Notes under the pieces: generated by a model | Database searches by the model: none | Told to the model about the DNA's origin: nothing | The model's input: only the letters and a program-made list of their open reading frames with translations | From: Adineta ricciae | Lineage: Eukaryota > Rotifera > Eurotatoria > Adinetida > Adinetidae | Assembly (NCBI GenBank): GCA_905250025.1 | Contig: CAJNOJ010000285.1 | Coordinates: 35,972-99,971, forward strand | Reading direction: 5' to 3' | Length of the DNA: 64,000 nucleotides | Program-made: the position numbers and the translations under genes | Part shown: in pieces, positions 1 to 64,000 of the stretch | Numbering within the stretch: the first letter of the stretch is position 1 | Layout of the letters: each line of letters begins with the position of its first letter

Positions 1-215
1 CGTCGAGGTACTACTAGTTGTTGAAGTGCTACTGCTACTTGTCGTGATGGTTGTTGAGGTACTACTAGTTGTTGAAGTGCTACTGCTACTTGTCGTGATG
101 GTTGTTGAGGTACTACTAGTTGTTGAAATGCTACTGCTACTTGTCGTGATGGTCGTCGAGGTACTACTAGTGGTTGAAGTACTACTGCTACTTGATGTAG
201 TACTACTGGTACTCG
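1..215 (-). repeat. 51-bp coding minisatellite, Ser/Thr-rich linker
   Basis: A tandem repeat with a 51-bp period: the ctactag landmark recurs at about 11, 62, 113 and 164. Read on the minus strand in the frame of the neighbouring NHL gene, each unit is 17 codons of almost only Ser and Thr (for example TSSTSTTITTSSSS). The period is a multiple of three, so copy-number changes keep the frame. The plus-strand reading (Leu/Val-rich) is a shadow. Confidence 0.85.
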
Positions 216-3200
216 TGGTCAGTAGAGCTAAAGCACCAAAAAAAATATGTGTTATAAAATCACAAAAAAATTACGTTGCTTGTCAATCAATATGTAGACT
301 TAATCGATGTAGAATTTTATAATTTAGTATTCTTTCTATCTCATATGCAATTATATAAATTACATGAGCAATATATGAAATAATTGTTAATGAAAACTTA
401 ATATAATATTTCCTAAAATACAATAATGAAATAACTTACTGCAATTGTTGCTTTGTAAAGTAAATTTTTGTACTCGACTATTATTTGTATCAAGAACATA
501 AATATTTCCATAACTATCAAAAGCCATACTTCGTGGAAAATATAATTGATTTGCAGCTGAACCACCACTTCCTGAACATCCTATGATACATTGAAAACCA
601 TAAGAACTTGAAGCAATAATACGATGATTATAAGTATCAACAATAAATAAATAACCATTTGCATCCAAAATAACCCCGGTTGGATAATTAAGAGTAAAAG
701 TAACTGATGATCCATTTCCAACAAGTGTAATTGCATCTGATTGGCCAGATTGAACCATTTGAATACGATTATTACCAGCATCAGCTATATATAAGTTTAA
801 ATTAGTATCAACATAAATTCCTTGAGGAGAATTTAACATATTTGATGTTAATCCAGCAGAACCATTTCCTACTACAATTGATGGGATAGTTGTACCATTA
901 TTAAGTAAAATTTTAGTAACTTGATGTTGATTTTGAATAGAACAATAGAGATTATTATTAATATCAATGAATAAGCCAATACAACTTCCATTTACATTCA
1001 TAACTGTAATCAAATTTGATGTATTAAAGAAATATTTATCAATTCGACCATATAAATAACCATTATCCACATAAATATCACCAGTAATGGAAACGAATAT
1101 ACTAGACGAATTCGTTGCATTAATATAAGTAAGAATTATTGCTGAGCTATTCCATTGCGTCCATTTTAAAATAGTATTGCTAACTCGATTAATGACATAA
1201 ATATTATTAATTCCATCAATAAAAATACTATTAGGTGTTGTACCAATTGTGGCGCTCGAAGCAAAAGTAGTAGCATTTGTTGACCATGTTGCATTTGAAC
1301 AAATTGTTGGTTGATTATAGGATAAACCTAAAATAAACAAATGGATAATATGGAAAAAAGAAAATAAAATCATTGGTATTAACTTACTACATGAATTTGA
1401 CGCGAGAACAAGTTTAACGACTCGATTATTCGAACCGTCGGAGACATAAAGATTTCCATAACTATCGAAACTTATGGCTTTCGGAAGATTTAATTGATTT
1501 GATGCAGAACCAGGAACACCAGTGCATCCCAATAAACATCGATAACCATATGGTCCTGACCCGAGTATTCGATTATTATAACTATCAGCAATGAAGAGAT
1601 ATCCATTTGCATCAAGTATAACTCCATATGGACAATTCAATGTGGGACTTCCTGATATACCATTTCCAACTAATGTAGTTGCATTAGCTTGTCCCAAGGC
1701 AAACATTTGAATTCTAGCGTTACCACAATCTGCAACATACAAGTTAAATTTACTATCAACAAAGATTCCAGCGGGAGAGTACAACATATTTGCAGCTGAT
1801 CCAAGAACTCCCGTACCAGCAACTATAGAGGAAGTAGTCACATTATCATTTAACCACTTCTTCACAACTTGATGGTTAAGATTTAATGAACAATAGAGAG
1901 TATTACTAGTATCTACAAACATCCCATAACATGGACTAACAACTGACATTGAAGGAATACTTGTATTGGAGTTAAATGTCCATTTATCGACTCTATAATT
2001 ACTATAGCTATTATCAACATATATATCACCGTTGGGAGTAACGAAAACACTATATGGCATGATGAGACCAGCAGAAATAATTCTATTTGGATTTATATTT
2101 CCTTCGAGCCAGATTAGTACCTGATTATTTTGTTTATTAGCTACATAGATAGTATTATTGGTTGTAACGAAAACTGTATTTCGATTTGCACCAACCGTAC
2201 TGAAATTAGCAAACATAATCGCATCTGTATACCATGTTGTAGATGGACATAAGTTTGGTTGATTAGTTACGAAATCTAATAAGCAAAAAAAGATGAAACT
2301 CTTCCGAAGTTTAGTGAACCGAAATATTTGTTAAAATTCTTCGCTTAGTTCTATCTTGAAGATAACAGTACTTCGTGGATTAAGTGCGATTGTAACAAGT
2401 TCTGATTGGGTTTAGCCTCTAAACCTTGATTTAATTTATAAATAGACCCACTAAATGCTTTGTGGAATCATATTCTCAAAGCTAAATTCAGTCAAAAATA
2501 TGCTCACTCCATGTAAATCTATCGTTCTATTTATAATAATTAAAGTTTTCAAATTAAAAAAAAACTGAATAGACTGATTTGATTAATGATTCTATTGGCG
2601 TCTCTTTTTAGGTGACTCATATCTGAGAACTAAATTCATGAATCTGTACTTTTCATAAGGATGTTTTATCCAGTTTATGAAATGATAGTAAAAGATTTTA
2701 CTCTTACACTCACCTGAAGAAATACTTGTTATAAGAAATTTTTGAATTCGATGATTCCAATCATCTGCAACAATCATATTTCCATGATTATCAAAATACA
2801 TTGTTGTTGGATAATACAGTTGATTTGATGCTGAACCTATAACACGTGAACATCCAACCAAACAACGATACCCATTTGGCCCTGAGGCAACGATGCGATT
2901 ATTTACACAATCTGTAATGAAAAGAAAACCATCTGCATCAAGAACAATTCCAGAAGGACAATTAAGACTAATAGTTCCAGATGCTCCAGTTCCTGCTACT
3001 GTTATTCCATTGAGTTGTTGTGATTGAAATAATTGAACTCGATTATTAAAACAGTCAGTAACATATAAATTGAGATTTGTGTCAACAAATATACCACGAG
3101 GACCATTAAGTGTGTTTGATGTTGATCCAGAACAATCTGTACCAGCAGCAACTATCCACATATTTGAATTACTATTCAATGATTTTGTAGCAACTTGATT

Positions 3201-6017
3201 AAGATAATACATTGAACAATAAATATTATTAGCAATATCAATAAAAAGACCCCAACAACTGCTTTTAACATACATTACTGAAGTGCTATTTGTTGTATTT
3301 AAGGACCATTTATCGACTCGACTACTTGAATTTCCATTATCGACATAAATATCACCATTGGTTGTAACAAAAACAGTATATGGATAGTTTAAATTGCCAG
3401 AAATACTTCTTATTGGTGTACTATTACCTTCAGTAAACACTAGAATACGATTCAAAGAATATCCAACTGAATAAATAGTATTCTTGGTATCGACAAATAA
3501 ACCATAAGGATATGTTCCGAGAATGGTACCGTTTGCTATAGTTATTCCATTAGCACTCCAAGACGTATATGCATTCAATTTCGGCATATTGTACGAAAAA
3601 TCTATAAGAATATTAATTTTTTCGTTATCATGAATCTTTTTAATAGCTAGAAAATCAATAAGATATAGATAAATATAGAACTGTTACATTAGAATAAGTT
3701 TATTCCGACTGCTGACGAAAAAGGTTTCCGATAGATTTTGTTTTAATATTGGAATAATACATCATGAGGAAGAGAAAGTTTCTGACAGTTTAGCTTAAGA
3801 AAACTGAGCTGTTAATCCTTTCTTGCCCTCTGGGCGCTATAGCACCCACTTTATAAAAATTTGATTTTTCTGAACTAGAGGGCATTTAACGAGGATCCTT
3901 GTATCACCCTTAAGAGTAACTATCATGAATCGGCGAACAAGAACCTATGTATCACATGCTCAATAAATGGCTTCTAATAAATTTAGTTTAAACATTTTCT
4001 ACGTATATCAGGGGTCATAAGAGTAATGTTGCTGTGGGAATTCTCCTCTAAAACCATTAAGGTTATCCAAAGGCAAGAAAGGGTTAATGTTAATTATTCC
4101 CAAAAGGATTAATTTTACAGTTATTTCGTTCATTGAAACTGGTTGGAGGTAAAAAAAAGGCCTTTTTAGTTTATTCAAATGTGACGGAATCACTTTTTCG
4201 TATATTCTGTTGTCATCTATAAAGCTACTCTTGAAATCAATTTGATGTTGATATAGATCTATCGGACAAAGTTCTCATGCACAGATTAAACATTCGGTTT
4301 ATACAGGATACATAATTAAATGTTAAATAATCTTTTATGTACAAGTCTTTATATGGAATGAACCATTTTTCGACGAAATGATCTCAATAAAATCAACTTT
4401 TTTCACATAGACAAAACTTTGTAGTCGAAATTAATTTGTTCTCTCGTACTCCTTTGAAGATTGTTATAAACATTCAAATAACCAAAAAATTCTACTTGTG
4501 TCTGATAAAATAATTACATACGTGTTGAAGATGATGTACCTGTAAAATTTATTCCTGAAGCCATTGTTGATAAAGGAGTTGATTGAGTACTAATCGTTGA
4601 ATTTACTATTGAAAAGAGATAAAAATAAATGGTAAGAGAAAAGTCAATAAGAAAATATTTTAAAATACCAGTAGAGATTGTTGTTGTTGTTGTCGACATA
4701 CCTATCATCAAAATAAGTTTGTGTTAGATCTTTAGAATTATTAAACTACAATGACAGTGTCAAGATTTCTCTTCTTTAACTATAAAGATTTTCTTATGTC
4801 AAAGAGTTAAATATCTGTCTATATAATTTATTGTACGTTATCATGAATTTCAGAATTTTAAAAGCAACACATCAATAGTGATATATCATTGTTTATTTGA
4901 TAATATGAAATTTGACTTACTACATGTATTTGTTACCAAGAACTTTTGAATTCTATGATTTCCTTGATCACTAAGAAATATATTCCCATAACTATCAAAA
5001 CTAAGAGCTTGTGGAAAATACAATTGAGTAGATGAAGAACCAGATCCGGAACACGCTGCTATACATCGAAATCCATATAATCCTGAACCAACAATTCGAT
5101 GATTATACATATCAACAATAAAGAAATATCCATCAGCATCGAGGATAACTGAACTTGGATGATCGAGAATAAAACTTCCTGTAGATATTGTTGTTCCATT
5201 TAGTTGTCCTGATGAAAATTTTTGAATTCGATTATTTAAAAAATCGGCAACATACAAATTCAAATAAAGATCGACAAAAATTCCACAAGGATTATTCAAT
5301 GTAGTCGATGTTGATCCAGAAACATTACTTTTACCAGCAACAGTACTCCAAATATTTAAATATTGATTTAATGATTTCGAGATAACTTGATGATAGTTAA
5401 ACATTGCACAATATAGCATATCATTTATGTCCACAAAAACACCAGTACAAAATGAACATGTATACATTGCTGGAACACTACTTGTCGAATTTGATCCCCA
5501 TTTATCAATGCGATAATTTACATAACCATTATCAATATAAATATCACCATTTTCTCTTGAAAATATACCAGTAGGAGAATTTAAACCACCTGATAGAATC
5601 TTTGTCGGTATGGTACTATCGTTAAGCCATATTAGGATGCGTCCATTCATATGATCAGCTACATAAACATTGTTAATTGTATTAACAAAAATACCATGAG
5701 GATAATTGCCAACCGTGATGCTATTGGCAAAAGTTATTGCTGATGGATTCCACGTTGCATTTGCACAAAGTTTTGGTAAATTGTATGAAATGCCTAAGAA
5801 AAATCAAGAAATTATAGTTATATATTATATTAGATTGATAGTAAGAACTATCTTCACTTTTTTAATAATGAAATTCAATTGTTGAATCTGATGAGAAGTG
5901 AATGTCAAAGTTTATAGACATTCTCACATACATAGTCAAGTTTATTACATCTTTACCTGATATTTGTTCAATAATCATTAGTAATGACCATATATTGTAA
6001 AAAACAAATGAAATCAT
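1..6017 (-). CDS. Secreted multi-domain NHL beta-propeller protein (3' end beyond window)
   Basis: Spliced model, minus strand: 6017-5957 (start ATG and signal peptide, MISFVFYNIWSLLMIIEQIS), 5793-4921 (propeller 1), 4701-4669 and 4605-4522 (short Ser/Thr linkers), 3601-2714, 2275-1388 and 1327-440 (propellers 2-4), then 227 to the left edge (Ser/Thr minisatellite). Every junction is GT..AG and phase 1, and the spliced frame stays open. Each propeller holds repeated NHL-type motifs such as GNLYVSDGSNNRV and YPTGVILDANGYLFIVD. NHL propellers usually bind ligands; the ligand here is unknown. The protein is probably extracellular with an O-glycosylatable stalk. The duplicated piece at 10055-12420 keeps the same exon ends. 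It could instead be two or three adjacent genes, since intron 3602-4521 is long (920 bp) and no transcript is available. Confidence 0.7.
440..1327 (-). other. NHL propeller exon 4 of the left-edge gene
   Basis: An 888-bp exon, phase 1 at both ends. The acceptor is ATTTTAG at 1328 and the donor GTAAGT starts at 439. It encodes one NHL propeller beginning near YNQPTICSNATW. After the donor, the next exon (227 leftward) continues in frame as Ser/Thr. Confidence 0.75.
1388..2275 (-). other. NHL propeller exon 3 of the left-edge gene
   Basis: An 888-bp phase 1-1 exon starting FVTNQPNLCPSTTWYTD. It is separated from the next propeller by a 60-bp intron (1328-1387) that has no stop in frame, so retaining that intron would still give an open protein. 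Confidence 0.75.
2714..3601 (-). other. NHL propeller exon 2 of the left-edge gene
   Basis: An 888-bp phase 1-1 exon starting FSYNMPKLNAYTSW and ending at donor CAG|GTGAGT. It encodes one NHL propeller. Its 3' part recurs at 11951-12420. Confidence 0.75.
3602..4521. other. Long intron or intergenic spacer in the NHL region
   Basis: Non-coding AT-rich sequence between the linker exon ending at 4522 and propeller exon 2. The short minus-strand reading at 4008-4193 shows no recognisable domain. If the NHL region is really more than one gene, the boundary is most likely here. Confidence 0.4.
4921..5793 (-). other. NHL propeller exon 1 of the left-edge gene
   Basis: An 873-bp phase 1-1 exon starting ISYNLPKLCANATW, directly downstream of the signal-peptide exon (intron 5794-5956). 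It ends at donor GTAAGT (4920), followed by the small linker exons at 4669-4701 and 4522-4605. Confidence 0.75.
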
Positions 6018-7814
6018 TTTTTATATCTAAAAGATATTTCAAATAACATTACTAAGTGGGATTATTGGAACAAATATGGAAGTATTCATTTAGATATTCT
6101 TCAAATTTATTAAATAGAATTTTGTTTAAGTGATTGATTATTCCAATCCAACTTATCCGATATTTTATAAAATATGTCAATTGATTCAAAACTTGATATT
6201 TGTCTGAAAGAAAGAGAATTCGACATTTCACGATGTTTCTTCGAAATGAAAAAAAAACTGTTAAATGAACAATTCTTTATTTATAAATAACTTTCTCTTT
6301 CGCAAATCTACATTTTCTTGATAACGAAGGAAAAAATACTTTTATTTTAACTACTAGTAGAAAAGAACATTGGGAATGTTGCCTATAACTATGCAGAAAT
6401 AACATCAATTGAAAATATATGAAATATGACTTGTTTTTAATATACTAATAGAGAAAACGTTTGTTCTATACACTTTCGTATAATTACGGCTTATATTTTA
6501 GAATGCTGTTTCTTTGTACAATTAGAAAAATGATTCTTTTTTTTGTCAAGGTATTATTGCGTCTTTTACAAAATCATATTTCATGTAAATGGTTTTTTAA
6601 TTTATTGATTATAACTTTTGAGGCATGGAGACTTTTATTCTGTTTCTGAATTTCTAAACTTTCTCTATAATCTATTACACTGATAGTTGATTAAAAGGAT
6701 CTTTTATGATAAGATAAATTTTAGATAAAATCATATTAATCTTTAGAAAAAGAAATTGATGGAGCTCTTCTAAGATAAAAAAAAAAGCAAATAAATACAC
6801 AAAATTGTCATTCGTTTCTACATCTATTTAATTAGTCTTATTCTTTCTACTACTCTAAGAAATGAAATCCTTATGTGCAGAAAAAAAAAACTTATTTTGT
6901 AAAAGAATCAAATAAACGACTGTTCTTCTCAAAATGGATTATTGAATAAACCAACATTTTCTTGATTCCAATTTTAACGTTAAATAATCAATCTGAACAC
7001 ATCAAGTTGTTTAATGAACTTACTCTGGAAACAAGCTTTAATACAAATAGAACAATGAACTGAAAACGAATAATACTATAATACATTTATTTTGGTGTTT
7101 TTTTATAAGATAAACTTAATAAAATTAGTAATATTCATTCGCGTCATGTATATTTATTGAAATGTATCGTTTATATTGTACAAAATGCAAACTGTATAAA
7201 CATAATTCTATATTGTATTTGCCCTGCGAAGATCGCTGATTCGGATCATGTTTATGAAAGATTTCAAGGTATTAGATAAAAGAATTGATGTTGAGATAAC
7301 ATAAGAAAGACTTTTAACTAATAAGAAAACAAAATATTGAGCGAGAAAGAAAAAAAACAATATTCTTCTGTTTTCAGAAGAAATTTTAATAAAAAAAAAG
7401 ACATTTGACTATTTTTTCTTTGTTTCAAATAAATAATCGTGCATTTTCTTTCACTTTACATTTAGATTAAAATATCATTGATATTTCTAAACATTCCTTC
7501 TCATCTGTACCACTCTGATTCTGTTTTCTTTCTTAAAATAAAATTTCCCCAATAAAACCAACTAGAAACATAAAGAAATGATTCACCTTCACATCGAATC
7601 TAATTATTTAATTTCTTTTATATCTAGATGTTTACGTATATGAATGTCACAAGTGCATTCTTCAAAATATGAAACATAAATTCATAAGTAGTCTTTGACC
7701 TTCGGTAACAGTTTTGCTTACTCTAACTATACAGCAGTTTACAGAGGAACCAAAGATTGATCAGAATTGAAGACTATAAATATGAAAATTGTTGATCTGC
7801 TGCACTGATTTCAT
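6018..7814. other. Gene-free AT-rich spacer
   Basis: About 1.8 kb with strong A/T bias and only short chance reading frames. It presumably holds the promoter of the NHL gene starting at 6017, but I recognise no specific motif. It is absent from the duplicated block at 10055-14547, which goes straight from NHL sequence to the region matching 7815. Confidence 0.5.
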
Positions 7815-10053
7815 AGGAATGATACACACCTGGAAACTTTCAATCTGTGAAATCATTGAGCTTATTCCCTGAAAGACTAGAACTTTACAAATAAGAATCA
7901 ATCAAGTATGATTGAATTAAAGCTCTATGATAGATACAAACACGATTGAAAATAATGACAGTCGGATTTCTCTCTGTACTTACAGCACTCTGGAAGCTCA
8001 GAAAAGAGGGAATTATAATCCAGCCCACACGAGAAGGTCCTGCCATTATTTCTGACAATGTAAGTCATACTGAATTGTATTTTATACTAATCCTTATTTA
8101 TCAATATCAACATAATTGGTGTGCAGTGTTTGAATCGCCTCAAACTATCATTAATATAATATGCCACAACTAATGACAAGATCACCTTTGATTATCGAAC
8201 CATATATACAATGTGGAGAGGTATATTATAAGCTTGAGAATCTATCAGTTACTTCACAAAATTTACAGAATGCACATAGTGCCTTTGAGAAATAGCAAAA
8301 GGTATTTTCCGATTGGTGATTGAGATATTGCGATTAATACTTACTATGATGAAACTGTACGTTCGAACTGGATTAAATGTTTGGAGATTACAAATTACCA
8401 AGATCCGTTGAGTAAAGATTTACTTTTATATTGTCGCTTCTTTCTCATTCTGCTTCAACAAAAAACTGGACATTATCATGAAAGAGATCTTTATACATCG
8501 AAGAACTAATAAGCCTATAGCCCACAGCGCTAAATCAAATTTTGATTTTATATTGAAAGAACTCTTATTTATGATGTGTCACGAAAAATAAAGAATGATT
8601 TAGAGAAATGAACATAATACCATGATAGGTATCTAGTTCTACCAAATATAAGTGTAGCGGTGACGTAAATCGATCAATATCAACTATTGCAGAAGTACTA
8701 ATTAAAGAAACCTATTGATTTACAATATAAGACATAGAAAGCATTCATTTGAACTTTTTGTATAACTGTCTAACAAAAGTAAATCTTAATTTAGTCGAGA
8801 TAGAAATAACGTTTTCAGAAGAGAATAAGATTTCATGAGGATTACTCGATTTTTGAACAAAGTTGTTTTTGTATATTCGCTCTAGAACATTGTTTCCGAT
8901 ACTAAATGTATCTGAAATAGCGTTACAACGAATACTTTCTGAATGGTACAATCCAAAGCAATAGATTTCTTTGATTCGTGTCTCTGCTATGCTTTCCATA
9001 TTTTCTCTTAAACGATTACCACACCAACTGGTTTGATGAGTAAGAAGTCCTGAGAAAAAGCAACGGGTTAATTCAAATGATGTTTATCATAACAAACAAA
9101 ACAATGTAGAATGTGTCGTTTTTATAATCGTCAACATAACTACGTGGAAAATATCCGCAGTAATCCAAAAAGAAATCTTCAGAGCGTGAAAGTTCAAGAA
9201 TATCGTCAATGATCCTTTTATTAGGTTAACGAACAAAGGGTAGTGTTTTTTTCCGAAACAATTCCAATTCCAATGAAAATAAAAGATATGAATTAAATTT
9301 GGGATAAACCGCCATCAACAAATAATTCAATTCCTGTTATATAGGAACTATCGTCGGAAGCAAGAAACACTACAGCTTTTGCAACTTCATCTGGCGTTCC
9401 AAGACGATTCATCGGTATTGCTTCTGTCCACATTTTAAGATTATTTTCGACTTCATCTTGTGTATTTCCCATCGATCTCAGAAGAGGTGTATCAATTGCT
9501 CCTGGACTCAGTGTATTAACACGAATTTGCCGTTCTTTTAAATCGACCGTCATACAGCGAGCAAATGAACGTAAAGCAGCTTTTGTCGCACAATAAACAG
9601 TTAAATCTGGATCTCCTTTATTCGAAGAATTCGATCCGTTGATAATAATCGAAGATCGATTAACTAGAATTGGTAATGCTTTTTGAATTGTAAATAAAAC
9701 ACCTTTAACATTGACATTAAATGTTTCATCAAAATGCTTCTCAGTAATTGTACCAAATCGAGCAAATGAACAACTTGCTGCATTGGCAAATATGATATCT
9801 AATCGTCCTTTTGTCTCACGAATAATATCGATTAATCGATCGAGATGATTCAGATCTGATGCATCGCCTTGAACAGCCGTTATTCGATTGGATTGAATTT
9901 TCTTCACCGCTTCATCGAGTTTTTCTTGTCTTCGTCCAGTTATGAAAACATGTTCAATACCTTCAAGAATAAAACGTTCAGCTGTTGCAAAGCCAATACC
10001 TTCTGATCCTCCAGTAATCAAAGCGATTTTTCCATCTAGTTTTCCCATTGTTA
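7815..10053. repeat. Duplicated block B, copy 1 (SDR gene plus upstream spacer)
   Basis: Colinear with 12422-14547 in the same orientation, starting at aggaatgatacacacctgg and ending just before the n at 10054. Beyond the SDR gene the block is non-coding: a 57-bp indel and several substitutions between copies break the small frames around 8745-8999, which argues that they are not genes. Confidence 0.85.
9293..10048 (-). CDS. Classical short-chain dehydrogenase/reductase, copy 1
   Basis: A 251-aa intronless NAD(P)-dependent oxidoreductase of the classical SDR family, full length for the family. The cofactor motif TGGSEGIG is near residue 12, the structural NAA motif (FANAAS) near 90, a serine in IIINGS before the catalytic YCATK near 155, and the C-terminal PG motif (SPGAIDTP) with a FVDGG end. 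The substrate cannot be told from sequence. The start MGKLDGK is shared with the second copy. The gene ends six bases before an n join, so its 5' flank is not the natural one. The compact bacterial-like form suggests possible horizontal origin (inference). Confidence 0.88.
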   Translation of the reverse strand: MGKLDGKIALITGGSEGIGFATAERFILEGIEHVFITGRRQEKLDEAVKKIQSNRITAVQGDASDLNHLDRLIDIIRETKGRLDIIFANAASCSFARFGTITEKHFDETFNVNVKGVLFTIQKALPILVNRSSIIINGSNSSNKGDPDLTVYCATKAALRSFARCMTVDLKERQIRVNTLSPGAIDTPLLRSMGNTQDEVENNLKMWTEAIPMNRLGTPDEVAKAVVFLASDDSSYITGIELFVDGGLSQI

Positions 10054-10054
10054 N

Positions 10055-12420
10055 ATTCCTTGAGGAGAATTTAACATATTTGATGTTGATCCAGCAGAAC
10101 CATTTCCTACTACAATTGATGGGATAGTTGTACCATTATTAAGTAAAAGTTTAGTAACTTGATGTTGATTTTGAATAGAACAATAGAGATTATTATTAAT
10201 ATCAATGAATAAGCCAATACAACTTCCATTTACATTCATAACTGTAATAAAATTTGATGTATTAAAGAAATATTTATCAATTCGGCCATATAAATAACCA
10301 TTATCCACATAAATATCACCAGTAATAGAAACGAACACACTATGTGGATTTGATACATTAATATAAGTGAGAATTGATGCTGAACTATTCCATTGCGACC
10401 ATTTTAAAATAGTATTATTGACTTGATTAATTACATAAACATTATTAATTCCATCAATAAAAATACCATTAGGTATTGTACCAATTGTCCCACTCGAAGC
10501 AAAAGTAACGCCGTTTGGTGACCATATTGCGTTTGAACAAATTGTTGGTTGATTATAAGATAAATCTTAAATAAATCAATGAATAATATTTTAAAGAAGA
10601 AAATAAAATTATCGAAATTGACTTACTACATGAATTTGATGCCAGAAGCAATTTAACGATTCGACTATTCGAACTGTCGGAAACATAAAGATTTCCATAA
10701 CTATCGAAACTTATGGCTGTTGGGTAATTTAATTGATTTAATGCAGAACCAGGAACACTAGTACATCCGAATAAACATCGATAACCATATGGTCCTAATC
10801 CAAGTATTCGATGATTATGATCATCAACAATAAAAAGATATCCATTCGCATCAAGTATAACACCATATGGACAATTTAATGTGGGGGTTCCTGGTGCATT
10901 ATTTCCAACCAATGTAGTTCCATTAGTTTGTCCCAATGCAAACATTTGAATTCTATTGTTACTACAATCTGCAACATACAAGTTAAATTTAATATCAACA
11001 AAGATTCCGGTGGGATAGGTCAACATATTTGCAGATGATCCAGCAACTCCTGTGCCAGCAACTATAGTGGAAGTAGTGACATTATCATTTAACCATTTCT
11101 TCACAACTTGATGATTAAGATTTAATGAACAATAGAGAGTATTACTAGAATCTACAAACATCGCATAACATGAACTAACGATTGACATTGAAAGAATACT
11201 TGTATTGGAGTTAAATGTCCATTTATCGACTCTATGATTACTATAGCCATTATCAACATATATATCACCGTTGGGAGTAACGAAAACACTATATGTCGTG
11301 TTCAGACCAGTAGAAATAACTCTATTTGGATTTATACTTCCTTCGGACCAGATTAATACCTGACTATTTTGTTTATTAGCTACATAGATAGTATTATTGG
11401 TTGTAACAAAAACTGTAAATGGACTTGTACCAACCGTACTGCTATTAGCAAATGTAATCGCATCTGTATACCATGTTGTAGATGGACATAAGTTTGGTTG
11501 ATTAGTAACGAAATCTAATAAGCAGAAAAAGATGAAACTCTTCCGAAGTTTAGTGAACCGAAATATTTATTAAAATTCTTCGATTCGTTCTACCTTGAAG
11601 ATAACAGTACTTCGTGGATTAAGTGCGATTGTAACAAGTTCTGACTGGGTTAGCTTCTAAACCTTGACTTAATTTATAAATAGACTTACTAAATACTTTG
11701 TGGAGTCATATTCTCAAAGCTAAATTCAGTCAAAAATATGCTCAATCCATGCAACTCTATCGTTCTATTTATAATAATTAAAGTTTTCAAATAAAAAAAA
11801 ACTGAATAGACTGATTTGGTTAATGATTCTATTGTCATCTCTTTTTAGGTGACTCATATCTAAGAACTAAATTTATGAATCTGTACTTTTCATAAGGATG
11901 TTTTATCTAGTTTATGAAATGATAGGAAAAGATTTTACTGTTACACTCACCTGAAGAAATATTTGTTATAAGAAATTTTTGAATTCGATGATTCCAATCA
12001 TCAGCTACAATCATATTTCCATGATTATCAAAATACATTGTGGTTGGATAATATAACTGATTGGATGCTAAACCTATAACACTTGAACATCCAACTAAAC
12101 AACGGTATCCATTTGGTCCCGAGCCAACAACACGATGATTTCCACAGTCTGTAACAAAGAGATATCCTTCTGCATCAAGTACAATTCCAGAAGGACAACT
12201 AAGACTAATAGTTCCAGATGCTCCAGTTCCTGCTACTGTTATTCCATTGAGTTGTTGTGATTGAAATAATTGAACTCGATTATTAAAACAGTCAGTAACA
12301 TATAAATTGAGATTTGTGTCAACAAATATACCACGAGGACCATTAAGTGTGTTTGATGTTGATCCAGAACAATCTGTACCAGCAGCAACTATCCACATAT
12401 TTGAATTACTATTCAATGAT
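10055..12420 (-). pseudogene. Partial second copy of the NHL propeller gene, cut at both ends by n joins
   Basis: Matches 817-3183 in order and orientation. It contains the 5' part of propeller exon 4 (10565-10055), a complete 888-bp propeller exon 3 (11514-10627) and the 3' part of propeller exon 2 (12420-11951). The splice sites are conserved (donor GTAAGT at 10626, acceptor at 11515, donor GTGAGT at 11950). The intron at 10566-10626 is 61 bp instead of 60. The reading frames remain open, so this is an incomplete piece rather than a decayed gene. Both ends abut single n characters (10054, 12421), so truncation is probably an assembly effect. Confidence 0.75.
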
Positions 12421-12421
12421 N

Positions 12422-14547
12422 AGGAATGATACACACCTGGAAACTTTCAATCTGTGAAATCATTGAGCTTATTCCCTGAAAGACTAGAACTTTACAAAGC
12501 TGACAGATACAAACACGATTGAAAATAATGGCAGTCGGATTTCTCTCTACACTTATAGCACTCTGGAAGCTCAGAAAAGAGGGGATTATAATCCAGCCCA
12601 CGCGAGAAGGTCTTGTCATTATTTCTGACAATGTAAGTCATACTGAAGTGTATTTTATACTAATCCTTATTTTATGAATATCAACATAATTGGTGTGCAG
12701 TGTTTGAATCGCCTCAAACTATCATTAATATAATATACCACAACTAATGACAAGATCACCTTTGATTATCGAAGCATATATACAATGTGGAGAAGTATAT
12801 TATAAGCTTGAGAATCTATCAGTTACTTAACAAAATTTACAGAATGCACATAGTGCCTTAGAGAAATAGCAAAATGTAATTTCCGATTGGTGATTGAGAT
12901 ATTGCGATGAATACTTACTATGGTGAAACTGTACGTTCGAACTGGATTAAATGTTTAGAGATTACAAATTACCAAGATCCGATGAGTAAAGATTTACTTT
13001 TATATTGTCGCTTCTTTCTCATCCTGTTTCAACAAAAAATTGGACATTATCATGAAAGAGATCTTTATATATCGAAGAACTAATAAGCCTAACCCACAGC
13101 GCTAAATCAAATTTTGATTTTATATTGAAAGAACTCTTATTTATGTTGTGTCACGAAAAATAAAGAACGATTTAGAAAAATGAACATAATACCATGATAG
13201 GTATCTAGTTCTACCAAATATAAGTGTAGCGGTGACGTAAATCGATCAATATCAACTATTGCAGAAGTACTAATTAAAGAAACCTAACAAAAGTAAATCT
13301 TAATTTAGTTGAGATAGAAATAACGTTTTCAGAAGAGAATAAAATTTCATGATGATTACTCGATTTTTGAACAAAGTTGTTTTTGCATATTCGCTATAGA
13401 ACATTGTTTCCGATACTAAACGTATCTGAAATAGCGTTACAACGGATACTTTCTGAATGGTACATTTCAAATCAATAGATTTCTTTGATTTGTGTCTCTG
13501 CTACGCTTTCCATATTTTCTCTTAAACGATTATCACACCAACTGGTTTGATGAGTAAAAAGTTCTGAGAAAAATCAAGGGGTTAATTCAAATGTAGAATG
13601 TATCGTTTTTATACTCGTCAACATAACTACGTGGAAAATATCCGCAATAACCTAAAAAGAAATCTTCAGAACGTGAAAGTTCAAGAATATCGCCAATGAT
13701 CTTTTTATTAGGTTAATGAATGAAGGGTAGTTTTTTTTTTCCTAAACAATTCTAATTCTAATTCTAATGAAAATAAAAGATATGGATTAAATTTGGGATA
13801 AACCGCCATCAACAAATAATTCAATTCCCGTTATATATGAACTATCATCGGAAGCAAGAAACACTACAGCTTTTGCAACTTCATCTGGTGTTCCAAGACG
13901 ATTCATCGGTGTTGCTTCTGTCCACATTTTAAGATTATTTTCGACTTCATCTTGCGTATTTCCCATCGATCTAAGAAGAGGTGTATCAATTGCTCCTGGA
14001 CTCAGTGTATTAACACGAATTTGCCGTTCTTTTAAATCGACTGTCATACAACGAGCAAATGAACGTAAAGCAGCTTTTGTTGCACAATAAACAGTTAAAT
14101 CTGGATCTCCTTTATTCGAAGAATTTGATCCATTAATAATAATTGAAGATCGATTAACTAGAATTGGCAATGCTTTTTGAATTGTAAAGAAAACACCTTT
14201 GACATTGACATTAAATGTTTCATCAAAATGCTTTTCAGTAATTGTACCAAATCGAGCAAATGAACAACTTGCTGCATTGGCAAATATAATATCTAATCGT
14301 CCTTTTGTCTCACGAATAATATCGATTAATCGATCGAGATGATTCAGATCTGATGCATCGCCTTGAACAGCCGTTATTCGATTGGATTGAATTTTCTTCA
14401 CAGCTTCATCGAGTTTTTCTTGTCTTCGTCCAGTTATGAAAACATGTTCAATACCTTCAAGAATAAAACGTTCAGCTGTTGCAAAGCCAATACCTTCTGA
14501 TCCTCCAGTAATCAAAGCGATTTTTCCATCTAGTTTTCCCATTCTTA
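12422..14547. repeat. Duplicated block B, copy 2
   Basis: The direct copy of 7815-10053, starting immediately after the n at 12421. It carries the second SDR gene and its spacer (12422-13786 holds no convincing gene). Relative to copy 1 it lacks short stretches, including 57 bp matching the area around 8713-8770. Confidence 0.85.
13787..14542 (-). CDS. Classical short-chain dehydrogenase/reductase, copy 2
   Basis: A 251-aa SDR almost identical to the copy at 9293-10048, with the same TGGSEGIG, NAAS, serine and YCATK motifs. Differences are few and conservative (for example a Leu/Phe change before TIQKALP). An in-frame ATG further upstream (14653) would add 37 residues, but that extension is not part of the SDR fold and cannot be compared with copy 1, which ends at the join. 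I therefore place the start at MGKLDGK. It is divergent from the MFS gene beginning at 14847. Confidence 0.87.
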   Translation of the reverse strand: MGKLDGKIALITGGSEGIGFATAERFILEGIEHVFITGRRQEKLDEAVKKIQSNRITAVQGDASDLNHLDRLIDIIRETKGRLDIIFANAASCSFARFGTITEKHFDETFNVNVKGVFFTIQKALPILVNRSSIIINGSNSSNKGDPDLTVYCATKAALRSFARCMTVDLKERQIRVNTLSPGAIDTPLLRSMGNTQDEVENNLKMWTEATPMNRLGTPDEVAKAVVFLASDDSSYITGIELFVDGGLSQI

Positions 14548-14846
14548 ACTGATCGTTTGTTTTTCTCTTCTTGTGAACTAGGTCACAAACAGAAAAAAGA
14601 ATGTCTCTTCGGCATTCTTTTGCGTTCCATTCATCTCTATTTTTATCGTCCAATCACAATTCGGCACAGAAGAAAAGATCCAAATGACAAAGGATCAGAT
14701 AATCAATTCTGTATCATAAATAGACATTTGTGTATGATGGAGAGAAAAATGTACTTTTTCATATTGATGATTCACATGTGTTTTGTACAGCAAAGAAAAA
14801 GAAACTCAACGATGATGAATGTACTTTTTCATTTCTTCGTTAAGTA

Positions 14847-16365
14847 ATGTTGTCAAGCGTGAATATTTATGCAATATCGAGTATAGTTTGTCTTGAAAGT
14901 TTATCAAATTGTGTTGTCTCATCACTTGGCCAATATATTTATTCATTTTATTTAAATAAAACACAAAATGAAAGTGTGAATGACGACAATCTTTGGGCAC
15001 AAGAACAATCAGCTGAATTGTTTTGGAAAAAAGATTTGTTTAGTTGTATTCCAACGATTATTATTACTTGTTTATTGGGTTTTCATATGAACAAAGTTGG
15101 ACGAAGATTTGTTTTGATTTTATTTTTAATTGGAAATTCAATTCAGTTTTTTCTTTGGTTATTTATCATTTCGTATCAATTAGAAGAATATTGGTGGTTC
15201 ATTTCGTCGTTTATTCTCGGTTTAACTGGTTCACAACCGATTTTTCGTAAGAGAATTTCGGTTTCATTGGATTTTAAAGATCAAATTTGACTTTGTTTCA
15301 GATTTAACATTGAATTTATTTGTGACAGATTTAACAAAAGAAACGGATCGTTCGATTTATTTTGTTTTTCTTGATGCATTGAAGACATTCGTCACATCTA
15401 TTGGAGATTTTCTTATTGGTTATTATTTATCTTCATATTCTTTCATTAATTTAGTTTATCTTTCATTAATCTCACAAATAATCTCGATTATCATCATTAT
15501 TTTATGTTTTAAATCATCTCCTCGTTCACAAACTCTCTTACCAGTTGAATTTTATAATGATATTCGAATCAAAGAATCCTTTTGGTCGAAATTGAACTTA
15601 TGTTACTCGAAATCGAGCTGTTGGAATGTTTTCTTGATATTTTTTGCGTATATTTTCTATTCGTTTGCGAATTCTGCACTTTGGTCAAATTTTCTTTGGT
15701 ATTTACTTGATTTTCCGTTTAATTGGTCATCGATACAAATTGGAAATTTCAATGCTTTATCAGCAATTGTAACTGCAGTGTTCAGTGTTATTGGAATGAA
15801 AATCTTAACACGATTTTCTCTTTGTGATTCACTTATTTGTTGTTTAAGTCAGATTTGTTTGATTTGTTTGGCGCTTAACTTTGTTTTTGCTCGAGAAAAT
15901 TGGCATTTATATTTGAGTTTATTAATTTTTCCATTTGTTGAGTATCAAAGTTCGTTAACGTGGTCACTCATATCAAAATCATTTCAACCAAATCAATTTC
16001 ATTGTTTGTTTACATTTCTTGCAATTATCGATACAATTTGTTCGTTATTTGGAAATTCGTTATTCAATTGGATTTATCAATTGACTGTTGACAATTTACC
16101 TTATTTAACTTTTCTCATTGCTGTCGGACTTTCAATGATTTCTCTAATATTTAATCTGTAAGTCGAATTTATTGAAAGATTTACAGAACTTTTGCTTTCT
16201 TTTAGATCTTTTTTTCTTTTCAGTCGACGATTCTCCAAATTAAACGAGAATTCATCGGTGGAATCCAAAGATATTGATTTGATTTGGTTGGATATTCCAA
16301 TTGATACAATCGAATCTGAAAAGAATTCATTAAGTACACTTACACATGATTTAATCATTTTGTAG
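14847..16365 (+). CDS. MFS transporter, SLC46-like
   Basis: Three exons, 14847-15246, 15302-16157 and 16206-16365, joined by GT..AG introns of 55 and 48 bp, give 471 aa with about 12 hydrophobic segments. The loop HMNKVGRRFVL between TM2 and TM3 resembles the MFS signature D-x-x-GRR/K, and the N-terminal half (Asn-rich first loop, then W-K-K-D-L-F) resembles the SLC46/folate-transporter branch. The substrate is unknown. The second copy at 33299-34523 has the same exon lengths; there a base change removes the alternative acceptor near 16224, supporting the acceptor at 16205. A hydrophilic C-terminal tail of about 50 residues follows the last TM. Confidence 0.78.
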
Positions 16366-16496
16366 ATTTTATTAAAAAGTTTTTCCTTTTACATTTTATA
16401 TCTTCAAGTTATAACAAACAGTTGAATGTTCGTTTGTATTTGAATTTAAATCAGATTGTTCTGACAAATGAGATAAGAAGAAGAAGAAGAATGAAA

Positions 16497-17381
16497 TCAA
16501 GGAGAATTTGTTAAACTGATCTTTTTCTTCGATTTCTTTCGATGAAATGCCTTCGAAATATCAGCTATTTGAAAGAGGATTGAGACGAGATTTTTGAAAA
16601 CAAGAAAATAACTTGTATAATCATGATTTCGAATACCAAATATTGCATAAAGACGTACAATTAAATAAGGAATATCGGTGGTCAGAATCACTAAAAACGA
16701 ATCCGTCATTATTAATCCTAAACGAGGAAAATCTTTTTGAAATAAAATTTTTTGTAAAGAAGACATTTGAATGAGAAATTGCAAACAACTAATTGACCAA
16801 ATGGAAAGAATTGTATAAACAAAACGAAGATCAGAATAAAATTTCCAATGATTAAGTAAATCTAAAAAATCTAATAAATCCAGTGCTGTTGTCCATGTTT
16901 TCATTAAAATGATCAATCGAGGATTCTTTCTTTCACATAAACCTTTTAATATTGTCATGAGAAAAAGATAAAGTTGAATTTGAATTTGTGACCATAAAAA
17001 TTTGTTTTGAAAATAAAAATTATCAAGTGATTTTAATGGTGCATAATAGATAATTGAAAAGACTTCAACACTTGATTGAGTTTCATGGCGATTTATTAAA
17101 GTTTTAATTCGATATAGTTCAAAGAACCAAATTGATGAAATGATAAATATTGAATAGATTAATAAAAATATAAACGAATTTTTGTAACGAAATTTTAAAA
17201 AAATAAAGAATATTTTTTCGAAAATAAGACAAACTAAACCAATTATTGGAATAAAATACAATTTTCGAGTTGGTTTTGTTAAATAAATCATATATATCGA
17301 TATAGCCAAATGTATTATACAGAAAAAACGAGCGATAAACAAAAGAGCCAACGGAAATTTACCCGTCTGATGTTTATTCAT
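16497..17381 (-). CDS. TMEM26-like multipass membrane protein, copy 1
   Basis: 294 aa with about eight hydrophobic segments, no signal peptide and a basic C-terminal tail (FHRKKSKKK). The order of conserved pieces resembles TMEM26: an LDLLDFLDLL stretch mid-protein, an IWS...LQF segment, and DIPYLIVRLYAIFG late in the chain. The molecular function of TMEM26 is not established. The start MNKHQ is chosen because the frame upstream has no ATG and, in the second copy (34649-35533), an extra T in a T-run breaks that upstream extension while the protein from MNKHQ stays intact. It is convergent with the MFS gene ending at 16365. Confidence 0.7.
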   Translation of the reverse strand: MNKHQTGKFPLALLFIARFFCIIHLAISIYMIYLTKPTRKLYFIPIIGLVCLIFEKIFFIFLKFRYKNSFIFLLIYSIFIISSIWFFELYRIKTLINRHETQSSVEVFSIIYYAPLKSLDNFYFQNKFLWSQIQIQLYLFLMTILKGLCERKNPRLIILMKTWTTALDLLDFLDLLNHWKFYSDLRFVYTILSIWSISCLQFLIQMSSLQKILFQKDFPRLGLIMTDSFLVILTTDIPYLIVRLYAIFGIRNHDYTSYFLVFKNLVSILFQIADISKAFHRKKSKKKISLTNSP

Positions 17382-18592
17382 CTTTCGAGTAATGACATTG
17401 ACTTCAGTTGTACAAGGAGAAAGACTTTTTTTGTCGTCGATAGAACGAAGTGTCAAAACCGAAGGTTAAAGAAAGAAAGAAAAAAAAGGTAATTACTTGT
17501 GTAAAGCAGAACTTACGATGAATGGTTTGAAATTAGTCTGATGAGACATTCAAGGTGAGACTGAGAGAACAGGAGAAAATATATTACATATTTATGCTTT
17601 GTTTGAAATTTTCATCTGTTTCACTTCTTATTATTCTTCGAATCAACTTACATCTGGTTCAAACTAAAAGCATAAATATTCATTTGATTGAGAATACAAC
17701 AAATTTTCATCTATGATATGAACTGAAAAGATTTCTTTGTATTTCGCAAAGAATCAGTTTATCAATTTCATATGTAAAAGAAGGATGATCACGCCCATGA
17801 TTTGTTTAACTTTCGGTGCGAGTTATCGTGGTATTAAGCGTATTAATTTCAAAGTAAATCATATCTCATGGATTCGCTCAAATGCGTAATGCTAGAAATG
17901 AGTAATTCAGTAATCTACAATGAAAGTTCCCAAAGAAGAAAATGATAATTTGCAGCACGTGATCTGTTGTTTTTTTACAGTGAAGAATTAAATTCGACTT
18001 CTTGTATTTGTAATATTATACTTCAGATTACATTAATCATAGATTTGGCTCTTCGGTTCCTTGAATTTCAAATAGGAATTTATAAAGAAAAGTAATGTAT
18101 TTGGTTAGTTTTCTGACATTGTTCAATGCATCTATAAATACAGTCTTTCAATAATTATGTGGTAAAATAGGGAAGGAAATAGGTTCTTCTTTCTCCCAAG
18201 TGACATGAACTCATGTTTGTCTTTGGTTTTGGTACAATTAAGAATATTCATCAAAGGTAAAGAATAGTTCGAATAGCGGTCTTTATTTATCTCGGACATC
18301 ATCTTAAGGAAAATATTTTCTTCAACAAGCATTCATAAAGTTGGGAAGGAAAATGCTGCGACCTTTAATATACTAGCATTGATGGCAATGTATGAATGTC
18401 TTCTATTTCATTGGAAAGTGATGTTCTAGAAATGAGAGAAGCTGGAGTATAGAAAAACAAGATAATGGATAATAACATAATCTGTTTCTTTTTTACACAC
18501 TCAGCTCTATTATGATCAAAAAAGCTAAGGAAACTAAATACACTACGATTAAATTTTCATATTCTTTTAAGTATTTGTGAGTAGAATTGTAG
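17382..18592. other. Spacer with a deleted GPCR relic
   Basis: Non-coding AT-rich sequence colinear with 35534-37264. Around 18210-18330 it keeps only short pieces of the GPCR-like sequence that is longer in the second copy (36480-37066), so most of that relic has been deleted here. Confidence 0.5.
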
Positions 18593-21206
18593 TCAGAGAA
18601 GAATACACGCAGTTGATTTCAATGTTGTTGAAGAAGACATTGGTAAACTTAACGTTTCACGTCTATTGACAGGAAGTTTGAGAAGAGAATTTTTAAATCG
18701 ATCAAAAATATATTCTTCGAGTTCATCACCTCCATAAGCATTGGCATAACGACGAGCATATTTTAAAAATTCATTCTTCGGATCTGCTTGTAGTTTCAAA
18801 GCATACTGATTGATTTCAGCCATGGACTGGAAATCATATAATTTCACCAACGTATCAGGTACATTGTGAGTATGAAACCATTTCTGAATATCTTCCCGAT
18901 TCCATTCTTCCGGCGATTTCTCTTTATCAAAATCGGTTGACTGGATTTTATCGTTTTCCTTTTGAGATTGTGCGGCTGTATTATGCTGTTTTATTCGTTG
19001 TTGTTTTAATAATCCTCCTTTCGTTTCGCTGATGGTAGATTCGATCGTCTTCAACATTTCTCGAGTTTTAGTAGCATCCAGTTCATTTGTGTTGCTTTTG
19101 AAACGAACATATTTACGATCAGCAATATGGATATCTAGAATAGTGTAGAAATCGTTAACTCGATTCGAGTATTAAAACTTTCGTTTGAACTCTAAATACT
19201 TCAGTTTAGAATTAGAGTTTTAAACTATTTAACTTCCACCATCACCCACATCCTCTTAGATAAAAAGTATTAAGCCTGTAAAACAACATACCAAGCCAGT
19301 CACAATCACCAGGTTCACCAAAATAGATAGGAACAATGGGTTTATTGCGTTTGATAGCAAAAGTAATTTCTTTTCGACACGACTTGCTGTTGTAATAATC
19401 TTGCGAAAGAAGACATACGACGAGATTAGCTTCTCCGATACCGCGAGCAATCTTTTCCCATAAATCTTCACTCGATGAACAATGATCACGATCAATCCAA
19501 ATTCGAAAAAGATGTTCATCTTTTTCTAATGCTTTAAGAATTTCATCGCAAAATCGATCGTTATCATGAGCATAACTAATCATAATCATTGCTTTACTAT
19601 TGCCCGCATTTGAAGCAATCGGCAGACTCGCGATAACATTTTCCTCCTTATGCGATGTCACGTTGAGATTGTGAAGAATACCATTAGAAGCATTTTTCGG
19701 ACTTTCCATAGATCGTGAAACGTATTGATCGGCCATTTTCTCATCGTTCTCCAGAGATATAGTTTTGATGATCTCTATTAACTTATCATTTTGCTTCAGT
19801 TTTGTTTTATACCGATCTTGAAAGGAAATACTCCAGAGAATATTTAATAGAGCTGTGATTACAAGTTGTCTACGATAATCGTTGAGAGAAGATGAATCTT
19901 GAAACTTGATGAGTAAATCGACAAATAAAGCAATTGTTGCTGATAATGTTAGCTGTGGATCAGTTTCTGCGTGATTCAAGACATATTCAAGTGAACGATC
20001 ATCCACAAATAATTTGACGAACACGATCAAAGGCTCAGATACATGAAAACCATCGCCGTCACGATAATCGTCCTCCTAAACAATAAGAGCTTATAACACC
20101 GCTATTTTTTACCGCTGAACGGCAAGGGTAAGAGTAGTGATGGGTAAAAAGAAGATACATCCTTACTCTAATTCTCTGACTTTATTTTAGTATTTCAAAC
20201 TTACTTGGGCGGCATCAATAGTCATTTGTAATAGCTGGTTAAGAATTGTGTTCTTGCGTTTATTATCTAAACGAATTTGTTCGACTGTAGACAGATGGGC
20301 TATGGCCATGGAAATGAGAAGATTGTTTTTATCAGGCAACTCTTCTTTGTTATCATTTTGAATATTTTGAAGAATACACAGTCCGTCAAATTTCTTAAGT
20401 TCATCGGCGCCGTCATTGTGTCTCGAGATATTATGAATGATACTGACGAATTGTTCAGCTGCTGCAGATGATAAGGTCACTGCTTTCAACCATTTTAAGA
20501 CCATTTTCGGCAACTCAGTATCGAGTAACCATGGTACAACAATTGTAGAATCTGATAGATTCCAGATAAACGACAGAATACAACTTGTCAAACTGTCGAG
20601 ATCATCATCTTCTTCAGTGCAGTTCGCAGTCGCGTCAGATACACTGCGTTCCACCGATTTACACATCGCGCAGAATAATTTAGTGTATTTGCGACTAGCA
20701 GTATCTTCCTTAACAAAATGCATATTTCCAACAATTATATAAGCTATGCGTAGAAGTGCACGGACCACCGGTTTATAAAATTCTGTTTGCGCTGTTGTCG
20801 TTTGTTGATAATCATGGAAATACATGTATCTTTCTTGTTTAGAGAGAAGATTGAGAGATTTAAAGAAAACCTTACGTGTGAACAATATTCTTTCTTGCGA
20901 AAAAGCCTTAGATGGAACCTGTAGCATTACTTTTTCAAAAAGATTCGCACAAATTTGAATATCATTCGCATCAGCATCTGTAGCTCTCGCAATATAATCG
21001 ATCAGTTCAGAATATAATTCGTTTGATTCTTGATAACGGTCTTGTGCACTCGCATCACTGTCATGTAATTTTTGAAGTTGATCGCGTATACTTTGAAGAC
21101 TTTTCTTCGATGTATCCGTTGATTCTTTCCCATCCGGCGATGATTTATTCACAGATTCTTTTTCTGCTTTAAAAACATCGCATTTAGTTTCTTCAGTTTC
21201 ATCCAT
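18593..21206 (-). CDS. ARM-like/TIR/SAM protein with C-terminal CaaX box, copy 1
   Basis: Exons 21206-20205 (phase 0), 20075-19292 (phase 1) and 19134-18593 give 775 aa. Residues 1-490 are alpha-helical, armadillo-like. A TIR domain follows at about 495-595 (MIMISYAHD, WIDRDHCSSSEDLWEKIA, CLLSQDYYNS, IVPIYFG); the Glu in DLWEKIA is the likely NADase glutamate by comparison with SARM1-type TIRs. Residues 640-720 look like a SAM domain (EEWNREDIQKWF...). The chain ends CILL, a CaaX box expected to be geranylgeranylated, so the protein is probably membrane-bound. SARM1 is ARM-SAM-SAM-TIR; here TIR precedes SAM, so this is a rearranged relative. It likely senses stress or infection and acts on NAD+ or by TIR assembly (inference). 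A second intact copy is at 37265-40070. Confidence 0.82.
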
Positions 21207-24144
21207 CTTGCAGAAATTTGTATGCTGACGACGTATGTTTGTTTGAAGTCTTTTTATAGTAAGAATAAGAATGATTTCTCCCGCACTGAGCGGAAACGTA
21301 AATGGAAAGACATGGACTTCTTGTCATTAATAATCAGCAGGCCAAATATTTTGTTTCAGTGTGGGAAAAAGAAACTAAAAAACAATTTTAAAACAACACT
21401 CGCAGAACGACTAAAAGAAATGTGAACATAAACAAGACGGTGAATTCTCTTTTATCTCCAGTACAATTTTGTGATGTTTTGTTTGAAGTGAGAATACAAA
21501 AATGGTTTAATGGAAAAAAAAACATCGTCACTCCTCATCCATTTGATACAGAACTGTGATGGAAATGGGTGAACATTGAGGATCAACACATTGATATCGA
21601 GTATTGTAAATGATTGATAATCTTATTGTTTGGATGTTTTGTGAGATTGATTTTACTATAATGAAAATGAAAACAAATAAGAAAATCACACGTTTGATCT
21701 TCACTAAAAGTATTTTCATTTAAAATACTAATATCATTTTCTTTTAAAATAAGTTATGTGTACTGCAAAAGTGTACCAGAGAGATGAGTCATTCAGGCGT
21801 GTCGTCACATCCAAATTACCATGAGGAACCTTTTCAATGAGTATAATCCTTTGTATTCTATCTATCACCATTACGGTCATACGTAACTTCATGAGTCTAC
21901 AAAGAGACATATTACAGATCGTCATATAATATCTCCAGCAAGAAAGTTTACGATATGAACATTTAGAGCGCCTTTTTATTAAATTAAAAATCATGATCCA
22001 TGGATCCGAGAAACCTCAAAAGCTGCAAGAAACGTTTGTTGTTTCGACTCGCTTTATCCTCGACTTTGGAAGAAACTAGTTTCTTTTGTCTATACTATTA
22101 CCATCCTATGTTAAACAGCAATACGCAGGTGTCGATATGGATTAGATATACATCTCATAACATCACTATTACCTACATTATCATGATGCTTACTACTTCC
22201 AATCTATAGTTGAGCACTATTCCATGATTTCGAAAATATTCCATTTATCCAGACACAAGAGGAACAAAGGACATCCCTCTCCTATATGACAATTCAAGAT
22301 CCGAGGGTCTTATATGCTAAACGACACAAGTGGTCAAAAGTACTTACACAATACAGTATACGGGGATCTGAGAGTACCCGTATAGTACCGGACTTGACGA
22401 CCTAAGAGTGCCTTCACAGTACGGGGTATAAGGACTCAAGGGTATCGCGCTACGCTGTTGTATATCAGTAATTAGTATTCATAAAACTGATTATAGCGAT
22501 GCTTGTAGCAAATGCAAACGTTTTTTATGAAAACTCTATACTACCCCTCAGGGATGATCCAATGAATTTCCAGAATTTTAACGATATCTCAACCATTTTT
22601 TCTGCTGAGATGTTGATGAGAGAATTCTGTGGAAAAAATCCAACCAATCGCTCATATTTTCGAACAGTTAAAACGATATAGTACATTGATTTCCTTCCAA
22701 AAATATATTCATGAAATAGATGATATAGAAATATAATTGAAACTCAGATACAAGTAAAATAGTATCCGGAAGAATTTTGAGTGAAACTTTGCAATCGTAG
22801 TTATTTTCATATAATTTCCATTATGTTGAGTGTTTTTCGTGGATCCTCAAATTACAAACAGACATTTCAAATCCATAAAGTAAATTTAGGAAATCATTTC
22901 CATCTTTTTAAAAAGTTGATCATACATAATTCGATATAAAGGAGAAAATAAATGATATTTTTTCAGAGTATGTTTCACAGATAAAAGAAATAAAGAACTT
23001 TTTGTAAATTCAGATAAACAATGAAAAACGAAGTTTATTTTAAAAAAATATAATCTTAACGAAATATCTGAGGTCGAACAACGTGAGACAGTTGATCTTA
23101 TAGCAATTGTTGATGTGTTTGTCAAATCCAGAACACTTTTTGTTGCTTCTCAGAGCTAACTTTCGAATCACAATTCTGAATAAGAAGTGATTAACGACAT
23201 GAAATGTTACAAAATATTCTGAATTACAACAATGAAAAGCAGAGATTGAATAAAATCCTGTATTAGTTTTAGAACATTAATCAGTAAAATGATAGTTGAC
23301 GTGGATAAGTCATTTGTTTTGCGTGACATCTCTTTTATAATCTTTTATTTACCAACAGTTCATGACGTTTTAATCATCTTGACTCTCTCCGATACAAAAA
23401 GAATAATTTTTGTTTTCTCTAGTTTCAAAACTAAATATTAATTAGAAATATTCATATGATTACAAATATCAGATCTTGCAACAATTTCTAACAAATCTTC
23501 AATGATTTTAAGTCGGAAAATGTCGCTAGAACGCATTTAGTCATGTTCTCTTGCAAGTTTTTCCGCAGGCTCAGTGTAATTAATTTTCTCGTTTTTACCA
23601 ATTTTCATTTCAATATCAGATGAGTGTTCAGGGTAAATGTGTGCGTGATGTCTCATTTATTGTCTCGTCTTATTATTTTGTAATTAGATAAAAACAAATT
23701 TTCATTAAGCCAAATTGAAAATATTCTTTCTGTCAAATCAATGTTTTAATCAAAAACAGAAAGAGAAACATTTGTGAAATTCAGTTATTCTATACTATGA
23801 AGGATTCGAAATGAAAGGGATGCCTACATGCTGTTTAGTTGAGTCTTTTTTAGGTCTTTTTGAAGATGTCCGTAGCGGGGATGAAAAAAGAAAATGTAAT
23901 TTACTATATTTAGAAGATCGGTTAATTGAATAATGACTGGAGAATTTAAGTAAAATAGTGTTTCCGTTCTTCCCTGTTAGTGTCTATCTTCTATGTTGAA
24001 GCTAAATCCTCTGTTGAAAAGAGAGAAACGATAGACAATAATTATTCTCACACGTCAAAGTATTTGTCTGTCTCAGTTAGTTTTCTTCAAATAACTTGAC
24101 ATCCATCGGTGTTTTTCTTTGATCTTTTCTCGAAAGGCGTAGAA
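21207..24144. other. Gene-free AT-rich spacer
   Basis: About 2.9 kb with only short unsupported frames. Positions 21207-21304 match 40071-40168 of the second copy; the rest (21305-24584) is replaced there by 16 Ns. It contains the GC-richer block at 22250-22460 described separately. Confidence 0.5.
22250..22460. repeat. GC-richer degenerate repeat block
   Basis: A roughly 200-bp island of higher GC than its surroundings. Related phrases recur: acagtatacggggatctgag, gtatagtaccggacttgacg and acagtacggggtataaggac, spaced about 35-50 bp. I cannot assign it to a known element. Confidence 0.25.
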
Positions 24145-25125
24145 ATGTCTACGACATCGTTGTTAATCAATGATATTCGAAATAAACTTCTGATCGCTAT
24201 TGGTATCATCTTTATCTTTCTCGGAACTGTTGGAAATATTTTAAATATAATTTTATTCAAACGTCGTTCAATGTGGACACTTTCTCCAAGTATTCCATTG
24301 CTTTTAATCGCTTCAATTTGCAATTTAATCACAATATATCCATACCTTCTATTAAGGACATTTCTTGGTTTTAATCTCCCATTAGTTTACACATCCTCAA
24401 TCTTATGTAAAATGCATGTTTATTGTTATTATATTTCCATTGTTACTTCAACTTGGTTAATGGTTGCGTGTTGTGCGGATCGATTCTTTTCATCATCTCG
24501 TCATGTGAAAATACGTGCGTATAGTAATATGAAAACAACTCGACGTATAACAATGATTGCATTTCTGGTCATACCTTGTGTTTATATTCCAACACTTTAT
24601 TGCTATGAGATTAATCAATTTACTAAACCAGTTCCATGTTATCAACAAAACAGCGAATGTGGATTAGCAGATATTGTGAATTATTTCGTTTTTCAATCTG
24701 TTGGTCCACCTATATTCATGCTTATATTTACTATTGGCACTATAATGCACATTCGGCAAGGTCATCAGGTTGGACCAGATATTCCACTTTCAGCAGTAAC
24801 AAATCCTTCGACAACAATTCATAAAAACACAAGAATCAATCGAAAAACTAATCGAGCAAACACACGATTACTCTATGCTCAAGTTATTGTGTATCTTCTT
24901 TGCTCGATACCACTTTTTACTATGAAACTATATGCACTTATTCCACTCTCAATCGTCAAAAGTGATGTTCGAATATCTGTCGAAGCACTTCTCCTAAATG
25001 TCGCTCTTTGGTTTAGTTTGGTTGACAAAATCTTTTCATTTTATATTTATACATTATCAAGTAGACATTTTCGGCAAGAACTTATGAAACTCTTTAGAAA
25101 AAACATACAACAACGACAGAATTAA
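24145..25125 (+). CDS. Orphan rhodopsin-like GPCR (bdelloid expansion type)
   Basis: 326 aa, one exon, with seven hydrophobic segments. TM1 contains GTVGNILNIILF, TM3 begins after SILCKMHVYCYY and ends ACCADRFF (a DRF variant of the DRY motif), ECL2 carries PVPCYQQNSEC for the TM3 disulfide, and after TM7 comes SSRHFRQELMKLF as helix 8. TM7 has DKIFSFYIY in place of NPxxY. The start ATG at 24145 follows an ATG-free stretch. The ligand is unknown; peptide-receptor-like by shape only. The second copy (40185-40725) is broken, so this is the only intact one in the window. Confidence 0.82.
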   Translation: MSTTSLLINDIRNKLLIAIGIIFIFLGTVGNILNIILFKRRSMWTLSPSIPLLLIASICNLITIYPYLLLRTFLGFNLPLVYTSSILCKMHVYCYYISIVTSTWLMVACCADRFFSSSRHVKIRAYSNMKTTRRITMIAFLVIPCVYIPTLYCYEINQFTKPVPCYQQNSECGLADIVNYFVFQSVGPPIFMLIFTIGTIMHIRQGHQVGPDIPLSAVTNPSTTIHKNTRINRKTNRANTRLLYAQVIVYLLCSIPLFTMKLYALIPLSIVKSDVRISVEALLLNVALWFSLVDKIFSFYIYTLSSRHFRQELMKLFRKNIQQRQN

Positions 25126-25329
25126 TCATCTCTTCTTTTGAAAACTTTGAATTCTGGTTTCTTTAGTTTCGCAAATAAATCTTATTCTAAAATGAGCCGA
25201 ATCGGTTGTGTATTCTACTGATAGTTCGATTCTCTGAAGTATTTATAGCACAAGTTGGTTATTAAATGATAATACTCTTTGGTAGTTCTTCAAAAAGATG
25301 AATAGTGTCTATATATAGATCTATCAATT

Positions 25330-26330
25330 AAGGTAATCGTTTCTTTTTTGTTCTTTGTCCATCCATCAGCACGAATATCACCATTAGGACTGATCGAAAG
25401 TAATTTAGATACTATGTTTATTGTAGCCAAACCTGATTGTAATTCTAACACAGAACAAATGGGATTTACTTTTCAAAATAAAAACAGATTAATCCCAAAA
25501 CTATTTTTCATATGAATGACAAACCTGTGTAAACAGAAAGTACACTCCCAAACACCATTCTCACATTTCAGTCAATATCCAATAGGTGTGATCACATCTT
25601 CATAACCATGAATTTCATCGAAAATAAACTTGTCCTTTGGTATTTACTGTCACACACGGGTTGTACAAACCAACTTATATTTTCGAATTATACACGTGAG
25701 TTGTCTTTTAAAGTAAACGACAGTAAACAGTGATAAATCAGTAAATAATTCTAATGTGACTTGCTTCTTTAACGTGGGATTCGTTGCGAACAAGAGTTCA
25801 CTCCTCAGAAATTTGTAATAATTGTGTTTGACCAGCTAGTTCTAACCGAGATGTACTGGAAGGTAATACTGGCAAACTTACCATCGAATAATTATCCGTT
25901 TCATGATAAAGCAAAGAATATAAACGCTAAAGTACGGCTAACAGTTTCATTCTCAATAGAACAAGTATAGTCGAGTCAACAGGACATGAGCCATCAATGT
26001 TGATTTTCTTCGTTGTTGTATCAGAATCATCGCCATTATTGAGAGAGTCGTTGGAAAATTGAGTCCATACACTATTGACACACGGTTATATTGAGTGAAC
26101 CTCCCTCCAATATTCACATATTCTGTTCAACATGTCATTTCCACATAAGATCCCGACAGTATACAATTATCATTTGATTGATCTCTTAATAAATTATAAA
26201 GAACTCACATTAACAGATTGGTAATGAACTCTATGATCCATTGTTATAACAAGTCACACGAAAACGAACAGTTGAATTAAATCGAAATTCTGGAGCACAA
26301 ACGTATTCCAAATATGTACAGCGGTTGGTG
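25330..26330 (-). pseudogene. Decayed secreted-protein gene with sushi/CCP-like pieces, copy 1
   Basis: Minus-strand fragments in shifting frames include a piece reading YVCAPxFRFNSTVRFRVICYNNGS and a GYVNIGG segment, which recall sushi-type modules. The same sequence in the second copy (41000-42440) is longer and keeps a 156-codon open stretch; here internal deletions (around 25750) have removed much of it. No continuous gene can be built. The family assignment is weak. Confidence 0.35.
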
Positions 26331-26519
26331 TCGCTACTCTCAGATAAGATATTTTTCATCCAATAAATCTATTTTCAAGGTGATTTATTGAAGTGTGACG
26401 AAAATATGTCGTATGCTTCCCTTTTTCTGCTTTAATGATTCACAAGTCAAAGAAAATAATTTCCGAACCATTTTGTTTTTGATCAATACCGATGACGTCG
26501 ATCTTCATTCATTTTCTAG

Positions 26520-27895
26520 ATGGATAACGTTGTTCTTACTTCGGACAGTCCGGAAGCGTCACCTGACGATATCTTAATCGATTGTGACGATTCCTCCGCA
26601 ACAGCTGATGATTCACCATTACTTTCAGATGGTCACTTAGCAGAACTCAACTCGGCACATCATCCACCTTCTTTTGATGAAAACAATTCCGTTGGTAGAC
26701 GATGTCCAATTTCAGTCAAAAAAAGACTTCTAATCGGTTGTCTTCTTGGATCATCAATAACACTTTTAGCAGTCATTTCAACTGGATTTATTCTATCAAA
26801 AAAATTATCGAAAAATTTCGATACGACGACAACAACAACAGAAACTACTTTGCCAAATCAATCCTCAACAAGTGAGTTGAGGGTTTCGTTTGAAAATCCA
26901 ATAATTGTACTGTTTTAGCAACAATCGAAACTGTAACATCTTCGTCGAAATCCTGTTCAATTCCAACCGTAAATGGCAAATGGAATGAAACAGGTTTTGT
27001 ATTAATAAATCCCGGAGGTGAATGTTCTTCAAATGAATATGGTTTATGTCATTCTCAAGATTTCTTTTTTGATGATATTCACTATACTCTTTATGTTGCT
27101 GATACAAAAAATGATCGAATACAAAAATATTCTCTAAATGAACCATTTAATCCGAATCCAGGTCTTCTTGGAGTTACTGTAGCCAGTAGAAATCTTTCTT
27201 CTCCACAATCTCTCTTTGTTGATGTTCAAACAGAAGATATTTATATTTTGGATTTTCTTGAAAATGATACAACTGATAATAAAACAGACATTGTTTCGTA
27301 TCGTGTTCATTTATGGAAGAAAAACGATCAAATTGGAAAGATTTTACTGAGCGAACAAGGTGAATATTTATATTCACAATCTATTCATCGTTTAACATTG
27401 GATAAACAAATGAATATTTATGTTGGAACGAGATATTTCATTAAGAAATGGTTAAAATCAACTGATTATACCCAAAATGTCATTGTTGCTGGAAAAAGTC
27501 GATCGAATTTAACCGACCAAAGTAATCTTTGGGATCCAGTGGGATTTGTTGTTACTGATGATTTAACGTTATTTATCGCTGATTGGCAAAATAAAAGAAT
27601 TCAAAAATGGAAAGACAATGCAACCGAAGGAGAAACAATTGTCAAAAATTTAACATATGTCATTGGATTAACAATGGATTGTAACGGATTTCTTTATTAT
27701 GTTGATATGTATGAACGAACAATTCATCAAATTGATTTAGTCAACAATCAGAAACGAGTAATTGTTACAGATCAAGGTGAATTCAGAAGTAGTTGCTATT
27801 TTGGTCAAAGAGCAATTCGAACTGACCGATTTGAAAATATTTTTCTTTTAGGAGATAATCAACTATGTCAATTTTCTTTGCAAATAACTACATAA
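26520..27895 (+). CDS. Type II membrane protein with NHL-like ectodomain
   Basis: Exons 26520-26871 and 26919-27895 with a 47-bp intron (phase 1) give 442 aa. The N-terminal 75 residues are acidic and cytosolic-looking. A single TM follows (LLIGCLLGSSITLLAVISTGFIL, about 75-95), then a Thr-rich stalk (TTTTTTETT) and a six-bladed-like NHL/beta-propeller ectodomain with blades such as LYVADTKNDRIQKYS and LFIADWQNKRIQKW. It is probably a surface receptor or adhesion protein. The ATG is preceded by ttttctag, so an upstream exon cannot be excluded. The second copy (42530-43747) has a premature stop and an internal loss. Confidence 0.78.
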
Positions 27896-27974
27896 AAACT
27901 TTATTTTTGATCTTATTTGAAGTGCACTTCTTCATTTCACTATTTATATACGTTGATCTTTGAAAGAAAAAGTA

Positions 27975-28952
27975 TTAAAGATGCGAACGTGTGTTTTGAT
28001 ATTGTTGAATAAATAATTTAACAAAATGAGTAAGAAGTTCGGGTTGTTCCTGAGGAAATGAATGATTGGAATCTCTTAATAGTGTATCATAACCATATTG
28101 AAACCATTGAGAAAGATCAGGTGCAACTGATGGAACCGAAATTCTTCCAGATAATTGAGAAAGACCTGCTCGAATCACATGAACTTTGGTTTGGTGAATA
28201 AATTTCGAATTTTGAACAATTTGGCGAATATCTGATTCTCGATGAACACTTATTTCATACAAATGCCAAGCTCTTTCAGGTGTACAATGAAGTTTGCCGT
28301 TTTCATCAATTGCATAAGAACAATAATCACGAAGAACATCTTTTGGCCATGAAAAAAGTCGAGAAGGTTTCTCCATATATGAAATCATTTCTTCAATTGA
28401 AGACCATTGACCTCGTCGTGGTGCTAAATGTTTCGAAGACTTCGAATGTTGATCACTTTGTTCATAGTAAAATGAAGAAAAGATTCCGGGATCTAGTAAA
28501 AGTAAGGAGTGAAAGATTGATTTCGATGCCAATGCACCAGCTAAGACAAGAGCATGTCCACCAAGTGAATGACCGATGCCAAGTAAAGAATTCTTCTTTG
28601 ATAAATCGAGAATTTCGATAAAATTTAATAAATCTTCACCAAACCATGAAAATCGATAAGGAAGACGATGCTTATCTGATTGACCATGTCCGCGAAAGTC
28701 AATCGAAATCACGTGATATCCTAATAAAGCTTCATTTATTATTCGATCATAACATCGACTATGAAGTGTTCCACCATGACACATTAAAATCGTTGGCCCA
28801 TAACCTTTCCATTCCCAATAATGCATTCTTAGTGGACCTTCACCCACTTCACCATTTTCTTTCACTAATGGACGTTTTGGTAAAGTTAAAAAATGACTTG
28901 TAGGATTCGAAGAAATCATCCGATGACAACGAAGAACTATCGAAGATAACAT
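27975..28952 (-). CDS. Alpha/beta-hydrolase fold protein
   Basis: 325 aa, single exon. An oxyanion-type HGG occurs in LMCHGGTLHSRCYD near residue 60, followed by IDFRGHGQSD, the nucleophile elbow GIGHSLGG near 130, and a late histidine in DSNHSFPQE near 300. The acid residue is probably in the VHVIRAG strand region but is not clear. It resembles serum-hydrolase-like esterases; the substrate is unknown. It sits convergent to the NHL membrane gene (80 bp apart) and upstream of the GGT 3' end on the same strand. The second copy at 43831-44550 is broken. Confidence 0.82.
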   Translation of the reverse strand: MLSSIVLRCHRMISSNPTSHFLTLPKRPLVKENGEVGEGPLRMHYWEWKGYGPTILMCHGGTLHSRCYDRIINEALLGYHVISIDFRGHGQSDKHRLPYRFSWFGEDLLNFIEILDLSKKNSLLGIGHSLGGHALVLAGALASKSIFHSLLLLDPGIFSSFYYEQSDQHSKSSKHLAPRRGQWSSIEEMISYMEKPSRLFSWPKDVLRDYCSYAIDENGKLHCTPERAWHLYEISVHRESDIRQIVQNSKFIHQTKVHVIRAGLSQLSGRISVPSVAPDLSQWFQYGYDTLLRDSNHSFPQEQPELLTHFVKLFIQQYQNTRSHL

Positions 28953-29083
28953 TTCATTTTCGAATGAGGAAAATTTTATTCAATGAATTATCTCGTCCTT
29001 TGATTGGTGAAAGTTTTTTTGTATTTTAGAACAAATGAAAAATCAGAGGGCGCTGTGATACATTGTTATTCGATATTTTCGTT

Positions 29084-31369
29084 TTAAAATCCATCAGGTT
29101 TTCCACCTTTCCGTCGATCACAATTTGCCCAAAATTCATTCAATTCTTCTTTCCATTCAATTCCTTGAACGGCTGAACCAATTGAATCAACAGAGACAAT
29201 CTGATGACCACGTTTTCTCAATTCATTGATTATTTTCTAAAAAAACAAAAGAAAATTCTCTCCGAAAAGTGAGAGATATCGTTTTACTTCGTCAAAACCT
29301 TGTTCGACAATAATTTCATTTGGTAATAATTGTGAATGAATTCGTGATGAATCAATTGTTGTTTTAATATTTTGTTTAAATAACCAATTAATTAAAGAAA
29401 CTTGTGCAACACTTGTTGTTATTCTTGGTCCTCCACTTCCACCTAAGATTTGGATCCAATGTTCTTTTATTTTATCCCAAAGAATGATTGGTGACATTGA
29501 TGACACAGGTCGTTTTCCAGGAAATATATAATTCGCTGGACTTGATGGAATTCCAAATTGATTTGATGTATTTCTCGTTGAAAAACTATCCATTTGATTA
29601 TTATAGAAAATTCCAGTGTGTTTACCGAGAACTTTCGAACCAAAACTATCGGATAAAAGAAAAGATATTTGAGATTCTATATGGATTGAAAAATGTTTTT
29701 TTTTTACTAATGGTTAATCGTTGATGTCAATGCAATTGCATCACCATCGGGTCCAGCTAATGATAAATGAGCTGTTCCTGTTCGACTTTTGTCAAACCAT
29801 ATTCCACCGTAATATTCACAGTCAAATGTTTTATCATCACTAAATCGATCTATTGTAAAACTATGTTCACAACAATTCTTTACTTACTCGATTCGTTTTC
29901 GAATCTCTTCGGCATGTTCTTTCGAAGTTAAATCAGAAATTAACTAACAAAAACGAAAAATTTCTTTGAAATTTTGAGCAAACTGTCGAGCAAACTTGTG
30001 TGATATCATTGAATTGTGGATCGGAAAGTTCGCTTCGTTTCGCATAAGCAAATTTCAATGTTTCAATAAGACGATGATAAAATAACGCAGCACTCGTCGA
30101 TTCTTCTAATTGGTTTGCAGAAAACTGAAAGCCTTGTAAAACATTTAGAATAAATGTTAAAATTGGTCCACTAGTTGGAGCATGAGTTGTAAATGCTCGA
30201 ATACGATCATCGAATTCAATACAATGTGCTTCACGATAATCAATGTCATAAGTTTCAAGATCTTCTTTTGTTATAATTCCACCTGAATATTCGATTTCAG
30301 TTGATTAGAAAAGAGACATTGAATTACCTTCGTCTTGAATTTCTTGAAGAATTTTCTGAGAAAGTTCACCATGATAAAACACATCATCACCTTGTTCAGC
30401 AATGATTTGTAGTGTTTTTGCCAATTTTAGTTGTTTAATTGAATCTCCGAATTGATACAATTCATTTGTATTTTTATCTTTAACAAATAATTCTCTAAAA
30501 GAATTTCACTTTTTCAATATTTTCATTTCGATTCTTTACTTCATATTTGGATCATTAAGAATCAATTGTTTATTTTGTTGAATTGCTTGTGCTAAAGCCG
30601 AACTGATTGGAAAACCTTGTCGACATAATTGAATTGTTGGTTGAAAAAGATCTTTCCACGAAACTCCACCACCAAATTCTTCGTATGCTTTTCGATAAGC
30701 ACGTAATTCACCTGGAACAGCAATTGATAATCCACCTCAAATCACATTTGTCGTTTCAATGGATATTCAAAAGAACAATTTACTTACCAATTGAAGACAA
30801 ATTTTCTTTTCCAATAAACAGATTTTCATTTGATGCTAATGGAGCCTTTTCTCTCTATTAGAAATCGGAAAAGAGATTCTTTAATCAAATTAGCGACATC
30901 GGAATCATCGATGGAATAGAATGTGTTCTTTCTGACTTACTCCAATAATACTAAAAACTTTTCCTTTTTTCCTAAAAATCAAATTAAGTATTGAAGAATA
31001 TGAAAAATAATTTTACTTCGAAGAGATCACCATCACACATCCTCCTCCAATACCCATTGAATGTTGATTCATTACACCATTGCAAATCGCAGCAGCTAAA
31101 GCAGCATCGACCGTTGTGCCATTTTTTTCTAAGATCTCTCGACCAATTTTCGAGCAAATTTCATTATCAACTGCGATTGCAGCTCGTTGATATTTTCCCA
31201 ATGGAGATGATTTCTCAATCGAATAACTTTCGTGAGTGACATTTTGCATTGTAAAATCGAAGAACTAAATCCTCATAAAGCACATGTCGATTAGAGTCTT
31301 ATCAGCACGAAAATAAAGAACGAAAAACAGCAGTGACAACGCAACATTGAAAACAATATTTTTTTTCAT
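29084..31369 (-). CDS. Gamma-glutamyltransferase (glutathione hydrolase)
   Basis: A multi-exon gene. Start ATG 31369 encodes an N-terminal signal anchor (MKKNIVFNVALSLLFFVLYF), joined over a 57-bp intron (31227-31283, phase 2) to exon 31226-31017 with AAIAVDN...GIGGG. Later exons carry GREKAPLAS, GGLSIAVPGELRAYRKA, the catalytic region RTGTAHLSL (Thr of GTAH is the autoprocessing nucleophile of the family), TSTINHYFGSKV across the 29645/29708 junction, NNQMDSFS, the glycine-rich GGSGGPRI and a final exon 29236-29084 ending KPDGF. GGT cleaves the gamma-glutamyl bond of glutathione outside the cell. All key residues are present. Some middle exon limits (29944-30900) are approximate. Confidence 0.88.
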
Positions 31370-31599
31370 TTCTGTGACCTTGGAAAAATCCTATCAGTTT
31401 CTCCTGACAAAACTAAGATTTATATGCTTATGTCATATTTGGGCTTTAACAAAGACAATAACGGATTTTCAGCAATGACTTCGATGTCTGAGTGAAGCAC
31501 GAAAAGAATAATTTCAATTGGAATTGTTTATTTGATTAAAAAATGGCGTCGATCAAGACATTGGTTTATCGATGAATATCTCTCAAATAATCAAGTGGA

Positions 31600-31959
31600 A
31601 AAACTTGCAAAGGTCTTCATTTAACAAGAAATAGAATTGACAATACTGGAGCGGAATATTTAGCTGATATGTTAAAATGAAACAAAACGTTAGAAGAACT
31701 TTGGCTCGGATGAAATCAAATTGGTAATTTTGGTGCGTGTGAATTATTTCGAACATTAACTAATCAAAATCAAACATTGAAAGTGTTATTCCTTCAGAAT
31801 AATCGAATAACAGATTATTGTGTTGAAACAATTATTGACAAAAATCGATCTTTACAATGTTTATATTTAGAAAATAATTCCATTTCAACAACAAATCGAG
31901 ACAGAATAAAACATGCAGATTATCGACGAGAACCTTCGATGTCAGTTACTATTTATTAA
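31600..31959 (+). pseudogene. LRR (ribonuclease-inhibitor type) pseudogene fragment
   Basis: Plus-strand reading shows about four LRR units (NRIDNTGAEYLADMLK, LEELWLG, LKVLFLQNNRITD, LQCLYLENNSIST) interrupted by in-frame stops after DMLK and LWLG. There is no start and no upstream domain. It is a relic of an NLR/LRR-type gene. Confidence 0.6.
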
Positions 31960-32190
31960 ATCGGAAAAACAAAATTATATGTTTCAATTCAAATGACTAT
32001 ATCGCTCTGAAAACTCTCTTCTATTTGGCCAGCATTCAAAATAAATTCAGACAAAGAAATTCTACAAGAGCCGTTATTGAACTGAATAGAATTTGTATTT
32101 GAACATTATCAATCAATTCTCGATAAATTTCATCACAAATAAAAAAAGCCATTTTTCTTTGCACATAACTTAAAGCAAAATACTTCACGA

Positions 32191-32211
32191 GTAACGCGGC
32201 ACAGAAGCCGC
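32191..32211. repeat. Dispersed hairpin, GCGGC stem, site 1
   Basis: gtaacgcggc followed by a 6-nt loop and gccgc: a 5-bp perfect stem. The same hairpin with its gtaac lead-in recurs at 60661-60681. It lies in otherwise non-coding sequence and may be part of an old dispersed element. Confidence 0.35.
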
Positions 32212-32503
32212 CAAGGGGGAAACAGCGGACTTCTATACTTGAAGTGACTTCAAGGTACTTTGGCTACTTCGACTACTTCAAGTCGCGTGATTTTAGCAGT
32301 TTTGAGCTCGTGAATAAGCGTACATCCACTAATAGATCATTCAAGTTGTGACCTAATTTCATCCTGACTACGAAGTAACATAATATATCGTGGGTGAGTG
32401 TGTGGATATCTATTCATATTGCACACCCTCAAGATTTGTACTTAATTAAGTTTGAAAATATTTTATTTGAAAAATTATTTGACAAACATCTAATTGATAT
32501 TCT

Positions 32504-32845
32504 TTATCCTTTTAGAACACCAATAGTTGTTAACGCTTCTTTAACATAATTAACTGTTGGTCCTTTAACTCCCACCGCGGGTAAATCACTATTGCTCTTA
32601 ATAATATTTTGAATTCGTTCATACCAATCCTGTTGAGCGCGAAGTCCACCGCCAAGTATAACTGCGCCGTATGTCGATTGTTTTATGACATTGATTAATT
32701 CCGCATCACACTCTGGATTGTTTGATGCGACGAAGCCGTCTGCTAATATTGATTTATCTTCATTAACAGTACCAACAATTTTTGCGTTTGTTTCTGGATT
32801 AATTCCAACTATTAATATTCGAACTGGTTCAGATAAAGTAGTCAT
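32504..32845 (-). CDS. Small intronless protein of unknown function
   Basis: 113 aa, ATG to stop in one exon. It begins with a hydrophobic beta-strand (VRILIVGINPE), then an alternating alpha/beta pattern with AVILGGGLRAQQDWY and a Val-rich C-terminal half; it looks like a small Rossmann-type alpha/beta protein. I do not recognise the family. Composition and lack of introns resemble bacterial or fungal small proteins, so horizontal origin is possible but untested. It is flanked by non-coding sequence, with the LRR relic upstream and an LDLa-gene fragment downstream. Confidence 0.6.
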   Translation of the reverse strand: MTTLSEPVRILIVGINPETNAKIVGTVNEDKSILADGFVASNNPECDAELINVIKQSTYGAVILGGGLRAQQDWYERIQNIIKSNSDLPAVGVKGPTVNYVKEALTTIGVLKG

Positions 32846-33099
32846 TTTGTGTCAATAAATTGTTTTGCATTGATTTTATAGTAAAAAGAAGAAAAATGCT
32901 TGATCATGTTGGCTATTTTCTTTTGACTCATTACATCAACAGTAAGGTAAGAAAAAACACGTAGAAAAGTGCACCGTCATACACGTAGTTTCCGTTAAAC
33001 GGTTGCTTCAGTGTTGAATATATATGAATAATATGAAGGCACATCGACCGTATCGAAGCGAAACGAGCAGACAGCGTATTCAAATGCAACTTGTGTACA

Positions 33100-33297
33100 C
33101 ATACTGTTTGGAAATAGAGATGTGTTTTGTATCGAAAGTCAGCGTGATCCTCGTCCTCTCCATTTTCACAATCTTGAAAATCATCATTTATCGTAATTGA
33201 TGCAAAACACGTTATTTTTCGATTCATTAAACATTGAACACGAAAATGAAAATCATCAAGCGCGCAACTTTCTTCAAATGTTTCATCATCATGAAAA
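33100..33297 (-). pseudogene. Fragment of an LDLa-receptor gene ending at an n join
   Basis: 198 bp matching 50611-50808 of the large LDLa/EGF receptor gene with only a few substitutions. It encodes part of one LDLa-like module (MNRKITCFASITINDDFQDC). Homology stops abruptly at 33100 on the left and at the n at 33298 on the right. The left flank (32931-33099) keeps the frame open but resembles nothing in the parent gene. Confidence 0.7.
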
Positions 33298-33298
33298 N

Positions 33299-34523
33299 TT
33301 CAGTTTTTTCTTTGGTTATTTATCATTTCGTATCAATTAGAAGAATATTGGTGGTTCATTTCGTCGTTTATTCTCGGTTTAACTGGTTCACAACCGATTT
33401 TTCGTAAGAGAATTTCCATTTCATTGGATTTTGAAGATCAAATTTGACTTTGTTTCAGATTTAACATTGAATTTATTCGTGACAGATTTAACAAAAGAAA
33501 CGGATCGTTCGATTTATTTTGTTTTTCTTGATGCATTGAAAACATTTGTCACATCCATTGGAGATTTTCTTATTGGTTATTATTTATCTTCATATTCTTT
33601 CATTAATTTAGTTTATCTTTCATTAATTTCACAAATAATCTCGATTATCATTGTTATTTTATGTTTTAAATCATCTCCTCGTTCACAAACTCTTTTACCA
33701 ATTGAATTTTATAATGATATTCAAATTAAAGAATCTTTTTGGTCGAAATTGAACTTTTGTCATTCGAAATCGAAATGTTGGAATGTTTTCTTGATATTTT
33801 TTGCGTATATTTTCTATTCATTTGCGAATTCTGCACTTTGGTCAAATTTTCTTTGGTATTTACTTAATTTTCCGTTTAATTGGTCATCGATACAAATTGG
33901 AAATTTCAATGCTTTATCAGCAATTCTAACTGCAGTGTTTAGTGTTATTGGAATGAAAATTTTCACACGATTTTCTCTTTGTGATTCACTTATTTGTTGT
34001 TTAAGTCAAATTTGTTTGATTTGTTTGGCACTTAACTTTGTTTTTGCACGAGAAAATTGGCATTTATATTTAAGTTTATTAATTTTACCATTTGTTGATT
34101 ATCAAAGTTCGTTAACATGGTCACTCATATCAAAATCATTTCAATCAAATCAATTTCATTGTTTGTTTACATTTCTTGCAATTGTAGATACAATTTGTTC
34201 GTTATTTGGAAATTCGTTATTTAATTGGATTTATCAATTCACTATTGACGATTTACCTTATTTAACTTTTCTCATTGTTATCGGACTTTCGATGATTTCT
34301 TTAATATTTAATCTGTAAGTCGAATTTATTGAAAGATTTCTAAAACTTTTGTTTTTCTTTTAGATCTTTTTTTCTTTTCAATCGAAGATTCTCTAAATTG
34401 AACGAGAATTCCTCGGTAGAATCCAATGATATTGATTTGATTTGGTTGGATATTTCAATTAATACAATCGAATTTGAAAAGAATTCATTAAATACACTTA
34501 CAGATGATTTAATCATTTTGTAG
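33299..34523 (+). CDS. MFS transporter, SLC46-like, copy 2 (5' cut by join)
   Basis: Colinear with 15142-16365. It has a partial first exon 33299-33403, exon 2 33459-34314 (856 bp, same as copy 1) and exon 3 34364-34523 (160 bp, same). Splice sites and stop are conserved and the frame is open, so what is present is intact; about the first 100 codons are missing because of the n at 33298. Differences from copy 1 are mostly conservative or silent. Confidence 0.78.
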
Positions 34524-34648
34524 ATTTTATTAAAAAGTTTCTCCTTTTATAATTTATATCTTCAAATTATAACAAACAGTTGAATGTTCGTTTGAATTTG
34601 AATTTAAATCAGATCGTTCTAACAAATGAGATGAGAAGAAGAATGAAA

Positions 34649-35533
34649 TCAAGGTGAAATTCTTAATCTGATATTTTTCTTGGATTCTTTTCGATGAAAT
34701 GCCTTGGAAACATCAGCTATTTGAAAGAGAATTGAGACGAAATTTTTAAAAACAAGAAAATAACTTGTATAATCATGATTTCGAATACCAAATATTGCAT
34801 AAAGACGTACAATTAAATAAGGAATATCGGTGATCAGAATCGCTAAAAACGAATCCGTCATTATTAATCCTAAACGAGGAAAATTTTTTTGAAATAAAAT
34901 TTTTTGTAACGAAGACATTTGAATGAGAAATTGTAAACAACTAATTGACCAAATGGAAAGAATTGTATAAACAAAACGAAGATTAGAATAAAATTTCCAA
35001 TGATTAAGTAAATCTAAAAAGTCTAATAAATCCAATGCTGTTGTCCATGTTTTCATTAAAATGATCAATCGAGGATTCTTTCTTTCACATAAACCTTTTA
35101 ATATTGTCATGAGAAAAAGATAAAATTGAATTTGAATTTGTGACCATAAAAATTTGTTTTGAAAATAAAAATTATCAAGTGATTTTAATGGTGTATAATA
35201 GATAATTGAAAAGACTTCAACACTTGATTGAGTTTCATGACGATTTATTAAAGTTTCAATTCGATATAATTCAAAGAACCAAATTGATGAAATAATAAAT
35301 ATTGAATAGATTAATAAAAATATAAACGAATTTTTATAACGAGATTTTAAAGAAAGAAAGAAAATTTTTTCGAAAAGAAGGAAAACTAAACCAATTATTG
35401 GAATAAAATACAATTTTCGAGTTGGTTTTGTTAAATAAATCATATATATCGATATAGCCAAATGTATTATACAGAAAAAACGAGCGAGAAACAAAAGAAC
35501 CAACGGAAATTTACCCTTCTGATGTTTATTCAT
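34649..35533 (-). CDS. TMEM26-like multipass membrane protein, copy 2
   Basis: 294 aa, the same length as the copy at 16497-17381, with the same start MNKHQ and the same LDLLDFLDLL and DIPYLIVRLYAIFG segments. The C-terminus differs (KESKKNIRLRISP). Conservation of frame and length between two diverged copies supports a real protein. The T-run upstream of the ATG is one base longer than in copy 1, which rules out the longer N-terminus. Confidence 0.7.
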   Translation of the reverse strand: MNKHQKGKFPLVLLFLARFFCIIHLAISIYMIYLTKPTRKLYFIPIIGLVFLLFEKIFFLSLKSRYKNSFIFLLIYSIFIISSIWFFELYRIETLINRHETQSSVEVFSIIYYTPLKSLDNFYFQNKFLWSQIQIQFYLFLMTILKGLCERKNPRLIILMKTWTTALDLLDFLDLLNHWKFYSNLRFVYTILSIWSISCLQFLIQMSSLQKILFQKNFPRLGLIMTDSFLAILITDIPYLIVRLYAIFGIRNHDYTSYFLVFKNFVSILFQIADVSKAFHRKESKKNIRLRISP

Positions 35534-36479
35534 CTTTCGAGTAATGACATTAACTTCAGTTGTACAAGGAGAAAGACTTTTTTTTGTCGTTGATAGAACG
35601 AACTGTCAAAACCGAAGGTTAAAGAAAGAAAGAAAAAGGTAATTACTTTTGTAAAGCAGAACTTACGACGAATGGTTCGAAATTAGTCTGATGAGACATT
35701 CAAGGTGAGACTGAGAGAACAGGAGAAACTATATTACATATTTCTGCTTTGTTGGAAATTTTCATCTGTTTCACTTCTTATTATTCTTTGTATCAACTTA
35801 CATCTGGTTCAAACTAAAAATATAAATATTTATTTGATTGAGAATACAATAGATTCTCATCTATGATGAAGTGAAATGATTTTTTCATTTTGAGAAATTC
35901 TGAGAAAAAAGATTTCTTTGTATTTTCTGAAGAATTAGTTTATCAATTTCATATGTAAAAGAAGGATAATCACGCCCGTGATTTATTTAACTTTCGGTAC
36001 AAGTTATCGTGGTATTAAGCGTATTAATTTCAAAGTTAATCCTATCTCATGGATTCGCTCAAATGCATAATGTTAGAAATGAGTAATTAGGTTAATCGAC
36101 AATGAAAGTTTCTAAAGAAGAAAATGATAATTTGCAGCACATGATCTGTTGTTTTTTTTTTACAGTGAAGAAGTAAATTCGACTTCTTGTATTTGTAAAA
36201 TTGTACTTCAGATTACATTGATCATATATTTGGCTCTTCGATTCCTTGAATTTCAAATAGAAATCTATAAAGAAAAATATCGTGTTTGGTTAGTTTTCTG
36301 ACATTGTTCAATGCACCTAGAAATACAGTCTTTCAATAATTATGTGGTAAAATAGAGAAGGAAATAGGCCCTTCTTTCTCCCAAGTGACATGAACATTGC
36401 TTTCTTTTACAAATCAAGAAAAAGATTTTTGGATGATCAACATTTAAAGAACAAAGCAAAATAAATACATACGTATGTT

Positions 36480-37066
36480 ATCGTTCTTTGATTACAAACA
36501 GCAACACAACAGATCAATCGTTATTTGACAATATTTCTTCTTTCATTGGGTGTTATCAGATATTTATGTAATTGTTTGGATTTTACTCATCGAAATCTTC
36601 GTTCCAATCAATGTTGTGTCTATTTTCTCGCTGCAGTTTTAGTCAAATTTCTTGATTGTCTTACTGCAGATCAAATCAATACACCGATTCAATGTTATTC
36701 TGTTTCCAATGTATGTTTAATGTATAATAATCTTGCACAAGCTTTTTTGATTATTATCACTCCGATCGTACTCATGTTTGTCTTTGGTTTTGATACAATT
36801 AAGAATATTCATCAAAGTTAAAGAATAGTTCGAATTTCAACGAGTGAACCAGTTGTGTCAAGAAATCGAAGAAGTAAAAATAGTTTAACACGAATGTTAT
36901 TTTTACAAATCTTTATCGTTCCTGTATTGATTTTATCATTTTGCTCTGATAGTTCTTTATTTATCTTGAACATCATCTCAAAGAAAAGATCTTCTTCAAT
37001 AAACATTCATAGAGTTGGGAAGGAAAATACTGCGACCTTTAATATACTATCATTGATGGAAATGTA
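36480..37066 (+). pseudogene. GPCR relic
   Basis: Two plus-strand frames carry 7TM-like pieces: one with VIRYLCNCLDFTHRNLRSNQ (end of TM3 and ICL2-like) and PIQCYSVSNVCLMYNN (ECL2-like), ending at a stop after IKNIHQS; the next, slightly downstream, with RSKNSLTRMLFLQIFIVPVL (TM6-like). The start, TM1-2 and the DRY-type motif are missing. The matching stretch in copy 1 (near 18210-18330) is mostly deleted. Confidence 0.55.
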
Positions 37067-37264
37067 GGAATGTCTTCGATTTCATTGGAAATTGATGTTC
37101 TAGAAATGATAGAAGCTGAAGTAGAAAAACAAGATAATGGATAATAACATAATCTGTTTCTTGGTACACACTCAGCTCTATTATGATAAAAAAAAGATAA
37201 GGAAACTAAATACACTATGATTAACTTTTCATATTCTTGTACGTATTTGTGAGTGAAATTGGAT

Positions 37265-40070
37265 TCAGAGAAGAATACATGCAGTCGATTTCGGTGTTGA
37301 TGAAGAAGACGTTGACAAACTCATGATTTCACGTCGAACGACGGGAAGTTTGAGAAGAGAATTTTTAAATCGATCAAAAATATATTCTTCGAGTTCATCA
37401 TCTGCATAAGTCTTTGCATAACGACGAGCATATTTCAAAAATTCATTCTTCGGATCTGTTTGTAGTTTAAGAGCATATTGATTGATTTCATTCACGGACT
37501 GAAAATCAAATAATTTCACCAACGTATCAGGTACATTGTGAGTATGAAACCATTTCCGAATATCTTCTCGAGTCCATTCTTCCGGCGATTTCTCTTTATC
37601 AAAACCGGTTGACTGGATTTTATCGTTTTCCTTTTGCGACTGTGCGGGTGTCTCATGCTGTTTTGTTCGTTGTGGTTGTAATGATTGTCCATTCGTTTCG
37701 CTGATAGTAGCTTCGATCGTCTTCAACATTTCTTGAACTTTAGTAGTATTCAGTTCTTTTGTGTCATTTGTGAAACGAACATATTTGCGATCAGCAATGT
37801 GAATATCTACAAACAATGATTTGTTACATTATACAACAAATAGGTTTTACTCTCCGTATTTAGAAATTTGACTACAAAGTACACGGGCGTTATATTGGTC
37901 TCTGACACCTGCTAAATCGATCTAAGTCTCTTAGGTAAAAGTTATCAGTATGTAAAAGACAACATACCAAGCCAATCACAATCACCAGGTTTACCGAAAT
38001 AGATAGGAATAATAGGTTTGTTGCGTTTGAAAGCAAAAGTAAATTCTTTTCGACACGACCTGCTGTTGTAATAATCTTGCGAGAGAAGACATATGACAAG
38101 ATTTGCTTCTCCAATACCACGAGCAATCTTTTCCCATAAATCTTCACTAGATGAACAATGATCGCGATCAATCCAAATTCGAAAGAGATCTTCATCTTTT
38201 TTCAATGCTGTGAGAATTTTATCGCAAAATTCATTGTTATCATGAGCATAGCTAATCATAACCATCGCTTTACTCTTGTTCGTATCTGAAGCGATCGGCA
38301 GATTCGGAATACGATTTTCCTCTTTTTCCGATGTCACATTAAGATTGTGAAGAATACCATTAGAAGCATTTCTCGAACTTTCCATAGAACGTGAAACATA
38401 TTGATGAGTCGTTTTCTCATCATTGCCCAGAGATATAGTTTTGATGATCTCCAGTAACTTTTCATTTTGCTTCAGTTTTGTTTTATACCGATCTTGGAAG
38501 GAAATACTCCAGAGAATGTTTAATAGAGCTGTGATTACAAGTTGTTTACGATAATCGTTCTTGGCAGATGGACCTTGAAAGGCGATGAGTAAGTCGACAA
38601 ATAAAGCAATTGTCGCTGATAATGTTAGTTGTGGCTCAGTTTCTGCATGATTGAAGACATATTCAAGTGAATGATCATCCACAAACAGTTTGACGAATAC
38701 GGTCAAAGGCTCAGACACATGAAAGCCATCGCCCTCACGATAATCATCCTCCTAAATAAGAAGAGCTTATAGCACCGCTATTTTTAACCGCTGAACGGCA
38801 AGGGTAAGAGTAGTGATGGGTAAAAAGAAGATACATCCTTACTCTAATTCTCTGACTTTATTTTAGTATTTCAAACTTACTTGGGCGGCATCAATAGTCA
38901 TTTGTAAGAGTTGATTAAGAATTCTGTTCTTTCGTTTATTATTTGAACGAATTTCTTCGACTGTTGACAGATGAGCNACCGCTGAACGGCAAGGGTAAGA
39001 GTAGTGATGGGTAAAAAGAAGATACATCCTTACTCTAATTCTCTGACTTTATTTTAGTATTTCAAACTTACTTGGGCGGCATCAATAGTCATTTGTAAGA
39101 GTTGATTAAGAATTCTGTTCTTTCGTTTATTATTTGAACGAATTTCTTCGACTGTTGACAGATGAGCGGTCGCCATAGAAATGAGAAGATCACTTTTATC
39201 AGACAACTGTTCTTCGTAATCATTTTGAATATTCTGAAGAATATGCAGTCCATCAAATTTATTGAGTTCATCGGCGCCGTCATCGTGCCTTGAGATATTA
39301 TGAATAATACTGAAGGATTGTTGAGCTGCTGCGGATGAGAGTGTTACTACTTTTAACCATTCTAAGACCATTTTCGGCAAACCAGCATCGACCAACCATG
39401 GCACAACAACTGTAGAATCAGTTAGATTCCAGAAAAATGATAGAATACAACTTGCTAAACTACTGTCATCGACTTCTTCAGTGCAGATCGCAGTCGCCTC
39501 ATGCACATTGCGTTCCACCCATTTACACATTGCGCAGAATAAGTTAATGTATTTACGGCTAGCAGTATCCGTCTTAATAAAACTAACCTCGTCAACAATG
39601 GAGGTAGCAATGCTTAAAAGCGCACAAATCACCAATTCATAGAATTTTGCTTGCGCTATTATTGTTTGTTGATTATCATTTAAATACGTGTACATTTCTG
39701 GTTTACAGAGCAAATTGAGAGATGTAAAGAAAACCTTACGTGTGAACAATATTCTTTCTTTCGAATCAGATTCAGGTGGAACCTGTAGCATTACTTCTTC
39801 AAAAAGATTCGCACAAATTTGAATATCATTCGCATCAGCATCTGTAGCTCTCGCAATATAATCGATCAGTTCAGAATATAATTCATTTGATTCTTGATAA
39901 CGGTCTTGTGCACTCGCATCACTGTCATGTAATTTTTGAAGTTGATCGCGTATACTTTGAAGACTTTTCTTCGATGTATCCGTTGATTCTTTCCCATCCA
40001 GCGATGATTTATTCACAGATTCTTTTTCTGCTTTAAAAACATCGCATTTAGTTTCTTCAGTTTCATCCAT
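37265..40070 (-). CDS. ARM-like/TIR/SAM protein with C-terminal CaaX box, copy 2
   Basis: Exons 40070-39072, 38751-37968 and 37806-37265 (the last two exactly as long as in copy 1) give 774 aa. The TIR keeps MVMISYAHD, WIDRDHCSSSEDLWEKIA and CLLSQDYYNS, and the SAM-like region and terminal CILL prenylation box are conserved. The ARM-like middle of exon 1 differs strongly from copy 1 while the first 110 codons and part of intron 1 are nearly identical. Intron 1 (38752-39071) is inflated by a 190-bp exact duplication around the n at 38977, which is probably artificial. All frames are open, so both copies look functional. Confidence 0.8.
38787..39167. repeat. Exact 190-bp direct duplication around an n join
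   Basis: 38787-38976 and 38978-39167 are identical base for base, separated by the single n at 38977. The repeat covers intron 1 and the end of exon 1 of the TIR-SAM copy. This is what an uncollapsed overlap between two contig ends looks like. Confidence 0.85.
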
Positions 40071-40168
40071 CTTGCAGAAATTTGTATGCTGACGACGTAT
40101 GTTTGTTTGAAGTCTTTTTATAGTAAGAATAAGAATGATTTCTCCCGCACTGAGCGGAAACGTAAATG

Positions 40169-40184
40169 NNNNNNNNNNNNNNNN
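40169..40184. other. Assembly gap (16 Ns)
   Basis: It joins sequence matching 21304 (left) to sequence matching 24585 (right). The 3280 bp present in copy 1 between those points, including the 5' half of the GPCR gene, are replaced by the gap. Confidence 0.9.
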
Positions 40185-40725
40185 TATTCCAACACTTTAT
40201 TGCTATGAGATTAATCAATTTACTAAACCAGTTCCATGTTATCAACAAAACAGCGAATGTGGATTAGCAGATATTGTGAATTATTTCGTTTTTCAATCTG
40301 TTGGTCCACCTATATTCATGCTCATATTTACCATTGGCACTATAATGCACATTCGGCAAGGTCATCAAATTTGACCAGATATTCCACTTTCAGTAGTAAC
40401 AAATCCTTCGACAATAATGCATAACAAAACAAGAATCAATCGAAAAACTAATCGGGCAAACACACGATTACTCTATGCTCAAGTTATTGTATATCTTCTT
40501 TGCTCGATACCACTTTTTACTATGAAATTATATGCACTTATTCCACTCTCAATCGTCAAAAGTGATGTTCGAATATCTGTCGAAGCACTTCTTCTAAATG
40601 TTGCTCTTTGGTTTAGTTTGATTGACAAAATCTTTTCATTTTATATTTATACATTATCAAGTAGACATTTTCGGCAAGAACTTATGAAACTTTTCAGAAA
40701 AAACATCCAACAACGACAGAATTAA
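40185..40725 (+). pseudogene. Orphan GPCR, copy 2, truncated and with a nonsense change
   Basis: Colinear with 24585-25125. TM1-3 are lost at the gap. A TGA at 40372-40374 replaces a glycine codon of the intact copy in intracellular loop 3, and downstream TM6, TM7 and the FRQELMKLF tail remain readable. Frames before and after the stop are otherwise unbroken, which points to a recent loss. Confidence 0.75.
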
Positions 40726-40999
40726 TCATCGCTTCTTTTGAAAACTTTGAATTCTAGCTTCTTTAGTTTCGCAAATAAATCTTATTCTAAAATGAGATGA
40801 ATCTCGATAGACGTACAGTATTTGCTTGTAATTCACACATTTCTTACCATCGAATTAAATTACTTTCAAATTCTTTAAAGTATTTATTGCACAAATTGAT
40901 TATTAAATGATAATATTCTTTGATAGTTCTTCAGAAAGATGAATAGTTCCTATCTATAGATCTATCAATTAAGGTAATCGATTTCTTTTTGGTCCTTTG

Positions 41000-42440
41000 T
41001 CAATTTTCTCAAAACAATGAAATTGTGTCCATTTTCTTGTTACTTGACACGTGACATTGACATTATGGTCAAATCAAAGTTGAATTAATCCATCAGTACG
41101 AATACCACTATTAGGACTGATCGAAAGTGATTTAGATACTATTTTGATTTTGGTCAATCCTGATTGTAATTCTAACACAGAACTAACGGGATTTACTTTT
41201 CAAAATAAAAATAGATTTATCCTAAAATTATTTTTCATCTGAATGACAAATCTGTGTAAATAGAAAGTAACACTCCAAGCATCATTCTCACATTTCAACC
41301 AATATTCACAATAGGTATGTGCTCACATCTTCATAACCATGAATTTCATCGAAAATAAACTTGTCCTTTGGTATTTATTAGTATCCTAATCGATCAATGT
41401 TCCATTAGACATTGAAAGTACATCAACGCAATATGACGATGATGATGATACATTCACTGCTGTGCTTATACTAACGAAGAAAATAAACTGACAAGAATTA
41501 GAAGTTCGTTTCGATTTTCACATTTACTGTCACACATGGGTTGTGAAAACTAACTTGTATTTTTCGAAGATTATACGTGACTTGTCTTGTTAAGTAAACG
41601 ACAGTAAACATTGATAAATAATTAAATAATCCTAATGCGACTTGATTCTCCGTCGAAAATGTTAATCGATTCAAGTTGCTGACATATTCACTCGTAATAT
41701 TAGTCATACTTGTCGAGAAAGAACAAACTGATCCACATCGTGATGCTTGTGTCCATAAAACATCCAAATATGTTACTCTCAGACTACCGCTAATGTTTAC
41801 GTAGCCACTTTTATAACTGGATTTAACGTAGGATTCGTTGCGAACAAGAGTTGACTTCTCAGAAATTTGTAATAATTGTGTTTGACCAGCTAGTTCTAAT
41901 CGAGATGTACTGAAAGGTAATACTGGCAAACTTACCATCGAATAGTTATCCGTTTCATAATAAAACAAAGAATATAAACGCTAAAGTACGGCTAACAGTT
42001 CCATTCTGAATAGAACAAGTAGTCGAATCAACAAGACATGAGCCATCAATGTTGTTTTTCTTCGTTGTTGTATTAGAATCATCATCATTATTGAGAGAGT
42101 CGTTGAGAAATGGAGTCCATGCACTATTGACACACGGTTATATTGAGTGAACCTACCTCCAATATTCACATATCCTGTTCAACATGTCATTTCCACATAA
42201 GATCCCGATAATATACAATTATCATCTAATTGATCTCTTTATAAATTATAATTTCCATTCATTGTCATTGTCGATAGACAATGAATATTATGGGAGAACA
42301 TACATTAACAGATTGGTAATGAACCTACGATCCATTGTTATAACAAATCACACGAAAACGAACAGTTGAATTAAATCGAAATCCTGGAGCACAAACATAT
42401 TCCAAATACGCACACAGTAGTTGATGTCTCTACTCTCAGA
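41000..42440 (-). pseudogene. Decayed secreted-protein gene with sushi/CCP-like pieces, copy 2
   Basis: The longer counterpart of 25330-26330. A 156-codon open stretch (41968-41498) contains SSYKSGYVNISGSLRVTY and several Asn-glycosylation sites, and an upstream frame reads CAPGFRFNSTVRFRVICYNNG. Stops and frame changes separate the pieces. The family call is tentative. Confidence 0.35.
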
Positions 42441-42529
42441 CATCATGTAATGCAAAAGAAACACATAAGCAAAGTATCGACGGAGAAAATATTTTTCATC
42501 CAATAAATTTATTTTCATTCATTTTCTAG

Positions 42530-43747
42530 ATGGATATCGTTGTTTCTACTTCTGACAGTCCGGAAGCGTCACCTGATGATATCTTAATCGACTGTGACGA
42601 TTCCTCCGCAACAGCTGATGATTCACCATTACTTTCAGATGATCACTGAGCAGAACTCAATTTTGCACATCATCCACCTTCTTTTGATGAAAACAATCCC
42701 GTTGGTAGAAGATGTCCAATTTCAGTCAAAAAACGACTTCTAATCGGTTGTCTTCTTGGATCATCAATAACACTTTTAGCAGTGATTTCAACTGGATTCA
42801 TTCTATCAAAAAAATTATCGAAAAATTTCGATACGACGATAACAACAACAGAAACTACTTTACCAAATCAATCCTCAACAAGTGAGTCAAGGGTTTCGTC
42901 TAAAACTCCAATAATTGTACTATTTTAGCAACAATCGAAACTGTAACATTTTCATCGAAATTCTGTTCAATTCCAACTGTAAATGGTAAATGGAATGAAT
43001 CAGGTTTTCTATTAATAAATCCCGGAAGTGAATGTTCTTCAAATGAATATGGTTTATGTAATCCTGGAGATTTCTTTTTTGATGATATTCACAATACTCT
43101 TTATGTTGCTGATACAAAAAATGATCGAATACAAAAATATTCTCTAAATGGATCATTTAATCCGAATCCAGGTCTTCTTGGAGTTACTGTAGCCAGTAGA
43201 AATCTTTCTTCTCCACAATCTCTCTTTGTTGATGTTCAAACAGAAGATATTTATATTTTGGATTTTCTTAAAAATGATACAACTGATAATAAAGCAGACA
43301 TTGTTTCGTATCGTGTTCATTTATGGAAGAAAAACGATCAAATTGGAAAGATTTTACTGAGCGAACAAGGTGAATATTTATATTCACAATTTATTCATCG
43401 TTTAAGATTGGATAAACAAATGAATATTTATGTTGGAACGAGATATTTCATTAAGAAATGGTTGAAATCAACTGATTATACCCAAAATGTCATTGTAGCG
43501 GGGGAAAGCCAATTGAATTTAACCGCACAAAGTAATCTTTGGGATCCAGTGGGATTTGTTGTTGCTGATGATTTAACATTATTTATCGCTGATTGGCANT
43601 CAGAAACGAGTCATTGTTACAGATCAAGGTGAATTCAGAAGTAGTTGCTATTTTGGTCAAAGAGCAATTCGAACTGACCGATTTGGAAATATTTTCCTCT
43701 TAGGGGATAATCAACTATGTCAATTTTCTTTGCAAATAACTACATAA
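42530..43747 (+). pseudogene. Type II membrane NHL-like protein, copy 2, broken
   Basis: Matches 26520-27895. An in-frame TGA at 42647-42649 (codon 40) replaces a Leu codon of copy 1, before the TM. At the n (43599) 159 bp present in copy 1 (27589-27747) are missing. The intron and most of the propeller remain readable. The nonsense codon is in the sequence itself and does not depend on the join. Confidence 0.8.
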
Positions 43748-43830
43748 AAACTTTATTTTTGATCTTATTTGAAGTGCACTTCTTCATTTCACTATTTATA
43801 TATGTTAAAAAATCTTTGAAAGAAAAAGTA

Positions 43831-44550
43831 TTAAAGATCTGAACGTGTGTTTTGATGTTGTTGAATAAATAATTTAACAAAATGAGTAACAAGTTCGGGT
43901 TGTTCCTGAGGAAATGAATGATTGGAATCGTTTAATAATGTATCGTAACCATATTGAAACCATTGAGAAAGACCTGCTCGAATAACATGAACTTTGATTT
44001 GGTGAATAAATTTCGAATTTTGAACAATTTGACGAATATCTGATTCTCGATGAACACTTATTTGATACAAATGCCGAGCTCTTTCAGGTGTACAATGAAG
44101 TTTGCTGTTTTCATCAATTGCATAGGAACAACAATCACGAAGAACATCTTTTGGCCATGAAAAAAGTCGAGAAGGTTTCTCCATATATGAAACCATTTCT
44201 TCTACTGAAGACCATTGGCCTCGTCGTGGTGCTAAATGTTCCGAAGTCTTCGAATGTTGATCACTTTGTTCATAGTAAAATGAAGAAAAGATTCCGGGAT
44301 CTAGTAAAAGTAAAGAGCGAAAGATTGATTTCGATACCAACCAAAGAATTCTTCTTCGATTAATCGAGAATTTCGATAAAATTTAATGTCCGCGAAAGTC
44401 AATCAAAATCACGTGATATCCTGATAAAGCTTCGTTTATTAGTCGATCATAACATCGACTCACTAATGAACGTTTTGGTAAAGTTAAAAAATGACTTATA
44501 GGATTTGAAGAAATCATCCGATGACAACGAAGAACTATCGAAGATAACAG
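43831..44550 (-). pseudogene. Alpha/beta-hydrolase, copy 2, broken
   Basis: Matches 27975-28952 but the start ATG has become CTG (44548-44550). A large internal stretch, including the HGG oxyanion region and the GHSLGG nucleophile elbow, is deleted, with a frame change near 44341-44383, and a further deletion removes the stretch before DLSQWFQ. The catalytic His region (SNHSFPQE) survives. Confidence 0.82.
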
Positions 44551-44650
44551 TTCATATCTCATCCTTTGATTGGTGAAAGTTTCTTGTATTATAGAACAAA
44601 TGAAAAGTCGGAGGGCGCGCTGTGATACATTGTTATTCGATATTTTCGTT

Positions 44651-45241
44651 TTAAAATCCATCGGGTTTTCCACCTTTCCGTCGATCACAATTTGCCCAAA
44701 ATTCATTCAATTCTTCTTTCCATTCAATTCCTTGAACGGCTGAACCAATTGAATCAGCAGAGACGATCTGATGACCACGTTTTTTCAATTCATTGATTAT
44801 TTTCTACAAAAATAAAAAACAAAATTCTCTCCGAAAAATGAGAGATATCGTTTTACTTCGTCAAATCCTTGTTCGACAATAATTTCATTTGGTAATAATT
44901 GTGAATGAATTCGTGAAGAATCAATTGTTGTTTTAATATTTTGTTTAAACAACCAATTAATTAAAGAAACTTGTGCAACACTTGTCGTTATTCTTGGTCC
45001 TCCACTTCCACCTAAGATTTGAATCCAATGTTCTTTTATTTTATCCCAAAGAATGACTGGTGACATTGATGACACAGGTCGTTTTCCAGGAGATATATAA
45101 TTCGCTGGACTTGATGGAATTCCAAATTGATTTGATGTATTTCTCGTTGAAAAACTATCCATTTGATTATTATAGAAAATTCCAGTGTGTTTACCGAGAA
45201 CTTTCGAACCAAAACTATCGGATAAAAGAAAAGATATTTGA
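44651..45241 (-). pseudogene. Gamma-glutamyltransferase, copy 2, C-terminal part only
   Basis: Colinear with 29084-29672. It holds the last exon ending KPDGF and the exon with FGSKVLGKHTGIFYNN, NNQMDSFS and GGSGGPRI, and is cut at the n at 45242. The coding sequence present is open and nearly identical to copy 1. The rest of the gene is not in this window, so whether it is truly truncated is undecided. Confidence 0.75.
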
Positions 45242-45464
45242 NCATTCAAAGATTGGGGGGGGGGCGCGTATTCTAAAACATCATACGTAAAGTACATAGC
45301 TTAATTTTCCTGAGGAAATCTATTATATAAATTTCTGTTCGAGCATTTTTTTTCAAAAAAACCCATAAAGGCTAGTTCGGTTCGTAATTCATTCGAGTTA
45401 ATATTAGAAAAACTACAAATTTCACACAAGTTTTACTCTTGTGTTCTTTAAATGGGACCATTCT

Positions 45465-47580
45465 TCAGCAAAACCTAACAAATCTCTTTCTTCTGAAGAA
45501 ATTATCAACCATGCCAGGGTGGGTGAGGGTGTTTTTAACCAATTTTAATTTCGAAAAACAGCGTTCATTTGTCGCAACAGTTCTTGGTAATGCAAGAAGA
45601 AATTGATAAATACGTGTAGTATTTGGATATTCGTGTCGAATTATTTTAATTTTATCAATAAGTTCGGTCATATCAGTATAATTATCGAAGTCATTTTTTA
45701 ACAGCTGGAATTCTGAGTATAAGAGTTCAGGACTTGAACTACCAGGTAGAATATCACAAATTTTCTTAGCATTTGCAAGAGTTAGTTGATTTACACGGCC
45801 AGGAAAGATATTAGAAAAATGCTCAAGTTTTTCTTCAATTAACTTGTGGTATTCAGAAAATGCAACAATTAAATAATCCAGAATTTCACGCATTAATTTC
45901 ACATAATATTCAACACTAAAACAAACGAACTATAGACATAAGAGAACAAGAACTTCATGAATTCTTATACCGCTTCAAGCGAATACCAGTTTTAGAAGTC
46001 GAATCGATCCTCACAGATCGTTGTCGTTGATGATGATGTCGAGCGAATTCATTTTCAATATCAACACCATTACATAATGCTTGATCATCACATTCCTTAA
46101 ATGTAAAAATACTAGAGAATGATACTGCTGTAATGAATATTCCCGAACATCATTCAAAAGTACTATAGTGCTCAACTTTAGCTAATAAGGTTAATAACCA
46201 GTCCGTTTAGAAAATTGAGCATGACTGTTTTTACAAATTTAAATCTAATTTCTCTAAAACTTGCATGTCGAAATATCAATTTGTTTTCGAAATGTTTTAT
46301 TTGTAGTTATCGATCTACCTTAATGAGATTTTGTAAAAATAAGTCATAATTTCTCCATTCCATCAACACTTTGTTTGTATTGAGAAGAGGATGAGATGCT
46401 GTAACAAGATCCGAGATTTCTTTTGCAGATGCTAAGTGAGAGTTTGAGTTTGTCTTGTTACTTGATTTAGAAAATTTAGTAACAAATTGAATTCAAATGA
46501 TAAAATAGCTTCTCGTAAATTAATGCTCTGAAACGAAAACCTTCGTCAAAGACTTAATCAGAAGGCAGAATATTTACTTGTCCTTTTGCTTTTCGATCGT
46601 CTGGTGTAACTGTTTCATTTCTATCAACTTTCTCATCAATATGACTAATTATTAAATCAAATGTATTGATAATTTCCAGTAAAGAACGACATATAGCATT
46701 AATCGATTCATAGTTAGGGGACCATCGGGTGACTGATAAGCCTTTTACCGTTACAGCTGATGTTGATGAATTAATTTGAGCTCGAAATATATGATAACGA
46801 TTGATACTGCTACTGAGGAAAATGTATATTTCTTCGAGTAAATTGAAGAAACGAATGTATTCTGTTGAACACTCACAACCATGTTTTACGCCGAGACTTG
46901 CTGAATGACCACCACATGGTACATGAATGATATCACGTTTAAGTGCAACTTTCATACAATTTTGAACTCCACGTCTACAACCTGCCATATTAGGCGCATT
47001 ATCATAACACTGACCGACTAAGGAGTCAGTTGAAATGTAATAATCATGAAGTATAGAGAGAATAAAGTCACATATAGCTTGACCATTTTTGGTGGGCAAC
47101 TCTTTCAAAGCAACCACACGTTCATGTATATTCAAATCATGATCAACATATCGAATAACCAATGAATAAATTTCTCGATGACTGCAATCAGGAATAGAAT
47201 CTATCATGACCGAATAAAAGGGCGCATTTTGCACTTGTTGAACAATCAAATGAATGAGGTAAGTGCCAATCTGTTCGATAAATTCATCTTGACTACGAGC
47301 ACTCGTGTAGGTTACCTGAAAAACAATTTAGCAGAAGAAAAACAGTTTTACGGACAATTAGTGAATCTAACAGAGCAAACATCTGTAGATTTAAGTATTT
47401 CTTCGAGTTGATACAGTGAGTTTTTATTTATCTACATGTAAGGATTGAGTTGAGTATATATTATACTTACATGATGACTTTTGAATTTTTGGTCATCAAA
47501 CCATGAATTTAGTAAAGGATTATGACGACGTAATAAATTTATAAGTTGAATGAAATTATCTGTGAGAAAAGAATTTAATA
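45465..47580 (-). mobile_element. Degenerate hAT-superfamily transposase (DUF4371/ZMYM-like)
   Basis: Minus-strand pieces in order: LRRHNPLLNSWFDDQKF (about 47540), a DUF4371-like core at 47316-46554 (YTSARSQDEFIEQIG, SVMIDSIPDCSHREI, CYDNAPNMAGCRRGVQ, HVPCGGHSASL), HPLLNTNKVLMEWRNYDLF (about 46370), a basic segment near 46000, and a hAT C-terminal dimerisation region at 45902-45465 (YPNTTRIYQFLLALPRTVATNERCFSKLKLVKNTL). The pieces are separated by non-coding gaps and lie in different frames, so it is decayed or has several introns. I found no convincing terminal inverted repeats; the left side runs into a G10 run next to the n at 45242. Confidence 0.7.
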
Positions 47581-47611
47581 AAACAAAATTATATAGATAA
47601 TTGAAGATTGA

Positions 47612-50600
47612 TTATTTTAATAAACGTTTAATGTTCTTTTGAAACTCTTTCATATATGTTTCTGATGGTAAGACAAATACAATGAAAATTAATGTCGACG
47701 GAATAAACGATGAACAATAGCTAATTAAATAATACCAAGGATCACGAGATGATTTCATACAGCCGAAGAGGAGCGAAATCACTAAGTACGGCAGTGTTAA
47801 TATAATGAGAATACATGGAGAAATAAGTAAATGTTTATGGCGTTGGAATTGTTCGCGTAAATGTTGTATAAGATTGTGTTTTAGCGACATTTGAACGATA
47901 ACGAGTGACAATCATAATGATGATCAATGCTGAAATCATATTGATCAAAAATGGTACTAAGAAATGAAACATATCAACATAACGATCAATTAGTTTTAAT
48001 GTTGATGAATAATCGGTTATACACCATGAACGTTTTTCTTCATCATCATCGGTCAAACGACGGTGAATAGGATCATAAATATACGTACAACTCGTGATAA
48101 GAATACAAATTGGAATTATCCATTTTGCAATTTGTTTACTTTTAGTTTTATTGAATTTAATTCCTTTCAAAGCATTTATGGTTCGTTCAATTGAAACACA
48201 AGAATTAAACCATCCATTTGTACTAAGAAGAATTCGAAGACTAAAATCGAGACAAACACATTGTATATGTGTCAAAGATTTATTCTCAATCAAATTCATA
48301 TGCGATATAACAAGAAACCAAAATTTAATAATCAATACTATAATTGTAATTAATGAGATGATTGATGATGTGATTAAATAAAGACCACAACCAACACTAC
48401 GCGTATTTTTTGTTGAAAATGTTAACAATGTGAGAATACCATTTATTACACCAATAAAAAATATTAACATGATTAATATTATCATAATTTTAAGGGTTAT
48501 AGATTGATTTTTCATGTCAAGATCTTGATGAATATGATATCCTAAAATTGTATCCAAAGACAGAACTGATCCTTTTGTTGTAAACTGACATCTCGATCCA
48601 TAGAAACATTCCGGACATATACACATGGACGTTGTTGGGCATTTAATATTATCTCGAAAACATTGACCATTATTTTCACAAAAATTATTTCCTTGACAAT
48701 CGTAAGTTGTATTGTGATTGAATTCAAAACAATCTGTTCTTCGATTCAGATCACATAAACAAATTTGTGTATCATCATGAAAACAAATTAAATCCAATTG
48801 TTGTTGACAGGGAATATGATAGTATTTAATACGTTTTATTAGATGTTCTTTAGAAAATGTTTCGTTGAAAAGTTCAGTAAGTGATCGACATCGATGAGAT
48901 GGTAGAATTTTTGCTGAAAGATGTAATGAAACAATTGTCTGTTGACGAAGAATAATGAGATAATATGTGCGAAAGATTTCGATAAAAGCAATATTAAATT
49001 CTGTCGATGTAAAAATTGAAAGAGCACTTTGATCAGGTCGAATGTTTTTCATGGTACTGATACGAATTGGTTCGGCTTCTTTTTGAACAACAATGAAATG
49101 TAAAAGTAAAGCTAATGGAATAGTCACTTGTCTATCAAAAGATATGTCAATACGAGTTTGACGATGTTCACAACGATTTCCTGAATATTCTTGAGAACAA
49201 ATACAATGTGGTTTATCTGAATAATCCACTGTATGACGTTCATCAGCGGTCATACATTGACCATCATTAAGACACAATGTTGATGAACATTCTGGCCGAC
49301 TTAAATAACATCGAGGACCATAGTAACCGAGTGGACATACACAAATTGAGTTATCAATCCATAAAGAATTGTTTGCGCAATGACCTGTAGATCGTATATT
49401 ACATTGTTTGCCTGACCATCCCGTATCACATTGACAAAATGTAGAATTTCGATCATTTACATAGTTATAGCATGTACCATGAACACAAGTATATGGACAA
49501 TTTACAGGGGATTTAGTGTTAGAGGCAGGGAATTTGAGTAAAATAGACAGACGATACACCGGTAGAAAAGAAAAAGCTAATGGAAAAATCCAACTTGTTC
49601 TATAAACCATTGTCAATTGATTGAACGCATCGATTCGTACAGAAAAGAATTCTGATGAATTCTTATTTCGCGTAGAATAAAGTAAATAGATATTGAATCT
49701 GGTATTGCAATCTCGAATAGGTAAATATTCAATAGAATCATACGACTCAATTTGACTATTGTTATTAAGTAATTTGATTATCAATTTAAACATATTTCGA
49801 AAATCTGTTACGACTTGTGCTTCTAATGAAATACTAACACGTTGATTTTGAAATTGACAGTAAGCTCCGTAATAACTTGGTGGACAAAGACAACGTATTT
49901 TGCATGTTGTATTTGTTATCTGAATACATATAGGAATTCCTCGATGACATTCTACTCCTTTGGTATTTCGAGTTGTAACAGTTGAATGGATTTCAACTGT
50001 TTGTAATTTATTTTCAGTGGATAACGTTGTCGTAGTATAATTATCTAATATGGATAAATATGTTGGCATGTCATGAATTGTAAAATAGACTAAATGTTTC
50101 TTCGGAATCTCAGCATTTTTACAAAGAAATGTTTCAACATCAGTTAGAAAATGCGGGGATTCCAAACATAATTCATCATATGTTGATCCATATTTTGAGC
50201 AAAACGATTCATCATCTCCTTCAGGACATTGTGTTTCATGATCACAGAGTGATAATTGGTCAACACATATTGTACTATTTACACAATGAAATCGATATCG
50301 AAAATGATCTGGATGTTGTGTGCGACAAAGGAATGGTTCATCTGTTCCACCCAGACAATCGATAATATAATTATCTGCTTGTGATATTGGTAAACATGAA
50401 ATAACATTTGTATTATTTGGAAAAACACAGTGATGATGCCAATTAGGACAGATAGACGATGGACAATTGACTTCATCAGCTCCGTTTCTACATGACCAAA
50501 ATTCATCACATCGAGTATAACTATTATCGCATAACCAGTATTCACAATTGGTTTCATCTGTTTCGTAACGATCATCAATAAATAGAGGTTTCATTTCTGT

Positions 50601-52250
50601 AAAACCATCACATACTGTTTGGAAATAGAGATGTGTTTTGTATCGAAAGTCACCGTGATCCTCGTCCTCTCCATTGTCACAATCTTGAAAATCATCATTT
50701 ATCGTAATTGATGCAAAACACGTTATTTTTCGATTCATTAAACATTGAACACGAAAATGAAAATCATCAAGCGCGCAACTTTCTTCAAACGTTTCATCAT
50801 CATTAAAAGGACAATCTTGAATGCCATCGACAAGACGATATTTCGAAATACATTTGTCCGAATAATTACAAAGATACATTGTCGTATAATTACAATAATC
50901 GATTTTATTGGCTATAAGTGAACATGATTGAAATATAGTTTTTATATCTTCTATTAACAAAGTTAAATTATCATATGATGTTGTCACATTAAGTCCCAAT
51001 TCATAAAAAGATCGACAAGTTAAACCATCCAAATGTTCTGTAATTGGAAGAACATTCTGACAAAGTTTCTCATCGTAACAAACATAATCTGGTGAACGAA
51101 TTGTATTTGGTTTAATGTTTTTTCTCTCATTCGTAAATATAAATCGTACATGTCCAAGTAAGATGGTACTCGATGGAAATTGAAATATTGGTGAACATGC
51201 AGTTATAAAACAATTGCTGATACCGGCACACAAAAGTTGACATTTTTCATAATCCACTTGGTCGTAAAGTTTCATCAAACAAAGCATACTCATCAAACAA
51301 ATACCATCGATCGCCGTATTCGTAGGATCATTCGAACACGCCAGAAGATCTTCATCAGAACATTCACCATCGCGGCATCGAACTTTTTCTGATCCTGGAT
51401 GACAAGTATATTCTTCACATCGAAAGGAAGGATCTTGATGACAACTTCTATAACCTGATATCCTTGGAGGTTCATCGGTTTGATCCAGACAATCAGGATT
51501 TTCTGGATCATTCTGAAAGAATTCACTTGGAATACATTGACCATTGTAACAACGATACTCATTTTTAGAGCATTCATTTATTTCCAATAACCAACAATTG
51601 TATTCATCAATACTATCTATACAATCTATTTTTCCATCGCAAATCATACGCCAATCAAAACAATGTGTTGATGAAGTTATTAATTCACAATGAATATGTT
51701 GATAACAAGTGATATCTTCATCTAATGTTGTCTCTAATTTGGATTTAAAATTTAATTCGACTATTTCTCGAAATGTTTTATCAGTATTTGAAAGAAATGA
51801 AAATCGACATTGAGGTCCAAACCATGATGATCTACAAGTATGAAACACTTGTTCATCTTCAGACAACATGGATAAAGTTTTTTCATCGTTTAGAAACATT
51901 TGATAATTCTCGGCCATATATATTGATGCTGAAAAAGCAAGTAACAATTCACTTGAAACATTGAGTTGACGTAATCGAGTAAAATTAGTTTTCTGATATA
52001 TTTGATTATTCGGCAAATCATATTGTTCTTTTTCAAATGGTCGAAGACAATAAGCAATTATTTGATGAGAAATATAGTCAGGCGATATTGATTCAGATAA
52101 ACGTTCTGTTACATAATACAGAAGACAAAATCCATCTAATTGTTGATGATCAATATCATACATATTCAATCGATGAGTTGGTATAGATTGGACTTGCCAT
52201 ATTGTTACTAAAAGTAGCAATAGCATGATTTCAAATGAAATGTGTGGCAT
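47612..52250 (-). CDS. Large LDLa/EGF receptor with 7TM (GPCR) tail, frameshifted before TM6
   Basis: A 1471-codon open frame (52250-47835) starts with a signal peptide (MLLLLLVTIWQVQS). It then has about eight LDLa-type modules (for example CDGKIDCIDSIDEYNC, CRDGECSDEDLLAC, CDHETQCPEGDDESFC), several EGF modules (CQCDTGWSGKQC, CICSQEYSGNRC, CICPECFYGSRC) and, from about residue 1245, TM1-TM5 of a rhodopsin-like receptor. TM6, TM7 and the tail (HLLISPCILIILTLPYL..., ending NIKRLLK) lie in another frame, 47911-47612. One extra base near 47879-47882 (a 4-base run) would explain the break. It is either a sequence error or a recent inactivation. The combination resembles LDLa-GPCRs related to relaxin-type receptors, but without LRRs. 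Ligand unknown. Confidence 0.78.
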
Positions 52251-53300
52251 AAAAGTTAGGAGTCTTTCAAGTATGACAACATATAGAAGTATTCAGTGAA
52301 TTTATGTATGTCAATCATGACATTATCAGATCTTAATTCAATATTTATATGTGTCTTTTATTAGGCAATTTCAACTGTCAATCATATTAATCAAAACGAG
52401 AAGGCTAAATTAAAAAAGAGCCTTCGTAATTTATGTATAGTTTACAGTATGATTACTGATTTTTCTGTGGATATGATTTTCGGGATTGATATACTAAGTT
52501 TAATGATCCAGAAGGAAATGGGTAACTGTTGTATCTATAAAGAAATAAAATTGCTTTATTTTTCACAATAATTAATACAGAAAATGTTTTTATGAAATTA
52601 GGACAACATAAAGTGAAGATGATGATTCAATCTGTCTAGAACTTTCATGTATTCTCACATAGAGTTTTTTTCAGTGTATGGTGATTCTCTTATTAGGATT
52701 ATTCTGTACAATAGCGACGTTTCTCTACATAATTCTTGTCCATTCTAGAGGTCACTGCAAATTCTCATTGGTAATTTCTTTCTTCCAGTGTCAATGAGGA
52801 TTGACATATAGGAAAATTCCTCTCTATCTGGTCAAGGTCTTCCATTAACTAAAAGTACACTCGAATTCGTGAAAATATGTTCTGGTCATCATTCAAAGAA
52901 TTTCTAACACAAGAATCAAAGAAACCTCGTCAAGGTGTATTAGTTGAATTATTTATTTTTCCATTTGACTTTTTTTCTCTAATGTTGTTTATATTATTTA
53001 TTGATCAATTTCGTCGACTTCGAACATACGTGACACGTCATTGTCGAGTAAAACAGTCAAGATGTTGAAGGTCCTCTTAATAGAGATGAAAAATATTGAT
53101 GAAGAAGATGGAGTATTAACATAAACTGAACAAAGTATTCGGTCAATCATTCGATATGTATTAAATCAATCAATAAAACTGAATTTCATTGAGTTCTTTA
53201 CTCTCTCATCTACAAATAATCTTTGTATGAATTTTCGATAAACTCATAATCAAGTTTAGAATTTATTGTAAACAAATAACACTTGAAAAATTTATCAAAT
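52251..53300. other. Spacer, no confident gene
   Basis: Probably holds the promoter of the LDLa receptor and the 3' flank of the ART-like gene. A 63-aa plus-strand frame (52877-53068) has one hydrophobic segment (FDFFSLMLFILFI) but no recognisable family and no supporting second copy, so I do not call it a gene. Confidence 0.45.
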
Positions 53301-54398
53301 CTATTGTACTCTCGGCTCAATTTTGATCATTTTATACGAACATTGATCACACGATTTTTTATGACATTTTTTACATTCACATAAATCCGCATATTCTTTC
53401 TTACAAATAACACATTGATTCACAGGACCACAATGATGTGAACATTTATGTAAAAGTCTTTCAAAACCATAACAATGTCCATTCGGATGATTTCCTCGAC
53501 AACTATTCAGACAATCATCATCTGGACAAACGTAATGTTTTTCCTTCAGTTTGTCTTCCATTTCTTCTTCTAATTGAGATCCTAAAGGATGAAATTAGAT
53601 GAAAAATTTCATTTCGACAGAGATTTTACTTGTTTTTCCATTTAAATGAAAAATCATAGAACCAACTTTATCTGAATCGACTTGTTTTCCACGAGTTAAT
53701 TTAATTCCCGGCCAAACGAAAGTCTCTTTTTGATTCGATGGTCCATAACCAGTCACATCTTTTCCTTGAGCATATTTAAAACCAACAAAGAGCATTTTCG
53801 AATTCGATTGTTGTTGAAGATTTTTTTTAACTTCTTGAAACGACGGCGAAGTTAAACCCATTTTGGTAAATAACTCTGGTTTCGAATTGGATTGAAGTAA
53901 TTTTTCTAAATCTTTATCATGATAATTTCCTTGCCAGACTTCATATCTAGCTTTGGGTAATTTGTCCAAACCACATTTTAATAATTTCAAATATTTAAAC
54001 CAAGGAATCATTTCCGCTCGATTATTTTTGTTCCAAGATTGTTCAAGTGAATTATAAACTGTATCACCTTTCTCTTGAGATAAATAAAGATAGAGTGCAG
54101 CTGATTCATCTTGAGTTAAATGATGTTCATTTGGATAATAACATTTCGATTTCGCATCACGAATTTGTTCATTTAATCGAGAAATTTTTCCATCAAATGG
54201 TTTTAAAGCTTCTTCAAGTGAACATAACGATTCCTTTTCATAACCTTCAATCAATAACGATGGATCTGTTGTGCTTATGCCGATTTTGTTATATCGTCCA
54301 TTTGTTTCGACTTTTTCTGGTTCAGCTGCTTTTGGAACGATATATTTTTGCTCGGAATGACTTGGTGCAACTTCAGCTTTCGAACAACAACAACCCAT
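53301..54398 (-). CDS. Mono-ADP-ribosyltransferase-like protein, lipidated N-terminus, Cys-rich tail
   Basis: Exons 54398-53630 and 53581-53301 (48-bp intron, phase 1) give 349 aa. It starts MGCCCSK, a myristoylation Gly2 followed by cysteines typical of dual acylation, so it is likely at the inner membrane. Residues 90-255 follow the order of animal ART-type folds: LTQDESAALYLYL, WFKYLKLL, VWQGN (154-158), GLTSPS (181-186) and QKETFVWPG (223-231), preceded by GKDVTGYG. The usual catalytic Arg is Gln (VWQG) and the first Glu of ExE is Gln (QKE). Residues 257-349 are a Cys/His-rich, probably zinc-binding, module (CPDDDCLNSC ... CDQCSYK). Activity is uncertain; it may be a pseudoenzyme or have changed specificity. 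Confidence 0.65.
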
Positions 54399-55458
54399 TA
54401 GAAGAAAATACGTCCAAAACTTGTGGTAATCGAGTCACTGTTTATATGTTTTAGTGATTTCAAAATAAATTATGATCACAGACGTGTCACAATAATAGAA
54501 ACGACAGAATTCGAAAACATGTTGCTTGATTACCGTTGCTCAGGCTTTTTTTTCGTTTCTTCGACATTTTCTATCTTTCTCTTTCCTACTTATTCCAACA
54601 TACTGTTAATCGATGAGATCAACGACTTTTGAATATTTGAAATATTTTCAATTCTGATGGATTTTTTCTCTTTTCAGTAACATAGTGGGCAGTTTCAAGA
54701 GAATATTTTTTAATCTATGCGGCCGAGAAAGAAAAAAAACAACAACATTGAAACTATGTAAAGGAAAGAGAAAACATATTAAACATGAGAATAAGTAGTA
54801 AAAAGAAATTAATAAAAAATACCATAGAAATGCTACCCACATCGACTCAATAACAAACTGTCGAATATTCACACTATGACAATTTTAAGAAGTGTTTTGA
54901 CAAACACAGTTCTCAGCATCGCATCATGATCAAAATCAGCAAACAAACAGAGGTACTTTCAAATACGTCCTTGTGTCAATTTTGATGAATTTTTTAATTG
55001 TTCGATTGGATTTTTTGTTCTTCTTATTTAATGTTAAAAGAAGAAAAAATGAATATGTAAACAGATCAATATGTTTTGTTTTTAACTTCTTTTTTAACGA
55101 AAAAGAAGGTGTCAGATTGTATAGAAATGTTGTATAAAATATAGAAATCTTATTTCTGTTCTTCTTTTTCTCAAGATCAGATTTTCGACTTGGATAAATA
55201 TCATATTTTTTCAGGTGTAAATTCATTCGAGAAGAATATCAACAGTAAAATGATCTTTTCTTGTTTCAAATAAATCACTAATACTGATATAGTCGAATCG
55301 AGGCGAAATATTTTCAAAGAGAAAATGCTATAATAGATTGTTACTAAATAAAATGATGAAGACGAGTCTTGGGGCTATGTTTTTAGCTGTACGTTAACAA
55401 GATATTCATGTCGAAACAGAAATGTAATTTTTAGTTTGTAGTCTTTGAAATACTAAAA
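54399..55458. other. Spacer, no gene seen
   Basis: AT-rich intergenic sequence between the divergent ART-like gene and the GNAT-like ORF. Only short frames of biased composition occur. Confidence 0.5.
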
Positions 55459-55705
55459 ATGGACATTCTCAAGATAAATCTGTTCGATGATGAAAAAGAC
55501 ATGTCTCTCATCGATAAATTATTTTCCATACGAATCTTTTTCGTTCCTTTCAAACCACTACTGTCACTCTCCACTCACCATCTCAGAGTGATTTTGAACA
55601 ACGAATCCAGAAATATCCAAGTACATTGTCATGTCCATGTTCACAAACTTCGATTCGACATGATCGATTTCTTTCGTTTCATCCGCAATATCATCCCATA
55701 TGTTN

Positions 55706-56881
55706 TACAACTAGCTTTCAACAATGTATGCTCCATTACTATCTATGACTTGTTGCCAACGCTCTGGCAGAGAAAGGATCCCTCCCTCGTAGAAGTCTTG
55801 AGACTTTTGGTCGAAGAAGTTGGTCAGGTCCGTTTTGAGATCGTTCTCGTCGTTGAATTTTTTCTCGCCCAAATAATTAGAAAGAGAACGAAACAAATGG
55901 TAATCTGTTGGGGCCAAGTCAGGAGAGTATGGTGGATGTGGAAGTGTAATCCATCCGAGCTTCAATAATTTTTCACGAGTCGACTTTGCAATGTGAGGTC
56001 TGGCGTTGTCATGCAAAAAATAAATTCTGTCTTGCTTCCCATGAAGTTTTGCTGCAACTCGATCTAATTGCTGACAGTATAGATCAGCAGTGACGGTGCA
56101 GCCAGCTGGAAGAATTTCCCAATGAATAATTCCTTTGACACCCCACCATACGCTCAACATGATCTTCTTTGAGTGAAGATTATTTTTGGGCGTTGCTACA
56201 CCTGTTTCTCCAGCTCCTAGCCACTGTCGCTTGCGCGTGTGGTTAACATATAACACCCACTTCTCATCGCCAGTAATAAGATTGCGGAGCCATTGGTAGT
56301 TGCGGTGAGACGTCATTAATTCCATACAAGCATCGACTCTGTGTTGGAGCTGATGTGGTGACAGATCATGTGGTATCCAAACTCCATATTTCCACGTTTT
56401 GCCCAATTCGTGCAGATGTGTTTCCACTGTAGTATGAGAGCACCCAAGTCGCTCTGATAAACACCGCGTAGTCAACCTAGGATCTTCTTCGATAAGCTGC
56501 TTTAAATGGTCCATATTCACCTCTGATGGTCTTCCGGTATGAGGTAAATCGTCGAGTTCGAAGTTGCCATTCTTGAACCGATGGAACCAATGTTGCGCTG
56601 TGCGGATAGAGAGTGCATCCTTGCCCATCGTGCTACATATGTTGCGTGTTGCTTCCGTTGCTTTGCTACCCAAACGGAATTCATGAAGCAAAAGCACTCG
56701 GAGCTCCCTACGTGATATCTTCATTTCTAATTCGAGATCAACATCCATATCCATAGTTTTGTTGTCGTTCGAAAGACATTTGTACCCCTTTTATATACTC
56801 TTAATATGGAAACTTCTAGAACTTTCTCGGATGTTCAAGAAAATTTGAGAAAAAAACGCAAAAAATTTCTTGCCAACCTAA
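55706..56881 (-). mobile_element. Mariner-family transposon, 3' terminus missing at an n join
   Basis: The 5' terminus (right side) is ttaggttggcaagaaat on the minus strand, typical of mariner ends, flanked by a TA at 56882-56883, the expected target dinucleotide. It encloses an intact transposase. The opposite end stops a few bases after the transposase stop codon at the n (55705), so the second inverted repeat is not visible. Confidence 0.8.
55711..56754 (-). CDS. Mariner transposase, D,D34D, intact
   Basis: 347 aa from ATG 56754. An N-terminal paired helix-turn-helix is present (LLLHEFRLGSKATEA; SIRTAQHWFHRFKNG; GRPSEV), then WIPHDLS, the first catalytic Asp in TGDEKWVLY, the second in HDNARPH and the third in YSPDLAPTDYHLF with exactly 34 residues between the second and third. 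It catalyses cut-and-paste transposition at TA sites. There is no stop or frameshift, which suggests recent activity. GC content is visibly higher than in surrounding genes, consistent with recent arrival. Confidence 0.9.
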   Translation of the reverse strand: MDMDVDLELEMKISRRELRVLLLHEFRLGSKATEATRNICSTMGKDALSIRTAQHWFHRFKNGNFELDDLPHTGRPSEVNMDHLKQLIEEDPRLTTRCLSERLGCSHTTVETHLHELGKTWKYGVWIPHDLSPHQLQHRVDACMELMTSHRNYQWLRNLITGDEKWVLYVNHTRKRQWLGAGETGVATPKNNLHSKKIMLSVWWGVKGIIHWEILPAGCTVTADLYCQQLDRVAAKLHGKQDRIYFLHDNARPHIAKSTREKLLKLGWITLPHPPYSPDLAPTDYHLFRSLSNYLGEKKFNDENDLKTDLTNFFDQKSQDFYEGGILSLPERWQQVIDSNGAYIVES

Positions 56882-57732
56882 TAAGTTTGAAGGAGCTTAT
56901 ATAAATCCAAATAACAGTCCCAATATCATTCTAATTGCGACAGATACAAATGAAAAAGCTATCAACACGTCGCATACAGATACAACCAACTCGACATCAG
57001 TCGATGCTCCAAATAATCTAGCCATTGCTTTTCTGCTTGAAATTTTATCAACCAAACGTCCTAATACCATGTTATTCCAAAAAGACATGCGTGGTGCTTC
57101 TGTAGCTGCAGGCGAAATCGAAACGGGCAAACTTCCTTTTTTCTATATCCAATATCTTTTGGTTCACGAGAAATACCGAGGTTCAGATGTTGGTCTGAAT
57201 ATAGTCTACTTCGTTCTTGACAGCGCTGCCAACTGCTTTCCACCGCAGTACGATAAACTTATTTGTGAAGTAGAGGCTAAACAATCAGCACTTGATTTTT
57301 GGAAAAAGGCAGGTTTCAAGGAACTTCCAGGTCGTCCGGATGACCCTGATGACGTTGTATTAGGCAAAACACCAAAAAGGATGAAATGTGTTAGCACTTC
57401 GATTGAAAATGCGCTTGTCTTGGAGTATGATTCAATCGAACCAGTACTCGGCGCTCTTGTAGAATGTTTTGGTCACCAACATATGAACGATTTGGAAAAG
57501 GGAGAAAAAGAAGGCGAATAAGCTGGAATGATTGACTAAGAAGAAGTATCAGCATGCAGAGTTTTCACTCATTTGATGATTTGCTACTTCTGAATTTGGA
57601 TCTGAATTTTATGTTTTAAAGAAATGTCATTCAACAATAAAAGTTTCAGAGTGTATGTTTTCTTAATCAATATTATTTCGCATCTTGATGGTGTGGGTAT
57701 ATCTTCTTCGCCCACACCGACACTCACACCAT

Positions 57733-60191
57733 TTAAGATTCAAAGAGTACTTTCAAGTGAACATTGTTTTGTAGTATTTCTGTGACAAGAAGTTGTTGAA
57801 TAGTGCTATCGACGTGATTGTAAGATAGATTTAACATGGTGAGTGCCTGTAAAATACACCAAATATATATTCAAATATGTAAAAAAGTTAATGAAGAAAC
57901 AGCCGATTTTATGATATTGAGATTCTGTTATCGCGAAATCAGCTGCTTCATCCTTGAGCAGAATGATGTGACTAATGTTACCTTATTTTGCTCTAAACTT
58001 CTGGCTAGGTATTGTGCTCCTTGTGAACTAACGCGATTAAAACTAAGATCGAGCGTGATGAGTGTCTGTGAAATCGAGTGTTTTGATAGTTGAATGAAAA
58101 ACAAGATGATCCGAGTAATGTTACTTCGTTTTGTCGTAAAGCATCACCTAGGTATTGTGCTCCTTGAGCACCGATTCGATTGTTTTCTAAATTTAGTTTG
58201 GTCATTGTCTGTGCATAATTACCAGTAGATGATACAAGAAGGAGGAGGAGAAGAGGAGTGTCGTTCATATTACTTTGTTTATTTGCAAAGCAGCAGCCAG
58301 ATACTGTACGCCTTGATCACCAATCTGATTGTTTTCAAGGTTGAGCGTAGTTAGCGTCTATGGAAAATGAGTTGTGAATAATTAGATATACAGATGAACA
58401 ACGTGCATTATAGTACTTTATTTTGTTGTAAAGTATTTACTAGATGTTGCACTCCTTGATGTGCTATTTGATTAAAATCAAGATTGAGGGTGGTGAGAGT
58501 CTATAAACCAAACGAAGAAATTTTTGAAAAAGTCGATGAACTGCGTAGATTATGTTACTTTGTTTATCCGTAAAGAACAAGCTAAGTGCTCTACTCCCTG
58601 ATCACCGATTTCATTATGTTTAAGGATTAGTGTAGTCAGTGTCTGTTAAAAGTAGTGAATGTATGGTTCTATAAAATAATAGCGATGTGGATGATATGAC
58701 CTTGTTTCGTTCTAGAGCATTGGCTAGATATTCTGCGCCTTGACTAGTGATTTTATTATGTGTGAAATTTATTGTAGTAAGTGTCTGTCGAAGAACAGTA
58801 AGTGTATATAGTTGGAAGACAGTATGAGTTATATTACCTCGTTTTGTTTTAATGCATTCGTTAAATAATGTACGCCTTCATCACCGATTTCATTTATTTC
58901 AAGATTTAGTTTAGTGAGTGTCTTCAAAACAAAAGTGAATAAATGCTTCAATAAGACGATGAATGATACCACTATAGTGTTACTTTGTTTATTTGCAGTG
59001 TATTGGATAGATACTGCGCACCTTGTGCACAAATTTCATTGCAACCAAGATTGAGAGCGGTGAGTGTCTGTGAAATCGAATGTATTACTAGTTGAATGAA
59101 GGACAAGATGATCTAAGTAATGTTACTTCATTTTGTTGCAAAGCATCACCCAGATATTGTGCTCCTTGGGCTCGTATTCGATTTAGTCGAAGATTTATTT
59201 CGGTCAGTGTCTATGCATAATTACCAGTAGATGATACAAGAAAGTGAACAGAAGTGTCAATTATATTACTTTGTTTATTTGCAATGCATCAGCTAGATAC
59301 TGTGCTCCTCGATCACCAGTTTGATTGTTTTCAAGACCAAGCGTAGTTAAAGTCTACAAAAGGTAAGTGCTGAATGATTAGGTATACAGATGAGCAGTGT
59401 GCACAATTGTACTTTATTTTGTTGTAAAGCATTCGCTAGATGTTGTATTCCTTCGTACCCAATTTGATTGAAATCAAGATTAAGCGTGGTAAGTGTCTAT
59501 AAAATAAATGAAAGACTATTTGAATACATAGATGGCCGCTATTTATTATATTACTTTGTTCATCCGTAATGCATTGCCTAAGTACTGTGCTCCTTGATTG
59601 GCGATTCCATTGGAATCGAGATTTAGAATGGTTAGCGTCTGAAAATAAAAGTAAGTGAATAGCTGACTATGCAGAAAGACAATATGTTACGTTGTTTTTT
59701 TGTAAGGCATCTGCTAAATATTTGATAGCATCGTCGTATATTTTATTATGTTTAAGGTTTAGTATAGTAAGGGTCTGCGTAAAGAAAGTGAATAAATCGT
59801 GGCAAAAGAAAGTGAGGAATATTGATAGTGTTACTTTATTCTGTTGCAATGCATGCGCTAGATAGATTGTTCCTTCTAAACCGATTTTATTAGAAGTGAG
59901 ATCTAATGTAGTGAGTGTCTCCAAAAAATAAAATGGATGCATAATATTACTGACATAAATGTAATACTTGAAAATTAAGTTCAAATTTCGTATTATACAT
60001 TACTGGTTTATCGTTAACGAAAATGACTTTTTAATAAAACCTAAGATTACTTGATATCGGTGGTATGTGTCTATGATGGCATCGAGTCTTGTGCACACTA
60101 GATGACATGAACAAATAATCGTTAATTCATCGAGATGATCAAGAATGCGATAAATCAGTTCCACCGGTAATGTATGAAGTGACAGAGCCAT
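57733..60191 (-). CDS. F-box/LRR protein with one-repeat-per-exon structure
   Basis: Exon 1 (60191-60051, 47 codons) holds an F-box-like motif (LPVELIYRILDHL...CHLVCTRLDAIIDTY). Fourteen LRR exons follow, each exactly 84 bp and phase 0: 59918-59835, 59774-59691, 59638-59555, 59496-59413, 59353-59270, 59210-59127, 59067-58984, 58921-58838, 58784-58701, 58642-58559, 58500-58417, 58357-58274, 58208-58125, 58065-57982. The last exon is 57846-57733 (ends VLFES). The total is 476 aa. Each LRR is 28 residues of ribonuclease-inhibitor type (for example TLTTLNLDFNQIGYEGIQHL). Donors are GTAACA, GTAATA, GTACAA, GTACTA or GTCATA. Possible substrate-recognition subunit of an SCF ubiquitin ligase (family knowledge) or a ligand-binding LRR protein. 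Confidence 0.82.
57982..59638 (-). repeat. Higher-order repeat: seven-exon LRR block duplicated with about 1-kb offset
   Basis: LRR exons 3-7 pair with exons 10-14 at offsets of 996, 996, 996, 1002 and 1002 bp. The resemblance extends into introns: gtagatgatacaagaa recurs at about 59228 and 58228, and the intron with acagatgaacaacgtgc at 58391 pairs with one near 59391. Exon 4/11 and 5/12 proteins are nearly the same. Confidence 0.75.
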
Positions 60192-60660
60192 TTTGTTAGA
60201 TATTTATAAATTTGCTTTTAAGTATCATATGTCACGATGGTGTAATATCACATTCTTATCTTTGATTTTATGTCGAGCAGTGAATGTTTGCATACTAATG
60301 GTTCTCTCTTCTTCAAACACTTCTTATCAATCCATGGACATTTTAGTTTCTTTTATGACATAGAATAAAAGTAGTATGAGAGAAATAAAAATGTAGAAAT
60401 GATATTAGAAGATCTAGTTAACATAATTAAAAGATAGAAAACTAACGAAAAACAAATTAAACGGCGATAATCGATATTTGTCAATTGCAGTCGTACGCAT
60501 ACGCAAATACAATATTTGAATTAACAAACAAATTCACCTCTCTCTCTCAAGATATTTTTCTCGTTGTTTAGAAAAACATTTTTTGTCATAAAGATTTCAT
60601 CAACAAATGCTACTATTAAATTCGAGTATGATCATGTTTTATATTTATTCTATTCTACAA

Positions 60661-60681
60661 GTAACGCGGCTTAGTAGCCGC
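60661..60681. repeat. Dispersed hairpin, GCGGC stem, site 2
   Basis: gtaacgcggc, loop ttagta, gccgc: the same stem and lead-in as at 32191-32211 with a different loop sequence. Confidence 0.35.
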
Positions 60682-60833
60682 TAAACCTTCTACTGAAAGG
60701 ATAGTATTAGAGCGCTAACATTCGTCGAAAGAGAGAAAAAAGTTATTTCAGTTGAACGGTCTAATCATTTGATAATTTGTCAGAATGTTTCATCTAGACC
60801 AATTTCGCTTCCTAAAATCTTCTGAAACTAACG

Positions 60834-61314
60834 CCTAGTCATTTGTCAACCTCTCTCCGATCAACCACGCACGGCTAGCCTTTGGTACCTAATCAGTGTT
60901 TAATGATATTTTCATACTAAAAAGTACCTCGTTCTTACTGAGCCCGTCTCTAGCGAAGTTACCGCAATTCTTCGTAACTTCGTGACCTACAGAATATCTT
61001 TTATTATCATTTTTAGTTGAATAAGTTGGTGATCTACATAGTTTTTTCTCGAAGCTCGAAAAGACATCCTATACGTATACCTTCGAATATTTACATAGCC
61101 ATATAATTCTCTGGAAAAGGTTTCAATCTTCTCTCCCACCACGAGGAACCTTAAATAGCTGCTAGCTATGTTCGTGCAGAGCAATGATTAATTCCTGACC
61201 AAGAAATCTTAAAGCTCTATAAAAATCACAAAGTTTGTTCTGAAAAATATTATTCTGGAAATCGACGACTAGTCGCTCGTCGGCCTTCCTCCGGTCGACC
61301 ACTCGCAGCTAGCC
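60834..61314. repeat. Pair of diverged 47-bp direct repeats
   Basis: 60834-60880 and 61268-61314 align without gaps from ctagtc to ctagcc. Most mismatches are transitions (A/G or C/T). They may be fragments of one dispersed element. Confidence 0.35.
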
Positions 61315-62439
61315 GTTACATGTAGATGTTCACTCTTCCATTTAGTCTAGAGTCACTTTTGAAACTAATCCATTCATTCTCTTATATTCTCTCTTTAAAA
61401 GTCACCCTCTTTGTGTTACTGTGACTCTCGAAGACAACACTTGACAAGCGAAACATTATTTTGAATGGCTGGCATCAGATGATATTCATATAGTATAGCT
61501 GTTTATAAAAGTGTGTGATCTCATTAGTATGCTGATTACTATGGAGATCCAGCGATCGGACGTCAGTCAGCTATTACATTTTGTTCTACATATTGCCGCT
61601 TAAAACATTATCGTCTCAAAAAATTGATCCTTTGTCGCAAAAAACGGGCCAGAAAGTGTTCATGAAAAAACTTACACCGTATTCGAGAACCTCGACCTGG
61701 ATTACCCTTCGGTCAACCCTTACTACTTTCAAGCAGTGTTGGGTAATATTTTAAGACAAAATGAACGAACGAACGAACACACATCAACTTGTTTTTTCAG
61801 TGATATCAGCTCGACGCATTACCCTCCTTTCAGTAGAGGGAACAAATCATTGATGAAATAAAATCTACCAATTATAGTATTGTCCTTAAGACGTCTCTCT
61901 ATTTCAGGCGATATTTTAATTTTCAAAATGTGTTTAACTCGTATATGAATTGAGTATTGTATAAAAAAATTAGCTTTTTCAAAAATTTCCGGTGGATAGG
62001 CGCCGCCTACCTTGGTTACGCCTCTATAAATTTGCTAGATGAATTCAATTCACTATTTGCATACACAGAAAATACCTGTCTACCGTAGTCAAGGATAAAG
62101 TGCGTCGGCACGACGAGCGTTACTGGTAGGGATTCGAAAATAAAATATTTCAAAAAAAAAAATTGCACCTGACAAAATTCTATTGTTCTTTCTTTGAAGT
62201 CATGCTTCATCTGGTCACTTTTTTCTTCCAGAGATGGCTTTTTTCTCGATTCCATTCGTATGAAAAGCTTTTGTATTTGTCTTAGAATACACTTCATTTC
62301 GGATTGTTTGCATAACTGAAAATGAAAAAAAAACAACACGTTCGAATGTTGTGCTTCTTCAATTATTAGAATAAACTTTTTTAGTTTCTACATTCGATAC
62401 AAAATCGACTCGAGTATTTCGATCTGGATGAACTTTTAA

Positions 62440-64000
62440 ATGGCGATAGTTATTACGCTATTAACAACTTTCGTCTTAAAAACAGTTCTGGGCACAGTGG
62501 TATACAACTCGACGTATCATTTCGACGCGAGTGCTACAGCGTCAAATCCACTAAAAGGTTTTGTTCCTTATTATTTATGGGTACAAAATCAACCAAATGT
62601 CAACGACTTGCCTTATTCAATGGAAAATTACTACATTCCAATGAAGAATATAATGACTGGTACAACGTCATTTGATTTCTCTTCGATCGATACTGTTTTA
62701 ACAAATATTGCCAAAAGAAATCATCATGCCATTCTTCGAGTTTATATCGATTTTCCCGGATATAATCTTAGAGATTCTTTACCTGATTTTCTTTGGAATG
62801 GTCTTACGTAATGATTCACTACTTTTGTCTATATATCGAGTCTACAATTTCATTTGTTTATTTTAGTATCTATGCGGGAAACGCAGATCAGGGTTTTTTC
62901 CCTGATTACAATAATCAAACATTGATCGATTGTATTGTTAATCTTATCCATGCCTTGGGTAAACAATATGATGGAGATAAAAGAATTGGATTTTGGCAAA
63001 TAGGTTTTCTTGGTCATTGGGGCGAATGGCATACGTGGCCTAATGGAACCTATTTTGCATCGACCTACCATCAAGATCAAGTTCTTTCTGCTTTTAACTC
63101 ATCATTTATGACAACAAAACTTCAAATTCGCTATTTTCATGTGACTGGAAGTCACAGTGCTACAAGTTGGAATGTAGGCTTTCATGACGATTCATTTGCT
63201 CAAGATACTTACGGCGAAGATTGGATGTTCTATAATCAAAGTGTGCAAGTAGGAGCAGATCAACGATGGAGAAGTCAAGTAAGTTTTGCTGTACTGGACA
63301 AAAGAAAATCATCAAAATTTTGTTTTTGTAGCCGATAGGAGGTGAAATTCGGCCTGAATTAATGCCTTGCTTATTCGCAAGCGACGCCGTTACCGCCTGT
63401 CGGGCAATAACTGATTTAATCCCATTGAACTGGACTACCTGTGTGGAATTGACTCACTCTACGTTCCAATGGCATGCATATCCTTTCATGAATCCAATGA
63501 ATAAATCAGATTTGGCGAGAACAATCAATGCATCAATAATGCTGGGATATTCCTTTTTTGTTTCTCAAATTCTTGTCAATGAAATCAATTGCTCCGTATG
63601 GTAAGTACTATTTATATCTTTATTCACAAGAGATAACCTACTTTTTCATCGAAATTCATTTGGTTAGTTCACATTTTATAAGAATCAGTGTGACAATGTC
63701 CAATATTGGAGTGGCACCCTTTTACTATCCGCTAACTCTGAATGCAAAAGCAGTGAATAGTATAACGCAGTCTCTAATCTTAACGAAATCAATAACTGTT
63801 CCACTTGCTAATCAACTCGATCAAAACTCTTATATTTATGACTTCGATATGAAAATAGAAGCAAATACAAACGTACAATTTTCAATCTGGCTTGACAGTT
63901 CTTATCTTGTTGGTAATCAGAAAATCGTATTTGCTATTTCAAACGCTAGTTCATCCGGTATTATTCAACTACCAGTTATGTTCATACGATCTTGTAACAG
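62440..64000 (+). CDS. Secreted DUF4832-like protein (3' end beyond window)
   Basis: Exons 62440-62807, 62867-63278, 63332-63600 and 63668 to the edge, all GT..AG with consistent phases (2, 0, 2). A signal peptide (MAIVITLLTTFVLKTVLGT) precedes the core. The motifs NPLKGFVPYY near residue 35, RIGFWQIGFLGHWGEWHTW and IGGEIRPEL resemble the DUF4832/DUF4874 family of bacterial secreted proteins, which look like TIM-barrel glycoside hydrolases; the Glu in GEWH is a candidate active-site acid (inference). The last exon begins a beta-rich C-terminal domain (VTMSNIGVAPFYYPL). With introns and a signal peptide it is an integrated animal gene, but the family is mainly bacterial, so horizontal origin is plausible. 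The substrate is unknown. Confidence 0.72.

Follow-up and report, generated by a model that had tools for sequence, protein, structure and literature searches.

A SAM-type C-terminal tail closed by a CaaX box is shown here to be widespread in a large expansion of TIR genes in the bdelloid rotifer Adineta ricciae. The gene through which this arrangement is described lies, in two copies, in a 64,000-base stretch of contig CAJNOJ010000285.1 (hereafter the window), and its predicted product carries a helical N-terminal region, a TIR domain, a SAM-like domain and a terminal CILL. The genome-wide pattern of tails strengthens the case for this architecture beyond what the window alone could show.

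The CaaX box across the TIR family

In 130.46 Mb of genome sequence (1033 contigs), 140 TIR_2 matches were obtained, corresponding to 118 loci once neighbours are merged. All 27 PF01582 matches fall inside a TIR_2 match, and therefore no separate Toll-type TIR showed. A home-made SAM profile devoid of tail residues matched 67 ORF ends. Five of these are cut off by the edge of a fetched fragment and were set aside; the other 62 are closed SAM-type C-terminal ORFs, all of them assigned to TIR loci, and form the basis of the analysis. For 56 of the 118 loci no SAM tail was found, with downstream DNA covered for 45 of them and several of the underlying matches being weak.

Exactly at the stop codon, 27 of the 62 SAM tails read C-x-[LIVM]-x, in 21 different spellings and with a final residue that is M (11), L (9), S (6) or I (1). 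Cysteine occupies position -4 in 27 of 62 tails, versus 0 to 4 of 62 at every other one of the last 12 positions. The same ending closes 16 of 2262 other closed ORFs of at least 40 aa, a background count that retains five SAM-less TIR genes; these five, out of 45 such loci and with their frames checked, end in CSIM (contig C28), CSIL (C66), CVLL (C72), CSVM (C265) and CHVL (C38). The CILL ending put forward by the sequence-only reading of the window is present in both copies and belongs to a pattern that lies far above chance. A binomial comparison of SAM tails and background yields 1.9e-41, but because its rows are related a fairer figure is given by collapsing the tails at 60% SAM identity, whereupon the box is shared by every member in 20 of 43 groups and one group is mixed. 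On a SAM tree that is poorly resolved, the box label changes at least nine times, with four changes forced by well-supported branches, against a mean of about 20 changes in label-shuffled trees and none of 500 shuffles as low as observed. The box is thus clustered and yet found on either side of this tree's deepest split, which, as judged from sequence, makes it a trait of the TIR-SAM class that has been repeatedly lost or gained, and not a peculiarity of the window gene.

The first aliphatic place of the box is taken by N, Q, R or E in 9 of the 27 cases, and the stricter PROSITE CaaX pattern, C-{DENQ}-[LIVM]-x, matches 20 of the 62 tails; boxes such as CELM and CRMM would be poor prenylation substrates. 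All these counts come from ORFs read to the next stop, so that some ends may be hidden or false wherever a last exon past an intron masks or mimics them. CILL had also been described as a geranylgeranyl-type tail, a label that fits the window copies but is too narrow for the 27 boxes, whose final residues lead us to expect farnesyl types as well. At the family level, the genome matches the prenylation-related families PF00432 (prenyltransferase), PF01239 (PPTA) and PF04140 (ICMT).

The window gene, its copies and its domains

The window gene is a real gene. Copy 1 runs from 21206 to 18593 and copy 2 from 40070 to 37265, both on the minus strand and with GT-AG introns, encoding products of 775 and 774 aa, and in both of them TGT ATT CTT CTC TGA spells CILL and the stop codon (Table 1). 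The exon model agrees with the three-exon layout and CILL end initially proposed for copy 1. With 278 differences over 2325 aligned coding positions and a dN/dS of 0.38, both copies look constrained.

Table 1. Coordinates of the features discussed, as positions in the window (or loci elsewhere in the genome), with their basis.
Feature	Position	Strand	Basis
Copy 1 exon 1 (start codon and helical N-terminal region, residues 1-334)	20205..21206	-	exon model; no ARM-family sequence match
Copy 1 exon 2 (end of helical region and most of TIR)	19292..20075	-	exon model, Pfam, structure model
Copy 1 exon 3 (TIR end, linker, SAM-like domain, tail, CILL, stop)	18593..19134	-	exon model, family profile
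TIR domain, exon 2 part (residues 498-595)	19292..19586	-	Pfam TIR_2; coordinates derived from exon model
Conserved Glu codon (residue 570, C-x-x-E)	19368..19370	-	alignment of paralogues; PDB profile alignment
SAM-like domain (~residues 670-749)	18674..18913	-	family profile A1 against PDB; low-confidence helices in model
CaaX box CILL (residues 772-775), abutting stop	18596..18607	-	exon model; related tails
Copy 2 exon 1	39072..40070	-	exon model
Copy 2 intron 1 (N at 38977 and part of flanking repeat, ~190 bases)	38752..39071	-	
Copy 2 exon 2	37968..38751	-	exon model
Copy 2 exon 3 (CILL 37279-37268, then stop)	37265..37806	-	exon model
SAM-less TIR loci ending in CaaX-like box	L069, L073, L077, L117, L126		

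The claim of two intact copies stands as regards coordinates, splice sites and ends, but the second copy is perhaps a haplotype or ohnologue, not a tandem duplicate. The block in which it resides (33299-45241) aligns piecewise to 15142-29672, at 89-97%, and Ns are found at 33298, 38977, 40169-40184, 43599 and 45242. N runs coincide with the two ends of this block and with three of its internal breaks, but not with the remaining breaks. The N at 38977 falls within intron 1 of copy 2, beside the repeat, and the tandem arrangement is unsure because copy 2 spans this scaffold N. As read from the sequence, the block may consist of contigs from an uncollapsed haplotype or an ohnologue that were joined in tandem during scaffolding. 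Divergence between the copies is itself uneven, with a dS of 0.03 over codons 1-100 (21206-20907 versus 40070-39771) and of 0.43 over the next 150 codons, a mosaic that points to either gene conversion or a mosaic, possibly chimeric, assembly.

The window contains in addition a Mos1/mariner-type transposase ORF of 359 aa (55714-56790, minus strand) and a partly duplicated cluster of NHL-repeat-like ORFs (390-12446, minus strand), to the first of which Pfam was applied. The bdelloid spliced-leader exon sequence used as query has no exact match in the genome, and at two mismatches or fewer it matches 44 genome sites, against none in the control; in the eight sites read, GT always follows the exon directly. 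These putative spliced-leader genes fit a bdelloid rotifer. Some of them lie roughly 15 to 120 bases past the 3' ends of TIR-SAM genes (L068, L071 and L114, on contigs C146 and C79).

The assignment of the TIR domain from sequence is certain, TIR_2 (PF13676) matching residues 498-613 of the copy 1 product with an E-value of 2.7e-20 and 73.5 bits, versus a cut-off of 28. The presence of a likely catalytic Glu in this domain, also suggested beforehand, is borne out by the alignment of paralogues, in which Glu570 is kept in 16 of 16 rows picked out of 27 extracted; at a locus outside that extraction (L055) the Glu is present and the preceding conserved Cys absent. At the sequence level, the window TIR therefore displays the C-x-x-E feature of TIR NADases, and a Glu occurs also in TIRs that are not known as NADases. 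When a family TIR profile is compared to the PDB, the top match is Cat1, a CRISPR-associated TIR protein (PDB 9mud, E 6e-13), with MyD88 chains next; the family Glu column corresponds to Glu in Cat1 and to Gln in the single MyD88 alignment shown.

Pfam does not recognise a SAM domain in the window protein by itself, and it is the profile of the family C-terminal domain, built from 38 sequences, that bears out the earlier assignment of a SAM-like domain after the TIR. Its best PDB match (E 5.5e-5) spans positions 3-38 of 79, suggesting that the domain is SAM-like over its first half. The seven PDB matches at E < 0.01 comprise ETV6 fusions, liprin-beta-1, neurabin-1 and cholinephosphotransferase 1 (SGMS1), in which the matched parts are SAM domains, and SARM1 appears in the same search at 0.053 and weaker. 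Among the 38 members, the Pfam families matched most, at E-values of up to 1, are SAM_3 (7 of 38), SAM_PNT (4) and SAM_2 (4). Seeds for the SAM profile were chosen by a W-motif after the tails had been viewed, and the last residues were left out of it. A structure model with a mean pLDDT of 46 places low-confidence helices in the SAM-like region; used as a Foldseek query, it returned nothing at E 0.001 or better (best E 2.5); among 34 weak matches, five were to SAM entries of liprin or Eps8, to which we attach no weight.

The N-terminal 470 aa have no convincing sequence match in Pfam or the PDB, ARM families included, and the PDB search gave no SARM1 match to this region. A second model (mean pLDDT 38), built like the first from the two window copies alone, has eight helices ahead of the TIR part. 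The armadillo-like helices of the sequence-only reading thus find no backing in these searches, and to call the region armadillo is a guess. Elsewhere in the genome, L035 and L047 present the N-terminal region of the family standing alone, with no TIR in the fetched stretch and no adjoining TIR_2 match.

A putative membrane-tethered TIR protein and its alternatives

The reading that we consider probable is that of a cytosolic TIR protein which a prenyl group would hold at membranes, which would cluster through its SAM domain and whose TIR would act on NAD+. The layout would run from the helical N-terminal region through TIR and SAM-like domains to a variable tail of about 25 residues and the CaaX box. 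Judging from the motif and the enzyme families present, a farnesyl- or geranylgeranyltransferase would prenylate the terminal Cys, after which the last three residues would be removed and the new end methylated, allowing the protein to dock on a membrane. By analogy with SARM1, the N-terminal region might keep the protein inactive or sense a trigger. Once the protein is released, its TIRs would be brought together by the SAM domains and by being confined to a surface, and these clustered, Glu-bearing TIRs could then degrade NAD+ or produce a nucleotide signal, with defence or cell death as the outcome. Prenylation, membrane location, trigger, catalysis, immune role and outcome are all elements that we infer.

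The main competitor shares prenylation and membrane binding with this proposal, and differs in taking the TIR as an adaptor-like scaffold that recruits other TIR proteins and not as an enzyme. Many animal TIRs are scaffolds, the 118 TIR loci of this genome provide many potential partners and MyD88 chains rank right after Cat1 in the PDB search. Nonetheless, all 16 aligned rows keep the catalytic-type Glu, against Gln in the MyD88 alignment shown, and we regard the scaffold as a real but distinctly less likely possibility. It seems improbable, on the other hand, that the Cys box goes unprenylated, be it a chance ending or a C-terminal signal of another sort, for instance for PDZ binding or palmitoylation. 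The 35 of 62 tails that lack the box would agree with such a view, as would its poor spellings (e.g. CELM, CRMM) and the fact that PDZ ligands likewise end in hydrophobic residues. PDZ binding, however, does not require a Cys at -4, which is the only position where Cys is concentrated, and both the restriction of X to M, L, S or I in all 27 boxes and the enrichment over background speak for a genuine CaaX motif.

The protein might also be a rearranged SARM1 orthologue that retains the SARM1 role (NMN sensing, axon or cell death). None of the pieces (helical region, SAM-like domain, TIR) is missing, and no canonical SARM1 was found in a six-frame search, which split exons can escape: none of 38 SAM_1 matches has one of the 140 TIR_2 matches within 27 kb. 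Yet the order of the domains differs, a single SAM-like domain was found where SARM1 has two, the N-terminal region lacks a SARM1 match in the PDB search and the genes form a multigene family, all of which makes orthology with a conserved role unlikely.

Returning to the tethered enzyme, TIR enzymes act when clustered, and how this clustering is positioned within the cell is understood, to our knowledge, for only a few model proteins. The recurrence of a genome-encoded lipid tether, as predicted from the motif, across many TIR-SAM genes suggests a route by which animals lacking Toll-like receptors could position TIR signalling at membranes. More tentatively, and with the odds against it, we may speculate that in a bdelloid, a member of a group in which two species surveyed lack such receptors, the prenyl anchor and SAM clustering stand in for the receptor transmembrane segment, and that switches between farnesyl- and geranylgeranyl-type boxes, together with repeated gain and loss of the box, would spread TIR enzymes over different membranes as a receptor-free form of surveillance. 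PMC8609888 gives Toll-like receptors as undetected in the bdelloids Adineta vaga and Rotaria tardigrada.

Relation to known TIR and CaaX proteins

A close animal parallel in overall composition is SARM1/TIR-1, which likewise combines a helical N-terminus, a SAM-type domain and a TIR in one protein and shares the catalytic-type Glu. The canonical order of SARM1 is ARM-SAM-SAM-TIR, whereas the window protein places its TIR (498-613) before a single SAM-like domain (~670-749), carries a CaaX tail and belongs to a multigene family. The difference in order that had been noted from the outset is therefore confirmed, and the window protein is not a SARM1, since both order and number of SAM domains depart from it.

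Proteins of the ARM-TIR type are already in print for molluscs, namely oyster (PMC4346834), Aplysia (PMC9334734) and a lucinid clam (PMC6836662), and they resemble the window protein in being invertebrate and in having a TIR; their armadillo-type regions have as counterpart here a guess. The available passages of these papers mention neither a SAM tail nor a prenyl box, in contrast to the SAM-like domain and CaaX box of the window protein. In the literature searched, largely papers outside subscription and not the survey of Gerdol et al. 2017, a CaaX tail was not found for any TIR protein, and in two papers that name both TIR and CaaX the CaaX passages concern reporter constructs and a PI3K control. 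The suggestion that this form was previously undescribed holds, within that literature, for the CaaX-tailed TIR, but not for the association of ARM and TIR.

Artificial fusions of plant TIRs with the SAM domains of SARM1 provide a precedent for the order TIR then SAM. According to the relevant passages of PMC10242710, one such fusion triggered cell death, SADR1-driven death needed the catalytic Glu, and two other TIR-SAM fusions, whose protein was not detected, caused no death. These fusions are engineered, and no prenyl tail is mentioned for them in those passages. With Cat1, the likeness consists in its place as top PDB match to the family TIR profile and in the shared Glu column; Cat1 differs in being prokaryotic, and the alignment is confined to the TIR. 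The C-terminus, finally, recalls the Ras and Rho GTPases, CaaX proteins in which a variable tail precedes the box just as in the window protein, with folds that are unrelated to those of TIR and SAM.
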